Source: Diacronema lutheri
Lineage: Eukaryota; Haptophyta; Pavlovophyceae; Pavlovales; Pavlovaceae
Direction: 5' to 3'
DNA: 64,000 bases
Assembly: GCA_019448385.1 (NCBI GenBank)
Contig: JAGTXO010000031.1
Span: 64,501-128,500 of the forward strand
Shown piece by piece: positions 1 to 64,000 of this stretch (position 1 is its first letter; the number at the start of each line of letters is the position of its first letter). The notes below the pieces were generated by a model. It searched no databases. It was given only the letters and a program-made list of their open reading frames with translations, and had not been told where the DNA came from. Made by a program: the position numbers and the translations under genes.

Positions 1-2
1 CC

Positions 3-221
3 GGTGCCCACCCTCGTGCGCACGTTGCGGCTGGACGCGGTGGACGCAACGCGCCAGGCGCGGGCGAGCTCGCCGCGCAGCCCGCTGCAGCGCTCGCCGT
101 GCTCGAGGACGAGGCGGAGGACGAGGCGGAGGACGAGGCGGAGGACGAGGCGGAGGACGAGGCGGAGGACGAGGCGGAGGACGAGGCGGAGGACGAGGCT
201 GACGCGGCGGAGGCCGACGGA

Positions 222-254
<33 letters not shown>

Positions 255-2357
255 ACGGGCGCGGACGACGACGACGGGGCGGACGACGAGGCGGAGCGAT
301 TGCACGCGCTGAGCGCCGCGCTGCAGCTGCTCGAGGGCGAGGCGTACATGCACGAGCTGTCGCACTTCGAGGCGCAGCCGAGCAACTTCGCGCCCTTTTT
401 GCCACCCTCTTCGCACAGTGACTCAAGCAAGCCGTCCTCCTCCTCCTCCTCCGACGAGTTCACGCTGATGCAGCTCGAGGTGCACCGCCGTTACGCGGCG
501 CTTATGCACGAGCTGCTCTGCAAGCAGCTGCAGAGCGCGCACGCGTCCTTCGCCGCCTTCTCGCGCGCGCTCATCTGCGCCGCTTCGACACGCCGCTGCA
601 CCGAGCTGCGCTGGCGCTGCCTGCAGCGCATCGCCGCCGCCGACGACCTGCCCGCGTTCGCGGCGCTCATGCGCTCGCGCGCCCTTAGCGCCACGCCAGC
701 GCACGCGCGCGCGGATCAAGGCGACGCGAGCGGCGACGGCACGCACGGCAATGCGAGCGGCGCGCTGGCCGCCGACGCGCTGCGGCCGGCGCGCGCGCCG
801 GCGCACGCGGCCGCCGCTCGGCTGCTCGCGCGCGCCGCCGAGCCGGCGCGCGCGCTGACCGGAGTGGACGGTCCGGGAAGTGGTGGTCCGGGAAGTGGCG
901 GTCCGGGAAGTGGCGGTCCGGGAAGTGGCGGTCCAGAGAATGGCGGCGCGGATGGCGAGCTGCCGCTGCTGCAGCTCGCCGCGCCGCCGCGCGCGCGCGC
1001 GAGCGAGGCCGCTGCCGCCGCGCCCGCGCCGCCGCTCGGCCCCGTGGGCGGAGCGCTGCTCGACGGGTCGCTGCCCGCCGAACTGCTCAGCGGCGAGTGG
1101 GAGGCGCTCGACCTCAGCCCGAGCTGCTTCGGGCTTTCTGAGGCGCTGCAGCCCACGCCGCGCGTGCAGCCAAGCGCGCCGCGCGTGCAGGCGTGGTCCG
1201 ACAGCGGCGCCGACTCGGCCACGGCGGGCAGTAGCGGTGGCAGCTGCAGCGGCAGCGGCGGGCAGCGGGCGACGGCGGACGGCGGCGCGGCTGTCGGCGC
1301 CGCCGCCGCCGCCGTCGCCGCCGAGCTGCGCGCCGCCGACGGCACGCTGCCGCTGCCGCCGCCGTGGCGCGGCGGCGCGGCGGGCGGTCAAGCGGAGGAC
1401 GATCAGCAGCCCACTCCGCCATCGTGCGGCCAGCTCATCGGCGCGTCGTGGGGCGAGCCAATCATCTCCGAGTTTGGCGAGCGCATTGAGCGCGGCGCCG
1501 TCCTGGGGCATGGGGCGTCCTCCGTCGTGTACGCCGGGCGCGTGCTCGAGAGCGGCGCGACGCTCGCGGCCAAGATGTTTGTGGGCGCGAGCGGCCGCGG
1601 CGGCGGCTGGGGCGCGCTCGTCGCCGAGGCGCGCCTCGCGAGCGCGCTCGAGCACCCGCACGTGCTGCGCTACCTGGGCGTTGGCGAGCGCGGGCCCGAG
1701 CTGTATGTGCTGATGGAGCTGGCCGAAGGTGGCTCGGTGCGGCAGGAGCTCGACGAGTTGCGCGCGGCGCAGCCCGCGGCGCACCAGCCGGGCGCCGCCG
1801 CGCCGCCGCCGCCCGTCGGCATGCCGCTCGGCCGCGTGCGCGCCCTCGCGCGCCAGGCGCTGCTCGGCGTCGCGTTCCTGCACGCGCGCGGAGTCGTGCA
1901 CCGCGACATCAAGGGCGCCAACCTGCTCTTCCGCACGCGCGCACGCGACGAGCTGCTGCTCGGTGACTTTGGCTCGTCCACCGCGCTGCGCGGCCTCGAG
2001 CGCTCGTCACTGCACTCGCTGCACGGCACGCCATTCTGGATGGCGCCCGAGGTGATTTCCGGCAGCACCTACGGGAGGAAGGCGGATGTGTGGAGCGTGG
2101 GGTGCGCGGTGCTCGAGATGCTCACGGGCGCGCCGCCATGGTCGACCGCCGAGCGCAAGGGCATGGCGATCAACGTGTTCACCGTGATGTGCCGCATCGT
2201 GACTGCGGACGCGCCGCCCGACCTGCCCGACTGGCTGCCGGACGACGCGCGCTCCTTCTTGCTGCTCTGCTTCGCGCGCGACACGGCGCTCCGCCCGACC
2301 GCCGCCGAACTGCTCCAGCACGCCTTCACGCGGGGCGCGGCCCACGCGCGGCCGTGA
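3..2357 (+). CDS. STE11/MAPKKK-type protein kinase, 5' end outside the window
   Basis: The frame is open to the left edge and no ATG precedes the conserved part (the first apparent start is a GTG at 99), so the gene begins upstream of the window. Numbering from base 3, about 784 residues are visible. The first ~490 are low complexity: an EDEA acidic repeat, poly-Ser, and GPGSG repeats. A kinase domain fills ~491-777: glycine loop GHGASSVVYAG (~502), Lys524, HRD with catalytic Asp635, DFG Asp655, and a GTPFWMAPEV activation segment. The HRDIKGANLL loop and the MAPEV-DVWSVGC pattern are typical of MAP kinase kinase kinases of the STE11/NPK1 type. That family phosphorylates MAPKKs in cytosolic cascades. 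The substrate cannot be told from sequence. Kinase identity is firm; the subfamily is inferred. Confidence 0.88.
105..200 (+). repeat. 12-bp tandem repeat encoding EDEA
   Basis: About eight near-perfect copies of GAGGCGGAGGAC lie inside the kinase reading frame and give an acidic Glu-Asp-Glu-Ala run. The unit is a multiple of three, so length change would keep the frame. Confidence 0.9.
865..945 (+). repeat. 15-bp repeat encoding GPGSG
   Basis: Five units of the form GGTCCGGGAAGTGGC, the last one diverged, encode Gly-Pro-Gly-Ser-Gly in the linker of the kinase gene. Confidence 0.85.
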
Positions 2358-2653
2358 CTCGTCCCTCGTCTGCGCGTCTTTCCCATCTCGTCACTCGTCA
2401 CTCGTCTGTGAGACTGTGACGCAGAGTGCGCATAGCTGCCTAATCAGCAGTGGGGGTATTCTGTGCTCAAAACTCAAAAGGTGGAATCGAGCGCGTGGGC
2501 AGTGCCTTCATCACCACCTACACTCGGCCCGACACTTTCAATGTGCACGTGCCCGTGCATCCGGACACGTCGTCATACTCATCCGCCGCTGTGCCACAGT
2601 CGCCGCTCACGGTCGCCGCTGACGGTTGCACGTCAAACTCATTCGCCGCATGG

Positions 2654-4306
2654 TCAGCCAACGGCGCGATCTGCCTCCGACCCACCCTCACCCGCGCTGG
2701 CAGAGGCAGCGTCCTCCGCGGCGAAGCGCCGGCATCCTGCCTTGTGCACGGGCCACATGCGCTGCACGCACTCGGCGCCGCAAAACTTGGCCACGCGGCA
2801 CTTGCTGCACAGCTTGAGCTTCTTGGTCTGGCCGCAGCCGATGCAGCACGCACGCACAACCTCGCGCTTGCCTGCATGCTCGCCAAGCAGCACGAGCGCA
2901 GCCTCGCTTTGAGCCGTGTCCTTGCGCTGCTGGGCGGCGCGCGCAAGGAGAAGCGCGCCTTCGCGCTGCTGCGTGGGCTCGCCACAAGCGCCAGGGTCGG
3001 TGGTGACATCGGTGGTGACGAGCGTCTTGCCGAGGTGAACGGTGACTGGCATATTCCCTTGACAGGCGGCGAGGCGGTAGAGGCGCACGGCCTCAGCCCA
3101 GTCCTGCGGCACGCCCACGCCCCTCTCGTAGCAGAGGCCCAGGGCGAACTGCGCGGCGGCATGCTTCTGCTCGGCGGCGAGGCGGAAGAGGCGCACGGCC
3201 TCCGCCCGGTCCTGCGGCACGCCCTCGCCCCTCTCGTAGCAGATGCCCAGGCTGAACTGCGCGTGGGCATCCTTCTGCTCGGCGGCGAGACGGTAGAGGC
3301 GCACGGCCTCCGCCCGGTCCTGCGGCACGCCCTCGCCCCTCTCGTAGCAGATGCCCAGGCTGAACTGCGCGTGGGCATCCTTCTGCTCGGCGGCGAGACG
3401 GTAGAGGCGCACGGCCTCCGCCCGGTCCTGCGGCACGCCTTCGCCCCGAAAGTAGCAGATGCCCAGGTTGCACTGCGCGGCGGCATGCTTCTGCTCGGCG
3501 GCGAGGCGATAGAGGCGCACGGCCTCCGCCCGGTCCTGCGGCACGCCCTCGCCCCTAAAGTAGCAGAAGCCCAGGTTGCACTGCGCGGCGGCATGCTTCT
3601 GCTCGGCGGCGAGGCGGAAGAGGCGCACGGCCTCCGCCCGGTCCTGCGGCACGCCCTCGCCCCTCTCGTAGCAGAAGCCCAGCTTGCTTTGCGCAACGGC
3701 ATGCTTCTGCTCGGCGGCGAGGCGAAAGAGGCGCACGGCCTCCGCCCGGTCCTGCGGCACGCCCTCGCCTCTCTCGTAGCAGATGGCCAGGCTGCACTGC
3801 GCGGCGGCATGCTTCTGCTCGGCGGCGAGGCGGTAGAGGCGCACGGCCTCCGCCCAGTCCTGCGGCACGCCCTCGCCCCGAAAGTAGCAGATGCCCAGGT
3901 TGCACTGCGCGGCGGCATGCTTCTGCTCGGCGGCGAGGCGGTAGAGGCGCACGGCCTCCGCCCGGTCCTGCGGCACGCCCACGCCCTTGCAGTAGCAAAT
4001 GCCCAGGCTGCACTGCGCGGAGGCATGCTTCTGCTCGGCGGCGAGGCGGTAGAGGCGCACGGCCTCCGCCCGGTCCTGCGGCACGCCCTTGCCGTTATAG
4101 TAGCAGTCACCCAGTCTGAACTGCGCGTCGGCGTGCCTCTGCTCGGCAAGGCGCAAGTGGCGCACGGCCGCCGCCGGATCCTGCGGCACGCCCTCGCCTC
4201 GCACGTGGCGGTGGAACCGCGCCTCCGATTTCGCCCTCGCCATCCCTCCCGCCAAGCGTCCGGAGGCCTTTTGGGCTGCGACTACAGTAGCACCCAACGT
4301 GACCAT
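2654..4306 (-). CDS. Sel1-repeat protein with C-terminal MYND zinc finger
   Basis: About 550 residues. Eleven Sel1-like repeats (~35-430), each 36 residues with the core [20 protein letters not shown] and an AAAQ(C/F)xLGICY helix, form a TPR-like solenoid used for protein-protein contact. A MYND finger follows (~486-524): C-x2-C, C-x2-C, C-x3-C and H-x3-C ligands are all present. Sel1+MYND proteins are common in algae and act as adaptors; the partner here is unknown. The start is taken as ATG at 4306; ATG at 4243 is an alternative. The frame continues upstream to 5068 but has no conserved content there and overlaps the divergent dehydratase. The repeats are almost identical at DNA level, a sign of recent expansion or gene conversion. 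The gene is convergent with the kinase gene. Confidence 0.87.
3063..4210 (-). repeat. 108-bp tandem repeat array (Sel1 units)
   Basis: About 10-11 consecutive units of 108 bp encode the Sel1 repeats. Adjacent units (for example those around 3190-3300 and 3300-3410) are nearly identical, including silent positions. The differences sit mostly in the short CYxxG loop (ERG, FRG, CKG, YNG). Confidence 0.9.
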
Positions 4307-4777
4307 TTCCGAACCGCATATTGCGGAACCGAGTTCCGGTTCAGCATCGGTTCGCGGCAGGTGTACGGTACGATCGCGCGGGCGCGCAGCGGGGCGGGCG
4401 CGGGCGGCGACGAGGGCCAGGCCGGCAGTGCGGGCGTCTCGCGCGCGTGTGGTGCAGCATCGCGCTGCGCCACTTGCGCGCGCCCATGCCTTCGCCGGGC
4501 GCGCGGCCACACGCGTCCGCAGGGCGCGGGCGCCGCGCAACGTGCGCGAAATCGCGCGCGCGGACGGCGCGCACGTCGCGCACCGTCGCGGTGCACACCA
4601 CGCCGCCGCGCGCGGTGTGGCAACACGCGCGCTGACGCGCGCCGCTCCCCGCGCGACCTCGCTGGTTGCCTCCTCCGCGAATCTCTGCGGAATGGCCCTC
4701 GCCCGCGCGCGGTCCCCTCCTCGCCCCGGGCGCGCGCCCTTCGCCTCCTTCCAGCAGGTCGGGCAGCGCACGAGCCG
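4307..4777. other. Divergent intergenic region
   Basis: 471 bp between the starts of the Sel1/MYND gene (-) and the dehydratase (+). It must hold both promoters. A small CCGCA-TAT-TGCGG palindrome lies at 4315-4327, just outside the Sel1/MYND start. The rest is GC-rich with no convincing coding signal or TATA element. Confidence 0.5.
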
Positions 4778-7224
<2,447 letters not shown>

Positions 7225-7511
7225 GGCGCACAGTGGCCGCAGCCAAGGGCGGCGGTCAATAGGCGGCGCACGCGGTGACCGTGGGGCGGGGGGGGACGCG
7301 CGGCGCCTCGTCGTCTGCCCTCGCCCGCCTCTGCCGCTCAGCACTCGACGCAGTTTCGCCAAGGCTTCCACCAACAGCGAGCATTGCAATGACATAGTGT
7401 CATGCACTTGTGCTCGCAAAAGTTGACAACCTTACGTAAAGCCACCGGGCACCACGCCATCCGGCCGCGCTCGGCGTGGCCAGGCGCGCGCCTGGCGCGC
7501 GCGGCGGGCCC

Positions 7512-9092
7512 TCAGCCCGGCGGCTCGCCCTCCGCCGCCGGCTCGGCCCCCGCGTGTGCCGCGGTGAAGAAGGCGTGCAGCTGCGCCGACAGCTTGCGCC
7601 GCTTCTTGCCCGGCTCGAGCGCGTCCGCCGCAAAATCGACGCCGCCATGCGCGAGCGCGCGCATCAGCTCGCGCGGGCAGTGCCAGCCGTTGTCAAGGAG
7701 CGCCTGCACCGCCCCCTCGCGCATCCCCACGACGTGCAATAGCATCTGGCCCCACACGCCGCTCACGCGCCTCGGCGGCCGCGCCGCGAGCGCGAGCTGC
7801 TCCCACGAGAGCACGCCGACGGTGCGCAGCACATCGCGCACGCACCGGCCGCTGTGCGCGTCAAGCACGGCGCGCGTGACGAGCTGCAGGTAACCGTACG
7901 TGCCGAGCAGCGAGCTGGAGGACGCGAGGTGAAAGCCGTGCGCCACTTGCAGCTCGGCGAGCTCGAGACGCAGCCGATGCGCGTCGCGCGCGTCGACGGA
8001 CCGCTCAAGCGACCCCTCGACGAGGTAGGTGAGGTGGGGCAGCCCGCACCGCGCCATCCCCGCCAGCTGGCTGCGCCACCGCTTGCCGCGCTGCGGCGGC
8101 GGCGCGGCGTGCGCGCGGAGGGGGCGAACGGTGGCGGCAGCCGTTGGGCGCGCGCGCGGGCGGGTCGCGCACCGCGCGCGCGCACGGGCGGGTCGCACCT
8201 GCTTTGCAATGGTGCACACCAAGTCGTGCACTGCCTTCCTCTCGACAAGCCGTCCGAGGATGAGCGCAGGATGGCGGCCTGTGGTGCGCGATCGCGAGCA
8301 CATGCCCGCGCGCTCGAACGCGACCGCGTATCGCTCGCGCACCGTCGCGCCCCACGCGAAGTCGCCGACTGGCAACTCGTGCTTGGCGACCAGCACGTCG
8401 CCCAGCCCGACGCCGGACGAACTCGCCGGCGCGCGCTCGGCCCGCGCCGCCGCGGCGAATCGCTCGCGCAGCGCGGCGCAGATTGCCATCGCGTTGTACC
8501 CGTCGTGCGAGCGCTTCTCGCGGCAGTCGACGACGAGCGTCGGCTGGAAGACCTCCCACAGGGGCAGCGCGCACGCCTCGGCGCCCAGCTGCTCGAGCGC
8601 CGCCTCAAGTTGCGCGCACGGCGGCGTAACGGGTGCTGCGCCCTCGTCCGCGTCGCGCCGCGCCGCCGCGCGGGGGCGCGGCGGCGCCGCCTGCGGCGGC
8701 GCTGCCTGCGGCGGCGGCGGAGGCGCGGCCGCGCCGCCGCCGCCGCTCGGCGCGCGCCCCACAGGCGGCGCACGATGCGCTCGCGGCTGCGGTGGCGGCG
8801 GCGTTGCCTGCGGCGGCTGTTGAGGCTGCGGTGGCGGCGGCGCTGCAGGCTGCGGCGGCGGCGGTTGCCCAACGATCGAGCTGCCGTCGTCGTCGCTCGA
8901 ATCGTCGAGGCTGATCGGATCAGAGGCGCACCCAACGCTCCGCGCCACGCCGCGCGCGCCGCCACCGGCGCTGGCCGCGTTCGCCGGCGCCGGCGCGCAG
9001 TCCGGTGGCGGCTGCACGCGCGTACCGGACCGGCCGTGTGGCGCCGCTCCGCCCGCCGCGCGTGGCAGCGGCGGCGGCGGTGGCGGCGGCGC

Positions 9093-9128
<36 letters not shown>

Positions 9129-10628
9129 ATCGGTGGCGGGCGTGCGACCGCGCGACGGCGCGGGCCTCGCGCGCGGCCCCTCGCCGCCGCCCGCAGCGTC
9201 GCGCAAGCCGCCGCAGCGTTGGCACGCTGCCTCCTCGCCCGGCACGCTCGCGCCGCACGTGCCGCACGCCCACGTGCGCCCGCCGCCACGGCCGCGCGCC
9301 GCGCCGGCGGCACCCCGGCACGCACCGCATTGGTCGCACGCGTCGCCCGTATCGCCGCCCATGTGCGCGCGGCAAGCGCCGCACTGCCAGCCGCGTCCGC
9401 GCGCGCGCGCGCGTCCGCGCCCGCGTCCACCGCCGCCGCGCGCGCGCGCGGACGCGGCCGGTGGCGGCGGCGGCTGCGACGGCGCCGACGGCGGCGGCGG
9501 CGGGCGCGGCGGCGGCGCGCCCGGCGCGCGCGTGCTGCCGCCCTCAAAGTCGACGTGCGTCGCCTCGTACCCGTCGCGCTGCTTGGCCGCTGCAAACGTC
9601 GCGCACGCCTTGCGCGCGGCATCGATGGAGGGCGCGTCGAGAATCTTCTCGTCCCACCCGCCGCTCCCTAGCCGACCCCACTGCCTGCGCGTGAGGGCCC
9701 CGCCGCCCTGCAGCTCGGCGAGTTCAATACGCCACCATCGACGGTCGTCGCGCTCCTCGTAACGGCCAAAGCTCTCGTGCCTGCCCAGCGGGTCGCGCAG
9801 CGCCGCCTCCCACCGCAGCGCGTCGTGCAGCCGCGCCGCGACGACGGCGCCGACAAACTTGATCGCCGACGCGTCCGCGCCGCTCGCGATCTGATGCGGG
9901 TGCGCCTCGATCACTTTGGCGGCGCGCATGTAGCCGCTCAACGAGTGCGAGGTGTACCCTCCGGGCGCACTTGACTCGTGCTCCAAATACGTGCACAGCG
10001 CGCGCAGGCGCTCGCCGAGCCATTGGTTCGGCCGCGGCGCGCGCGGCGCGGCGCGCGGCGCGGCGCGCGGCGCGGCGCGCGGCGCGGCGCGCGGCGCGCC
10101 CGCGTCCGCGCGCGACGGTGACGCGCCGCCTTCCGAGCCGCTCGCACGCGTGCCGGGCGCGGCGCCCGCCCCGTTGGTGGACGCGTGGCCGGCGGATGGC
10201 GCGGCCGGCCGCGCGTGCGGCGGCGGCGGCGCGCGCGGCGGCGCGCGCGGAGGCCGCGGCGCGGCCGCGCTGAGCGCATCGAACGCGTCCTTTAGGCGGA
10301 CAAAGGCCTCGGCGGCCTTGGGGTGGTTGGTCTTGTCCGGATGGACGAGCAGCGAAAGCTGCTTCCACGCCCTGCGCACCTCCTCGTCCGTCGCGCCCTC
10401 CTCGAGGCCGAGGACGGCGAGCGGGCCGCGCGTCTCGTAGGCCACGCGCCGTATCGTCTGCTTCTGCTCGATCTCGCGGGCGAGCTTGTCGCGCATGTCG
10501 AGCGCGGCGCGATTGGGCGGATCGCGCCGGAGCACCGCGTCCAGGTAGAAGAGCGCCTTGGCCGGATTGTCCGCGCACGCGTCGACGGCCTTTTGGAGCA
10601 GGTCGTTCAACGCCGGGGCCGCGGCCAT
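7512..10628 (-). CDS. MUS81/XPF-family structure-specific nuclease fused to J, HhH, WGR and zinc-ribbon modules
   Basis: About 1,002 residues after removal of one 108-bp intron (8091-8198; donor CAG/GTGCGA, acceptor CCGCAG). Order: J-domain (~60-120, HPD at 96-98); MUS81/PolX-type helix-hairpin-helix (~201-280, SGYMRAAKVIEAHP); WGR domain (~295-361, RRQWGRLGSGGWDEK); two CxxC...CxxC zinc ribbons of RanBP2 type (~415-477); Pro/Ala-rich linker; ERCC4 nuclease with VVD701, VGD756F and E796RKxxxD802; and a C-terminal HhH region. MUS81 cuts branched DNA at stalled forks and recombination intermediates, with an EME partner. WGR is otherwise known from PARPs and nick sensing; a J-domain normally engages HSP70. 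No Met lies in the linkers between modules, so a separate downstream gene would lack a start codon. That supports one polypeptide. Transcript evidence would settle it. Confidence 0.85.
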
Positions 10629-11267
10629 GGCGCCAAACTTGGACGCGCCTCGCGCGCGAAAGGCGAAACGAGGGCACCCAGTTTTGAACCTGCCGGCGAG
10701 AGGGGCGTGCTGCCAAGGTCGTCGCGCTGACTTCGGATCCACGCTGCGCGCGCTCTTTCGCTCGCTCTGTGCGTCGCGCCTCGGCCCTGTGTACGCGCCT
10801 CTGCCGACTCGGCCGGAAGCGTCGCTGGTGTGAACCGCACGCCCGGCCCACGATGAAGTCGGCCTCTGCCGCCCTGAGACGAGGTGGGCCAGAGCCGCGG
10901 CTCCGCCTGTGCCGAGCAGATCGATGCCGGCGTGGTGGGCGAGGCGTCCACCCGACGGCGGGGACGCGTCAGCCTGCCGGTGGCGGCTGGCGCACTCGGT
11001 GTGTGCGGCGCGCTCAGGCGCGACTTGAGTACTTGACGGCGGCGGGAGCGCGGCACGCCCGCGCGAGTGCATGCACACCGAGTCGGGCCCTGACATCCTC
11101 AGGCTGCGTGCGAGTGGGTTGGCTACGTGCGCCCCTCCGTGCGCGCCTCTGTCTCGTCGCGCCCGCACCCCGCCCGACGTGCCCGACGGTCGGTGACTGC
11201 GCGAGTGGGGCGAGTCACGCGAGTCACGCGTCGCGCCACACTGGCCCGTGTTCCGTGGACGGCGACG
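10629..11267. other. Divergent intergenic region upstream of midasin
   Basis: 639 bp between the start codons of the MUS81-like gene (-) and midasin (+). It carries copy 1 of a dispersed 120-bp repeat (10704-10823). Otherwise no gene or TATA box is evident. Confidence 0.5.
10704..10823 (+). repeat. Dispersed 120-bp repeat, copy 1
   Basis: Aligns with 35251-35369 in the same orientation at roughly 80% identity by eye. Shared blocks include CTTTCGCT-GCTC, CGCCTCGGCCC-GTG-ACGC and GACTCG..AAGCGTC. It has no convincing coding potential. Confidence 0.75.
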
Positions 11268-13445
11268 ATGCCGACGATGCCCGCCGCGCACCGCGACGGC
11301 GCGCTTGACGTGCTCGACCCGACGCGCTGCTTCGACGCGGCGCGGCGCGCGCGCGGGCACGTGCTCGCGCTGCTCGAGCGCGCGCTCGCCCTTCCGGCCG
11401 CCACGGCCGACGGCGGCGTGCGCGCGCTCAGCGCCCTCTCGCTCCTTCTCCCGCTCTACCCGCAGCTGCGCGCACACGTCGCTGCCTTCCTCGCGCGCTC
11501 GGGCGCGCTCGATGCGGCCGCGCGCGTGGTGAGCCGCGCGCTTGAGCCCATGCCCGACGTTGCGCTCCGCACCGCCGCCGCACCGCGCGACGCGCCGCGC
11601 GCGCCGGGCGAGGCGGGCGCGCTCAGCGCGGCCGTCGACACGCTGCTCTCCGCCCTCCGCCTCCTCCTCGCGCACCCGCGCGCGGAGAGCGCCGAGCCGG
11701 CGCTCGCGCCCGGCAGCGCGTGGGAGGATGTCTTGCACCCGCCGCTCGCCGCCGCCGCCACCGCCGCCGCTGCGCGCGCCGCCCCCCGCGCCCCGCAACC
11801 CGATCCGGACATGGACGGGTCGCGGCCGCTCGTGCGCCGGCCGTCGCGCTCGGCCGACGGCGCGCGCGGCGCGCGCGGCGCGCGCGGCGTGGAGTGCGAG
11901 GCGGTGGTCCTCGCCGTCGGCGCGCGCGCCGGCGCCGCCGCCGCGCGCGGCCTCCTCGTCGCCCTCGCCGTCGAGTGCCTCGCCGCACTGCACGCGCTGA
12001 GCGCGACACAGGCCGAGGCGGCGCGCTGCGCGTGGCTCCCACCCGAGCCGGCCGTGCGCGCGGCCGTGCGAGCGGGCACCCTCGAGCTGGTCGGCGCGAC
12101 GCGCGCGCAGCTGCGCGTCGAGGCGGCGCGCGCGCTCTACGGCTCGCGCGCCGCGCTCCGCGGGATGGTGGCCGGCCGCGCGGCGGCCGGGCCACCGGAC
12201 GCGCCGACGCCGCGCAGCCGCGCAGGCGCGCGGCCGGCCGCGCGCGCCGAGCGCGCGCGCAAGCGACAGCGGCGCGGCGCGCGCGGCGAGGCGGAGGCGG
12301 GCGCGGCGTCCGCGCGCGCGGAGGGCGCCGCCTCGTCCGATGGCGCCTCGTCCGACACGTCCGACTCGTCCGACTGCGATGGCATATCGGACGGCGTATC
12401 GGACGGCGCATCGGACGGCGCATCGGACGGCGTATCGGACGGCGCATCGGACGGCGGCGGCAGCGCCGACGAGCGCGCGGCGCGCGCGCCAGCGCTGGCG
12501 CGCGTCGGCCAAACGCACGTCGACGTGTGCGGCGTGGAGGTGGCGCTCGAGTGGGGGCCCGAGCCCGCCGAGCCGCCGCCGCCGCCGCCGCCGCCGCTCG
12601 ACGGCCTCGGGCCCGCCGACGTTGGCGCCGCGGCGGCCGCTGCCGCAGCGCGCGATGGCGGCGCGAGCGCGAGCTGCGGGCTTGTGCCCACCGCCGAGAC
12701 GGAGGCAGCGCTTGCGCTGCTCGCGCACGCGCTCGGCTGCCCGCACCGCCGCCCGGTGCTGTTGCGCGGCCCGCCGGGCAGCGGCAAGTCAAGTCTCGTC
12801 GCTGAGCTCGCTCGCCGCCTTGGCTACGGTCGCCTGCTCTGCAGCACGCAGCTCGATCGCGCCGTCGACGGGCGGTCGCTTATCGGCATGCACGTCGCGA
12901 CGGGCGTGCCTGGCGAGTTTGGATGGCAGCCGGGCGTGCTGACGGCAACGGTGCGCAGGGGCGCATGGCTCCTCCTCGAGGATTGCGCGCCCGATGCCGC
13001 CGCCACCGCCACCGCGGGCGACCTCGGCTTCGGCGCCGACGTGGCGGCGCTCTTCGCCGCCGTGTGCGAGTCGCGCAGGCTGCCGCTCCCCGACGCCGCC
13101 GACGCCGCGCCGCGCGGCGGCGCGGGCGCACACGACGGCGCGCGCGACGGCGCGATGTCCGAGGCCGTGCCCGCGCGCTTCCGCCTGTGGGCGACCGCAA
13201 CCGACTGGGCGCCGCCACGCGCGCCCACCCCGGCGCCGTCGCGTGCGCTGCTGCGCGGCGCGGCGCGCGCCGCCGCGGCCGCGCGTGCGGCGCGCGAGCC
13301 GCCGCGCGCCGCGCCCGCGCGCGCGCGCCCGCAGCTGGTCGCCGGGCCGCGCCCATGGCGCGTCGTCGAGCTGCCCCCGCTCACCTACCGCGCAGCAGCC
13401 GCCATCTTGCGCGCGCGCTTCCCGCTCCTCCCGCGCGGCGCGGAT

Positions 13446-13476
<31 letters not shown>

Positions 13477-14177
13477 GCGGCGGCGCCGAGCGCGTGCTGC
13501 TGCGCGCGCTGCGCGCGTACGCCGCGGCGCTCGCCGAGCTGGGCGCGACGCCGGCTGAGGGCGCGGCGGCGACGGCGGCTAGCGGCGGCGGTGGCGGGGA
13601 TGGCGACGGCGACGACGGCTGGCTCGACGAGCCGACCGCTCACGCCGGCCTGAGCGCCGCGCTCGGCGCGCGCGCCGCAGTCGCCGCCGCGCGCGTCGCG
13701 CGCGACGGCGTCGGCGGCGTCGGCGGCGTCGGAGGCGTCGACGGCGTCGACGGCGAGGGCGAGGGCGAGGGCGAGGGTGCCGTGTTGGCCGCGGCGGAGG
13801 CAGGCGGCGGGCTCGCCACAGGCCTCTCGTGGTTCCGTCCCGTCTCCGCCTCCGATGCTTTCCGCTGGGCGCGCCGCCTCGACGCGCAGCTGCGCTCGCG
13901 CACGGCGCCGCCTCCGCCCGCGCACTCGCAGCTCTTCGCCGACCTCGCCTTTGTCGAGGGCTTCGAGCTGCTCTGCGCGCCCCTCCGCTCCGTGCCGTTG
14001 CAAGCGGCGCTCGGAGCGGCGCTTGCGCGCGCGTGCGGCCTTGACGGCGCGCGCGGCGCCTCGCACGCGCGACACCACCGCCCCGAGCTGCACGTGCAGC
14101 CGCCGTTAGCGCAGCGGCCGCCGCCCTTGTCCCAGCCGGCCGCGCTCGCGGCCGCGCCGGCGGGCGGCAGTGGTGGC

Positions 14178-14224
<47 letters not shown>

Positions 14225-15762
14225 CGGCGGCGGCGGTGGCGGTGGCGGCGGTGGCGGCGGGCAGGGCGGCGAGCACGCCGACGGCGGCGGCGGCGGCGTG
14301 CTCGCCGGCCGCGTCTGGCTCGGCCGCGCCGAGTACGGCTCCGGCTGCGCGCCGCGCGCCGCGCGCGAGGTCGGCGGCGACGGCGACGGCGGCGCGGACT
14401 ACGTGCCGACGCGCGGCGCGCTGCGCCTCGCCGAGCAGCTCGCCGCGGCGGTGCGGTGCGCCGACGGCGCGCTGCTCGTGGGCGAGGCGGGGTGCGGCAA
14501 GACGGCGGCGGTGCAGGCGCTCGCAGCGTCGGTCGGCGCCGAGCTGGTCGTCGTCAACCTCTCGCAGCAGTCCGAGACGTCGGACCTTCTTGGCGGCTTT
14601 CGGCCCGTCCGCCTCCGCTCGGTCTGCGTGCCGCTCGCGACAAGCTTCACGCGCCTCTTCGCCTCGACCTTCTCGCAGGCGCACAACGCGCCCTTCCTCG
14701 AGAGCGCCGCCGCCGCTGTCCGCACGGGCCGCTGGGCTCGGCTGCTCGAGCTGATGCGCCGCGGGCTCGACGCGGCGACGGGCGGCGGCGCGACCGGCGG
14801 TCGCGGCGCGGACGGCGGCGAGCGCGCCGCGCAGCGGCAGTGCGTCCTCGCGCCGGCGCTGGAGCACGAGTGGCGCCTCTTCGCCGCCGAGCTCGGCGTC
14901 GCCGAGGCGATGGCACGCCGGGCGGCCGCGGACGGCTCGGCGTCGTCGGGCGTGGCCTTCCGCTTCGTCGAGGGCGCGCTCGTGCGCGCGATGCGAGCGG
15001 GGCATTGGCTGCTGCTCGACGAGATCAACCTCGCGCCCGCCGAGGCGCTGCAGAGGCTCTCCGGCCTCCTCGACGCGCGCGGCGCGCCGCCCGGCGGCGG
15101 CGGCGGCGGCGGCGGCGGCTCGGTCGCGCTCCTCGAGGCGGGCGCGGGCGGCGCGGTGCGCACGCACGCGCGCTTCCGCCTCTTTGGCGCGATGAACCCG
15201 CCGACGGACGTGGGCAAGGCCGAGCTGCCCCTCTCGCTGCGCGCGCGCTTCGCCGAGCTGTACGTCTCGGACGACCTCACCCACGCCGAGGTCTGCATGC
15301 TCGCGCAGCGCGCGCTCTCGCGCGCGGCGCCGCGGCCCGCCGCGGCCGCGGCGCTCGCCGCCACCTTTTTCTGCGAGATGCGCGCTCTCGATGCGGCGGG
15401 CCAGCTCGACGCGGCGCTGCCCGGCGGCGGCGGTGGCGGCGTCGGTGGTATCGCCGATGCGGACGGCGATGGCGGCGGCGGCGCGAGCGCCGGCGGCGCG
15501 CAGCTCACGCTGCGCGCGCTCTCGCGCGCGGCGCGGTACGCGGCCGATCTCACGCCCACATACGGCCTCGCGCGGTCGCTGTGCGAGGGCCTCACGATGG
15601 CGTTGCTCGTCGGACTGCCGCCGAGCGCGCGCGCGCGCGCGGAGGCGCGGCTCGACGCGGCGTTCAAGGCCAAGGGCGCGCCGCCGCCTGGCGTCTCCGC
15701 CGCCGACGCGCGCGCGAGCGCGCTGCGACTGCCATCGCGCGAGCGCGCGCCGCAGCCGCCGC

Positions 15763-15810
<48 letters not shown>

Positions 15811-18800
15811 GCGGCTGGGTGGAACTCGAGGGCTTCTGGCTGCGCCGCGCGCCGCGCGAGCCGCGAGCGCGCTCCGCCGCCGACGCGGCCGCGCGCGCCG
15901 CGCGCGCCGCGCGCGAGCGCGCGCTGCTCGACCGTTACGTCCTCACACCGTCGGTGCGCGCGCGGCTGCGCGACCTCGCGCGCGTGCTCGCCGCGCGCGA
16001 GCGGCCGGCGGTGCTACTCGAGGGGCCGACGGCGGCGGGCAAGACGGCGGCGGTCGAGTACGCCGCCGCGCTGACGGGCCACCGCCTCGTGCGCATCAAC
16101 AACCACGAGCACACCGACCTGTCCGAGTACGTCGGCCAGTACGCGCCGCTGCCCGACGGCTCGCTCGCGTGGCGGCCCGGACCGCTCGTCACGGCGCTGC
16201 GGCGCGGCTGGTGGGTGGTGCTCGACGAGCTCAACCTCGCGCCGGCGGAGCTGCTCGAGGCGCTCAACCGGCTGCTCGACGGGAATCGCGAGCTGCTCAT
16301 CGCCGAGACGGGCGAGGTCGTGCGCGCGCACGCCGACTTTGTCCTCTTTGGCACGCAGAACCCGGCAGGCGGCGCGTACGGCGGGCGGAAGCTCCTCTCG
16401 CGCGCCTTCCGCTCGCGCTTCGTCGTGCTGCGCGCGCAGCCCGCGCCTGCGGCCGAGCTCGCGCAGCTGCTGCACACGCGCTCCGCCGGCCGCACGCCGC
16501 TCCCCTTCTGCGCGCGCATGGTCGACATCCTCGTCGAGCTCCGCCGGCTGCGCGCGAGGGACAACGTCTTTGCGGGCGCGGACAGCCTCGTCACGGTGCG
16601 CGATCTCTTCCGCTGGGCGGCGCGCGAGCCGGGCACCTACGATGAGCTCGCCGCGCACGGCCACGCGCTGCTCGCGCTCCGGCTGCGCGAGCCGAGCGGC
16701 GTGCGCGCCGTCTGCGCCGCGCTCGCGCGCTGCCTGCCCGCCGCGTCCGTGCGCGCGTGCCACGGCGACGCGCGCGAGCCGAACGACGCGCTCGCGCGCG
16801 CGCGCGCGGACGCCGGCGCGCCGCTCGCCGACGGCGCGGCAGCGGCCGACGGCGCGGACGACGGGCCGAGCGGCGTCGCGCCCGTCTGGACGGAGCCGAT
16901 GGTGGCGCTCGTCTCGCGGCTCGCCGAGTGCGCGGCGCACGCCGAGCCCGCGCTGCTCGTCGGCGAGACGGGCTGCGGCAAGACGACGGCCGTGCAGCTC
17001 GCCGCGCACGCCGCGCGCCGGCCGCTCGTCATCGTGAACTGCCACGCGCACACCGAGGCGGCCGACCTGCTCGGCGCCGTGCGGCCCGTCCGCCAGCGCG
17101 GCCGGCTGCGCGCGCGCCTCCTCGCCGCGCTCGACGCCGCGATCGGCGCGGCCGAGGCGCTCGAGGACGTCGCCGCGGACGTGGCGGCGGCGCGCGCGCG
17201 CGAGGCGCCGCCGCCCGCGCCCAAGCGCGCGCGGGGCGTGGCCGAGCGGCCGGAGGGCGACGCGGCAACGCGCGGCGTGGACGACGCCACCGCCGCCAAC
17301 GCCGAGGACGACGACGACGCCGGTGGCGAGGGCGGCGCGGGCGCGGCGCTCGGCGCGCACGCCTCGGGGCCGTCGGATGACGAGGACGAGGGCGGGGCGG
17401 GGGCGGGGGCGGGGGCGGGGGCGGAGCGGCGGCGCGAGGGTAGCGCGACCTCCTCCGACGAGGACTGCGACGACAGCGCCGGCGGCACACGCGCGGTGGA
17501 CGGCGACGGCGCCGCCGCCGATGACGACGACGCCGCCGAGGCCGCCGCCGTGCGCGCGGTCGACGCGCGCCGCGCCGCGCTGCACGCGGCGACGCGCCGC
17601 GCGGCGGCGCGGCTGGGCGCGCTCGCGCGCGCGTCGGCCGCGCCGGCCGCGCCCGCGCGCGGCCCGCTCGGCAGCGCGAACGGCGGCGACGGCGGCGCGC
17701 CCGACCGCGCCGGCGCCGGCGCCGGCGCGCCGCGCGACGCGCGCGCCGCGCACGGCGCGCGCCGGCGGATGGCGGCGGCCGCGGTGGCGGCCGGGCTGCC
17801 TCCGCCCGAGGCGGTCGCGTCGGCTCGTGCGCGGCGCGCGCTGCGCGCGCTGCTGCGCGCGCGCGCCGCCGCGGTCGCGCGCGAGGCGCGCGCGCGCGCG
17901 CTCTTCGCGTGGCACGACGGCCCGCTCATCCGCGCGATGCGGTCGGGCGCGTGGGTGCTGCTCGACGAGATCAACCTCGCGGAGGACGCCGTGCTCGAGC
18001 GGATCAACTCGCTCCTCGACCCGGCGCGCACCGTCTCGCTCTCCGAGAAGCCCACGTCCGGCACGCGCGCGCGCGCGCCGCGCGCCGGCGCGCGCGGCGC
18101 GCCGGACGGCGGCGGCGGCGGCGTTGGCGACGGCGAGGATGGCGACGATGCTGACGGTGACGGCGACGGCGTGGGCGAGGAGGTGTGCGCGCACCCGCTC
18201 TTTCGCCTCTTCGCGTCGATGAACCCGGGCGGCGACTACGGCAAGCGCGAGCTCTCGCCAGCGCTGCGCAACCGCTTCACCGAGCTGTGGGTCATGGCGC
18301 CCACCGCCACGCGCCACGTCCTGCCCATCGTCGCGCACGCGCTGCGCGGGCGCGCGCCCGACGGCACGCCGCTCGCGCGCGCCGCGCCTGCGCTCGTTGC
18401 CGCGCTGCAGTGGGCGCGCTTGCGGCCCGAGCTGCGCGCCACGCCGCTCGGCGCGCCGTCGTCCCTCCGCGCCGTCCTCTCGTGGGCGCGCTTCATCGCC
18501 GCGGCCGCGCGCCCGCTCGGCTCGGCGTCGCGCGCGCTGATGCACGGCGCGTGCCTCGTCCTCACCGACGCGCTCCACGCGGACACGGCGGCGGGCGCAG
18601 CGGCGCGCGACGGGCTGCGCGCCGAGGCGCTCGCGCGCGTGTGGGCGTACGCCGCGCGCCTCGACGAACCCGACGACGCACCGCTCGACGGCGTGCGCGA
18701 CTCGACCGCGCCGGAGGACGGCGCCTTCGAGGACGCCGGCGACGACGCGGCGCTCGTCGAGCCCGCCGTGCCGCCACCACCGCCGCCGCCGCCGCGCGGC

Positions 18801-20946
18801 TGGTCGCTCGGCGAGCTCGACGGGCGTGCGCGCGTCGTGCCGCCGCCGAGCGCCGCCGAGCGCGCCGAGCTCGACGTCGCGCCCTTCTCCCTCGCGCGCG
18901 CCGCGGGCAGCGTCGGCGACGTGGCGCGCGAGGTCGAGCCGCCGGCGCGCGCGGACGGCGCGGCCGACGGCTCGGCCGGCGCGGCCGGTGGCGGCACGTT
19001 TGCGCTAGACGCGCCGACGACGGGCAGGAACGCCTTCCGCCTCGTGCGCGCGATGGAGCTGAGCCGCAACCTGCTGCTCGAGGGCTCGCCCGGCGTGGGC
19101 AAGACGTCGCTCGTCGCCGCGCTCGCGCGCGCGGCCAACGCGCGGCTCGCGCGCGTCAACTTGTCCGAGCAGACGGAACTCTCGGACCTCCTCGGACAGG
19201 AGCTGCCCGCGGCGGACGCGGCGGAGGCGGACGCGCACGCGGCGGGCGGCGGGCTGGCGGACGGCGGCGGCGGCGGGGGCGAGGGCGGGGGCGGCGGTGG
19301 CGAGGGCGAGGGCGCGGATGGCGGCGGCGGCATGCGCTTCGTGTGGCGGGACGGCGTGCTGCTCGCGGCGCTGCGGCGTGGCTGGTGGCTGCTCCTCGAC
19401 GAGCTCAACCTCGCGCCGCAGCCGGTGCTTGAGGGGCTCAACTCGGTGCTCGACCACCGCGCGCAGGCCTTCATCCCCGAGCTCGGCCGCGCGTTCAGCG
19501 CGCACGGCGCCTTCCGCCTCTTCGCGTGCCAGAACCCGCTCGCGCAGGGCGGCGGGCGCAAGGGCCTGCCAAAGTCGTTGCTCAACCGCTTCGCAACGGT
19601 GCACCTCGATGAGCTGGGAGTGCCCGACCTGCTGCACATCGCGAGCGCGCAGTGGGCCAGCCGCGTGCGCGACCCGCCGCTCGTCGCGCGCATGGTCGCA
19701 GCGATGGCGGCGCTCGCGCGCGCAGCGGCGGGCGGCGTGGGCGTTGCGGCGGCGGGCGGCGGCGGCGGTGGCGGCGGCGGCGGCTGCTTCTCGGCGCGCG
19801 GCGGCCCGTGGGACTTCAACCTGCGCGACCTCGGCCGCTGGTTCGAGCTGATGGTCGCCACGCAGCGCCATCCCTTCTGGCAGCCGCTGCGCCTTGTTCC
19901 CGTCGTCTTCTGCGCGCGCATGCGCACCGCCACCGACCGCGACCTCGCCTGCGCGATCGTCGCCGCCGCGCTCGCGGGCGATGGCGGCGGCGCGGGGCGT
20001 GACGGCGCCGACGCGCGCGCCGACGCCGACGCGGAGCAAGGCGCAGCGCGGCTCGCGCGCGCACGCGCCGCGTGCGCGTGGCGCCCGCGCCCGCGCCTTG
20101 CGCTCGCGCCTCGCGAGCTGCGCGTCGGCGACGCGCCGCTCGCGCGCGCGCCGCCGCCGGCGCGCGCGCTTGGCGCGCGCGGCCGCGCGGCCGCCGCCGC
20201 GAGCGGCGGCGGCGGCGGCGAGGTTGGTGGCGGTGCTGGCGGCGGCGGCGACGGCGATGGCAGCGGCGCGCACTCGGCGGCGGCGCTCGCGCCGGCGAGC
20301 GCGGGCGCGCTGCGCGCCCTCGCGCACGCGAGCCGGCTCGGCTGGCCCGCGCTGCTCACCGGTCCGCCCGGCTGCGGCAAGCGCGCGCTCGTGCGCGCGC
20401 TCGCCGCGCTCGCTGGCCGCGGTGCGTCCCTCGTCCACCTGCCGCTCGGCCCCGCGACGGACACCTCTGAGCTCCTCGGTGGGTACGAGCAGCGGCCGCG
20501 CGCGCCGGACGGCGGCGCGCTCGCGCGCCGCGCGCGACACGCCGCCGCGCGCGCCATCGAGCGCGCGCTCGCCGCACAGCTCGTCGCCGGCCCGCCCGCG
20601 GACGCGCGCGGCGCGGCCGCGCTCGGCGTCGCGCTCGGCGGTGCGCGGCGCGCGGCCGCGCGCCTCGCCGAGCTGTGCACGCCGCCACCGGAGGAGGTCG
20701 ACGGCGCGGGCGACGCGGCGGCGCTCTCGCGCGCCGCTGCGCGCGCCGCCGCCGCGGCGCTCGCCGCCGAGGCCGAAGCAGAGGCCGCCTCGTCCGCGGT
20801 GGTCGCGGCGGCCGCGCTGCTCGTCGACGCCGCCTCGGCCGAGCGCGGCGACGCCGAAGCCGCCGTCGACCGGGCCAACGGCGGCGACGGCGGCGAGGCG
20901 GCGTCGGCGCTCGCCGAGGCGCGTGACGCGCTCGCGCGCGCGCGCA

Positions 20947-20977
<31 letters not shown>

Positions 20978-21485
20978 AGCCGCCGCGCGCGCCGAGCCGC
21001 GCGCGCCGCGCGCGCGCGCGGGCGGAACGGCGGCGGTGGGCGCGGCGTTCGCGTGGGTTGACGGGCCGGTTGTGCGGTGCGTGCGGCAGGGAGCATGGCT
21101 GCTACTCGAGCACGCGGACCTGTGCCCGCCCGCCGTGCTCGACCGCCTGAACGGGCTGCTCGAGGCGCCCCCCGCGCTCGCCCTCACCGAGCGCGGCGGC
21201 GGCGCGGCCGGCTGGGCGCGGCCGATCGCGCCCGCCGTTGGCTTCTGGCTCGTCGCGACGGCGGACACGAGCCGCGTCGAGCTCTCGCGCGCAGTGCGCA
21301 ACCGCTGCCTCGAGGTGTGCGCGCTGCCGCTCGAGCACGCCGCGCGCGCCGCGCGGCTGCCCGCCGCCGCCGAGGCGGCCGCCGCCGCGCTCGCGCGCGC
21401 CGCGCTCGTCGCCGTCGGCGCGCCACCGCCGGCTGCCGGCCGCGAGACACGCGCGCGCGCGCCCGAGCGCACGCCGCTGCTCGCT

Positions 21486-21531
<46 letters not shown>

Positions 21532-21538
21532 GCGACCA

Positions 21539-21571
<33 letters not shown>

Positions 21572-24284
21572 CGGTGACGACGACGATGGCGGCGGCGGCG
21601 GCTCCGACGGCGACGCGTCCGAGCGGGCCGTCGACGAGCGCGTCGCGCCGCTCGGCGCGCTGCTCGAGGACTGCCTGCCGCTATGCGCGCGCGTGGGCCC
21701 GCTCGCGCAGCCGCGCGCGCTCGCCGACTGCGAGGCGCAGCCGCCCCTTGAGCTGCCGCTCCGCGCGGCGCTCGCCGCGGCGCTCGCGACGAGCGGCGCG
21801 TGCGCGACCGCGGGCGGCGGCGCGGCGGGGTTGGAGGAGGGCGCCGACTTTAAAATACTCGCCGCCGCGGTGGAGCGCGCGCGCGCGCGCGGCGGTGGCG
21901 GTGGCGTGGCGAGCGGTGGCGCGCTCGCCGCGTGGGCGGCGGACGCGGCGCGCGCCGCGCGCGTCGGCGGCGGCGCGCTTGCGCGCGGCGCGCATCTGCG
22001 CGCGCTGCTCGCGCAGTCCGCTCCGTCCGCCGGGATGGGCGACGACGCGCACCGCGCGCTGCAGCTTGCGCTGCCGGACGCGTGGCCGCGCGGCCTCGCC
22101 ACCGCCGAGCGCGCGCGCGCGCGCGCGGTGTGCGCCACGCGCGTGCGCGCCGAGCGGCAGTGGGCGCTCGCGCGCGCGACCGCGCGCGAGGCGCTGTGCG
22201 CGGGCTGGGCGCTGAGCGCGCTGTGCGGCTGCGCCGTCGAGCGCTCCGTGCGGCTCGACCTGCCCATCGTGCACGCCGCGCTCGAGGCCGTGCAGCGCGC
22301 CATCGCCGCCGAGCCGAGCGCGCGCGATGCGAGGGGCGCGCGCGCGGCGGCGGCTGGCGGCGGCGGCGCCGCCGTGGCCTTTGCCGCCGCCGCCGCCGAC
22401 GCCACCCTCGCCGAGGACGAGGGCGAGGGCGAGGAGGGCGGGGAGGAGGGGGACATCGACGCGGAGGAGGGAGCAGGCGGCGTGGATGAGGGCGTGGGAG
22501 GGGACGCTTCGCGCGAGTCGCTGCACCTCCTCGCCGCCGCGCTGCGCGTCTTTGTCGAGCGCTCGCAGCCCGCGGGCGGTCGCGCGCGCGCGCTCGCGCT
22601 GCGCGCGGCCGCCGCCGAGGTCAACGGCGCGCCGCGCGGCGGCCACGATGCCGCCACCGCCGCGGCGCTGCTCGTCGAGGCGGCCGCGGCCGAGCTCGAC
22701 GGCGCGGATTCGCACTCCGCCGAGGCGGCCGAGCGTGGCCGCGCGCTCGCGACGGCGGCCGGCGGCGGCGGCGACTCGGCGGCGCGCTGGCTGCCCGCAC
22801 GCGCCGACGTGCACGCGCCCGACGCGCTGCGCGCGCTGCTCGCCGAGCGCGGCGCGGCCGACGCGGACGGCGGCGCCGCGCGGCTGCGTGCGCACCGCGC
22901 GTGCATGGCCGCCGTCGACGCGCAGTTGCGCCTCGCGCTACGACCGGCGGCGCGCGCGCGCGCGCGCGCGGCGGGCGGCGCGCGCCAGGCCGTTGCGCTC
23001 GCGCGCGTCGTGCGCGCGGACGCGGCGGCGTGCGCGCGCGGCTGGCTGCGCGCGCCGCGCGCCGCGCCCGCGGCCGGCGCGGCGTCGGCGCTGCTCGCGC
23101 TGCTTGGCGCGGCGGAGGCGGTGGAGGAGGCGGCGGCCGACGCGGTGGACGACTGTGGCGCGCTCGGCGCGCTCGCGCTCGCGCTCCACGCGCTGCACGG
23201 CGCGCGCGCGCGCGCCGAGCGCGCGTGCGCGCGCGCGGCGGGCGGCGCGCCGTTCGGCGCCGCGGGCGACGGCGCGCTCGCACAGCTCTGCCGCGTCGCC
23301 GACTACTCGCCCGACGCATTCGCGCACGCGCTCTGGGCGCAGGCCGAGCGGCCGGCGCCGCGCGCGCGGTCGGCGCGCGCCGCGCGCGCTCGCGCCGCGC
23401 TGCTCGGCGCGGCCGCCGCGCTCGCGCCCGGCGTGGACGCGAGCGCGTCGCCGCGCGCCGCGCTCGCCGCCGTGTGGCGGCCGCCCGACGGCGCCGACGC
23501 CGACGCCGACGCCGTCGACGACGCGGACGGCGCCGCGCGCGCGCGCGCGGCGGACGCGCTCGTCGCCGCGCTGTGCGCGCCGCCCGCGCTGCGCGCGCTC
23601 GCGGCCGAGTCGCTCGCCGCGTGCGCGCGCGCCGACGGCGCGCGCAGCGCGGCGCGCGCCGGCGTCGTCGACGGCGGCGCGGCCGACGCGGCCGACGCGG
23701 CGGCCGACGTGGCGGCCGCGCGCGCGCCGCGCGCGTTGCGCGCGCGGCTGCGCGCGCTGCGCGCGCGCGTGGCGGCTGAGCCAGCGACGGCAGACGGCTG
23801 GCGCGCGCGCGCGGCGGGCGCGCTCTGGGCCTGGCGCGCGGAGGAGGGCGCCGAGCTTGGCGCGGCGCTGCCGCTCGTGCGCGCGCTCAGCGCGCTCGCG
23901 ACGCGCGCGGCGCTCGGCGGCGACGGCGGCGGCGACGGCGAGCGCGATGGCGACGACGGCGACGGCGCGGACGCGGCGCTGCGCACGGCCGCGCGCGCGC
24001 TTGGCGGCGCCGTGCTCGCGCACGCCGCCGCGGCGACCGCGCGGCCAGGCGCCGACGCGCGCTCGCTCGGCTGCTGGCAGGGCGCGGCGTGGGCGCTCGA
24101 GGCAGTGGCCGACCGCGGCGCGCGCGCCGCGCCCGGCCCGAACGGGCTCGGCGCCGCCGCCGCCGCGCTCCGCCTCGACTGGCACGGCCGCGCGTGGGTG
24201 CAGCTGCTCCCGCCCGCCGCGCCCGAGCGCGCGCCCGGCTGGGGCAGCCGCGCCGCCGCCGACGGCGGCGACGCCGCCGGCTCG

Positions 24285-24315
<31 letters not shown>

Positions 24316-27300
24316 GCGTGGGCCCCGCGCGCCTCGGCGGCGGCGCGCCGCGCGTCGAGTGGACGGGCGTGCTGCTCGCGCACGCGGCGGAGCGCGCGAC
24401 GATCGGCGACGCCGCCGCCGCGCGGCACGCGCTGCTTCGCATCGAGGCCGGCCTCTGGCTGCGGCCGCGTGGCGCACGGCCGCCGCGCGCGCCGCTCGCG
24501 AGCGGTCGTGCGGCGCAGGCGGACGCGCTGCGCGCGCTCGCCGCGTTCGCCGCGCAGCCGGCGGCCGCGTCGGCGCTGCGCGCGCTCGGCGGCGCGTGCG
24601 ATGCGCTGCGCGCCACACGCGCCGCCGCCGCCGGCGGCGTCCGCGGCGGCGGCGGCGGCGCCTGCGCTGCGGCGCGGCGCGCGGCCGACGCGGCCGCCGC
24701 CGCCGCGGTCGACGCGTGCGAGCGCTGCGCCGACGGCCGGCTGCGCGCTGCGTGCGCAGCGCTTGCCGCGCCGCTCATCGGCGCGCTCGTCGACAGCGCG
24801 GAGGCGGACGCCGCGCGCGCGCGCGCGCGCGCCGCGTGCGCGCCGCGCGCCGCGCGCGGCCGCGGCGCGGCGGCGACCGCCGCTGCGGCCGCTGCGGCGG
24901 CCGCCGCGCGCCGCGCGGCGCTCGCGGCCGCGCGCGCCGCGGCGATCGGCGGCTGCCTGCGCTTCGAGCTGTCGCGGCTGCCGCTGCCCGTGCACCCGGC
25001 AGCCGCGCCCGCCTTCGCCGCGGCCACGCTGCGGCGCGACGCGGCCGCGCTGCGCGCCGAGCTCGACGTGCGCGCGGCGCGCGCGGCGGGCGCGGGCGAG
25101 CGGCCGCTCGGCGGCGCGGGCGCGGCGGACGGCGCGTGTGCGCGCCTCGCGCGCGCGGCGGCGCGCGCGGAGGCGAGCGCGGCCGCCGCCGCCGCGCTCG
25201 CGCCGCCGTCGGGCGCCGGCGCGGACGAGGCCGTCGGCGCGCTCTGGCGCGAGGCGCGCGCGTGGGTGTCGGGCGCGGGCGCGCCCGCGCACGTCGCCGC
25301 GCTCCTCGCGCGGCTCGGCCGCGCGGCGGACGCGGCGGCGGTGGCGGCGAACGCAGCCGGCGCCGACGACGGCGACGCGGCTGGCGCGCTCGCCGCCGAG
25401 GCGACCTGGCAGCAGGCCGCCGCCGCCGCGAGCGCGCGGCTGCTTGCGGCGGGCGGCGGCGGCGGCTCGGCGGCGCGCGCGGACGTGGCCGACGTGGCGC
25501 ACCCGCTCGCGCTCGCGCTCGGCGACGTGCGCGGCGCGCTGCGCGCCGCCGCCACCGCCGTCGCGCGCGCGCGCGAACCGTCCCTTCCGGCCACCGGCGC
25601 GCGCGCGCGCGCGCTCGCGCTTGCGCGCGCGCTGCTCGGCGGCGCGCTCGGCGAGCGCGCCGCGCGCGACGGCGGCGCGCGCGCACGCGCGCTGCCGCTT
25701 GGCGTCGCGCTGCCCGCCGCGACGGGCACGCCGCCCGCCGAGCTCGCGCGGCTGCTGCACGTCGATGCAGACGGCGCCGACGCCGGCGCAGAGGGCGCGG
25801 GCGCGCTGCATGCCGCGCTGCTCCAGGCGGCGCTCGCGGGCGTGCGCGCGCGTGTCGCCGCCGACGGCTGCCTGTCGCACGACGGCGCGGCCGCGCTCGA
25901 GGGCGCGCTGCGCGCTGGCGTCGCCGCGTGGCGCGCGCTCGACGCGCGCGCCGCGTCGCTCGAGGCCGCCGAGGCCGCGTGGTTCACGACCGCCGCGGCG
26001 CGTGCCGAGCGCGCCGGCGCGGGCGCGGGCGCGGGCGCGGGCGCAGACGGCGGCGGCGGCGCGGCGCGCGCGGCCGCCGAGGCGTCGGCGGCGGCGCTCG
26101 ACGACGTGGACGCGACGGACGAGGCGGCGGCGCGCGCCGAGGCGGATGCGCGCGCGGCCGCGGCGGCGGGTGACGACGCGCGCGCCGAGGCGGCGCAAGT
26201 GCGCGCGCTCTTCCCGGACTGGGCCGCGCAGATCAGCCGCGGCCTGCCGAGCCCGCACGCGCCCAACGCGCGCGCGCTCCTCCTCGCCGCGGCCGCCGCC
26301 GACGCGGACGCCGACGCGGGCGGCGGCGCCGCCGCCGCCGCCAGCGCCGGCGCCGACGCCGGCGCCGACGCCGCCGGCGCGGACAGCGGCACGCGTGCTC
26401 GCGCGCGCGCGCGGCCGAGCGCCGCGGCGGTGCGCGCGCTCGCGGACGTGGGCGTGCTGGGCAGGCTGCACGCGACGCACGCCGCCGTGTACGCCGCCGT
26501 CGGCGCCAGCCGCGCCGGCGCGGGCGGCGAGCGCGCGCGCGCGCTGCTCGGCGGCGCCGACGGCGGCGGGCGCGACGCGCGCGCGACGCTCAATGCCGCG
26601 GCGCGCGCGTCGGGGCTCGGCGGCGGCGCGGCGGCGCGACACGCGCCGAGCGCGTCGGTGGCGCTGCGCGCCGGCGCGCGCGCCGGCGCGGGCGCACGCC
26701 GCGCAGCGCTCGCCGGCGGGTACGCGGCCGCGTGCGCGCTCGCCGGCGCGCTGCGCGCGGCCGACGGCGCGCGCTCGGCCGCCGCGCCGCTCGTCGCGGG
26801 ATGCGAGGCGCGTGCGCTCGCGCGGCCGGCGCTCGCGCACCTCGCCGCGGCCGCGCGCACGCGCGCCGCGCTCGCCGGCCGCGCACCCGTTGCTCTCGCC
26901 GCCGGCGCGCCGCGCGGCGCGACCGCCGCGCTCGCAGCCCTCGCCGACGCGGCCGACGGCTCGCCGGCCGCCGTCGACCCTTTCCGCGCGCCCGACGTGC
27001 GCGAGGCGTGCCGCGCGCGCGCGCCGCTTGGCGCGCTCGACGCGCGCTGCGCGCAGCTGCTCGCGCAGTTCGCCGCCCACCCCGTGCTCGGCCACGTGCG
27101 CACGCTGTGCGCGCGCGTGCTCGCGTTCGAGCTGTGCGCGACGCCGCTGATGAAGGTTGCGTGCGGCGTCGAGATGGCGGTGGGCTGGGCGGAGCAGTGG
27201 GACCTCGACGCGCCCGCCGCGCTGCAGCTGCGCGCGCAGTGCGCACCGCTCGTCGGCCTCCTCCTCCGCTGGCGCCGGCGCGAGCTCGGCGCGTGGCGCG

Positions 27301-29968
27301 CGCTGCTCGGCGCGCGTGAGGCGGCGCACGGCGCGGCCGCGCGCACGCGCTGGTGGCCATCGCTGCACGCCGCGGTCGACGCGGCGCTCGGGCACGGCGC
27401 GCCCGCCGAGCCGCGCCCCGCGGCGGCGCGCGACGGCGCGGCCGCCGACGCCGGCGCGCGCGCGCTCGGCGCGTCGCTCTTCGAGAGCGCCGACGTGCTG
27501 CTCCGCGGCGCGGACGCGGGCAGCCTGCGGCCCCTCCTCGCGCTCGCGTCGCAGTTCGCGCGCCAGCTCGACGCGGAGGCGGCGCGCGCACGCGCGCAGC
27601 TCGACGAGGCGGCGCTGCGCGACGCGCTGCGCGACGCCGCCGCCGCCGGCGCGCCGGCCGCCGAGCCGGCGGCGCGCGCGCCGGCGGCGGACGCGCCGGC
27701 GGCGGCGGCGACGCCGGCGCCGGCCGGCGCAGCTGGCGCGCTCGAGCGCCGGCTCGCCGCCGCGCGCGCGTGCGGCGCGGCGCTGTGGGGCGCAATCGGC
27801 GCGCACACGCACGTGGCGCGCGCGCTCGCGCCGGCGCTCGGCGCGTTGCGCGCGCCGATCGACCGCCGGCTGCTCGACTATGAGCGCGCGTGCCGGTGGA
27901 ACGACCACTCGGCGTCCGCGCTGCGCGTCTCGACCGACTCCATGCGGCTGCAGCTCAACCGCGCGGTGCGCGAGTGGGAGCGCGCGCTGTGCACGCCCGT
28001 CGCCCTCCTCGTCGGCCTCGCGCCCGCGCGCGCGCCCGGCGCGCGTGCGGGCGCGCCCGCGCTCGCGCCCGGGCTGCACACGCACCGGCCGGTCGCGCGG
28101 GCCGCGCAGCTGCGCGCGCACGCGGCGGCGCCGCGCGCGCGCGCCGCGCCGCGCAAGGCGCGCGGTGCGGCCGTCGGCCGCGCGGCCGACGCGGGCAGCG
28201 GCGGGCATGGCGGCGTTCGCGGCGGCGCGTTCAGCCTGCTGCCCGAACTCGCGGCCGACGCGCGCGCCGCGCTGCGCGTGGCGTGCGCGCCGCGCGCGCG
28301 TAGCGGCGGCGCTGCCGCTACCGCCGCCGCCGCACCGCCCGCCGTGCCCGCCGCGCTCGTGCGCGCGCTCGGCGCACGCGGCGGCGCGCAGATCGCGCGA
28401 CCGGCGGGCGAGGTGGGCGGCAAGATGGCGGCGCTCCTCCTGCGCTCGCTGCTCGACCAGCCGGCCGACGACGCCGCCGTCGCCGTCGTGCGCGACGGCG
28501 CCGACGACGACGGCGCGCGCGCGCGCGCGCCGGCCAGCTGGCTTTGCGCTCGCGCGCTGCGCGCCGAGCTGGGCGAGGCGCTGCTGCAGCACGCGGCGTC
28601 GGCGGCGCGCGCGCTGCGCGCGCCCGCCGGCCGGCGCGCGCGCCAGCTCAAGGCGAAGCTCCTCGTCGACCTGCTCGGCGCGCTGCGCGACGCGGGCATC
28701 TCGCACCTCGCGCACGACTCGCGCGGCGCGCACAACGCGCACCTCGGCGCGCTGCTGAGCGGCGAGCGGCACGGCCGCGCGCTGCGGCTCGGCGACGCGC
28801 TGCGCGGGCTGGGCGTGCGCGCCGAGCTCGCGCGCGCGCTCGACGCGCACTGGGCGGGGTGCGAGGACGACCTGCCCGCCGTGCTGCTGCTGCTCCAGCG
28901 GCTGCGCGACGCGACGTCCGGCGCGCGCCACGCCGATCTGAGCGCGCGCGACCTTGCGCGCGCCGTCGGCCTCGCCGAGGGCGCGCTCGCCCTCGCCCTT
29001 GGTGCGCGCGCGCACGTCATCGACGCTGCCGACGGCGCCGCCGCGCTCGGCACGCAGCTGTGCCACGCCTTCTCGCGCTCCTTCGCGCCCGCCGACGACG
29101 GCCGCGCGGACGGCGGCGCTCTCGCGACGGCCGCGCTTCGCGAGAGCGCGCTGCCGCCGCAGCCGCCGCTGCGCGCTGCGCTCGCGCGCGCGATCGGCCG
29201 GCTCGCGCACCTCGGGCACGCGCTGCTCGACGGCGCGCAGCTGCTCGACGACGCGCTCGGCGCGCGCGCCGCCGAGCGCGCCGCCGACGGCGCCGACGGC
29301 GCCGACGTCGGCGCCGACGGCGCCGACGGCGCGGGCGCGTTGCGCGCCGCGCTCGTGGACGCCGGGTGCGACGGTAGCGCGGCGGTGCTCGCGCTGCGCG
29401 CCGCCGCCGAGTGCGCGCTCGAGCACGCCGACGCGTTGCGCGCGTGCGAGCCGACGGCCGCGTGCGCGCTGCTGCGCGCGCACACGCACGGCGCCGCGCT
29501 CGCCGGCGCGCTCGGCACCTGCGCGCGCGCGCTGCAGCGCGCGGCGGACGCGCTGCCTTCCGATGGCGACGGCGACGTCGCCGACTCGGACGGCGAGTCG
29601 GCGTCGGACGCGAGCGCCGACGACGGCACGGACGAGCGAGCGGGCGGCGCGCGCGATGGCGGCGCGGGCGCGTGCGCGCCGCTCCGCCGCCTCGCGGCGC
29701 GCGCCGCCGCCGAGCTGCGCGCCGACGCGGACGCGGTGCGCGCGCTGCTCGCGCCGTGCCTCGCGCCGGCCGAGCAGCGCAGCACGACCGCCGCGGAGCC
29801 CGACGGCGCGCCGGCCGCCGAGCCGGCGGTGCGCGGCGACGACGCGCGCGCGCTCGGCGCGCTCGCGCGCTCGCTCGAGGCCGCGGTCGTCGCGCTGATG
29901 CTGCGCACGCAGCGGCTGCACGCGCTCGCGACCGCGCCGCCGGACGAGGCGGACGGCGCGTCCGCGGT

Positions 29969-29999
<31 letters not shown>

Positions 30000-32991
30000 A
30001 CCGCCGCCCTCGCCGCGACGGAGGCCGACGCCGACGACGGCGAGCGCGACGCGGGCGCGGGCGAGGCGCGCGCGCGCGATGGCGGCGACTATGGCGGCGA
30101 TGGCGGCGAGCGCGACGGCAAAGCGCCGCCCGCCGACCCGGCCGCGGCGGCGGAGGCGCTCGCCGCCGCGCGCGCGGCGTTCGAGCACGCGCCAGTGCGC
30201 GCGGAGGCGGAGCACCTCGCCGCGTGCACGCGCGCGCTCGACCTGCGCGCGCTCGGCGACAGCGTCGCGCTCGCGCTCGGCGCGGCGGCCGAGGCGGCGC
30301 GCTCGCGCGAGCTCGCGTGCGCGGCTGCGGTGGGCGTCGATGCGCTCGAGGCGCCCGCGCGCGCGCTGTGCACCGCCGCGGCGCTGCCCCTGTGCGCGAG
30401 CGTCGAGCTGTACGGCGGCCTGCTCCGGCTGCTCTGCGTGCTGCTGCCGCTCTTCGCCGAGCTCGCCACCGACGGGCTGCGCGCGGCGGACGCGCCGGAG
30501 GACGGCGGCGCCGACGGCGACGAGGGCGCGAGCGGCGGGCCGGCGGGCGGCGCGCTGCAGCACGGCGTCGGGATGGGCGAGGGCGAGGGCGTGACTGACG
30601 TGACGGACCAGCTGCGCGACGCCTCGCAGCTCGAGGGGCTGCGAGGCGACGATGGCGACGGCACGGCCGAGCCGCCGCGCCCGCCGCCGCGCACCGCCGG
30701 CGCCGACGGCGAGCAGGAGCCGACGCCGCGCGGCCTCGAGGTGGGCCACGACTTCGACGGTGCGCTCGAGCCGCTCGGCGCCGACGCGGCGGGCGATGGC
30801 GCCGACGACGACGACGACGACGAGCGCCGCGCCGCCGAGCCGCCGCCCGAGGAGCGCTTCGGGCAGGACGACGGCACGGGTGAGACGGTCGACGCGCAGC
30901 TCTGGGGCGACGAGGACGAGAGCGCGGAAGATGCGGGCGCGCGCAAGGCCGACGCGGCGCTGCAAAAGGGCCGGCCGCCGCCACACCCGCGCGCCGACGC
31001 CGCCGGCGCCGACCCGCAGAGCGCGCACGGCCTCGACGCGCCCGACGACGCCAACGACGACGCGCGCGGCGACGGCGACGAGGCGGAGGGCGACGGCGCG
31101 GAGGGCGCGGGCGCGCAAAAGGCGGACGATGCCGACGCCACGCGCGACGATCGCGCCGCCGCACCGCCAAAGCCGCGCCAGGCGCCGGACGGCGGAGGTG
31201 ACGACGCCGACGCTGACGCCGAGGGCGAGGGCGACGGCGACGGCGACGGCGAGGGCGAGGGTGAGGGCGACGGCGGTGATGCGCGCGCGGACAGGAAGCA
31301 GAAGCCGGCCGGCGCCGCTGAGGCCACGCGCCAGCCGCCGATCCGCGCCGCCGACGACGCGGAGCGCGCGCGCGACGGCGCGCCCGCGGCCGCCGACGGC
31401 GCGGACGCGCTGCCGCAGGAGTTGCGGCTGGACGAGGGTGAGGACGACGGCGACGGCGACGGTGACGGCGATGGCGACGGCGATGAGGACGATGCTCGTG
31501 GCGCCGACGGTGCGGACGAGCGCGCCGCCGACCGCGAGCGCGAGCGCGGCGTGGCGGACGGCGTTGGGCGCGTGCGCGACGACCGCGCGCTGCTCCCGGA
31601 CGACGACAGCGATGGCGGCACCGGACCGGACGAGGAGGGGGGCGGCGAGGGGGAGGCGCAGGAGGGCGGCGAGGGCGACGAGGTGGCGGAGCGCGCGGGC
31701 GAGCACGAGGCGGGCGCGGACGCTGGCGAGGAGCACGGGCGCGCGGGCGGCGCGGCGGCCGCGCCGGCGACCGCCGCGGACGCGCGCGGAGCGCGCGCCG
31801 ACGCCGACGCTGACGCCGACGCCGCCGACGCGGACGCGGACGGCAAAGCGGCGGACGGCGCGGATGGCGCGGACGGGCGCGACGGCGAGCCCATGGACGT
31901 GGATGTGGACATTGACGGCACGGGCGACAAGGCAGACGACACGATGGCTGCCGCTGCCGACCAAAACGAGAACGGGGCGGACGACGCCGAGGCGCACGGC
32001 GCGCCCGCGGCGGACGCGGCCGACGGCGCGCGCGCGGATGCGCGCGCGCGCGTGCGCGGGCTGGAGGGCGCGCCGTCCGCCGCCGAGGGTGCGGATGGCA
32101 GCGCGGAGCAGCTGATGCCCGCCGGCGGCGCGCCGCCGTCCGCCGCGCGCGCGCCGCCGCCGCTGCCGCAGCCTGAGCTGGGCGCCGCTGCGCCCGCGCG
32201 CCGGCCGCCCGTGCGGCCGCGGCCGAGCGCCGCCGAGCAGGTGGCCGCTACGGACGGTACGGCGGGCGTGGACGCGGGCGCGGACGCGGCCGACGCGGCG
32301 GCCGCTGCCGACGATGGCGGCACCGACGATGCGCCGCCGGCTGCGCAATTTGCGCGCGCTGCCGCGGCCGACGACGACGATGACGCGCGCCGCGCGGGCG
32401 GCGGCTCCTTCGCGGACGCGCCGCGCGGCGGCGGTGCCGGCGCGCAGCAGGCGCCGCGGCCGGCCGGTGCGCCGCCGTCCGGCGGCCGGCGCGCACCGGA
32501 CCCCGCGTCGCTCGGCGCGGGCGAGCTTGGCGATGCGCGGCGGCAGTGGCACGAGCGGCTGCGGCTGCTGCAGGAGGAGGCGGACGCGCAGGCCGAGGCG
32601 GAGGGCGCGGCGGTCGACGCGGCGGCCGACGCGGCGGCCGACGCGGACGCGGTCGCCGCCGACGACGCCGACGGCGTGGACGATGGCGGCATGTTTGCGC
32701 GCGCGAGGCGCGGCGAGGCTGCAGACACGCAGGCGCTCGCCGACGCGACCGCGGAGCAGCGCGCCGCGCAGCTCGCCGCGATGCGCGAGCGCAACGCGCA
32801 GGCGGGCGCAGCCAACGCCGCCGCGCACGGCGACGAGCGCGAGGGCGAGGCCGTCGACGCGGACGCGGGCGCGGACGCGGCGGGTCGCAGCGCACACGAT
32901 GGCGGCGGCGGCGCTGACGAGCAGCGCGATGCGCCGCGCGCCGCGACGCGCTCGCGCGCGCAGCTCATACCCGCCGCCGAGCGACGCGCCG

Positions 32992-33034
<43 letters not shown>

Positions 33035-33071
33035 TGCCGCCGACGGCCGCACCGCCGCCGCGCCCGCCGCG

Positions 33072-33102
<31 letters not shown>

Positions 33103-35004
33103 CGGACATGTCGCGCGCAGACGACGGCAGCGACGGCAGCGGCGACGCGGAGGAGGAGGGCGGCGGTGATGGCGGCGGCGATGGCGCTCTCCTCGACGCG
33201 ATCGCCGTCGCGCGCGCGCGCGTGGACGCCGACGCCGACGCCGACGCCTTGGCGGACGGCGCTGCCGGCTCGGCGGTGACCGGCGGCGACAATGCGCGGC
33301 GCGCCGGCGGCGCGGCCGGTGAGCGTGCAGTCGGCAACGACGTCGGCGAGGTCGATGAGGGGCTGCCGCTGGACGGCGCGCCCGCGGCTGCGCAGGTGAG
33401 CGCCGCCGCTGCCCGCACGCGCCGCCTGCCAGCACACGACAGCCCCCGGGGCGGCCTCACGCCTTTGTTCCCGCCCACCCACATACCCACATACCGACCC
33501 ACATGCTTAACCAGCTCACGCGAGCCGCCTGCCAGCACACGACAGCCCCCGGGGCGGCCTCACGCCTTTGTTCCCGCCCATCCGCCCACCCACATACCGA
33601 CCCCTGTCGCGCTCACGCCCACGTCAAGCGCCGCGCCGCGCCGCGCCGCGCCGCGCGCAGCCCGCGCCGCTCACGGAGGCGGAGGCAGATGCGCTGCGCG
33701 CTCGCCTCGACGCCGAGCTGCGCGCCGTGCGCGCGACCGACGCGGCCGGCGGCGGCTCGCGCGCGGCGGCGGGCGCCGCGCTCTGGCGCGCCATTGAACC
33801 CGTCGCCGCGCCCGCCGGCCGCGCGCTATGCGAGGCACTCCGTCTGGTCCTCGAGCCAACGCACGCGACGCGGCTGCGTGGCGACTACCGCTCGGGCAAG
33901 CGCCTCAACATGCGGAAGGTGCACGCACCGCACGCTGCGCACCGCACGCTCCGCCGCGTGCGGTGCGCCTCACCGCCTCCCCCCCCCCCCCCCCTCTCTC
34001 ACCGCCCCACCCCCCTTAACCCCCATCCAATATCCCCCTCCGCGTTACCCCCGCCCCCCTCCCCCCCCTCTCAACGCCCCACCCCCCTTTACCCCCATCC
34101 AATGCCCTCCTCCGCGTGCCTTGCGTGCCAGGTGGTGCCGTACATCGCGTCCGGCTACCGCAAGGACAAGATCTGGCTGCGGCGCACACGCTGCTCGTCG
34201 CGCCGCTACTCGCTGCTCGTCGCGGTGGACGACTCCGAGTCGATGGCGCTGTCGGGCGCGGCGCCGCTCGCGGTCGAGGCGGTGGGCACGCTGCTCACCG
34301 GGTTGGCGCAGCTCGAGGTGGGCAGCGTCGGCGTGCTCGCCTTTGCCGACGGCGTCCGCCTTCTCCACCCGCCCGACGAGCCGCTGAGCGCGGCGGTTAC
34401 GGAGCGCGTCCTCGGCGGTTTCACGTTTCGCGGCCGCAGCACGCACATGGCCGAGCTGCTCACCTCGTCAGTCGCGCTGCTCGCGCAGCAGCGCGCGCGC
34501 GCGGCGGCGCCGGGCGGCTCGGGCGCCGAGCAGTTGCAGCTCCTCCTCATCGTCTCGGATGGTCGCCGCACGCCCTCGTGGGGCGACCCAGCGCCGCTCG
34601 TGCGCGCGGCCGAGGCGCAGGGCGTGCGCGCGTGCTTTGTCATCCTCGACGCGCCGCAGCCCGCCGCAGCCGCGCCCGCGGCCGCGGCGCCACCGCCGAC
34701 GCCCGCCGCGCCGCCAGCGCCGCCGGCGCAGCCGCTCGGCGCGGCCGCGCGCATCCGCGCCGAGCGCGCGGCGCGCGGCGCCATGGGCGCGTCTGGCGCC
34801 AGCGGCTGCGGCGGTGGCGGCGGCGGCTCGATCGTCGAGCTCCAGTCCGTCTCGTACCCGAATGGCGTGCTGACGATCAGTAGGTGGATCGACCGCTTCC
34901 CCTTCCCCTACTATTTGCTGCTGCGCGACGTGCGCAGCCTGCCGCACGCGCTTGCCGACACGGTGCGCCAGTGGCTCGAGCTCCTGTCCGCGCAGCGTGG
35001 CTGA
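11268..35004 (+). CDS. MDN1: Midasin (dynein-related AAA+ ATPase of 60S ribosome assembly), three exons
   Basis: About 7,752 residues; exons 11268-33395, 33661-33918 and 34132-35004. Yeast and human midasin are about 4,900 and 5,600. Midasin strips assembly factors (Ytm1, Rsa4) from pre-60S particles in nucleolus and nucleoplasm. Six AAA+ modules are seen by their Walker A lysines: K507, K1078, K1592, K1905, K2612 and K3038. Walker B is LLLDE(I/L)NL in modules 2-5, but LLLED in 1 and LLLEH in 6; module 6 also has GKR instead of GK(S/T). An Ala-rich helical linker (~3,400-6,400), an Asp/Glu-rich region (~6,430-7,345) and a C-terminal VWA domain with MIDAS D7495-x-S7497-x-S7499 follow. Exon 2 carries the conserved LEPTHATRLRGDYRSGKRLNM. 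The ATG at 11268 is the first in frame; 11277 is an alternative. The extra length is Gly, Ala and acidic low complexity. Short in-frame introns inside exon 1 cannot be excluded. Confidence 0.95.
12379..12456 (+). repeat. 12-bp repeat encoding SDG(V/A) in midasin
   Basis: Six to seven units of TCGGACGGCGTA/GCA encode an Asp-Gly-rich run before the first AAA+ module. Confidence 0.85.
33421..33600 (+). repeat. Direct duplication inside midasin intron 1
   Basis: A segment starting at 33421 recurs at 33524 (103-bp spacing) within intron 33396-33660. Both copies share GCCGCCTGCCAGCACACGAC and a following stretch through CGCCTTTGTTCCCGCCCA. Confidence 0.88.
33919..34131 (+). repeat. Midasin intron 2 with internal duplication and poly-C
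   Basis: A 213-bp intron (donor AAG/GTGCAC, acceptor TGCCAG). After a C run near 33979-33996, two copies of a CTCTCA(C/A)CGCCCCACCCCCC block are followed by ACCCCCATCCAAT. The intron is a multiple of three with no stop, so the frame reads through it. Confidence 0.85.
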
Positions 35005-35501
35005 GCCGTCCGCCACGACGAACGTTGCGCACGGTGCGGACGAGCCTGCAGCGGCTCGCCCGCCGGTACCCGGGATGCGCGGGGATCGACGACATTGGTG
35101 CCTGCTCGGTCCCCCGCAGCTGGTGCTGACCCCGCTGTCCTGACGTAAGCGCCGTTAGTATATACACGGCGAGGGGTGGCTAGGCGTTTGTGCGTGTCCG
35201 CCCATGCCGCGTCCAGCCGCGTCCTTGCCGTCCTGGCCGTCCCCGCTGCCGGCGTGCACAGGGTCGACGCCCAGACTTCTGCCAGACGTTGCGTGCGCCC
35301 TTTCGCTTGCTCCGTTCGTCACGCCTCGGCCCCGTGCACGCCCGTCCTGCTGACTCGCCTGTAAGCGTCATGAATATATGACAGTGTTCCGGTCGCGTCG
35401 GGTGCGAGCAGGCCGGCCAGCGGCAGCATCCGACGTGCGGAATGCTCCGGCGAGCCGTGCCAAAGGTGTCGTTGAGACCGCGACCGCGGCACGACGGGCG
35501 C
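35005..35501. other. Intergenic region 3' of midasin
   Basis: 497 bp between the midasin stop and the end of the convergent small gene. It holds repeat copy 2 (35251-35369) and a short TATATACA at about 35159. No gene was recognised. Confidence 0.5.
35251..35369 (+). repeat. Dispersed 120-bp repeat, copy 2
   Basis: Same orientation as the copy at 10704-10823, about 80% identical by eye. It starts at GGCGTGC and ends at AAGCGTC. The two copies flank the midasin gene. Confidence 0.75.
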
Positions 35502-35783
35502 CTACTCGGCCGGCTCGGGCTCGGGCTCGGGCTCTTTGGGTGGCGCCGGCGCCTCCGCCACCGTCTCCTCCGTCGCGTCGCCAGGGAGGCACTTGGCGAG
35601 GATGGGGAACTTCTCGATCGCCTCCTCCTTCGCCTTCTGCACGCTCGCGACGGCCGGGTCGACGACGCCGTGGATCGAGGTCTTGGCGGACGCGATTGCT
35701 GAGCTGGTCATCTCCTGCGCCATGGCCGGGATCTCGGTGACCGTCTTCTGCATGTTGGCAATCGCGGGCTGGATCTGCTCCAT
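35502..35783 (-). CDS. Small hypothetical protein, 93 residues
   Basis: I do not recognise the family. The protein begins MEQIQPAIANMQKTVTEIP and continues as a probable amphipathic helical region (~1-60) with few Gly or Pro, then a Pro-Glu tail (PKEPEPEPEPAE). There is no signal peptide or membrane segment. Its composition, rich in Lys, Met, Ile and Ser, is unlike random frames here, which supports coding. Upstream on the same strand a good donor (CTTGAG/GTGAGC, intron from 35983) and acceptor (GTGCAG, to 35794) define a likely 190-bp intron. That gives a 5'-UTR exon near 35984-36043. An ATG at 36043 in that exon is out of frame with the main start. Confidence 0.6.
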   Translation of the reverse strand: MEQIQPAIANMQKTVTEIPAMAQEMTSSAIASAKTSIHGVVDPAVASVQKAKEEAIEKFPILAKCLPGDATEETVAEAPAPPKEPEPEPEPAE

Positions 35784-36327
35784 GGCTTGCAGGCTGCACG
35801 CGCACGCGCGCGAGGGCGGAGCGAGGTGGGCGGGTGGGCGCGTGGGCGAGTGAGGAGGAGCGATGGAGGGAGCGGATGTCGGCAGGCGCGGGAGGGCGCG
35901 CCACTCAGATGCGCGCGGCGCACGGCGATAGCGATGGGGCGCGCCGGGGCTGCCGCGTCGAGGAGGCGGCGCGGGCTGCTCACCTCAAGGCTTTCACGAG
36001 GAGGCGGTGACGTCGGAAAATTCGTGGACACTGCGTCGGCCAACGATCAGGCCGGTCCGTCCGGGAGGCGCGTCGACCGCAGTTCATTTTGAAAAGGGCG
36101 ACAGAGAGGGAAGTGAAGACTTGGCGGCGAGAAGAGCGACGCTTGCAGAGCCGCACAAGACGCCGCTGTGCCGTTCACAAGCCACTCGAGAGACAGAGGA
36201 GCTGAAGTCTGAAGGCTGCATTTGGCCCTTTTGGTCGGGAGGACAGAGGCTACGGTCGCGACCGCCGCCGCAGGCGCACGGCGGCGGTCGCGTCGGCTAC
36301 GGACAGCCACACGTCGGCGCGCGCCGC

Positions 36328-36812
36328 TCACTTCTCCTTCTTCTCCTCTGCGGCTGCCGGCGCCGCGGCCATCGCGATTTGCAATTCGCCAAAGAACCTG
36401 GCGCGCGCGCCGCAGCGAGCGGGACAGTGCGCGCGCGGGCGCGCGTGCGCGCGCGCACGCGCGGCGTCAGCACGCGCGCGCGCGCGCAGCCGTACGGCCG
36501 AGCGGCGCCACCACGCCGCGCCGACGGCGCGAGCGGCGCTCGCGTGCGCTTGGCCGCTTGGCGGCACGCGCGCGCCGCGCGCGCGCACCAGATCGTGAGG
36601 ATCATGAGCGCGACGGAGAGCGCGAGGAAGATCTTCAAGTGGAATTGCACGTCGCTCGGCATGTCGAGGCCGAAGAGCATGAACGCAACGCAGCCGACGA
36701 GCGCGATGACGACGGCCTTGAAGAAGGTGAAGACACCCGGCCGCGTGCCCGGCTCGAGCAGCCCGACCATCCATCCGAGCGCCGCGGGCAGCTCCTCCTC
36801 GCCGCTTGCCAT
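36328..36812 (-). CDS. PKR1-like V-ATPase assembly factor (ER membrane), two exons
   Basis: A 97-residue protein from exons 36589-36812 and 36328-36397; the 191-bp intron splits the Trp codon of TIWFFGEL. LLEPGTRPGVFTFFKAVVIA is followed by two membrane helices, VFTFFKAVVIALVGCVAFML and FHLKIFLALSVALMILTIWF, then a short Lys/Glu tail. Length, the PGTxP motif before helix 1 and the two-helix layout match the Pkr1 family. In yeast that family acts in the ER in V-ATPase V0 sector assembly. The start is the ATG at 36812; its codon lies only 50 bp from the start of the divergent RAB3GAP1-like gene. Family assignment is good but rests on a short protein. Confidence 0.8.
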
Positions 36813-36862
36813 AGCGAGCACGTCCCTCGCGCGCCAAGCAACCCGCTTCCAAACAGTCCAGG

Positions 36863-39800
36863 ATGGCGGCCGAGGAGGAGGAGGTCGGGCGCATCGTCGA
36901 CTTCACGCGCGCGTCGCCGTGGGAGGAGCTCGCCGGCGCGCTCGAGGAGGCGCTCAGGCTTCCAATGGCAGCGCGTCCGGCGCCTTTCGCCGCCGCCGCC
37001 GCCGCCGCCGCGCCCGCGCCGTCGTACGCCGAGACGGTCGTGAGCGCGCGCGGCGTCGCGTACGCGCTCGCCGACCACCGGCAGGGCGCGCCGGCGGGCG
37101 AGGCGGACGTGGCGCGAGGCGCGCTGCCCGGTTTTGCGGAGCAGATGCTTTGCCGCGATGCTGGCTCCTTCCGCCTCGACGGCCGTTACGGCACCAGCCG
37201 CGTGCGCCGCTGGTTTGGGCTACGGGAGTACGCCGTCCTCGCGCCGCGCGACGGGCGCGAGCTCGATTCGGAGGAGATCGCGTTTGCGCTCGGCGCGCTC
37301 AACGTGGCGCTCGCGCAAGCGGGTCGGCCCATCCCGGGCCTCCTTTGCCACCACGCCGAGCGCGGCGCCTTCACCGGCTGGGCGGCCGCCGGGCGTGTGT
37401 CCGCTCGGCTTGACGTCGACTGCTTCGACCGGACCGACGAGCCGGACGCGGCGGACGCGGTGCGCACGCCGGCGAAGATGCTCGCGCTCTTCCGCGCAAA
37501 GCTCGGCGCGCTTGGCGACGACGATGCCGGCGACGCTGACGACGGCTGGGGCGCCGCGCAGCCGTGGGGCGACGCGCGCGTGCCGGACGGCGAGGAGACT
37601 GGCGGCGACGGGCTCTTGTGCGACGTGTGGCACACGCACGTGCTCGGAGGCTGGCCGCCCGATGCCACGCCGCGCCTGAGCCTCGCCGACGTCGCCGCAC
37701 CCGGCGGTGCTGGCGCGCGGCGCGGCGCGGCGCGCGGCGCAGGCGACGCGGGCGCTGCGGACGGCGTCGACGACGGCGGCGTCGACGGCGCGCTGCCGGG
37801 CTGGCTCGGCCTGTCGCGCGAGCCGATCGCCGAGCTGCACCTCGCGTGCGGCTGGGTCGGCCTGCCCGCCGCGCGCTTCGAGGCGGGTGCCGCCGACGGC
37901 AGCGGCGCGTTCGCGCCTCTTTGGCTACTCGGGGCGCTCGGCCACGCGGATGCAGCGGGCGGCGCCGGCGCGCCTTGGCTCGGCGGCGGCGGCGGCGGCG
38001 ACGGCGGTGGCGGCGGCGGCGGCGGCGGCGGTGGCGGTGGCGGCTTGGACACGGAGGAGGACGAGGAGCCCCGCGCCGGCCGCGCGCTTCTCGCGAGCCG
38101 CTGCCGCTTCCTCGCCGCGGTGTGGCGCGAGTGCGCCGTGCTAGGCCGCGCGGCCGCCGCCGTGTCACTCTCTCTCGACGGTGCGCTCGCGCGCGCCGCG
38201 CTGCCACCCAGCCTCGGGCTGCAGCCAAAAGTGGCGTTGCGCGTGCCCGAGCCCGCCGCCGTCTCGGCCGCCATCGCCGCGCTCTTCGCCGCAGCGAGCG
38301 GTGGGGACGCGCGTGCGGGCGCGGCCGGCGGTGGCGGCGGGGACGGCGGCGGCGGCGGCGCGGCCAGCGGCGGTGCGGGCTGGGCGCTCGTGCCGGCGCG
38401 CAGCCTAACGGCGCGGCTGCTGCGGCTGCTCGCGCAGCAGTCGTCGCTGCTGTCGCTCAGCGCGCTGTGGCGCGCGTTCCTCGCGCGCGTGCGCTCGAGC
38501 TGGGAGGCGCGCCAGCCGCTGCCCGCTCTTGGCTACCGCTCGCCGTCCGCCGCCGTTGGCTCGGGCAGCGGCGCCACCGGCGGCGCGGCGGACGCGCTCG
38601 CTCCGCCCGAAGACGGGCTGCCGCTGCCGCAGCCGGGCACGCTGCTGCTCCACCAGAAGCTTGTCATGATCAACTGCTGCGTCGCGCAGGCGGAACGGCA
38701 GGCGCGCGATGCGGCTGCGCTCGCCGACGGGGCGGCGGCGGAGGCGGGCGGGGCGGCCGCAGCCGACGCCGACGGCGGCGGCGGCGGCGACGGCGTCGGC
38801 GTCGTTGGCTGCGCGTCGCCCGCCGGCGCCCCCGCCGACGCGAGCGATGGCGGGGAGGGCCGGCTGCGCCCCCTGCACGCCCTTCTTTCCCTTCACGATG
38901 GCCGCCAGCTATGGGAGCCGTGCACTCAGTCGGCTGTGCCCGTGACTGAGGACCTGCTCCTCCAGCGGATCGAGGCGCTGCAGACGCTGCGCGCGGACAG
39001 CGGCGTCGAGGCGCGCGCCGGCAGTGGCGCGCGCAGCGGCGCCGGCAGTGGCGCCGGCGGCAGCGCGGAGAACGCCCTGCGCGCGCGGCTCCAGTCGTCG
39101 CAGCTCCGCTCGGACATGCAGGCCTTCAAGGCGGCCAACCCGGGCTGTGAGCTCGCCGACTTTGTGCGCTGGCACTCGCCGCGCGACTGGCTCGTCGAGC
39201 ATGGCACGCCGCCGCGCGCCGCCGACGCCGCCAACGCCGCCGACGGCGCGCCGGCCGCCGCGGCCGCGCTCGCGCGCGCGCGCACGGGCCGACTCTCATC
39301 TCGAATGGCCGAGCCGGGCAACTTGTGGCAGCAGCTGTGGGCGGCGACGCTGCCCCTACCCGCCGCGCGCCAGCGCCCACTCCTCCACGCCGTGCGCGAG
39401 GCCGAAATTGCCCTCCATTCTCTCGAGGCCCTCACGCCCACTGCCATCCTCCACCAGCTCCTCGCCGGCATCGTGCACGAAGGCGCACGCGCGCTCGCGA
39501 CGCTGCCGTGCGCGGCGGCCGCGCCCGCGATCGGCGAGGCGGCCGCGCGTGCGGCGAGCGCCGCTGCCGACATTGACGGCGTGACGTGCGGCGGTCCGGA
39601 CGCGGTGCTCGTCGCGGCGGGCGAGCGCGGCTGGGAGGCGGCGTGCGCGGCGCTCGCGCGCGCCGAGGCGGCGGCGGCGGTCGTCGCGTCGCTCGCAACC
39701 AAGCTGCCCGAGCCGCTACGCACGTGCCCGCGCGTCCTCTCGGTGCTCGCCTGCGGCAACGCCGTGCCGCTCCACGCCGACGCCGAGCGGCGCGCGATCG

Positions 39801-40039
39801 CGCGCTACGCGTGCGGCGGCGGCGACGCCGAGCGCGCGATCGCGATCGCGCCGGCGGCGGCGAGCGCGCCGATCGAGCTGCCCGACGCGGAGGTGCGCGA
39901 GTTTATCCTCACACACCGCGGCGTGCGCTCGGCCGCGCCCGCCTCGCGCCTGCCGCCCGTCGTCGGCTCGCGCATGTACGTGGGCGTGCGCGACGACCAG
40001 GTGCGCGTCGCTCTCGCAATCTCGACGGCCGCGCCCTGA
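36863..40039 (+). CDS. RAB3GAP1: Rab3 GTPase-activating protein catalytic subunit homologue
   Basis: 1,058 residues in one exon (human protein 981). RAB3GAP1, with its non-catalytic partner, acts on Rab3 and Rab18 in membrane traffic and autophagy. Evidence: an N-terminal IVDFTRASPWEELAGALEEA segment; RRWFGLREYAVLAP; HQKLVMINCCV; a LHALLSLHDGRQLWEPCTQS block followed by VTEDLLLQR; SDMQAFKAANPGCELADFVR followed by WHSPRDW; and LPLPAARQRPLLHAVREAEI near the C-terminus. All are conserved stretches of the family in the right order. Gly- and Ala-rich insertions (~380-400 and ~480-500) account for the extra length. The gene is divergent from the PKR1-like gene and convergent with DUS1 (65 bp between stops). 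Confidence 0.9.
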   Translation: MAAEEEEVGRIVDFTRASPWEELAGALEEALRLPMAARPAPFAAAAAAAAPAPSYAETVVSARGVAYALADHRQGAPAGEADVARGALPGFAEQMLCRDAGSFRLDGRYGTSRVRRWFGLREYAVLAPRDGRELDSEEIAFALGALNVALAQAGRPIPGLLCHHAERGAFTGWAAAGRVSARLDVDCFDRTDEPDAADAVRTPAKMLALFRAKLGALGDDDAGDADDGWGAAQPWGDARVPDGEETGGDGLLCDVWHTHVLGGWPPDATPRLSLADVAAPGGAGARRGAARGAGDAGAADGVDDGGVDGALPGWLGLSREPIAELHLACGWVGLPAARFEAGAADGSGAFAPLWLLGALGHADAAGGAGAPWLGGGGGGDGGGGGGGGGGGGGGLDTEEDEEPRAGRALLASRCRFLAAVWRECAVLGRAAAAVSLSLDGALARAALPPSLGLQPKVALRVPEPAAVSAAIAALFAAASGGDARAGAAGGGGGDGGGGGAASGGAGWALVPARSLTARLLRLLAQQSSLLSLSALWRAFLARVRSSWEARQPLPALGYRSPSAAVGSGSGATGGAADALAPPEDGLPLPQPGTLLLHQKLVMINCCVAQAERQARDAAALADGAAAEAGGAAAADADGGGGGDGVGVVGCASPAGAPADASDGGEGRLRPLHALLSLHDGRQLWEPCTQSAVPVTEDLLLQRIEALQTLRADSGVEARAGSGARSGAGSGAGGSAENALRARLQSSQLRSDMQAFKAANPGCELADFVRWHSPRDWLVEHGTPPRAADAANAADGAPAAAAALARARTGRLSSRMAEPGNLWQQLWAATLPLPAARQRPLLHAVREAEIALHSLEALTPTAILHQLLAGIVHEGARALATLPCAAAAPAIGEAAARAASAAADIDGVTCGGPDAVLVAAGERGWEAACAALARAEAAAAVVASLATKLPEPLRTCPRVLSVLACGNAVPLHADAERRAIARYACGGGDAERAIAIAPAAASAPIELPDAEVREFILTHRGVRSAAPASRLPPVVGSRMYVGVRDDQVRVALAISTAAP

Positions 40040-40055
40040 AATGACACGATGTGTT

Positions 40056-40098
40056 CTTTTCTTTTCTTTTCTTTTATTTATTTTATTTATTCTTCTAT
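40056..40098 (-). promoter_or_regulatory. AT-rich 3' region with AATAAA-type signals for DUS1
   Basis: On the minus strand just after the DUS1 stop, repeated AATAAA/ATAAAATAAA motifs run into an AAAAG repeat. This is the most AT-rich stretch of the window. A polyadenylation region for DUS1 is the natural reading; it also lies at the 3' end of the RAB3GAP1-like gene. Confidence 0.55.
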
Positions 40099-40104
40099 AG
40101 TATC

Positions 40105-41352
40105 CTAGTCGACTTGCACGCCACATTCGGAAGCTTCCTCACGGTGAGGGGCGCCACACGCGTCACGTTCGCTCTCGCGCTCGCCCACCGTCTCCGTCTC
40201 CGCCTCAAGCCCCGCCCCCGGCCCCGCCTCCGCCGCGCAGCCCTCCTCAAGCTCCGTGCCATCGCTCGCTTGGAGCGCACGATGGCGGTGGTACCACGAG
40301 CCCTCGATGCCGTCGCGCACGCCGGCAAGCCCTCGACGCCGCGCCGCGCGCGCCGCGATCAGCTCGGCCGCGCCCTCCTCGAGCTGCTCAAAGCTGCGCG
40401 CCGCGCGCAGCCGCGCGCACAGGCGCGGGTGCGCGCCCACATCCGCGTGGAGCAGCTCAAAAAGGTGCGCGCGCACCGGGCGGAGGCTGTTCGGCGGGTG
40501 CTCGCGCGCGAGCTGCAGGTACTCAGCGGCGAGCAGCTCGCGCGCCACCTCCGCCGTGCCGAAGAGCGCCGGGTCCTCGAGCAGGCCCTCCGCAGCCATC
40601 ACACCGTCGGCGCCGGTGGCGCGCAGGCACGCGACGACGTCCGCGCGCGTGTAGATGCCACCGTTGGCGAGGAGCGGGATGGCGAGCGCGCGCTTGACGG
40701 CGGCGATCGCCGCCCAGTCCGCCGCGCGCTGCAGCCGGTTGATCTGCAGCCGCGTCCGGCCGTGCAGCGCGATGAGCGCAACGCCCGCGCGCTCGAGCCG
40801 CGTGCACAGCTCGACGGTGCGCGCCGTCGACGGCTCGCCGCGCTCGTCCATCACGAGGCGGAGCTTGACGCTGAGCGGCACGCGCAGCCCGCACGCCACC
40901 TCCCTCACCAGGCCCACCAGCCACTCCCAGTCGCGCTCGAGCAAGAAGGCGCCATATGCGCCGCGATGCGCGATCCGCTGCGGGCAGCCAAAGTTGAGGT
41001 CCACGCCGTCCACGCAGCCCTCGACGTGGCGCGCCGCGGCGAGGATGGTCGCAGCGTCGCAGCCCGCGAATTGCACGAGCAGCGGCCGGTCCGCGCCGCC
41101 CGGCGCCGCGCTGGGCGCGGCCGGCCAGCCGTCAAACGCGCGCGCGCGCACCTTGCGCGACGTCGCAAACTGCGCGGCGTGCAGCATCGGCGTGTAGGCG
41201 AGCGTCGCGCCGTGGCGACGGCAGAGCAGACGGAAGGGCAGCTCGCTGTGGTCGACCATCGGGCCTACCGCGTACTTGGGGCCCGGCCCGAGCGCGTCCC
41301 ACCACGCCCTCGCGCGCGCCACGTGCGCCGCGTGGTCCGCGCCCGTCGCCAT
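40105..41352 (-). CDS. DUS1: tRNA-dihydrouridine synthase, DUS1 type
   Basis: 415 residues. FMN enzyme reducing uridine to dihydrouridine in the tRNA D-loop (positions 16/17 for yeast Dus1). Evidence: KYAVGPMVDHSELPFRLLCR at ~26, YTPMLHAAQF, LLVQFAGCD, GVDLNFGCPQ with catalytic Cys123, HGRTR, IPLLANGGIYTRADV and DGVMAAEGLLEDPALF in the expected order of a Dus TIM barrel with its C-terminal helical domain. The tail (~350-415) is a basic then acidic extension. The start is the ATG at 41352, only 26 bp from the divergent neighbour's ATG. There is no plastid or mitochondrial presequence, so a cytosolic/nuclear role is inferred. Confidence 0.93.
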   Translation of the reverse strand: MATGADHAAHVARARAWWDALGPGPKYAVGPMVDHSELPFRLLCRRHGATLAYTPMLHAAQFATSRKVRARAFDGWPAAPSAAPGGADRPLLVQFAGCDAATILAAARHVEGCVDGVDLNFGCPQRIAHRGAYGAFLLERDWEWLVGLVREVACGLRVPLSVKLRLVMDERGEPSTARTVELCTRLERAGVALIALHGRTRLQINRLQRAADWAAIAAVKRALAIPLLANGGIYTRADVVACLRATGADGVMAAEGLLEDPALFGTAEVARELLAAEYLQLAREHPPNSLRPVRAHLFELLHADVGAHPRLCARLRAARSFEQLEEGAAELIAARAARRRGLAGVRDGIEGSWYHRHRALQASDGTELEEGCAAEAGPGAGLEAETETVGERESERDACGAPHREEASECGVQVD

Positions 41353-41378
41353 CGACGCCGCCTCGCCGCCGTTTCGTC

Positions 41379-41957
41379 ATGGCCGTGCCGCCGCTGGGCT
41401 GGGCGGGGCCGGCGTCGGCGAGCGTCGAGGAGAGGGCGAGGTGGGAGAGCACGCCGGGCTGGACGATCTCGGGGTACCGGACGAAGCAGACCGTTCGCCT
41501 CTCCTCGTCCACCGCCGTCGCGCGCGGCCACCGCCACTCGTCTGCGTTCGCGTCGCGCTCGCAGCAGCGGTCGTCGTACGCGCTCACGCACGACCTCAGC
41601 CACTCGCCCGCGGTGCGCGGATCGAGGCATGCGACCGCCGATGCGCCGCTGTATGCGCCACCCACGCGCTGGCTGAAAGACCCCGCGCGCAGCTCGGCCG
41701 TCTTTGCCTCCAAGACGCGCTCGGTGCAGACGAAAGCCAACGCGCACCCGCGAATACCCGCCGCCGCGCCCGACTGCTGGACGCGGCAGGCGATCAACGC
41801 GGAGGTGTGGGCGCCGCTGCACGTCGCAACGAGCGAGCGCGCGGGCTGGCTCCGCCCGCGCCTCACCCCGGCCAGCCTCGAGCGGACGGGCGACGCGTAC
41901 ACATCCATTGCGAGCTGGTCGCTCAACACGCCCGGCCCAGGCGCCGTCACCTGCTGA
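41379..41957 (+). CDS. Hypothetical protein, possible ciliary STPG-like, 192 residues
   Basis: No firm family. The protein begins MAVPPLGWAGPASASVEERA and is rich in Ser, Arg, Ala and Trp. Two similar segments, SSAFASRSQQR (~54) and SSAVFASKTRSVQ (~104), and a terminal LNTPGPGAVTC recall the short PGPG and F-x-S-R motifs of sperm-tail PG-repeat proteins. There is no signal peptide or membrane segment. It starts 26 bp from the DUS1 ATG and ends 90 bp from the stop of the convergent NusG gene. It could be a minor axonemal protein, like the repeat protein at 46869-47903, but this is only a suggestion. Confidence 0.55.
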   Translation: MAVPPLGWAGPASASVEERARWESTPGWTISGYRTKQTVRLSSSTAVARGHRHSSAFASRSQQRSSYALTHDLSHSPAVRGSRHATADAPLYAPPTRWLKDPARSSAVFASKTRSVQTKANAHPRIPAAAPDCWTRQAINAEVWAPLHVATSERAGWLRPRLTPASLERTGDAYTSIASWSLNTPGPGAVTC

Positions 41958-42047
41958 GTGTGCTGCTCGGCGTGGCCGTGTGCACCGCCATCGTCACTGT
42001 GACTCGCCCCCCGCCCTCCGCACGCACACTATAGACTGCGTCTGGCG

Positions 42048-43876
42048 TCACTCGAGCACGGACGCGAGGGCGCGCGCGTCGACCTGCACGGCAGTCCGCT
42101 GCCCCATCAGCAGCAGCTCGACCGTTACGGCCCGCTGCGCGCTGCCGTCTGCCGGTGCGATGTCGAGCACCGGCCCCTCGAGGTTGCGGAACGGCCCCTT
42201 GAGAACACGCACGACGTCATGCAAGCCGAACGTGAGCTCGAGCGCAACGGGCGGCGCGCGCGGCGCGGCGGGCGCGCTGAGCGGCGGCTCTGCCGCTCCG
42301 TCCGCGCGGGCCTCGCTCTCGCTCTCCGCTCCGTCCGCGCGCTCGGCGCCAACCGCCGCCGAGCGGCGCGCCTGCTCCGCGAGCATCTCGCGCGCCGCCT
42401 CCGCCGCGCCCGCCGGCACACCGTACTCGGCGTGCGGCACGGATGGCAGCGCGCCCGCCTGCTCGTCGATGCGAGCAACCTCCGCGTCAGAGAGCGGCTT
42501 GGGCCGAATAAAGCCACGCCCCGCCTTGAGCCCGCCCGCCAGGTTGCGCGCGCCAAAGTCGTACCCGCAAAAGCCGAGCACCTGTCGCGAGAGGGCGAGG
42601 GGGGGGGGGAGTCGGGCAGTGATGCGACGAGGCACGCGCGCACGCGCGCACGCCCCGTCTGCCGTGCGCGCGCATGCGTGCGGCACGTGCGCTCAGCGCC
42701 TCACCGACTCTGCGTCCTTGCCCCTTACCCCTCTTCCCCCCCCCCCCCCCCCTCCCCTCCCCCCCCCCTGCGGCTCAGCGCCTCACCGACTCTGCGTCCT
42801 TGACGAAATTGTACAGGTTGCGTCGCATCCGCATGCGCACCATCACGTACCCGCCCATCAGCACCTCCTCCTTGGGCACGTAGCCGTTCTGCGCGCGGCG
42901 CAGGCGCGGGGGCGGGGGAGGGGCGCGGTGCGGCGGTGGGCGGGGGAGGGGGAGGGGCGGCTGGGCGCAGCTTCGCCGAGGCCGGGTGCCCCTTCACTCA
43001 AACCCCCCGACCCTATCGTCCCAACCCTGACACTACCGTCCAGGCCCTCCGCCCGACGAGCGCGGCTAGCGGATGGCGCGCGCGCTGCGCGCTGCGCACC
43101 GCCCGCTTCTGGTAGACGAGCGTGTGTCTCAACGGCACACGCGCCTCCACGATCTGAGGGTGGCGGGGTGAGGGAGAAGGGATGAATGGGTTGGGGTGAA
43201 AGCTGGGGTCACGGTCTGTTGAACGCGGCCGGCAGACGAGGCTCGGCGGGCGCGCGCGTCCGCGCCACGTGGTCGCACGCTCTGCCACGCGAAACTCCGC
43301 AAGTGTCCGCGCGCGTGCACGCGGCACACAGCGCGCGACGCGCGAGCGCCGGCGGGCGCGCACGTCTGCGCCGTAGCCGGCGAGCTGCGCCTTCACGGGG
43401 AGCGCACGCCCAATCGAGCGCTCAAAGCCCGGCGTGCACTGGACGAGGTACCACTTGAGCTCCTCCGAGAGGTCGAGGTACCCCTGCGACGCCTCCGACG
43501 CGATCGCCTCCGCCGTCTGCGAGCCGCGCGTCTTGCGCACGCGCGACGCGCTGACGTCGTCCGCGCCCGACGTGACGGCTGGCCCGATCGCGGCGTCGGG
43601 GTCGGCGACATCGGAAGGCGGCGACGTGTCCTCCTCGGTGCGATCCTCGCCCTCCGCCAAGTACTTGAAGTAGGAAGCCGGGTCGAGTGAGTCTGCTTTC
43701 TTCGTCTTGCGCTTCGCGTACAGCGCGCCAATCGCGCGGCGCGCGCGCGGCGCCGCACATCGCTGCGCTCCGGCCGCGAGCGGCGCGGCCGATGGCAGCG
43801 GTCTCGTGCCAAAGCGGCCGGCGTATGCGTGCGCGAGCACGAGCAGCGCGCTGAGCACGTGCGCCCGTCGGGCCAT
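42048..43876 (-). CDS. Plastid-targeted NusG-type transcription elongation factor, four exons
   Basis: 400 residues from exons 43364-43876, 43100-43153, 42787-42888 and 42048-42581. All three introns are phase 0 (205-211 bp). A signal peptide (ARRAHVLSALLVLAHAYA) is followed by a basic, Ala/Pro-rich transit region, the bipartite leader of secondary plastids. The NGN domain begins ELKWYLVQCTPGFERSIG (~145). It continues through exons 2-3 (IVEARVPLRHTLVYQKRA, NGYVPKEEVLMGGYVMVRMR, NLYNFVKDAES) to VLGFCGYDFGARN. A ~110-residue acidic/Ala-rich spacer precedes a KOW domain (FGLHDVVRVLKGPFRNLEGP, MGQRTAVQV). NusG binds RNA polymerase and promotes processive elongation. Here it would act on the plastid-encoded polymerase. 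ATG at 43876 is chosen because it directly precedes the signal peptide. Confidence 0.9.
42691..42802 (-). repeat. 30-bp exact duplication of an exon end and its donor in a NusG intron
   Basis: 42773-42802 spans the end of exon 3 (GACGCAGAGTCG) and the donor GTGAGGCGCTGAGC. The same 30 bases occur at 42691-42720 inside intron 3, separated by a poly-C tract (42736-42768 on +). The copy is a ready-made second donor. Confidence 0.9.
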
Positions 43877-44205
43877 CTCGCGGTCACCACGAGGGGAAAC
43901 TTCTGACGTCTTTTGAGTGAGAGTGTGTTTGAGTGAGAGGACAGCTGAGCGACAGGTGGCCGGCGAGATGGGCTTCTGCAGGACCTTCTTGTCGCAGAGG
44001 CCCATGGCGGCCTTGGCCGAGTTGTGCAGGCCGTGGAGGATGCAGGGCTGCGTCCAATCGATGTCAAGCTTCGTCTCCCGAATGAGGCAGGCCAGACAGA
44101 CCCAGCGCCCCCCTCAGACCTGGACGTCGTCTTTGGCCTCTCCGCGCTCAACGCGTCGGCGACAACCGTGCCGGCGACCCACCACCCCCGCGTCCGCTGC
44201 GAAGA
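43877..44205. other. Intergenic region between two minus-strand genes
   Basis: 329 bp between the stop of the membrane-protein gene (44206) and the NusG start (43876). It should contain the former's 3' end and the NusG promoter. No distinct motif was seen. Confidence 0.4.
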
Positions 44206-46787
44206 CTACAGTAGGCTCTGTGGAGAAGAAGAGAATGTCAAACTTGGGTGCTTTGATACGCGCGCGCCGCTGCCGCCGGCTGCTCGCGCCGACCCAGCGG
44301 AGCCCGAGCGCGCCCCGCCGGTTGAGGCGGCGGCGGCCTCCGCGTCCTCCCGCGCTGCCGCCGCCAGCGCGCGGTGCGCGCGCGCGCTGCCGCCGCCCTC
44401 GCCCTCGCCCTCGCCCTCGCCGCCGCCCTCGCCTTCGCCCTCGCCCTCGCCCTCGCCCTCACCGCCGACGCTTCCGCCGGCCGCACTGCTGTCGCCACCG
44501 CCGTGCGGCCGGCCCGCGTCGAGCGCCGCCTCCTCCGCGTCCTCGCCGCCAACGTCGACGACGGCCGCCTCACCGGGCAGCTCGCCGTTGCCACGCGCTG
44601 AGATGACGATCGGCTCGGCGCCGCCGGCTGCGCGCGCGCTCGCGCGCGCCGCGTCGAGCGCGCCGCCGCCGCCGCCGCCGCCGGCGGCGCGCTCGACGGG
44701 CGCGCTCAAGTTGGCGCGGTCGACGCGCGCGGGCGCGCCGGTGAGGAGAGACTGCGCGTTGCGCTCGAGCCACGCGCTCGCCTGCTGCAGCGTTGCGCGC
44801 GCGCCGGGCCGATCGCGCGTGAGCGCGGCGATGAGAATGTCGAGCTCGGGCAGGCCGCCCGCGCGGAGCGCCGGGAGCAAGAAGGAGAAGGAGCCGGCGG
44901 CGTGCGCAAGGCTCGGCCCGCCGCCGAAGCGCGCGCACACGCCGCGCGGCAGCTCGCACAGCCCCGCTGCCTCCGGCGCGCCGCGGCATGCCCAGCGCCC
45001 ATCAAACGCGACCTGCCCGCAGCAGCAGCGCAGCGCCGACGCGGGCGCGCATTGCGTGTCGCTCGAGCACGCGCGGCGCGCAGGCTCGTCAAGCCGCACG
45101 GCGGACGAGTCGACGAGCCAGAGGCGCGGCACGCGGTACCGCTCGGCGTGCGCGTTACCCGGCTTGCCCTTCGAGACAAGAAGCGCCGAGCCGCTCAGCT
45201 CGCCAAACCAGCCGCCCAGCGCCTCGAGCTGCTCGAGCAGCAGCAGCAGCTGGCGCGACATCGCCCAGCCGAGCAGCCGACGATGCTCCCGCGACGCCTC
45301 GCGGCGCATCAGCAGCGGCAGCCGGAGGAACGAGCCACTCGCCAGGTCGGCGGCGGTCGGCCGGCGCGTCCAGCGCAGATCGAGCGGCAACGCGCGCTCG
45401 CTCACCGCCGTGATCTCGGCGAGCGTGCGCGCGAGCGCCGGCTCGGCGACGGGCGGCGCCGGCGGGCCGCCCTCGTCGCCGTCCGTCGACGCCGCGGCGG
45501 TGCGCAGGCCGGAGCCGAGGTCAAAGCCGTCGGGCACAAAGACGTGCACGGACGCGACCGAACCGGGGCGTACGCACGCGCCAAGCAGGCGTGGCATCGC
45601 GTCCACACCGCCGTCGTTGCACAGCGCCATCGCGACCTCGTGCGCGTGCTGCGCGACGCAGGCAGAGAGCGACGTGCCGCCGCACGGCAGCGGCGCGCCA
45701 GCCGCGGCCCCGACGCCATCCGCGCCCTCGCCGCTGCCATTGCCCTCGCCGTCGCTTGAAGCGCGCGCGCCATTGCCCGCGCCGCGCGTCCCGACGCTGC
45801 TCGCACGCACGCCCGCGCCGCGCGCATGCACGCCGCTCTCCTTGAGGAGAGCGAGCACAGGCTGGCGCCATGCGCGCGCGCCCGAGTTTGCGCGCGTCGC
45901 GTCGTCGGGGCGCGAGGGGACGAGCACGACGGTCAGGCGCTTGCAGCTGCCGTACCCGAGCTCGCGCACGCGCTGGAGCAGGTGCATGCTCTCGCACCGC
46001 ACCGACCACCACGCGGGCTGCGCGCCCGAGCCGTTGCCGAGCGCGGCGAGCGCGGACGTGGCGCGCGCGCTCGCGCAGCGCGCGCGCGCGGGCGGCTCGG
46101 CCAGCGCTGGTGCGCGTGCAGCGCCCGCGGCTCCGTTCGCGGCTGCGAGTGGTTGTCCGAAGCCTGCGGACGCTTTGACCGCGCGGGCGGGCGCGCGCGC
46201 GCGCGCTCGATCAGACGTGCGCGCGGCGCCGTAGCGCAGACCGTGATGCAGATTCGTGGCACGCGCACACCGGGCGGGCACGTGTCGGCGCGCGCCTTGG
46301 CGCGCTCGCATGCGCCGTGCCAGCACCACGCGGTCGAGCCCTTGCGCGCGGCGCTTCGCGCCTCCGGGTCGACCTGCTCAATGAAGTCGCCCTCCTCGGC
46401 CTCCTCCTCTTCATCACGCTCTACGCGCAACCCCGCAGCGGCGCCCTCGCCCGCGCCGCTCGGGCGCGCGCCCGCGTGCACCGCGCCGCTAGCGGCGTCC
46501 TGTGCGCGCAGCGCGACGGAGGCGTCGAGAGCTGCGTCGCCACTGCGGCCGACCGCTGCGCGCATGCGTCCATCCGCCGCCTCGGCCGGAGCGTCGCTCG
46601 GCGCGGCGCTCGCGCCGCTCACGCCCGAGCTGCGCGCGGCGGCCTCGGCCGCGAAGCGGAGCCGCTCGCGGACAAGAGCCATGTTGGACGTCGCGCCGGC
46701 CCAGCGCGCGTACTGCACGGCCGAACCGGCGAGGCACGCCGCGATCATCAGCGTGAGCGCGACCGTCCCGCGTCGTCCTCCGCCCAT
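44206..46787 (-). CDS. Unrecognised type II membrane protein, two exons
   Basis: About 824 residues from exons 46271-46787 and 44206-46163; the 107-bp intron (46164-46270) uses donor G/GTGTGC and acceptor CCGCAG, and the frames join. The N-terminus MGGGRRGTVALTLMIAACLA is a signal-anchor, after which everything would lie in the secretory lumen. Cys-rich spots (AWCWHGACERAK; SDTQCAP..LRCCCGQ..WACRGAPEAAGLC) suggest disulfides. WWSVRCESMHLLQRVRELG and PRLLGACVRPGSVASVHVFV look like ordered enzyme-like segments, and the C-terminus ends in an Ala/Glu/Gly repeat (GEGEGEG). The topology recalls Golgi glycosyl- or sulfotransferases, but I see no diagnostic motif and assign no function. The start lies 81 bp from the divergent axonemal-type gene. 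Confidence 0.7.
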
Positions 46788-46868
46788 GTTCACGCCCGCG
46801 CCGCCATCGTGCTCGTTGTTACTTACCCGCGCAGCGCGTTCGGGAGGTCGCACGTGTCGGCCGGCGGG

Positions 46869-47903
46869 ATGACGAGATCGCACCCGGCGACGGCGTCGCT
46901 GCACCCCAGGCAAGCGCCGTACGGCGCGGATGAGGGCGCGGGTGGGCCCGAGAGCTACGTCACCACGAACCAGCGCGAATTTGCCGAGCGCGACCTCGCG
47001 CAGGCGCACCGCGCGCCCGTGCGCGCGGCCGACCTGCCGGCGCGGCCGCTGCCGTACGGGATCGAGGTGGGCGCCGACTCGCTTGAGCGGTTCGTCACAA
47101 CCCACCGCGCGCAGTATGCGCCACGCGATCCGCGCGACGGCAGCATCGGTCGTCGCGAGGCCTTTGACTTCAAGGGCCGCCCCGTCCCGTACGCGTTTGA
47201 CGTGGGCCACGAGAAAAGGGGCAGCTACGAGACGACGCACCAGAGCCAGTTCCAGCCGCAGCTCTTCGACCTGTCGCAGGCGCGCGTGCCCATCTCGCCG
47301 CAGTCCAACTACTTTGGCCGGCCGCTCCCCTATGCCTCGCAGCCCGAGACCGACGGTGCCGACCGGTGGCAGTCGAGCGCCCAGCGCCACTTCGTGCCGC
47401 GCGACCTCGCGCTCGCGCGCCCGACCGAACGCTTGAAGCACGACGCGGCGTACAACCTCATCACGCTCGAGCCGAATCCAACGTTCGCGCCCGCCGTCGC
47501 CGAGCCGCGCGGCCGCACCGCCGCGCTCGGCATCACGCGGCCAGTCGGCGTCAACCCGCTGCCCGCGTCGCGCCAGACCGAGCGCCACTTCGTGCAGTGG
47601 GCGGACACGTTCTGCACGAATCCGCTCACCGCGCACGCGTACACGTCGGCCGCGCAGCTGCGCGAGGACGTGAGCAAGCACACGATCACGCAGCCGCCGT
47701 CGAGCAAGCATCACCAGCCCGTCACCGAGGCGCACCGTGTCGGCTGGCCGCAGCCGACGGGCGAGCGCTCTCCGATCAAGGAGGCGTACCACGGGAGGCA
47801 CGTATCGTTCATCACCAAGCAGCAGGAGAGCCTCAAACTCCACGGGCGCACCATCTTCAGCGGTGCGCTGCAGCAGAACGGGCCAATCCGCGCGATCATC
47901 TGA
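46869..47903 (+). CDS. Axonemal-type repeat protein (putative microtubule-inner/associated protein)
   Basis: 344 residues. Four degenerate units of ~55 residues: (G/A)RP(L/V)PYxx(E/D)VG followed by (S/R)(Y/F)xTT(N/H)Q(R/S)xFxPRD. Examples are ESYVTTNQREFAERD, RFVTTHRAQYAPRD, SYETTHQSQFQPQ and RWQSSAQRHFVPRD. Short YxTTxxxxF modules recur in proteins that line or bind ciliary doublet microtubules (SAXO/CFAP types). The C-terminal part, PVTEAHRVGWPQPTGERSPI and SFITKQQESLKLHGRTIF, is not repetitive and looks conserved. There is no signal peptide. A flagellar role fits a flagellate alga. The family call is pattern-based, not an alignment. The stop is convergent with the LTA4H-like gene, 70 bp apart. 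Confidence 0.72.
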   Translation: MTRSHPATASLHPRQAPYGADEGAGGPESYVTTNQREFAERDLAQAHRAPVRAADLPARPLPYGIEVGADSLERFVTTHRAQYAPRDPRDGSIGRREAFDFKGRPVPYAFDVGHEKRGSYETTHQSQFQPQLFDLSQARVPISPQSNYFGRPLPYASQPETDGADRWQSSAQRHFVPRDLALARPTERLKHDAAYNLITLEPNPTFAPAVAEPRGRTAALGITRPVGVNPLPASRQTERHFVQWADTFCTNPLTAHAYTSAAQLREDVSKHTITQPPSSKHHQPVTEAHRVGWPQPTGERSPIKEAYHGRHVSFITKQQESLKLHGRTIFSGALQQNGPIRAII

Positions 47904-47973
47904 AAGCCAGTCTCGCGGAGCTCGAGCCTGGGCTGGAAAGCCTTTGCCTGCCCACCCGCCGGTCGCCCCCGCC

Positions 47974-49899
47974 TCACGCGCGCAGCCCGAGGTCGAGCGC
48001 GAGCATGTGCTGCGCGATCGGGTGGTAGTTTGCGCGCCACGCCTGGAAGGCGGGCAGCGCGGCCGCGCGCCCCTCCTCGCTCTGGCACAGGTCGCGGAAG
48101 AGCGGCCGCACGTACTTCATCCGCCCGTTCGACTTGAGGAACGAGAGGATCTCGCGCAAGAAGGACGTGCCGCCGCCCGACTGCGCGAGGCACAGCCTGT
48201 AGAAGCGGAACGCCTCCTCGCAGTTCACCGCGCCGCGCTGGTCACCCGCCGCGCTGCCAAAGGCGTACAGCGATGCGAGGCGCTGCAGCTCGGCGTCGCC
48301 CAACGGCGCACGGCCGGCGCCGCCGTCGCGCGCGGCGCGCACCTCGTCGAGCAGCTTGTCGAGGAAGACCTGCCGCTGCAAGCTGCTCCAGCCGCGCACG
48401 TCGGCCGGCGAGCCGTCGGCCGCCTGCCCCATCGCCCAGCGGCTCGCGAGCTGCGCGGACGCGAGCGCGAGGCTCTCGTCGAACGGCGCGATGCTTGGCG
48501 GCATGCCGGGCGCGTGCAGCCAGCGCTGCCAGTCGATGGCACGCACCTGCGCGCCGCGCCCGCTCGCGTCCGCCCAGTGCAGCGCAAACTCGCAAAAGTC
48601 GTCGGTCGAGATCGCGCGCGCCTTGAACTTTTGAATATAGGCGCGGAAGAAGGCGCGCATGGGCTCGTCGCCGCCGAGCTGCTGCGCGAGGTGTGAGAGG
48701 AGCAGAAAGCCCTTCTCGTACGGCACGCGCGAGAAGGCGTCGTCCGGGTCGACGCCGCCCGCCAGGCTGGGCACGAGGCGCGTGAGCTCGGGCCGGGCCG
48801 TCTGGTGCGTGATGTCCTCGCGCAGCGCCTTCACGCCGCACAGCGCGTGCAGGCCGTAGAGCGCGCCGCCGTCGGCACCGCCGCCCGCGGCGCGCGTGAC
48901 AAGGTTGCGCTCCATCCAGACCGTCCACCCCTCGTTGAGCCAGAAGTGCTCCCACGAGGCGTTGGTGACAAGGTTTCCCGTCCACGAGTGGGACACCTCA
49001 TGCGCGATGACGCCCACGAGCGAGCGGTCGCCGGCGAGGAGCGTGGGCGTGCAGAAGGTGAGGCATGGGTTCTCCATCCCGCCGTACGGGAACGATGGCG
49101 GCAAGCAGAGCACGTCGTAGATCCCCCATGCGTACGGCTCCTGCGCCAGCTCCTCCGCGAGGGCGAGAAACCGTTCCGTGTCCTGCCCAAATTCGGACGC
49201 AACCGCGCCGACGACGCATGGCTCCGCCCACGCGGTCGAGCGCGGGCCGATGGGGCGGCCTTCAAGCTCGCCGACGGCGAGCGCGAGGAGGTAGGCGGGC
49301 ACGCGCATCGGCTGCGCGAACGTGAACGCGCGGCGCGCGCCGCCGTCGACGGGCGAGGGCGCGCCGCCCGCCGTGCGCTGCGCGCTCATGAGCGCTGTCG
49401 CCCACTCGGGCACGCGCGCCGTGGCCTCGTACGTGAACTTGGCGCTCGGCGTGTCCTGGCACGGCAGGAGCGCGCGCGCGTGGATCGCCTGGCACTGCGT
49501 GAACAGGTACGGGTGAGCCTTGCCCGCCGTCTGCTCGGCCGGCAGCCACTGCACCGCCGAGCTTGCCGGCCCGGCCTCGGATATAACCTCGAGCTCGAAG
49601 CGCGATCCGGCGGCGCGGAGCTGCTCGGGGAGCGGCACAGTGAGCGCCGCGCCGAAGACGTCCGACTCGACGCCCATCGAGTGCGCGACTGGCGCGCCGT
49701 TCAGCCGGACCGACGAGACGGCCACCTTCTTGGCGTCGAGGATGATGGCCTCCGCGCCGCCGGCCGCGAGCACGCGGCAGCGCCACGTCGCGACCACGCG
49801 GAGCGAGCTCGCGCCAAAATCGACGTCGAGCGCCAAGGTGAGGTGCTCGAGCGCGACCTCCGCAAAGTTGGAGGCAGACGACGGGTCGACGACGGGCAT
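47974..49899 (-). CDS. LTA4H: Leukotriene A4 hydrolase-like M1 aminopeptidase
   Basis: 641 residues (human LTA4H 611). Zinc metallopeptidase of family M1 removing N-terminal residues; the family may also carry an epoxide hydrolase activity. Domains in order: N-terminal beta domain; LFTQCQAIHARALLPCQDTP; substrate-binding PYGGMENPCLTFCTP; zinc site HEVSH (H300, E301, H304) with E323 in HFWLNEG; and a C-terminal armadillo-like helical domain including FLLLSHLAQQLGG and VRGWSSLQRQVFLDKLLDEV. All catalytic residues are present. Single exon, no targeting peptide, so a cytosolic protein is inferred. The start codon is 156 bp from the divergent CobS gene. Confidence 0.95.
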   Translation of the reverse strand: MPVVDPSSASNFAEVALEHLTLALDVDFGASSLRVVATWRCRVLAAGGAEAIILDAKKVAVSSVRLNGAPVAHSMGVESDVFGAALTVPLPEQLRAAGSRFELEVISEAGPASSAVQWLPAEQTAGKAHPYLFTQCQAIHARALLPCQDTPSAKFTYEATARVPEWATALMSAQRTAGGAPSPVDGGARRAFTFAQPMRVPAYLLALAVGELEGRPIGPRSTAWAEPCVVGAVASEFGQDTERFLALAEELAQEPYAWGIYDVLCLPPSFPYGGMENPCLTFCTPTLLAGDRSLVGVIAHEVSHSWTGNLVTNASWEHFWLNEGWTVWMERNLVTRAAGGGADGGALYGLHALCGVKALREDITHQTARPELTRLVPSLAGGVDPDDAFSRVPYEKGFLLLSHLAQQLGGDEPMRAFFRAYIQKFKARAISTDDFCEFALHWADASGRGAQVRAIDWQRWLHAPGMPPSIAPFDESLALASAQLASRWAMGQAADGSPADVRGWSSLQRQVFLDKLLDEVRAARDGGAGRAPLGDAELQRLASLYAFGSAAGDQRGAVNCEEAFRFYRLCLAQSGGGTSFLREILSFLKSNGRMKYVRPLFRDLCQSEEGRAAALPAFQAWRANYHPIAQHMLALDLGLRA

Positions 49900-50055
49900 G
49901 GTGCTAGCTCGGGAGCACCACAGAACTCGTTTTTAGATTTTTGGGTTTTCGCACGCGCGCACGTCCACGGCGCGGCGCGGCACAACTCGCACCCCGGTGT
50001 TGCAGGTCGGCACGTCGGAGGTGGGCCCGCAGGCCGAGGCGAGCGGCGGCGAGCC

Positions 50056-51165
50056 ATGGCGCCGAACAACGCGCTGCGTGACAAGTCGGCGGAGGAGAAG
50101 GAGGGCCTGCAAGCCAAGGCGAGCGGCGAGTCGTGGGGCATGGTGAGCGCGGCCGAGGTGCGTGCGCGCGGGACCGGCACGACGGCCTCGCCGATCGACG
50201 AATTCGTCGCGGCCGAGAATTCGGAGCTGCGGTGCTTCTTCACAGGCATGATGTTCGTCACGCGCCTGCCCTGCCCCGGCTGGTGCGACCACCACCCAGG
50301 CTACCTGATGCGCGCGATGGCCTGGTTCCCGGCGCTCGGCGCGCTCATCGGGCTCTGGGTCGCGGCGTTCGCCGACGCGGCCGCGACGCTCGTGCAGCCG
50401 CCGGTCGCGGCCGCCTTCTCGACGGGCGCGTCGCTCTGGCTCACCGGCTGCTTCCACGAAGACGGCCTGGGCGACACGCTCGACGGCTTTGGCGGCGGCT
50501 GGAGCAAGGCGCAGATCCTGCGCATCATGAAGGACTCGCGCATTGGCACGTACGCGTGCGTCGGCCTCTGCCTGTACACCGTGTCGAAGGTGCTGCTTCT
50601 CGGCGAGCTCGGGCCCTCGACGTGGGCGCTCGGCGCGTGCAGCGGGCAGGGCCCCGCGCTGGTCGTCGCGCATGCCGTCGCGCGCGCGTCGTCCGCGCCG
50701 TTGCTCTATTGCGTCGAGTACGTCGTCGATGCGGATGACGCTAAGTCGGACTACTACGGCTGGTTTGGCCGCTCGAGGGAGCTGCTCACGCTGCCCAGGC
50801 TCCTCTTCGCGCTGAGCACGGCCGTCGGCGTCGCCCTCGCTGTCCTCGGCCCGTGCGCGCGCGCGGCGGCCGTGCTGCTCGGCGCGGCGTGCGCGACGGC
50901 GGTCGCCGGCGCGTACGGCCGCTCCGTGATTGGCGGTGTGATGGGCGACTTCCTCGGCGCGACGGTCTGCTCGATCGAGCTCGCCATCTACGCCGCGCTC
51001 ACCGTCGACTCGCGCAGGCTGTTCGAGGCCGCCGCCGAGCGCGGCTGGATGAGCGCGCTCCGCCCTTTTGTGATGCTTGCGCTCGCGCTCTGCACGCCGC
51101 GGCTGTGGACGCTCGGCGCGAATCGCGCGACCAAGCCCGGGAAGGCGGAGGCCAAGGAGTGCTAG
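50056..51165 (+). CDS. cobS: Cobalamin-5'-phosphate synthase CobS (adenosylcobinamide-GDP ribazoletransferase)
   Basis: 369 residues. Joins AdoCbi-GDP with alpha-ribazole (phosphate) to complete the lower nucleotide loop of vitamin B12. An N-terminal soluble extension (~1-55) precedes FTGMMFVTRLPCPGW. The family signature HEDGLGDTLDGFGGG (H134, D136, D140, D143) is followed by IMKDSRIGTYA and several hydrophobic helices, typical of this polytopic membrane enzyme. SVIGGVMGDFLGATVCS near residue 290 is the conserved second loop. Bacterial CobS proteins are ~250 residues; the surplus is the N-terminus and tail. Codon use matches neighbours, so it is resident, not contamination. The next gene on the strand is CobT, 569 bp away, which makes the alpha-ribazole-phosphate used here. 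Confidence 0.93.
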   Translation: MAPNNALRDKSAEEKEGLQAKASGESWGMVSAAEVRARGTGTTASPIDEFVAAENSELRCFFTGMMFVTRLPCPGWCDHHPGYLMRAMAWFPALGALIGLWVAAFADAAATLVQPPVAAAFSTGASLWLTGCFHEDGLGDTLDGFGGGWSKAQILRIMKDSRIGTYACVGLCLYTVSKVLLLGELGPSTWALGACSGQGPALVVAHAVARASSAPLLYCVEYVVDADDAKSDYYGWFGRSRELLTLPRLLFALSTAVGVALAVLGPCARAAAVLLGAACATAVAGAYGRSVIGGVMGDFLGATVCSIELAIYAALTVDSRRLFEAAAERGWMSALRPFVMLALALCTPRLWTLGANRATKPGKAEAKEC

Positions 51166-51734
51166 GCTTTAAGTGCTAGCGCGCTGCGGCGGCGGGGTCC
51201 TGGCCATCTTGGGAACCCGGGGCCGGCACGGCGACACCGTCCGCGACGCTGCCGTCCGCTGCCGGCTCACCGAGCGTGTGGCTTGTTCGGCTGGGAATCG
51301 ACGATGTCGGTGGCCTCGTACCGCTCGATGGTGGCGCGGACGATCGACTCCGTGAGCGTGTCGGTGGATGTGTGGAGGTCATCCGCGATCCTCACCGCGC
51401 TCCTGCCGAGAAAATAGCCGCCACAGGATGATCTTCATGACCTCGACCGAGAGCCGGTGCCCGCGACCGACGCCGATGATGACGCCGCTCGCGGCGCTGC
51501 GGCCGCGCCGCCTGCACGTGTCGCGGTTATGAGAGCGGGGTTCCCGGGTATGTCAGGAACCCCCACGCGCAGCGGCGACACGCATAGCGCGACACGCACC
51601 GCGCCACCTCCCGCGGGGCCGACGCGACGCGCGCGCGCACCTCTCGCGGCCATTTTCGCTTTTTCGCGCGCGGGTCTCTCCTATTCCTTCGTCCGCGAAC
51701 TCAGACCCAACGGGCAGTAGCCCGGGCCCCGGCC
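51166..51734. other. Spacer between CobS and CobT
   Basis: 569 bp that should hold the CobS 3' end and the CobT promoter. It contains a degenerate helix-turn-helix-like reading frame on the minus strand (51267-51475). Nothing else was recognised. Confidence 0.5.
51267..51475 (-). pseudogene. Degenerate helix-turn-helix (Tc1/IS630-type transposase-like) fragment
   Basis: Two frames on the minus strand read LSVEVMKIILW and then, after a one-base shift near 51420, YFLGRSAVRIADDLHTSTDT followed by IVRATIERYEATDIVD and a stop at 51267. The spacing of a helix, an IADxLxxS turn, and a second helix ending in RYEATD is that of a transposase HTH. No catalytic domain is nearby. The reading is weak; a chance match in GC-rich DNA is possible. 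Confidence 0.35.
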
Positions 51735-53156
51735 ATGGGTGCGGCTCTCGGAATAATGGAGCGCGACGAGCACGAGCGCGCGCTCGAAGCTGCCCGGGCG
51801 CGCCTGCGCGCGCTGGCCAAGCCGGTCGGGTCGCTCGGTGCCCTCGAAGACTGGGCGGCGCGCCTCGCCGCGCTGCAGCGGCCGTACTGGCCGGCCGCAG
51901 ACCGGCCGGCGGCGAGCGTGCGCGCGCCCGCGCTGCTCGTCTTTGCCGCCGACCACGGCTGCGTGCTTGCCCACCCGTCGCTCTCGGCATTCCCGCGCGC
52001 CGTCACCCTCGCCATCTTCCGCACAATCGCGGCCGGCGGCGCCGCGAGCGCCGTGCTCGCCAAGGCCAACGGCGCATCCCTCGAGCTGATCGACGTCGGC
52101 GTCGACGGCGATACGTCCACCGCCGGCCGCGCGGACGCGGCCTACGGCGACGTTGCCGGCGGCGCGCGCGCGCGCGACGATAAGCGGTCACCGTCTGAAG
52201 AGCGGGGCGTTGGCTCGGAGGCGGAGCGCCGCCCGCTGCCGACCGAGTGGGTCAGCCACGCCGCGCCGCACGTGCGCGTGCTCGTGCGCAAGGTGGCGCC
52301 GTATGGAACAGCCAACAGTGGCACTGCGCCCGCGATGAGCCGAGCGCAGTGCGCGGCGGCGATGGCGGAGGGCGCCGCCGCTGTGCGCCGAATTGTCGCA
52401 CGGGCACTGCCCGCCGACGACAACGACGTCGGCCTGTCCGCCGCCGCAACCGAAACGGGCGCCGCCAGCGCCGCCGCCGCTGCTGAAGGCGAGCGCGAGG
52501 CCGGCCGCGATCGTGCGCGCGCCGCGCGCGCGCGTCGGCAGGAGCGCGGCGCCAACGTGGTCTGCCTGGGTGAGCTCGGGATTGGCAACACAACCGCCGC
52601 GGCTGCCCTTCTCGTCGCGCTCGCGCGACCGCTGCCCGCGGATACCACACGGGCGCCCGCGCCGCGCCAGCCGCTGCGTGCGGTCGACGCCGTCGGCGTG
52701 GGCACTGGATTGGACGAGGCCGCGCGCCTCGCCAAGGCAGCTTTCGTCGAGCGCGCGCTCGCGCGGCACGCGCAGCTGATCGCGGCGGAGGGCGCACTCG
52801 GCGCGCTGCGCGCGCTCGGCGGCCTTGAGCTCGCGGCGATGGCCGGCGCGGTGATCGAGGCCGCGCGGCTGCGCGTCGCGGTCGTCATCGACGGCTTCAT
52901 TGCCGGCGCGGCGGCGCTTGCGGCCATCCGGCTCGCGCCGAGCGCGGCCGCCGCCCTGTTCATCTCGCACCGCTCGGCGGAGCGCGGCGCGTCCGCGCTC
53001 GCCGCGCAGCTGCAGGCAGCGGGCTGTGGCCCGGCTGCGCTCGACCTTGGGATGCGGCTTGGCGAGGGCACGGGCTCTCTCGTTGCTCTGGGCGTACTAC
53101 GCAGCGCTGCGGCTGTGCTTGAAATGGCCACGCTGCAGGAGGCGACGGCGCTGTGA
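51735..53156 (+). CDS. cobT: Nicotinate-nucleotide-dimethylbenzimidazole phosphoribosyltransferase CobT
   Basis: 473 residues (bacterial CobT ~350). Transfers phosphoribose from nicotinate mononucleotide to 5,6-dimethylbenzimidazole, giving alpha-ribazole-5'-phosphate for CobS. Evidence: KPVGSLGALEDWAARLAALQ, FAADHGC, VAPYGTANSGTAPAMSRAQC, ELGIGNTTAAAALL, GVGTGLD, VVIDGFIAGAAALAAI, and MRLGEGTGS with the catalytic base Glu444. All are in family order. Extra length lies in two Ala/Arg-rich insertions (~125-170 and ~240-270). The start is the ATG at 51735; ATG at 51756 is equally possible. There is no clear organelle leader. It is consecutive with CobS on the same strand. The catalytic set is complete, so the protein should be active. 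Confidence 0.95.
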   Translation: MGAALGIMERDEHERALEAARARLRALAKPVGSLGALEDWAARLAALQRPYWPAADRPAASVRAPALLVFAADHGCVLAHPSLSAFPRAVTLAIFRTIAAGGAASAVLAKANGASLELIDVGVDGDTSTAGRADAAYGDVAGGARARDDKRSPSEERGVGSEAERRPLPTEWVSHAAPHVRVLVRKVAPYGTANSGTAPAMSRAQCAAAMAEGAAAVRRIVARALPADDNDVGLSAAATETGAASAAAAAEGEREAGRDRARAARARRQERGANVVCLGELGIGNTTAAAALLVALARPLPADTTRAPAPRQPLRAVDAVGVGTGLDEAARLAKAAFVERALARHAQLIAAEGALGALRALGGLELAAMAGAVIEAARLRVAVVIDGFIAGAAALAAIRLAPSAAAALFISHRSAERGASALAAQLQAAGCGPAALDLGMRLGEGTGSLVALGVLRSAAAVLEMATLQEATAL

Positions 53157-53221
53157 GACGCGCTCATGAAGCTGACATGGCCCTGTGTCTTCCTTCAGCG
53201 CACGCCAGCGCCGCTGCTCTG

Positions 53222-54163
53222 TCATCGGCTCGCCGCCTTGCCCGCGGCGGCCGACGCCGCCGCGCGCGCGCCCGCGAGCGTGCGCGGGCTGAGCGCGGCA
53301 CCGGCGTGCAGTTTGCCCGCCTCGGTAGGCGCGGGCAGCGTGCATACGCCAATCCTGCGCTCGGACAGCGCCGAGCCGCTCGTCGCGAGCCACCCGTCGT
53401 CGTCCGACGGCGCGCCGCCGCCCTCGTCTGCGTCCGACAGGCGCTCGGCGTCACCGCGCGGCGCGGCGCGCTGGGCGAAATGGGACAGGTCGTCGGCGTA
53501 GCTGAGGTACATGCCGAGCATGCAGCCGATTGCGAGCCACTGGTGCCCCGCGCCCACCTGCATGCGCGCCCGCGGCGAGCCGAGCTGCGCGCCCGCCATC
53601 TGGACGGGCAGCGCGAGCACGGGCGCGGAGACGAAAACGAGCCGGAGCGTGCGCGCGCGCGCGAGGCGCGCGGAGGCGCGGTGGCGCGGCGAGCGGCCGT
53701 ACGCGTGGATGGAGACGAGGCCGTGCAGCCATGACGACGTGAAGAAGACGAGCGCGCCGAAGCCGTGCACGAACGACTCGCGCTGGATCTCGGCGCCGCC
53801 GAGCATGCACGCGACGCAGTCGCGCTGCAGCGGCACTGCGCCGAGCAGGCCAAGTCCGGCGGCGCCAACGATGGCGAGGACGGCCGCGGCGGCGATCTCG
53901 CAGCGCAGCCAGCGCTCGAAGCGCGGCAGCGCGCGCTCGACGTACAGCACGATGCAGCACGCGAGGAGGAGCGCGGTGCTCACAAACCCGACCTGGAACA
54001 CTCGCCGCTCCGCGCCCGTGCAGCCGAGCAGAGAGATCTGCACGATGTGCAGCCAATCGGGCACGTCGCCGTTGGTGCGCGCGAGCGCGTAGCACGAAAA
54101 GATCGTGGTCACGGCGGTGGCCGCCGTCAAGGCCGGCAGGCCGTGCTCAAGCGACACGCGCAT
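53222..54163 (-). CDS. Frag1/DRAM/Sfk1-family membrane protein
   Basis: 313 residues with about six hydrophobic helices in the first ~240. The order of WLHIVQISLLGCTGAERRVF, FQVGFVSTALLLACCIVLYV, ESFVHGFGALVFFTSSWLHG and HQWLAIGCMLGMYLSYADDL matches the Frag1/DRAM/Sfk1 family. These are multi-span proteins of the Golgi, lysosome or plasma membrane involved in GPI-anchor remodelling, autophagy or phosphoinositide control. The C-terminal ~75 residues are soluble, acidic then Ala-rich, and probably cytosolic. Which branch it belongs to cannot be told. It is convergent with CobT, 65 bp between stops. Confidence 0.8.
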   Translation of the reverse strand: MRVSLEHGLPALTAATAVTTIFSCYALARTNGDVPDWLHIVQISLLGCTGAERRVFQVGFVSTALLLACCIVLYVERALPRFERWLRCEIAAAAVLAIVGAAGLGLLGAVPLQRDCVACMLGGAEIQRESFVHGFGALVFFTSSWLHGLVSIHAYGRSPRHRASARLARARTLRLVFVSAPVLALPVQMAGAQLGSPRARMQVGAGHQWLAIGCMLGMYLSYADDLSHFAQRAAPRGDAERLSDADEGGGAPSDDDGWLATSGSALSERRIGVCTLPAPTEAGKLHAGAALSPRTLAGARAAASAAAGKAASR

Positions 54164-54257
54164 CCGGCGACCGACCTGACCTGACCGCGAACGAGCACTC
54201 CTCCGCCCTCCGGAAAAGTGGACAGTCTTGATGATTTTTCAGCAGGGCCTCTGTGAA

Positions 54258-55856
54258 ATGGCGAGATTACATCGGAACGTCGTGCGGAGCGCGGCGATCT
54301 GGCTCGTCGCGCTCTGCACGGTGTCGGACGGCAGGGGTGCGCCGGGCGCGCGCGCGGATGCGCGCAGGGCCGATGCGCGCGCCAGCGGCCGCGCGCGAGC
54401 CGGCGCGTCGCCGCCGCCGCGCGGCGCGCCGGCGCGACGGGCTGAGCAGCCGGCGGCAAGCGGCGCGCCGCCGCCGCAGCCGATGCGCGACCGGCGCGTG
54501 GCGCGGTACATTGGGCGGGTGAGCATCGCGGGTGCGATCTCGTGCAGCGCCACGCACTCGCTCGTCGTGCCGCTCGACGTGATCAAGACGCGCATGCAGA
54601 CCGACGCGCAGCTGACGACGGTGCGCGCGGCCGCGCTCGCCGTGCTGCGCAGCGGGCCGGGCAAGGGGCCGATCCGCGCGGTCGCCTTCTTCAAAGGTCT
54701 CGGCGCGACAAGCGCGGGCTACTGGCTGCAGGGCGCGGCCAAGTTTGGTGCGCGCCGCGAGCCGCGCGCCGCGCGCCGTACGCCGTGCGCCGCGAGTCGG
54801 CGCGTCGCGCTGCTCACGGCGCGCGCCGTGCCGCGCGCCGCGCGCCGCGCTGCGGGCCGGCCGCGCGGAACGGGCAGGCGGGTACGAGGCGCTGAAGAAC
54901 GCCGCTTTCACGCGCCTCCGCGCGCTGCCCAATGGCGAGGAGGCGTGCGCCGCGTGGCGTTTGCCCGTGATGGTGGCCTCTGCGTTCGGCGCCGAGGCCG
55001 TCGCGTCGGCGTTGCTCTGCCCGCTCGAGGTGCGCGGCGAGCGCACGCGTGCGCGCGCCGTGGCTCGACGCGCGCCATCGCTCAGAGCGCGCCGGCCATG
55101 CATCTGCGCGCTCAGCCCCGGAGCTCCAACCGCCGCCATTTTCCTGCCCGTCGCACGGGCCCCGCCGCCCCCGCCCGCTGCCCTGCCCCTCCTCGCCGGT
55201 CGCAGGTGCTCAAGTTACGCATCCAGACGGACTCGAGCTACGCCGCTCGCGGCCTGCTCTGCGCACTGAGCAGCACCGTGCGCTCCGAGGGCTTTGGCGC
55301 GCTTTTCAAAGGGCTCTCCGCCATCTGCCTCCGCCAATTACCCTACACGGCGGTAAAACTCGTTACATACGAGTTCTTCACGACGCTCGTGCTCTCCGCC
55401 GCAGTCCGCGCGCGGCTCGTCGAGCGCGCGGACCCCGCGCACGCCGGCACCGTCGCAGCGCGACCGCTCGTCTCGCTCGCAGCGGGAATGCTCGCGGGCG
55501 CAGCGGCGGCGCTCGCGTCGCAGCCGGCGGACGTGCTGCTCACGCGGCTGTGCGGGTCGGCGCAGGTCTCTCAGCTCTCGTCGTGCGTGATCGCGACGGG
55601 CTGGGCGGAGCAGCTGCGCTACCTCGCGTCCATCGGGCTGCGCGAGTGCTACGCCGGCCTCGGCGCGCGCCTCGCGATGGTCGCGTCCATGACCTCCGTC
55701 CAGTTCCTGCTGTACGACCAGGTTCGAATTCAGCTCAACTGCGCGGGGCCGGTACCCAGAAACGACGCCGTTGGCGCGTGCGCGCGCGCGGCGGACGGCG
55801 CGCGGAAGGGTGCGACTGCCGAGTCGGGCGGCGACGGTCTCTGCCACGACCCGTGA
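54258..55856 (+). CDS. Mitochondrial carrier family, phosphate-carrier (SLC25A3) type, three exons
   Basis: 430 residues from exons 54258-54747, 54878-55029 and 55206-55856. The first intron is phase 1, the second phase 0. Repeat 1 has ATHSLVVPLDVIKTRMQTD and FFKGLGATSAGYWLQGAAKF continuing GGYEALK; repeat 2 has LLCPLEVLKLRIQTD and LFKGLSAICLRQLPYTAVKL; repeat 3 has ASQPADVLLTRL. These are the hallmarks of the phosphate/copper carrier branch, which imports phosphate with protons; repeat 3 lacks the usual Lys/Arg there, as in that branch. The N-terminus (MARLHRNVVRSAAIWLVALC...) is long, with a hydrophobic segment and an Arg/Ala-rich stretch to ~80, so signal-type targeting, perhaps to the plastid, cannot be excluded. 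ATG 54231 is an alternative start. Confidence 0.88.
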   Translation: MARLHRNVVRSAAIWLVALCTVSDGRGAPGARADARRADARASGRARAGASPPPRGAPARRAEQPAASGAPPPQPMRDRRVARYIGRVSIAGAISCSATHSLVVPLDVIKTRMQTDAQLTTVRAAALAVLRSGPGKGPIRAVAFFKGLGATSAGYWLQGAAKFGARREPRAARRTPCAASRRVALLTARAVPRAARRAAGRPRGTGRRVRGAEERRFHAPPRAAQWRGGVRRVAFARDGGLCVRRRGRRVGVALPARGARRAHACARRGSTRAIAQSAPAMHLRAQPRSSNRRHFPARRTGPAAPARCPAPPRRSQVLKLRIQTDSSYAARGLLCALSSTVRSEGFGALFKGLSAICLRQLPYTAVKLVTYEFFTTLVLSAAVRARLVERADPAHAGTVAARPLVSLAAGMLAGAAAALASQPADVLLTRLCGSAQVSQLSSCVIATGWAEQLRYLASIGLRECYAGLGARLAMVASMTSVQFLLYDQVRIQLNCAGPVPRNDAVGACARAADGARKGATAESGGDGLCHDP

Positions 55857-56073
55857 CATCCGCCGTGAGCTGGCGTCGGCGTCTAGCGTGCTCCGCTCCG
55901 CCGGCAGGCGGGCGCGCTGCGCCCGTAGAAAGGAGCACTGGGCGCGGTCGATCGACCTAGGCCGCCACGCACCATGACAGCAGTCAGTCACGGGCTCACG
56001 GCGATGCCCGCTGGCCCACCGTCAATGTGACCTGTGTGGGTGTGACCGTCGGACCGCCGTCCACTTGCTCGCG

Positions 56074-57618
56074 ATGGCGGACGTTGACGACGAAGGCGAT
56101 CGCTTGCTCGGCGAGCCCGGAGCGCCGGCTCGACGAGGCGTCGGCTGGTGCGCGTCGTCTCGAGCGCGGCTGCTCACGGTGCTCGTGTGTGTCGCCGTTA
56201 GCGCGATGCTCGCCCTCGCGGCGCGCGCCGCGGTGGGCGCGGGCGGCGCGCCGCGCGCCTTCCGGCGGCCGCGCACGGCTCCTCGCGCCGTCGCGCGCGC
56301 GAGCGCGCTGCCGATGGCCATCGCGGCGAACGTCTTTCTGAGCGAGCCGAGCGCGCCGCTTGGCCACGAGCTGTGCGGCCTCGTCAAGTGGTGCGCCGAC
56401 GCATCACAGTTCGCGTCGAGGATGCCGGCGCTCGCGGCGGCGGCGCACGCGGCGGCCGCCGCGCCGCGCAGCGTGCCCGCGCCGGCGGCCGCCGCGCCGC
56501 CCTGGGCCATCGACGTGGTGCTCTCGACGAACGCGCCCGCCACCGCGCTGCGCGCCGAGTGCCCGCAGCCCAACGTGCGCATCGAGAGCGTTTCCGCCGA
56601 GCTCGTGTCGGCCGTCGCCAACTTCACCACCCGCTCCTTCGATCGGCGCGAGGCGCGCCGGCGCTACCGGTGGAAGCATGGCGGCAAGGACGCGGGATAC
56701 AAGCTGGGCGGGCCGGAGCGCGTCGCCGTCGACGCGGCGTGGCTCGCCAAATGGGCGATGGTCGGGCTGACCCGCTACGCGCTCATCCTCGTGCTCGACC
56801 TTGACATTGACTTGGCGCTGAACGCGCAGCGCGGCGCGGCCGGGCCCGACGCGCAGCTCGCGCGCGCGGCGGCGGTGTGGGCGGACGAGCTGCCGCGCTT
56901 CGTCGCGTCGGGCGCGCGGCTGCTCTCCTCCCTCGACGGCAGCGCGTTCATCAACATGGGCTCAGTGTGGCTGCGCCCGTCCGCGGAGCTCTACGCGGAG
57001 GGCGTGCGGCTGCTGCGCACGAACCGCTTCTCCATCGAGCGCGGCTTCGCGGACGCCGGCCCGCCGAGCGAGCTCCTCCCCGCCGCATTGCTGCACACGC
57101 CCTCGCCCGTCTTTGGCGAGAGCCGCACGATGGCGCAGTCCGATGCGCTCCTCTCGGACAGCTGGAACTTTGTCGCAGCGTCTGCAGACCAGGGACTTTT
57201 CCCGCTCATTTTCGCGATGCGCCACCACCTCCTCGCGCTCGTGCGCCGGCCGGAGTACAGCGTGCATCATTACCTCGGCCGTTTCAAGCCGTGGCGGCAG
57301 AACCACCCATCGTGCCCCGCCTACTTTGTCGCGCTTGGCATTCTCGCGCCCGTCGACGCCACGGCCGTCGACGGCACCACGCCGAGCGGCGCGCCCGCCA
57401 GCCGCGCGCCGGCCGGCGTGGCCGCGGCCGCGGCCGCGGCTTGGCGGCTGGCGGTTGCGCCCAACGCGCCGCCGCCGCCCGGCCGTGCGGCCAGCGTATG
57501 CTGGCCTCGTCTCGTGCAGGCGGCGGCGGCCCTCGTGGCGCTCACAGACGCGGCGCGTGGCGACGCGGCGTCCGTGTTTGCGAGAGAGTGCCACGCGAGG
57601 CAGCAGGTGCTCTTCTGA
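56074..57618 (+). CDS. Golgi-type glycosyltransferase (type II membrane protein, DxD motif)
   Basis: 514 residues. A short cytosolic N-terminus is followed by a signal-anchor (RLLTVLVCVAVSAMLALAA, ~34-52) and an Ala/Arg-rich stem. The luminal domain (~150-440) has LVLDLDIDLAL, a candidate DxD metal/nucleotide-sugar site; FINMGSVWLRPSAELY, as in GT8/GT77-like enzymes; SDSWNFVAASADQGLFPLIF; and EYSVHHYLGRFKPW. Such features fit a GT-A nucleotide-sugar transferase modifying glycoproteins or wall glycans. Donor and acceptor are unknown. Single exon; a Pro/Ala-rich C-terminal tail follows. ATG at 56074 precedes the anchor properly. Confidence 0.82.
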   Translation: MADVDDEGDRLLGEPGAPARRGVGWCASSRARLLTVLVCVAVSAMLALAARAAVGAGGAPRAFRRPRTAPRAVARASALPMAIAANVFLSEPSAPLGHELCGLVKWCADASQFASRMPALAAAAHAAAAAPRSVPAPAAAAPPWAIDVVLSTNAPATALRAECPQPNVRIESVSAELVSAVANFTTRSFDRREARRRYRWKHGGKDAGYKLGGPERVAVDAAWLAKWAMVGLTRYALILVLDLDIDLALNAQRGAAGPDAQLARAAAVWADELPRFVASGARLLSSLDGSAFINMGSVWLRPSAELYAEGVRLLRTNRFSIERGFADAGPPSELLPAALLHTPSPVFGESRTMAQSDALLSDSWNFVAASADQGLFPLIFAMRHHLLALVRRPEYSVHHYLGRFKPWRQNHPSCPAYFVALGILAPVDATAVDGTTPSGAPASRAPAGVAAAAAAAWRLAVAPNAPPPPGRAASVCWPRLVQAAAALVALTDAARGDAASVFARECHARQQVLF

Positions 57619-57910
57619 TGTTTCTTTGGTTTTTGTCTTTGTTTTTTGGGGTGGTGGGCGTCGTCACGTAGATGCATGGCAGTGTCAAAGCGTACAAATG
57701 GGACGGAGGGGCGTACGGGCAGCGGCCGCGGCCGCCGCGCGCAGCCGCGCTTGCTTCCGCGCGCGCGCCGCTCCGCTCCGCCGTCTGGGCACGCGGGCGG
57801 TGGCGGGCCGGCGCGGGCCGCGCTCGCCCGAGCTGCGGCGGATGGCGGAGGCAGGCGCAGGGTAGCGCACAGCCGCCGCGGGCCGCGCTTGCGCCGTGTG
57901 CTGCGCCCCC

Positions 57911-59381
57911 TCAGCGCAACATGGGCTCACGGCTCGCGCCCGCCGGGTCGCCCACCTCGCCGTACTGCGAGGGGCGCTGGCGCGCGGCGGCGCGCTTGCG
58001 CAGCAAGGAGCGCACCACTGCGCTGCCGCCAAAGAGCGCGACGAGCGCGCCGGCCGCGACCGCCGCGAGGCCGATCGCGAGCGCACCACCGAGTGGCCGG
58101 CGCGCGCCGGCAGCGCGCGCGCCCGCGTCGTCGCCGTCCGCGCCGCGCGTGCCGTGCGGGTAGATCTGCGGGCACGAGTCGTAGCCACGCGGCCTCGCGG
58201 GTGTGCCGTACAAATGGGCGTGCTCGTCGATGTACCGGCGCGTCGGGTAGTCCGGCGGATCACAGCCCACATTTGTACGCTCGCGGCTCTGCCAGACGCG
58301 CACAAAGTCAACGAGCATCTCACCCGGCATGTGCCCGTTCGTCGCGTCAGGCCCGCCGTTCCACGAGCCGAGCGCCGTGTTGATCACGATCGACATCGGC
58401 TCGGACGGCAGCTTGCGCCGCGGCGTGGTCTCGCAGACGGGCGCTCCGTCGTCGGGCGTCTGCGCGCAGACAGTGTACTTGTCGAGGGCGGCTGCTGGGA
58501 TTTCAAAGATGAAGACGCCATCGATCAACCAGCGTAAATAACCGCCATCGCCCTCGCGCCACTCGAGGCGGAACGTACGGTACCGCTCCGACAGGTCGTG
58601 AAACGGCGAGATCCCCGCCTGGCCGCGCAGGCGCGCGCCGGAGCGCGCGGGCCGGCGCACGCGCGTGTGGGCGGCGTGTCCGGCGCATGGCGCGCGCGCG
58701 GCGCGCGCGCACCGTGAGCGAGTCGGCAAACTTGGGGCCGTACCAGTGCGCGTTGGGCAGCACGGCCGGCACGCCGCTCGTGTTCCCGCCAAAGCGCAGC
58801 CGGCGGTACCACGTGTCGCGCGTCGATGCGCCGTGGGTCGGAGGGACCCACGCCACTTGGCCCGTGCGCGGGTTGGGCGTGTACCCGATGGGCGGGTCGT
58901 GGAGCTTGGGGCGGAAGTGGTCGGGGATGGAGGGCGCGAGCTGCAGCGACTGCATCAACCAGCCCGCCTGCCCATTCCACGAGTCACCCACCTCGACCAA
59001 GTCAATCTCCGTCGCGCCGCGGCCCATGCGCGGGTGGAGTCCGGACGGGGGCGCCGGGTCACACCCGGAAATCCGTTGCTTCTTGCCCGGCTTGGCGACA
59101 GGGCGCTGCTCGTAGACGGGGTCGCACTCCTCGAGCGAGTATGGCCAGAGCCCATCATTGGACTCCTCGTGGATCGCGCGCCCCAAGTTGCCAAAGAGCC
59201 ACAGCGCAGGCCAGAAGCCAAGGCCCATTGGGAATTTGGCGCTCACCTCGACCACACCGCCCGTGAAGCAAAACTTGTCCCAGCTGCGCCGCGCGGAGCG
59301 AGAGGGGGATGAGGGCGGCGCGGCGCGGCGCGTACGAGCACGGCGCGAGCGCGCGGCAGCGGCAATAAGCGCGCGCGCGCG

Positions 59382-59413
<32 letters not shown>

Positions 59414-60009
59414 CGAGCGGCGGACGCGAGCGGCGGACACGCGCGCGCGGTGCGCGGCGCGTGGAGCGCGGCGCGCGGCGCGTGGCGCGCGCACGACTGA
59501 AGCATGCCGCCTTGGAAGGTCTTGTTGACCGCCTTGGCCACCGCCTTGTCCGTGATCCGCCGCGTCTCGATCCGCAGCGCGCTGTACGGCGTGCGGTACG
59601 GACGGAAAACTCGCCTCTCCGAGCCGGGGTCGGACGCGTTCGCCAGCACCATCGCGCCGCGGTCGAGGACGGTGGTGATGGCTTCGGGCGTGTAGCGCAC
59701 GGGCGAGGCATTCGTGTAGTCCGACTTGTCGATCGCCGTCCACCGTTTGTCCGCGCCATTGGAGAAGTTGCGGCCGGGCTGCGAGAACTCGTCCGAGAAG
59801 ACAAGCTCATGCTCTTGCCCGTCCGCGTCGACCGTCACGCGGAACGCGTCAGGCGTGTCGCCGTCGCACCAGCAGCACGCGGCGGCGGCCGCCACCGGTG
59901 TCGAGCCGTGCGCCGCGCGCGGCGAGACCGCCGCGCTCACCGCCGCGAGGGTGACGGCGATGAGCGCGATGCGCGAGCAGCACGTGGATGTCATCAGTCC
60001 GGCTGCCAT
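57911..60009 (-). CDS. KRE6/SKN1-family GH16 beta-glucan synthesis protein, three exons
   Basis: 597 residues from exons 59495-60009, 58713-59283 and 57911-58618. Introns of 211 and 94 bp join GGMLQS/WDKFCFTGG and ADSLT/AGISPFHDL, both family-conserved. A signal peptide (SRIALIAVTLAAVSAAV) is followed by VFSDEF; GH16 core FTGGVVEVSAKFPMGLGFWP; catalytic TEIDLVEVG (E264, D266, E269); YRTFRLEW; SIVINTALGSWNGG; and VGCDPPDYPTRRYIDEH. A C-terminal membrane helix (GALAIGLAAVAAGALVALFG) and basic tail give type I topology. Fungal KRE6/SKN1 are type II proteins for beta-1,6-glucan. Algal homologues are thought to add beta-1,6 branches to storage or wall glucan. ATG 60009 or 59994 may start it. Confidence 0.92.
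59383..59413 (+). repeat. 31-bp poly-G run in the first GH16 intron
   Basis: An uninterrupted G run on the plus strand, so poly-C in the transcript, inside intron 59284-59494. Several other introns here carry the same kind of tract. Confidence 0.9.
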
Positions 60010-60107
60010 CACCGCAGCACAATCCGTCTGCTGCTGCCAAGAATCGTCCAGCTGCGCGCGTTCTGCGAGAACAGTGGGCGGCCCTTCAACTGGCCCGGGT
60101 ACGCGCT

Positions 60108-60185
60108 TCCCCGACAGCGTGGACGGCGTACGACCCGGCGACCAGCGCGCGCATCGAGGCGCGCTACGTCTCGGGCAAGCACTAG
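60108..60185 (+). pseudogene. Half WWE-domain-like fragment upstream of Deltex
   Basis: Read in the frame of base 60108, this stretch encodes PTAWTAYDPATSARIEARYV followed by SGKH and a TAG at 60183. W-x-x-Y-x-P-x-x-S-x-x-IE-x-x-Y-x-x-G is the first half of a WWE domain. It lies 58 bp before the Deltex ATG in another frame. Deltex proteins often have two WWE domains, so it may be a decayed or alternatively spliced first copy. Confidence 0.4.
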
Positions 60186-60243
60186 CCGCTCGACTTGACC
60201 CTCGCCCACCCCCCGCGCGCGCTACGGGCTCAGCGTCGACGCG

Positions 60244-61614
60244 ATGTCGAGCGGCGGCGCGCGTTGGGAGTGGGACGGCGGCGCATCGGTTGGCTGGGTC
60301 CCCTATGACGAGGAGGCCGCGCAGCAGCTCGAGCTCGCGCATGCCGCCGGCCGCAAGAGCACGCGGCTGCTGATTCGCGACGTGGGCTACACGATCAACC
60401 TCGGCCAGATGGCGCAGCAGAACGAGAGCACGCGCTTCTGCCGAGCGGTGCGGCGCACGCCGGTGGAGGAGGACACGGCCGATGGCGATGACGCGGCCGC
60501 GTGCGTTGATGCGCCACAGCCGCCGTCGCGCGCGCGCGCGCGCCGAAGTGCGCCGGCCGCGCGCGCGCCGCCACCCGCCGCAATGGCGGCGAAGTCAGCG
60601 GTGCCCGCACGGCTGCGCGCGGCGGCGCCTGGTGCCCACGGCGGCGCCGCTCGCCGCCGCTCGCCGCCTCGCGCCGCCGCGCCCGCCGACGAGCTCGAAG
60701 GCACGGTGCGCTTCGCATCGCACGACGGGCAGCTCGAGCTCGCGCACGTTACGGATTGGCGGCTGTTACTGCCGAGCGAATACGACCCGGAGGCGGAGTG
60801 CGCGATCACGTGCTGCCCGTTCGGGCACGATCGCGCCGACCCCGTCGTCAAGCTGAGCTGCGGCTGCATGTTCAACCAATCAACAGTCGAGCGCGCTCTC
60901 CTTGCAAAGCCGCAATGCCCCATCTGCCGTTTCCAGTTCGAGGAGCTGCTCGGACCCATGCCGTCGGGCACGATGACGGTGTGGCGCGAGGACGAGCCGT
61001 GCGAGGGCAACGACGGCGCGCGCTCCTTCGTCCTGCACTACGCCTTCCCATCCGGCAGGCAGGGCCCGCAGCACCCGCAGCCCGGCATTCCGTATGACGG
61101 GACCGAACGCCTATGCTTTGTGCCCGACACGACAGACGGGCGGCGCACGGTGCGGCTGCTGCGCGAGGCCTTCCGCCGCGGCCTTACATTCAAGATCGGC
61201 ACATCCATCACCACCGGCCGCGCCAATCAGGTCACGTGGGCGATCCACCACAAGACGAGCCGGTATGGGGGCACGCCCGCGCACGGTTACCCGGACCCTT
61301 CCTACCACGCGCGCTGCGCGGCTGAGTGCGCGGCGCTCGGTCTCCTCATCGACGAGGGAAGCGCCGCAGCCGGCGAGGCGGAGCGCACGGCCGAGCAGGC
61401 GGAAGGGGACAGCGCGCGCACCGGCGGCGACGACCAAGCTGAAGCCGCCGCGCAGTCGGGCGCCAACGCGCCAGTGTCGGCATGCGACGAGCCGCCGGCA
61501 AAGATGCCGCGGCGCGCGACGCGCAGCGCCAAGGGTAAAATGCCCGTCGCGCCAACGGCGGCCAAGCGCGACCGCTCGTCGGGCACGGGCCGCACGGCCA
61601 GGCGCAGTCAGTGA
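60244..61614 (+). CDS. Deltex-type E3 ubiquitin ligase (WWE-RING-DTC)
   Basis: 456 residues. WWE domain (~7-75): WEWDGGASVGWVPYDEEAAQ, then YTINLGQM and FCRAVRR, expected to bind (iso-)ADP-ribose. After an Arg/Ala linker comes a RING-like zone (~186-228): ECAITCCPFGHD, VKLSCGCMFNQSTVERALL, PQCPICRF. The usual CGHxFH is CGCMFN, so zinc ligation differs. The Deltex C-terminal domain (~238-368) is clear: GPMPSGTMTVW, GPQHPQPGIPYDGTERLCFV, TVRLLREAFRRGLTFKIGTS and GYPDPSYHARCAAECAALGL. RING plus DTC recruits E2~ubiquitin and ADP-ribosylated targets; some Deltex proteins ubiquitylate ADP-ribose itself. A Lys/Arg-rich tail (MPRRATRSAKGKMP) suggests a nuclear protein. The stop is 40 bp before the next gene's ATG. 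Confidence 0.92.
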   Translation: MSSGGARWEWDGGASVGWVPYDEEAAQQLELAHAAGRKSTRLLIRDVGYTINLGQMAQQNESTRFCRAVRRTPVEEDTADGDDAAACVDAPQPPSRARARRSAPAARAPPPAAMAAKSAVPARLRAAAPGAHGGAARRRSPPRAAAPADELEGTVRFASHDGQLELAHVTDWRLLLPSEYDPEAECAITCCPFGHDRADPVVKLSCGCMFNQSTVERALLAKPQCPICRFQFEELLGPMPSGTMTVWREDEPCEGNDGARSFVLHYAFPSGRQGPQHPQPGIPYDGTERLCFVPDTTDGRRTVRLLREAFRRGLTFKIGTSITTGRANQVTWAIHHKTSRYGGTPAHGYPDPSYHARCAAECAALGLLIDEGSAAAGEAERTAEQAEGDSARTGGDDQAEAAAQSGANAPVSACDEPPAKMPRRATRSAKGKMPVAPTAAKRDRSSGTGRTARRSQ

Positions 61615-61654
61615 CTGAGCACTGAGCAGGGACGGATCCAGTGAGCTGCGCACG

Positions 61655-62293
61655 ATGGAGGAAGGCCGATTTGCGCGCGGAGAGAAGCGGGAACGCGATG
61701 AGGGCGACGAGGCTCGCTCGTCGCGCAAGTTGGCACAGTGTGCACCGAGCCGCCGCGCGCAGAGCTCGTCTGGACCGCCGCCGCCGCCGCCGCCTCCCTC
61801 CGTCCCCGCCGCGGCGCCACCGCCCGCGGCAAACTATGAGACGAGCGGGCTGCTCGCCGGCGAGACGAATCGTTGCAACGGCGTCGTGCTCAAGTGGAAC
61901 GAGCCGCCCGATGCGCACGTGCCGACGCAACGCTGGCGGCTGTACATCTTCAAGGGCGACGATCCGATCGACGAGCCCTATCAAATCCATCGCCAGAGCG
62001 CCTACCTGCTCGGGCGCGAGCGGCGCGTAGCCGACATCCCGCTCGACCACCCGAGCTGCTCGAGCCAGCACGCGGTGCTGCAGTTCCGCGAAACGGAGAA
62101 AGCGGAGGACGGTGGCACGCGACGCCGCCGCATCCGCCCGTACCTGATGGACCTCGGCTCGACCAACGGCACCTACCTCAACTCGCAAAAGCTCGAGCCG
62201 CAGCGGTACGTCGAGCTGTTTGAGCGCGACGTGCTCAAGTTTGGCTACAGCTCGCGCGACTTTGTGCTGCTGCACGAGGAGAGCGCGGGTTGA
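61655..62293 (+). CDS. SNIP1: SNIP1/DAWDLE-type FHA-domain protein
   Basis: 212 residues. A basic/acidic N-terminus and a Pro run precede NYETSGLLAGETN, then VLKWNEPPDAHVPTQRWRLY. The FHA domain (~100-205) has IFKGDDPIDEPYQIHRQSAY, LGRERRVADIPLDHPSCSSQ, HAVLQFRE, YLMDLGSTNGTYLNSQKLEP, and RYVELFERDVLKFGYSSRDF. Close agreement with human SNIP1 and Arabidopsis DAWDLE is seen along the whole domain. These phosphothreonine-binding proteins take part in spliceosome activation and microRNA processing in the nucleus. Single exon, same strand as Deltex and very close to it; convergent with the WW gene (66 bp). Confidence 0.94.
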   Translation: MEEGRFARGEKRERDEGDEARSSRKLAQCAPSRRAQSSSGPPPPPPPPSVPAAAPPPAANYETSGLLAGETNRCNGVVLKWNEPPDAHVPTQRWRLYIFKGDDPIDEPYQIHRQSAYLLGRERRVADIPLDHPSCSSQHAVLQFRETEKAEDGGTRRRRIRPYLMDLGSTNGTYLNSQKLEPQRYVELFERDVLKFGYSSRDFVLLHEESAG

Positions 62294-62359
62294 GATGACC
62301 CGCTTGTAGTTTTGAGCGCGGGCTCACGAGTCACGTCACGTCACGTCACTCGTCAGTCG

Positions 62360-63818
62360 TCATGAGCATCGGACGGCCTCGGGCTCGCGGCAGTCGGCAG
62401 TGGGCGCGTCGCCGAGGTGGCGCAGGATGGACGTGCTCGCCGCGCGCACCGCGTCGGCAGGCGACAGTGCACAAAAGCCGCCGCGCAGGCTGCGCGGCAG
62501 GCACACGCTTTCCGCGAGTTGTAAGGATTGGATTTCGGCGCGCGCCCAGCCCGGCCAGCTCGGATCGTCGTGCGGCTCGGCACACGCGGCGAGCGGCTCG
62601 TCGTCCGCGACGCCGCCCTCGTCCGAGCCGCTCTCGTACGCCTCGCCCTCGCCTTCGCCCTCGTCCTCGTCGACGCCGGGCGCGCCGGCAGCCGCCGCCG
62701 CCGCCGCCCTTGCGCGCGCCGCAATCTGCGCGCGCCGCGCGGCCGCGATCCGCTCGCGCCCGCGCCGTCGCGTCTCCACAATCCGCGCGCACGGCTTGAT
62801 GCCCCACTGTGCGCACATGGCCTGCGCCGAGCGAAGGGGGTTGGGGTTGACGAGGCGCGCAAGGACACGGCGATTCGGGGCGGGCCTGCGCAAAGGGAGT
62901 GGCGCTGCGAAAACGGACAGGGCGGCAGACGCGCGGTGCCGGCGTGCGCTGCGCGTTCCCGCCGGCCAACGCAGAGGCACCTCCCGCCCTGCGTGCGCGC
63001 ACCTGCAACAGCTCGTGCTCGCAGCGCAGGGCACCGGAGCAAAGACAGCAAGTGCTCAGCTTGAGGGCGCATGGAGGCGGTCCCACGCAGCCGGACGCGG
63101 CGCGGCGTGCGCGCACGCGCACCGCGCGCGCGGCGGAGCACGCGATCACGGGCAGCTGCGCGTCGGCTGCCGCCGCCAATACCACGGCATGCTTCGCGCG
63201 CGCGTCCGCGTCCACGCCCGCGCCCGCGCCCGTGCCCGCGCCCGCGCCCGCGCCCGCGCCCGCAGGCGCGCCGGCGGGCGAGGCCACGCGCACGTGCACG
63301 ACGAGGCTGTCGGCGTCCACGGGCTCGAGCTCGTAGGCGTGAGGCGCGCTGGCGACGGCGAGTGCGGCGAGCGCGCGCCGCACGTCGGCGCCATCCGGAT
63401 CGGCGCAGCACCTGAGGCGGTGGCGGCCGGCGGATTGCCGATACGCGACGATGATCTGCTTGAACTGCTCCTCGAGTGGGTGCTCGTACTGCGAGTACTT
63501 GTCGGCGGCGCGGTGGAAGAAGACGTGCTCGCCATCGTCCACCTCCTCCCACCCGTCGGGCAGAGCCGCCGTGAGCGCCTCGTGCGCAAGCGCGAGCAGG
63601 TGCGGCTCGGCCTGCGCGTCGATCCCGAGGTAGGCGGCGTACTGCTGCACGTCCTCGCTGCTCACGGGCTCGCGCGGCGGCGGCGCAGGCTGGCGCTCGC
63701 GCTCGCGCTCGTACCCCTCGTCTTCGCCTTCGTAACGCCCGCCCTCCCCTTCCTCCTCCTCCTCGCCCCCGGGGTCGTCGGTGTAGCTGCCCGACTCGTC
63801 CCCGCGGCCTACGGCCAT
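62360..63818 (-). CDS. WW-domain protein of CEP164-like N-terminal architecture, two exons
   Basis: About 425 residues with exons 63003-63818 and 62360-62821. The 181-bp intron has donor CAG/GTGCGC and acceptor GCGCAG. An acidic N-terminus is followed by EDVQQYAAYLGIDAQAEPHL and ALPDGWEEVDDGEHVFFHRA, then SQYEHPLEEQFKQIIVAYR, i.e. a helix, one WW domain (~95-125) and a helix. This arrangement is typical of CEP164 and related basal-body/ciliary WW proteins. The rest (HAYELEPVDADSLVVHVRVA, WGIKPCARIVETRRRG, an acidic patch) is unrecognised and it lacks long coiled coils, so true CEP164 orthology is uncertain. An alternative donor at 63293 would remove about 97 more residues. ATG at 63818 is the start. 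Confidence 0.78.
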
Positions 63819-64000
63819 GGCAACCGTTGCACGAGCGGCCAAAAAGAGGGCCGTGAACTTTTTCCCCTCGTCCGTCCTTGCGCGGGGCGGGGCGCGGGCG
63901 CCGATGGTCAGGCCAGGGCGGGGGCGTGCGCGGTCGGCCCCGCGCGAGCACGCGCCCGTCGAGCTGAGAGCCAAGGTGCACGAGCAGTGGCGCACGCTCG

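Follow-up and report, generated by a model that had tools for sequence, protein, structure and literature searches.

The conversion of cyanobacterial pseudocobalamin to usable B12 by algae shapes dependences in the plankton, and the closest described system is that of Pavlova lutheri, for which COBT, COBS and COBC transcripts and growth on pseudocobalamin with dimethylbenzimidazole (DMB) have been reported (Helliwell et al., 2016, PMC4850488). Thus, as far as the available text of that paper goes, the enzymes and the phenotype are already known in P. lutheri, and the tie between CobT/CobS and remodelling in Pavlova that was drawn in a preliminary description of the locus discussed here agrees with the published record. 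A second relevant system is provided by the nuclear bicistronic genes of green algae; according to the available part of the source (PMC11291117), these genes are characterized by weak contexts of the first open reading frame (ORF1) and few initiation codons before ORF2, the inter-ORF distance has medians of 40 and 183 nt in two green algae, and ORF1 has a median length of 291 nt in one of these two. Here we analyze a window of 64,000 nucleotides from Diacronema (Pavlova) lutheri, the same species, in which a CobS gene is directly followed, head-to-tail and on the plus strand, by a CobT gene (50056-53156). The side-by-side location of the two genes with a transposon fragment between them looks new (Table 1).

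Table 1. Features of the CobS-CobT locus, in coordinates of the window
Feature	Position	Strand	Description
M1-family aminopeptidase / LTA4 hydrolase-like gene	47974-49899	-	PF01433, PF09127, PF17900
CobS (adenosylcobinamide-GDP ribazoletransferase / cobamide-5'-phosphate synthase)	50056-51165	+	single open frame, 369 aa
CobS-CobT spacer	51166-51734		569 bp
Transposon fragment	51183-51719		one end: 440-bp terminal inverted repeat + 97 bp; other end missing
CobT (nicotinate-nucleotide:DMB phosphoribosyltransferase)	51735-53156	+	single open frame, 473 aa, four low-complexity inserts
Frag1/DRAM/Sfk1-like membrane protein	53222-54163	-	PF10277, E 1.4e-14
Mitochondrial carrier gene	54228-55856	+	PF00153 in three stretches

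The two genes are indeed consecutive on one strand, as initially described, and each is the sole match to its family in the genome. CobS, which had been taken as full-length on the strength of the HEDGLGDTLDG signature, matches PF02654 over profile positions 2-206 of 207 (E 2.7e-41, 142.5 bits against a Pfam cut-off of 23.2, in a scan run on the shorter frame 50137-51165), at this one place in the whole genome (43.49 Mb, 103 contigs). It also contains the motif IMKDSRIG, the E-D-G-x-x-D-x-x-D and I-M-K-D-S-R residues are invariant in all 14 aligned rows, and the N-terminal MAPNNAL and C-terminal KEC are common to pavlovalean relatives, so that both ends look intact and the full-length reading stands. 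CobT matches PF02277 with an E-value of 5.5e-76 (256.4 bits, cut-off 22.6); genome-wide, this profile hits two pieces, both from the same gene, the CobT of another alga (P0243), used as a query, retrieves that gene alone, and among solved structures the protein matches those of CobT (1wx1_A being the best, at E 1.5e-32). Residue 444, within RLGEGTG, proved to be the claimed glutamate, presumably the catalytic base, and all 15 aligned CobTs share it. Both proteins score below the NCBIfam equivalog cut-offs (CobS, 177.5 of 273 bits for NF001277 and 87.3 of 110 bits for TIGR00317; CobT, 252.4 of 319.3 bits for TIGR03160), and in the case of CobT the low-complexity inserts may lower the score. Judging from their sequences, the two proteins would possess cobamide-5'-phosphate synthase and DMB-activating activities, respectively.

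CobS and CobT are genuine nuclear genes of a eukaryote. The neighbours on both sides are of eukaryotic type, as had been noted: the M1 aminopeptidase-like gene is divergent from CobS, with the start codons 156 bp apart, the Frag1/DRAM-like gene is convergent with CobT, with the stops 65 bp apart, and beyond it lies the mitochondrial carrier, whose frame probably reads through one or more introns. No Rfam family reaches the gathering threshold in 47500-56000. The nearest named relatives of CobS among the best 120 of 194 matches listed are algal (71% to the CobS of Pavlovales sp. CCMP2436), and in the CobS tree 80 search matches fall on one side and 27 bacterial CobS on the other (SH-aLRT 100); the 107 rows of this tree are 78 of the 120 listed matches (Met start, at least 300 aa), two manually chosen additions and 27 sequences from the 80 bacterial loci, the bacterial branches being long, that of L098 foremost. 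For CobT, where the best 120 of 4048 and the best 120 of 5385 matches were listed in the protein searches, one tree has 84 rows and a careful one 45, and in the latter the eukaryotic-type proteins form a clade of 17 rows with support of 100/100. The trees thus place both proteins with algal ones, in line with the origin presumed at the outset. Both families are common in bacteria, and GC3 of CobT, 0.848 (0.86 without the inserts), is lower than the 0.93 of the two neighbour genes tested and the 0.935 of CobS. Nevertheless, given the trees, the neighbours and a published long-read assembly with ~315x coverage (43,502,671 bp, 103 contigs, 73.25% GC and 14,446 genes in the available text of PMC8379373), bacterial contamination or a chimaeric contig is hardly credible, and we reject it. 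Within the 45-row tree the eukaryotic-type CobTs lie away from the operon-linked ones, but a forced joint clade is not rejected (p-AU 0.153), so we do not claim a separate donor for CobT. A viral origin or viral linkage of the pair was also dropped, since scans of viral contigs yielded a single short CobS-like fragment, located where a contig ends (L129; 1 of 29 stretches), and no CobT (0 of 44 stretches).

So what could this gene pair do in the cell? We consider it likely that separate nuclear CobS and CobT genes, aided by a CobC-like phosphatase from another locus, remodel pseudocobalamin, and that a truncated transposon fills the spacer between the two. CobT would activate DMB to alpha-ribazole phosphate, which CobS would join to adenosylcobinamide-GDP; the phosphatase would complete the set, and the three enzymes would rebuild the lower loop of pseudocobalamin whenever DMB is available. 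Remodelling is probably the function that CobS and CobT serve. Of the partner genes to be sought elsewhere, CobC has candidate matches at 28 places, all below the cut-off of 162.9 bits (best 122.3, on contig C33) and none on the CobS-CobT contig (C93), and CobU (PF02283) has no match genome-wide in a search that proceeds exon by exon and that an intron-rich gene could escape (controls match in 6 of 14 genomes). Likewise, there are no genome-wide matches for CbiB (PF03186; controls in 8 of 14 genomes) or CbiZ (PF01955; controls in 5 of 14), and with all three undetected the pathway has a gap on paper, there being no evident route to adenosylcobinamide-GDP. A gene of the corrinoid adenosyltransferase family is present, and BluB gives three matches below the cut-off (control matches in 14 of 14 genomes, above the cut-off in 3), on which we base no claim of a DMB synthase. 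The presence of MetH and the failure to detect MetE itself genome-wide fit B12 dependence; to be set against this, the available part of PMC11439496, where one possible METE transcript of a P. lutheri strain is dismissed as a contaminant, also mentions a METE-like fusion protein in haptophytes.

The spacer is almost wholly a transposon end, 537 of 569 bp, which leaves about 51166-51182 and 51720-51734, 32 bp in total, with the left edge uncertain by ~3 bases. This transposon belongs to a very uniform family: of 106 candidate copies 40 were scored, and the 39 besides the one in the spacer show 98-100% identity. Full copies are ~2.75 kb long (L130:7119-9878, 2760 bp; L031:1523-4272, 2750 bp), with terminal inverted repeats of 440 bp that are 99.8-100% identical in the two full copies examined. 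The spacer copy is truncated: its end on the CobT side is intact, the inverted repeat on the CobS side is missing, and there is no visible target duplication around the copy, the longest shared word being 4 bases. A scan for a transposase domain in three long frames from one of the full copies gave no Pfam match below E 0.5, the one sub-threshold match being EGF-like (E 0.53). A 5'-truncated LINE was considered and rejected because the full copies end in inverted repeats; the apparent truncation of copy L012, on which this reading leaned, is merely a one-base shift. Under the preferred scenario, the transposon would have been fixed between CobS and CobT, or would sit at the breakpoint that united them, and would then have lost its CobS-side end. 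Inasmuch as the remnant makes up nearly all of the DNA that separates the stop codon of CobS from the start codon of CobT, the 3' end of CobS and the proximal CobT promoter are probably located within transposon sequence. For the same reason, the length of 569 bp, although correctly given in the preliminary description, says little on the original spacing, which is not recoverable given that the truncation may have removed flanking DNA, and it is not the best argument against a bicistron, for which it had been used.

The case against a bicistron nevertheless holds, on better grounds. An operon-like CobS-CobT transcript would be compatible with the head-to-tail arrangement and with a non-transposon spacer of only ~32 bp, a value that can be set beside the green-algal medians given above. 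However, CobS starts in the context GCCATGG, which is strong by the Kozak standard, and over all frames, with the initiation codon of CobS included, 22 ATGs occur up to the CobT start, 9 within the spacer. These features make translation by leaky scanning unlikely: neither the weak ORF1 context nor the scarcity of ATGs seen in the green-algal genes is found here. The spacer is now filled by the transposon fragment, and CobS, at 1,110 bp, far exceeds the ORF1 median. We therefore regard a bicistron as improbable, and the two head-to-tail genes are probably transcribed separately.

Is the adjacency an accident or a selected linkage? The relevant comparisons, anticipated as synteny in the preliminary description, are divided. 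In Pavlovales sp. CCMP2436, CobS lies on a contig of 438,860 bp and a CobT (P0124), whose name breaks off after '[Pavlovales' and which we take to be from the same strain, on one of 345,670 bp; with that incomplete name in mind, linkage is not seen in this pavlovalean relative. By contrast, the CobS and CobT entries of jgi/Tetstr1, a tag that we read as Tetraselmis striata, a green alga, are TSEL_015782 and TSEL_015783, and these consecutive gene numbers suggest linkage. A recent accident, in which the transposon lay upstream of CobT in a deletion or translocation with the other breakpoint just past the CobS stop, would leave the one-ended transposon as a scar and the linkage without function. 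This scenario, which we view as a serious candidate if somewhat short of an even prospect, readily accommodates the one-sided state of the transposon, the lack of a visible target duplication, a direct repeat of 8 bases (AGTGCTAG) where the junction faces CobS and the separate contigs of the relative. A weak additional point is that the partner gene was not seen on three contigs of the pavlovalean clade longer than 8 kb (P0002, P0004, P0122), as judged from listed contig sizes, the list holding just the longest contig per protein cluster. The Tetraselmis numbering would, however, require a second coincidence, and chance adjacency is about 2/14,446 for one named pair, although this figure overstates the surprise given that many pathway pairs would be noticeable.

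Alternatively, and more tentatively, the pair might be old and selected, kept or re-formed in algae because linked genes are more easily co-expressed or inherited together, with the transposon arriving later. Besides the Tetraselmis numbers, this possibility is compatible with the intact ends of both CobS and CobT beside the transposon and with the non-transposon spacer of 32 bp (53 bp from the second Met of CobT), which is shorter than any of the remaining 23 gaps between same-strand genes called over 258 kb of this contig (with the nearest ATG as start these gaps span 65-5029 bp; taking the first in-frame ATG turns one into -17), in counts from a crude codon-usage caller whose stricter and looser runs gave 12 and 24 pairs, CobS-CobT among them in both. 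It is at odds with the unlinked genes of the Pavlovales relative, its Tetraselmis case is read from gene numbers, and bacteria show the reverse order, with CobT upstream of CobS in all 69 loci that contain both genes among 80 CobS loci, a sample biased to bacteria with algal-like CobS. The D. lutheri pair is thus not simply a kept operon of the T-to-S type. In Salmonella, the order is cobU-cobS-cobT.

A bolder hypothesis, which we consider doubtful, holds that CobS and CobT became linked repeatedly or anciently in unrelated algae (Diacronema, Tetraselmis) because linkage is of benefit to a lower-ligand remodelling module devoid of CobU, CbiB and CbiZ, with the corrinoid activated by an undescribed route, and that in D. 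lutheri the transposon end has taken over the spacer and now houses both the terminator of CobS and the promoter of CobT. Whatever the origin of the linkage, the locus provides a single target in a published genome for knock-out or expression work and sharpens the question of where adenosylcobinamide-GDP comes from in a cell with CobS and no detectable CobU, CbiB or CbiZ. If the transposon carries the CobT promoter, strains with and without it, should both exist, are expected to differ in CobT expression.

Compared with the known systems, CobS and CobT of D. lutheri share with the green-algal nuclear bicistrons, as these appear in the available text of PMC11291117, the two head-to-tail frames and the paucity of spacer of their own, and differ from those translated by leaky scanning in the strong first start, the many ATGs and the transposon in the spacer. 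As in the bacterial cobT-cobS clusters, where 69 of the 80 CobS loci have the two genes close together, they are neighbours, but with CobS rather than CobT upstream; as may also hold for the Tetstr1 entries, to judge from their numbering, they adjoin each other. Finally, the enzymes are the same as the COBT, COBS and COBC of P. lutheri and Chlamydomonas reinhardtii, with the same proposed role in remodelling; the P. lutheri work, in the available text of PMC4850488, concerns transcripts, to which the present analysis adds the genomic linkage and the transposon.

The genes for the predicted adenosylcobinamide-GDP ribazoletransferase (CobS) and nicotinate-nucleotide:dimethylbenzimidazole (DMB) phosphoribosyltransferase (CobT) lie consecutively on one strand between genes of eukaryotic type, so that the Pfam matches and coordinates bear out what the preliminary description had claimed on these points. 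Neither family has a further match in the genome searched (43,492,796 bases, 103 contigs). The accessible part of the genome paper on Diacronema (Pavlova) lutheri gives 43,502,671 bp in 103 contigs, PacBio coverage of ~315x, 45% single-exon genes and a mean of 73.25% GC, which is far exceeded by the 84-87% GC of window positions 20001-30000 (PMC8379373). NCBIfam names the same functions for both proteins, with both scores under its cut-offs; CobT has matches among the solved CobT structures (best 1wx1_A, E 1.5e-32), and a sequence search for solved relatives of CobS at E 0.001 returned none.

Features of the CobS-CobT locus and full copies of the transposon in its spacer
Feature	Position	Strand	Remark
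CobS	50056-51165	+	single open frame; Pfam-supported
MAPN motif of CobS	50056-50076		N-terminal
Terminal Cys motif of CobS	51151-51162		C-terminal
CobS-CobT spacer	51166-51734		query of genome-wide search
Transposon fragment	51183-51719		end beside CobT kept, CobS-side end missing
CobT	51735-53156	+	single open frame; Pfam-supported
CobT start MGAALG	51735-51752		
CobT low-complexity stretches	52173-52250, 52404-52454, 52467-52538, 52632-52676		all in frame
Full transposon copy	L130:7119-9878		2,760 bp
Full transposon copy	L031:1523-4272		2,750 bp

The four low-complexity stretches of CobT, missing in at least three of the four nearest aligned relatives, may be real inserts or retained in-frame introns. 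Several CobTs of pavlovalean type open with Met-Gly and small residues (MGSTAS, MGGASS, MGAGPS), a start that is absent from the CobTs P0122, P0125 and P0126 of the protein search. It resembles N-myristoylation signals and could put CobT at the membrane together with CobS. An N-terminal MAPN and a C-terminal Cys recur in many algal CobS proteins, possibly serving in targeting or lipid attachment: among the 78 listed hits with a Met start and at least 300 aa, 43 have MAPN within the first 60 residues and 41 the Cys (KEC, KDC, SC and the like).

Of the CobS matches listed that carry an organism's name, Pavlovales sp. CCMP2436 supplies the nearest (71%); lower-ranked ones belong to the dinoflagellate Prorocentrum, the brown alga Discosporangium, the cryptophyte Guillardia, the green alga Astrephomene, the diatoms Thalassiosira and Skeletonema, and the thraustochytrid Hondaea. 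The CobS tree (107 rows) splits 80 protein-search rows from 27 bacterial CobS (SH-aLRT 100), and in the CobT tree 17 eukaryotic-type proteins form one clade (100/100) and six pavlovalean-type rows group together (100/98), many rows being metagenome proteins for which 'eukaryotic' follows from position among named rows. The phylogenies that the preliminary description had called for thus place both proteins with algal or eukaryotic-type rows; the AU test does not reject a constraint that unites the eukaryotic-type CobTs with operon-linked CobTs of those bacteria whose CobS is algal-like (p-AU 0.153).

What, then, brought the two genes together? A genome-wide search with the spacer gave 106 candidates, 40 of which were scored; 39 of these, all but the window copy itself, are 98-100% identical to the spacer from 51183 to ~51719. 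The family is very uniform, ~2.75 kb long with long inverted repeats; both full copies have 440-bp inverted ends opening TACTGCCCGTTGGG, the terminal TA of which may be a duplicated TA target. The three long frames scanned in one full copy showed no transposase domain, and no target duplication is seen across the window copy. The rest of the spacer comprises ~17 + 15 bases, 32 bp that do not measure the ancestral gap because one transposon end is missing and flanking DNA may have been lost with it. By rough gene calls, 258 kb of the contig contain 24 same-strand gaps including this one, and the other 23 span 65-5029 bp by nearest ATG; with the first in-frame ATG, one becomes -17.

The missing transposon end favours a recent, transposon-associated deletion or translocation that set CobT beside CobS, and so does the situation in the Pavlovales relative, where CobS sits on a 438,860-bp contig and a CobT labelled '[Pavlovales' on one of 345,670 bp (one contig listed for each), so that the genes are unlinked if both come from strain CCMP2436, as we assume. 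The pavlovalean-clade metagenome contigs of P0002, P0004 and P0122 (>8 kb) have no listed partner on a contig of the same length, a weak indication that linkage is absent there too. An older or selected pair, on the other hand, is favoured by the small residual spacer and by the entries jgi/Tetstr1/425333/TSEL_015782 (CobS) and jgi/Tetstr1/425334/TSEL_015783 (CobT), which, being consecutive in both numbering schemes, are likely neighbours in what we read as Tetraselmis striata. The synteny proposed for checking is divided, not seen in the Pavlovales relative and suggested in Tetstr1. For D. lutheri we slightly and tentatively prefer the recent rearrangement, an older or selected pair being a somewhat less probable origin. 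For P. lutheri, Helliwell et al. (PMC4850488) had already reported COBT, COBS and COBC transcripts as well as growth on pseudocobalamin with DMB; no report of eukaryotic CobS-CobT linkage was found in the accessible portions of the openly licensed literature, supplementary tables excluded (including PMC4850488, PMC11291117, PMC8092220, PMC11439496, PMC6557843 and PMC8379373, the main text of which has 'cobalamin' 0 times and 'B12' as a reference label only). Of 80 bacterial CobS loci, 69 have CobT within the flank retrieved (which was short for some of the other 11), and in 69/69 it lies upstream of CobS, whereas in D. lutheri CobS is upstream.

The best reading is that the two proteins do ordinary lower-loop assembly: CobT would convert DMB to alpha-ribazole phosphate, CobS would join this to adenosylcobinamide-GDP, and a CobC-like enzyme would then take off the phosphate (reactions from the accessible part of PMC8092220). 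Six-frame, exon-by-exon searches, which short or intron-rich genes can escape, recovered MetH in pieces (contig C71) and a corrinoid adenosyltransferase-family gene (C30). At E 0.001 the genome has no match for CobU, CbiB, CbiZ or MetE, families matched in 6, 8, 5 and 10 of 14 control genomes, respectively; without CobU, adenosylcobinamide-GDP would need another route. BluB has three matches and CobC-like 28 places genome-wide, all under cut-off, the best of the latter (122.3 bits) on C33 and none on C93, whose positions 64501-128500 form the window; the proposed check for remaining nucleotide-loop genes nearby turned up neither CobU nor a CobC-like match there. The 604-aa metagenome protein P0286 joins CobT to a PF00300 histidine-phosphatase domain, a CobT-CobC-like fusion.

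A bicistron had been considered unlikely given the 569-bp spacing, an argument that says little since most of this is transposon; the conclusion has better support on other grounds. If the genes are transcribed separately, transposon DNA would largely contain both the 3' end of CobS and the proximal promoter of CobT. Separate transcription is the more likely because the start of CobS reads GCCATGG and, from that start (counted) to the start of CobT, all frames together contain 22 ATGs, nine of them in the spacer, unlike green-algal bicistrons, in which weak start contexts and few initiation codons are described in the accessible part of PMC11291117.
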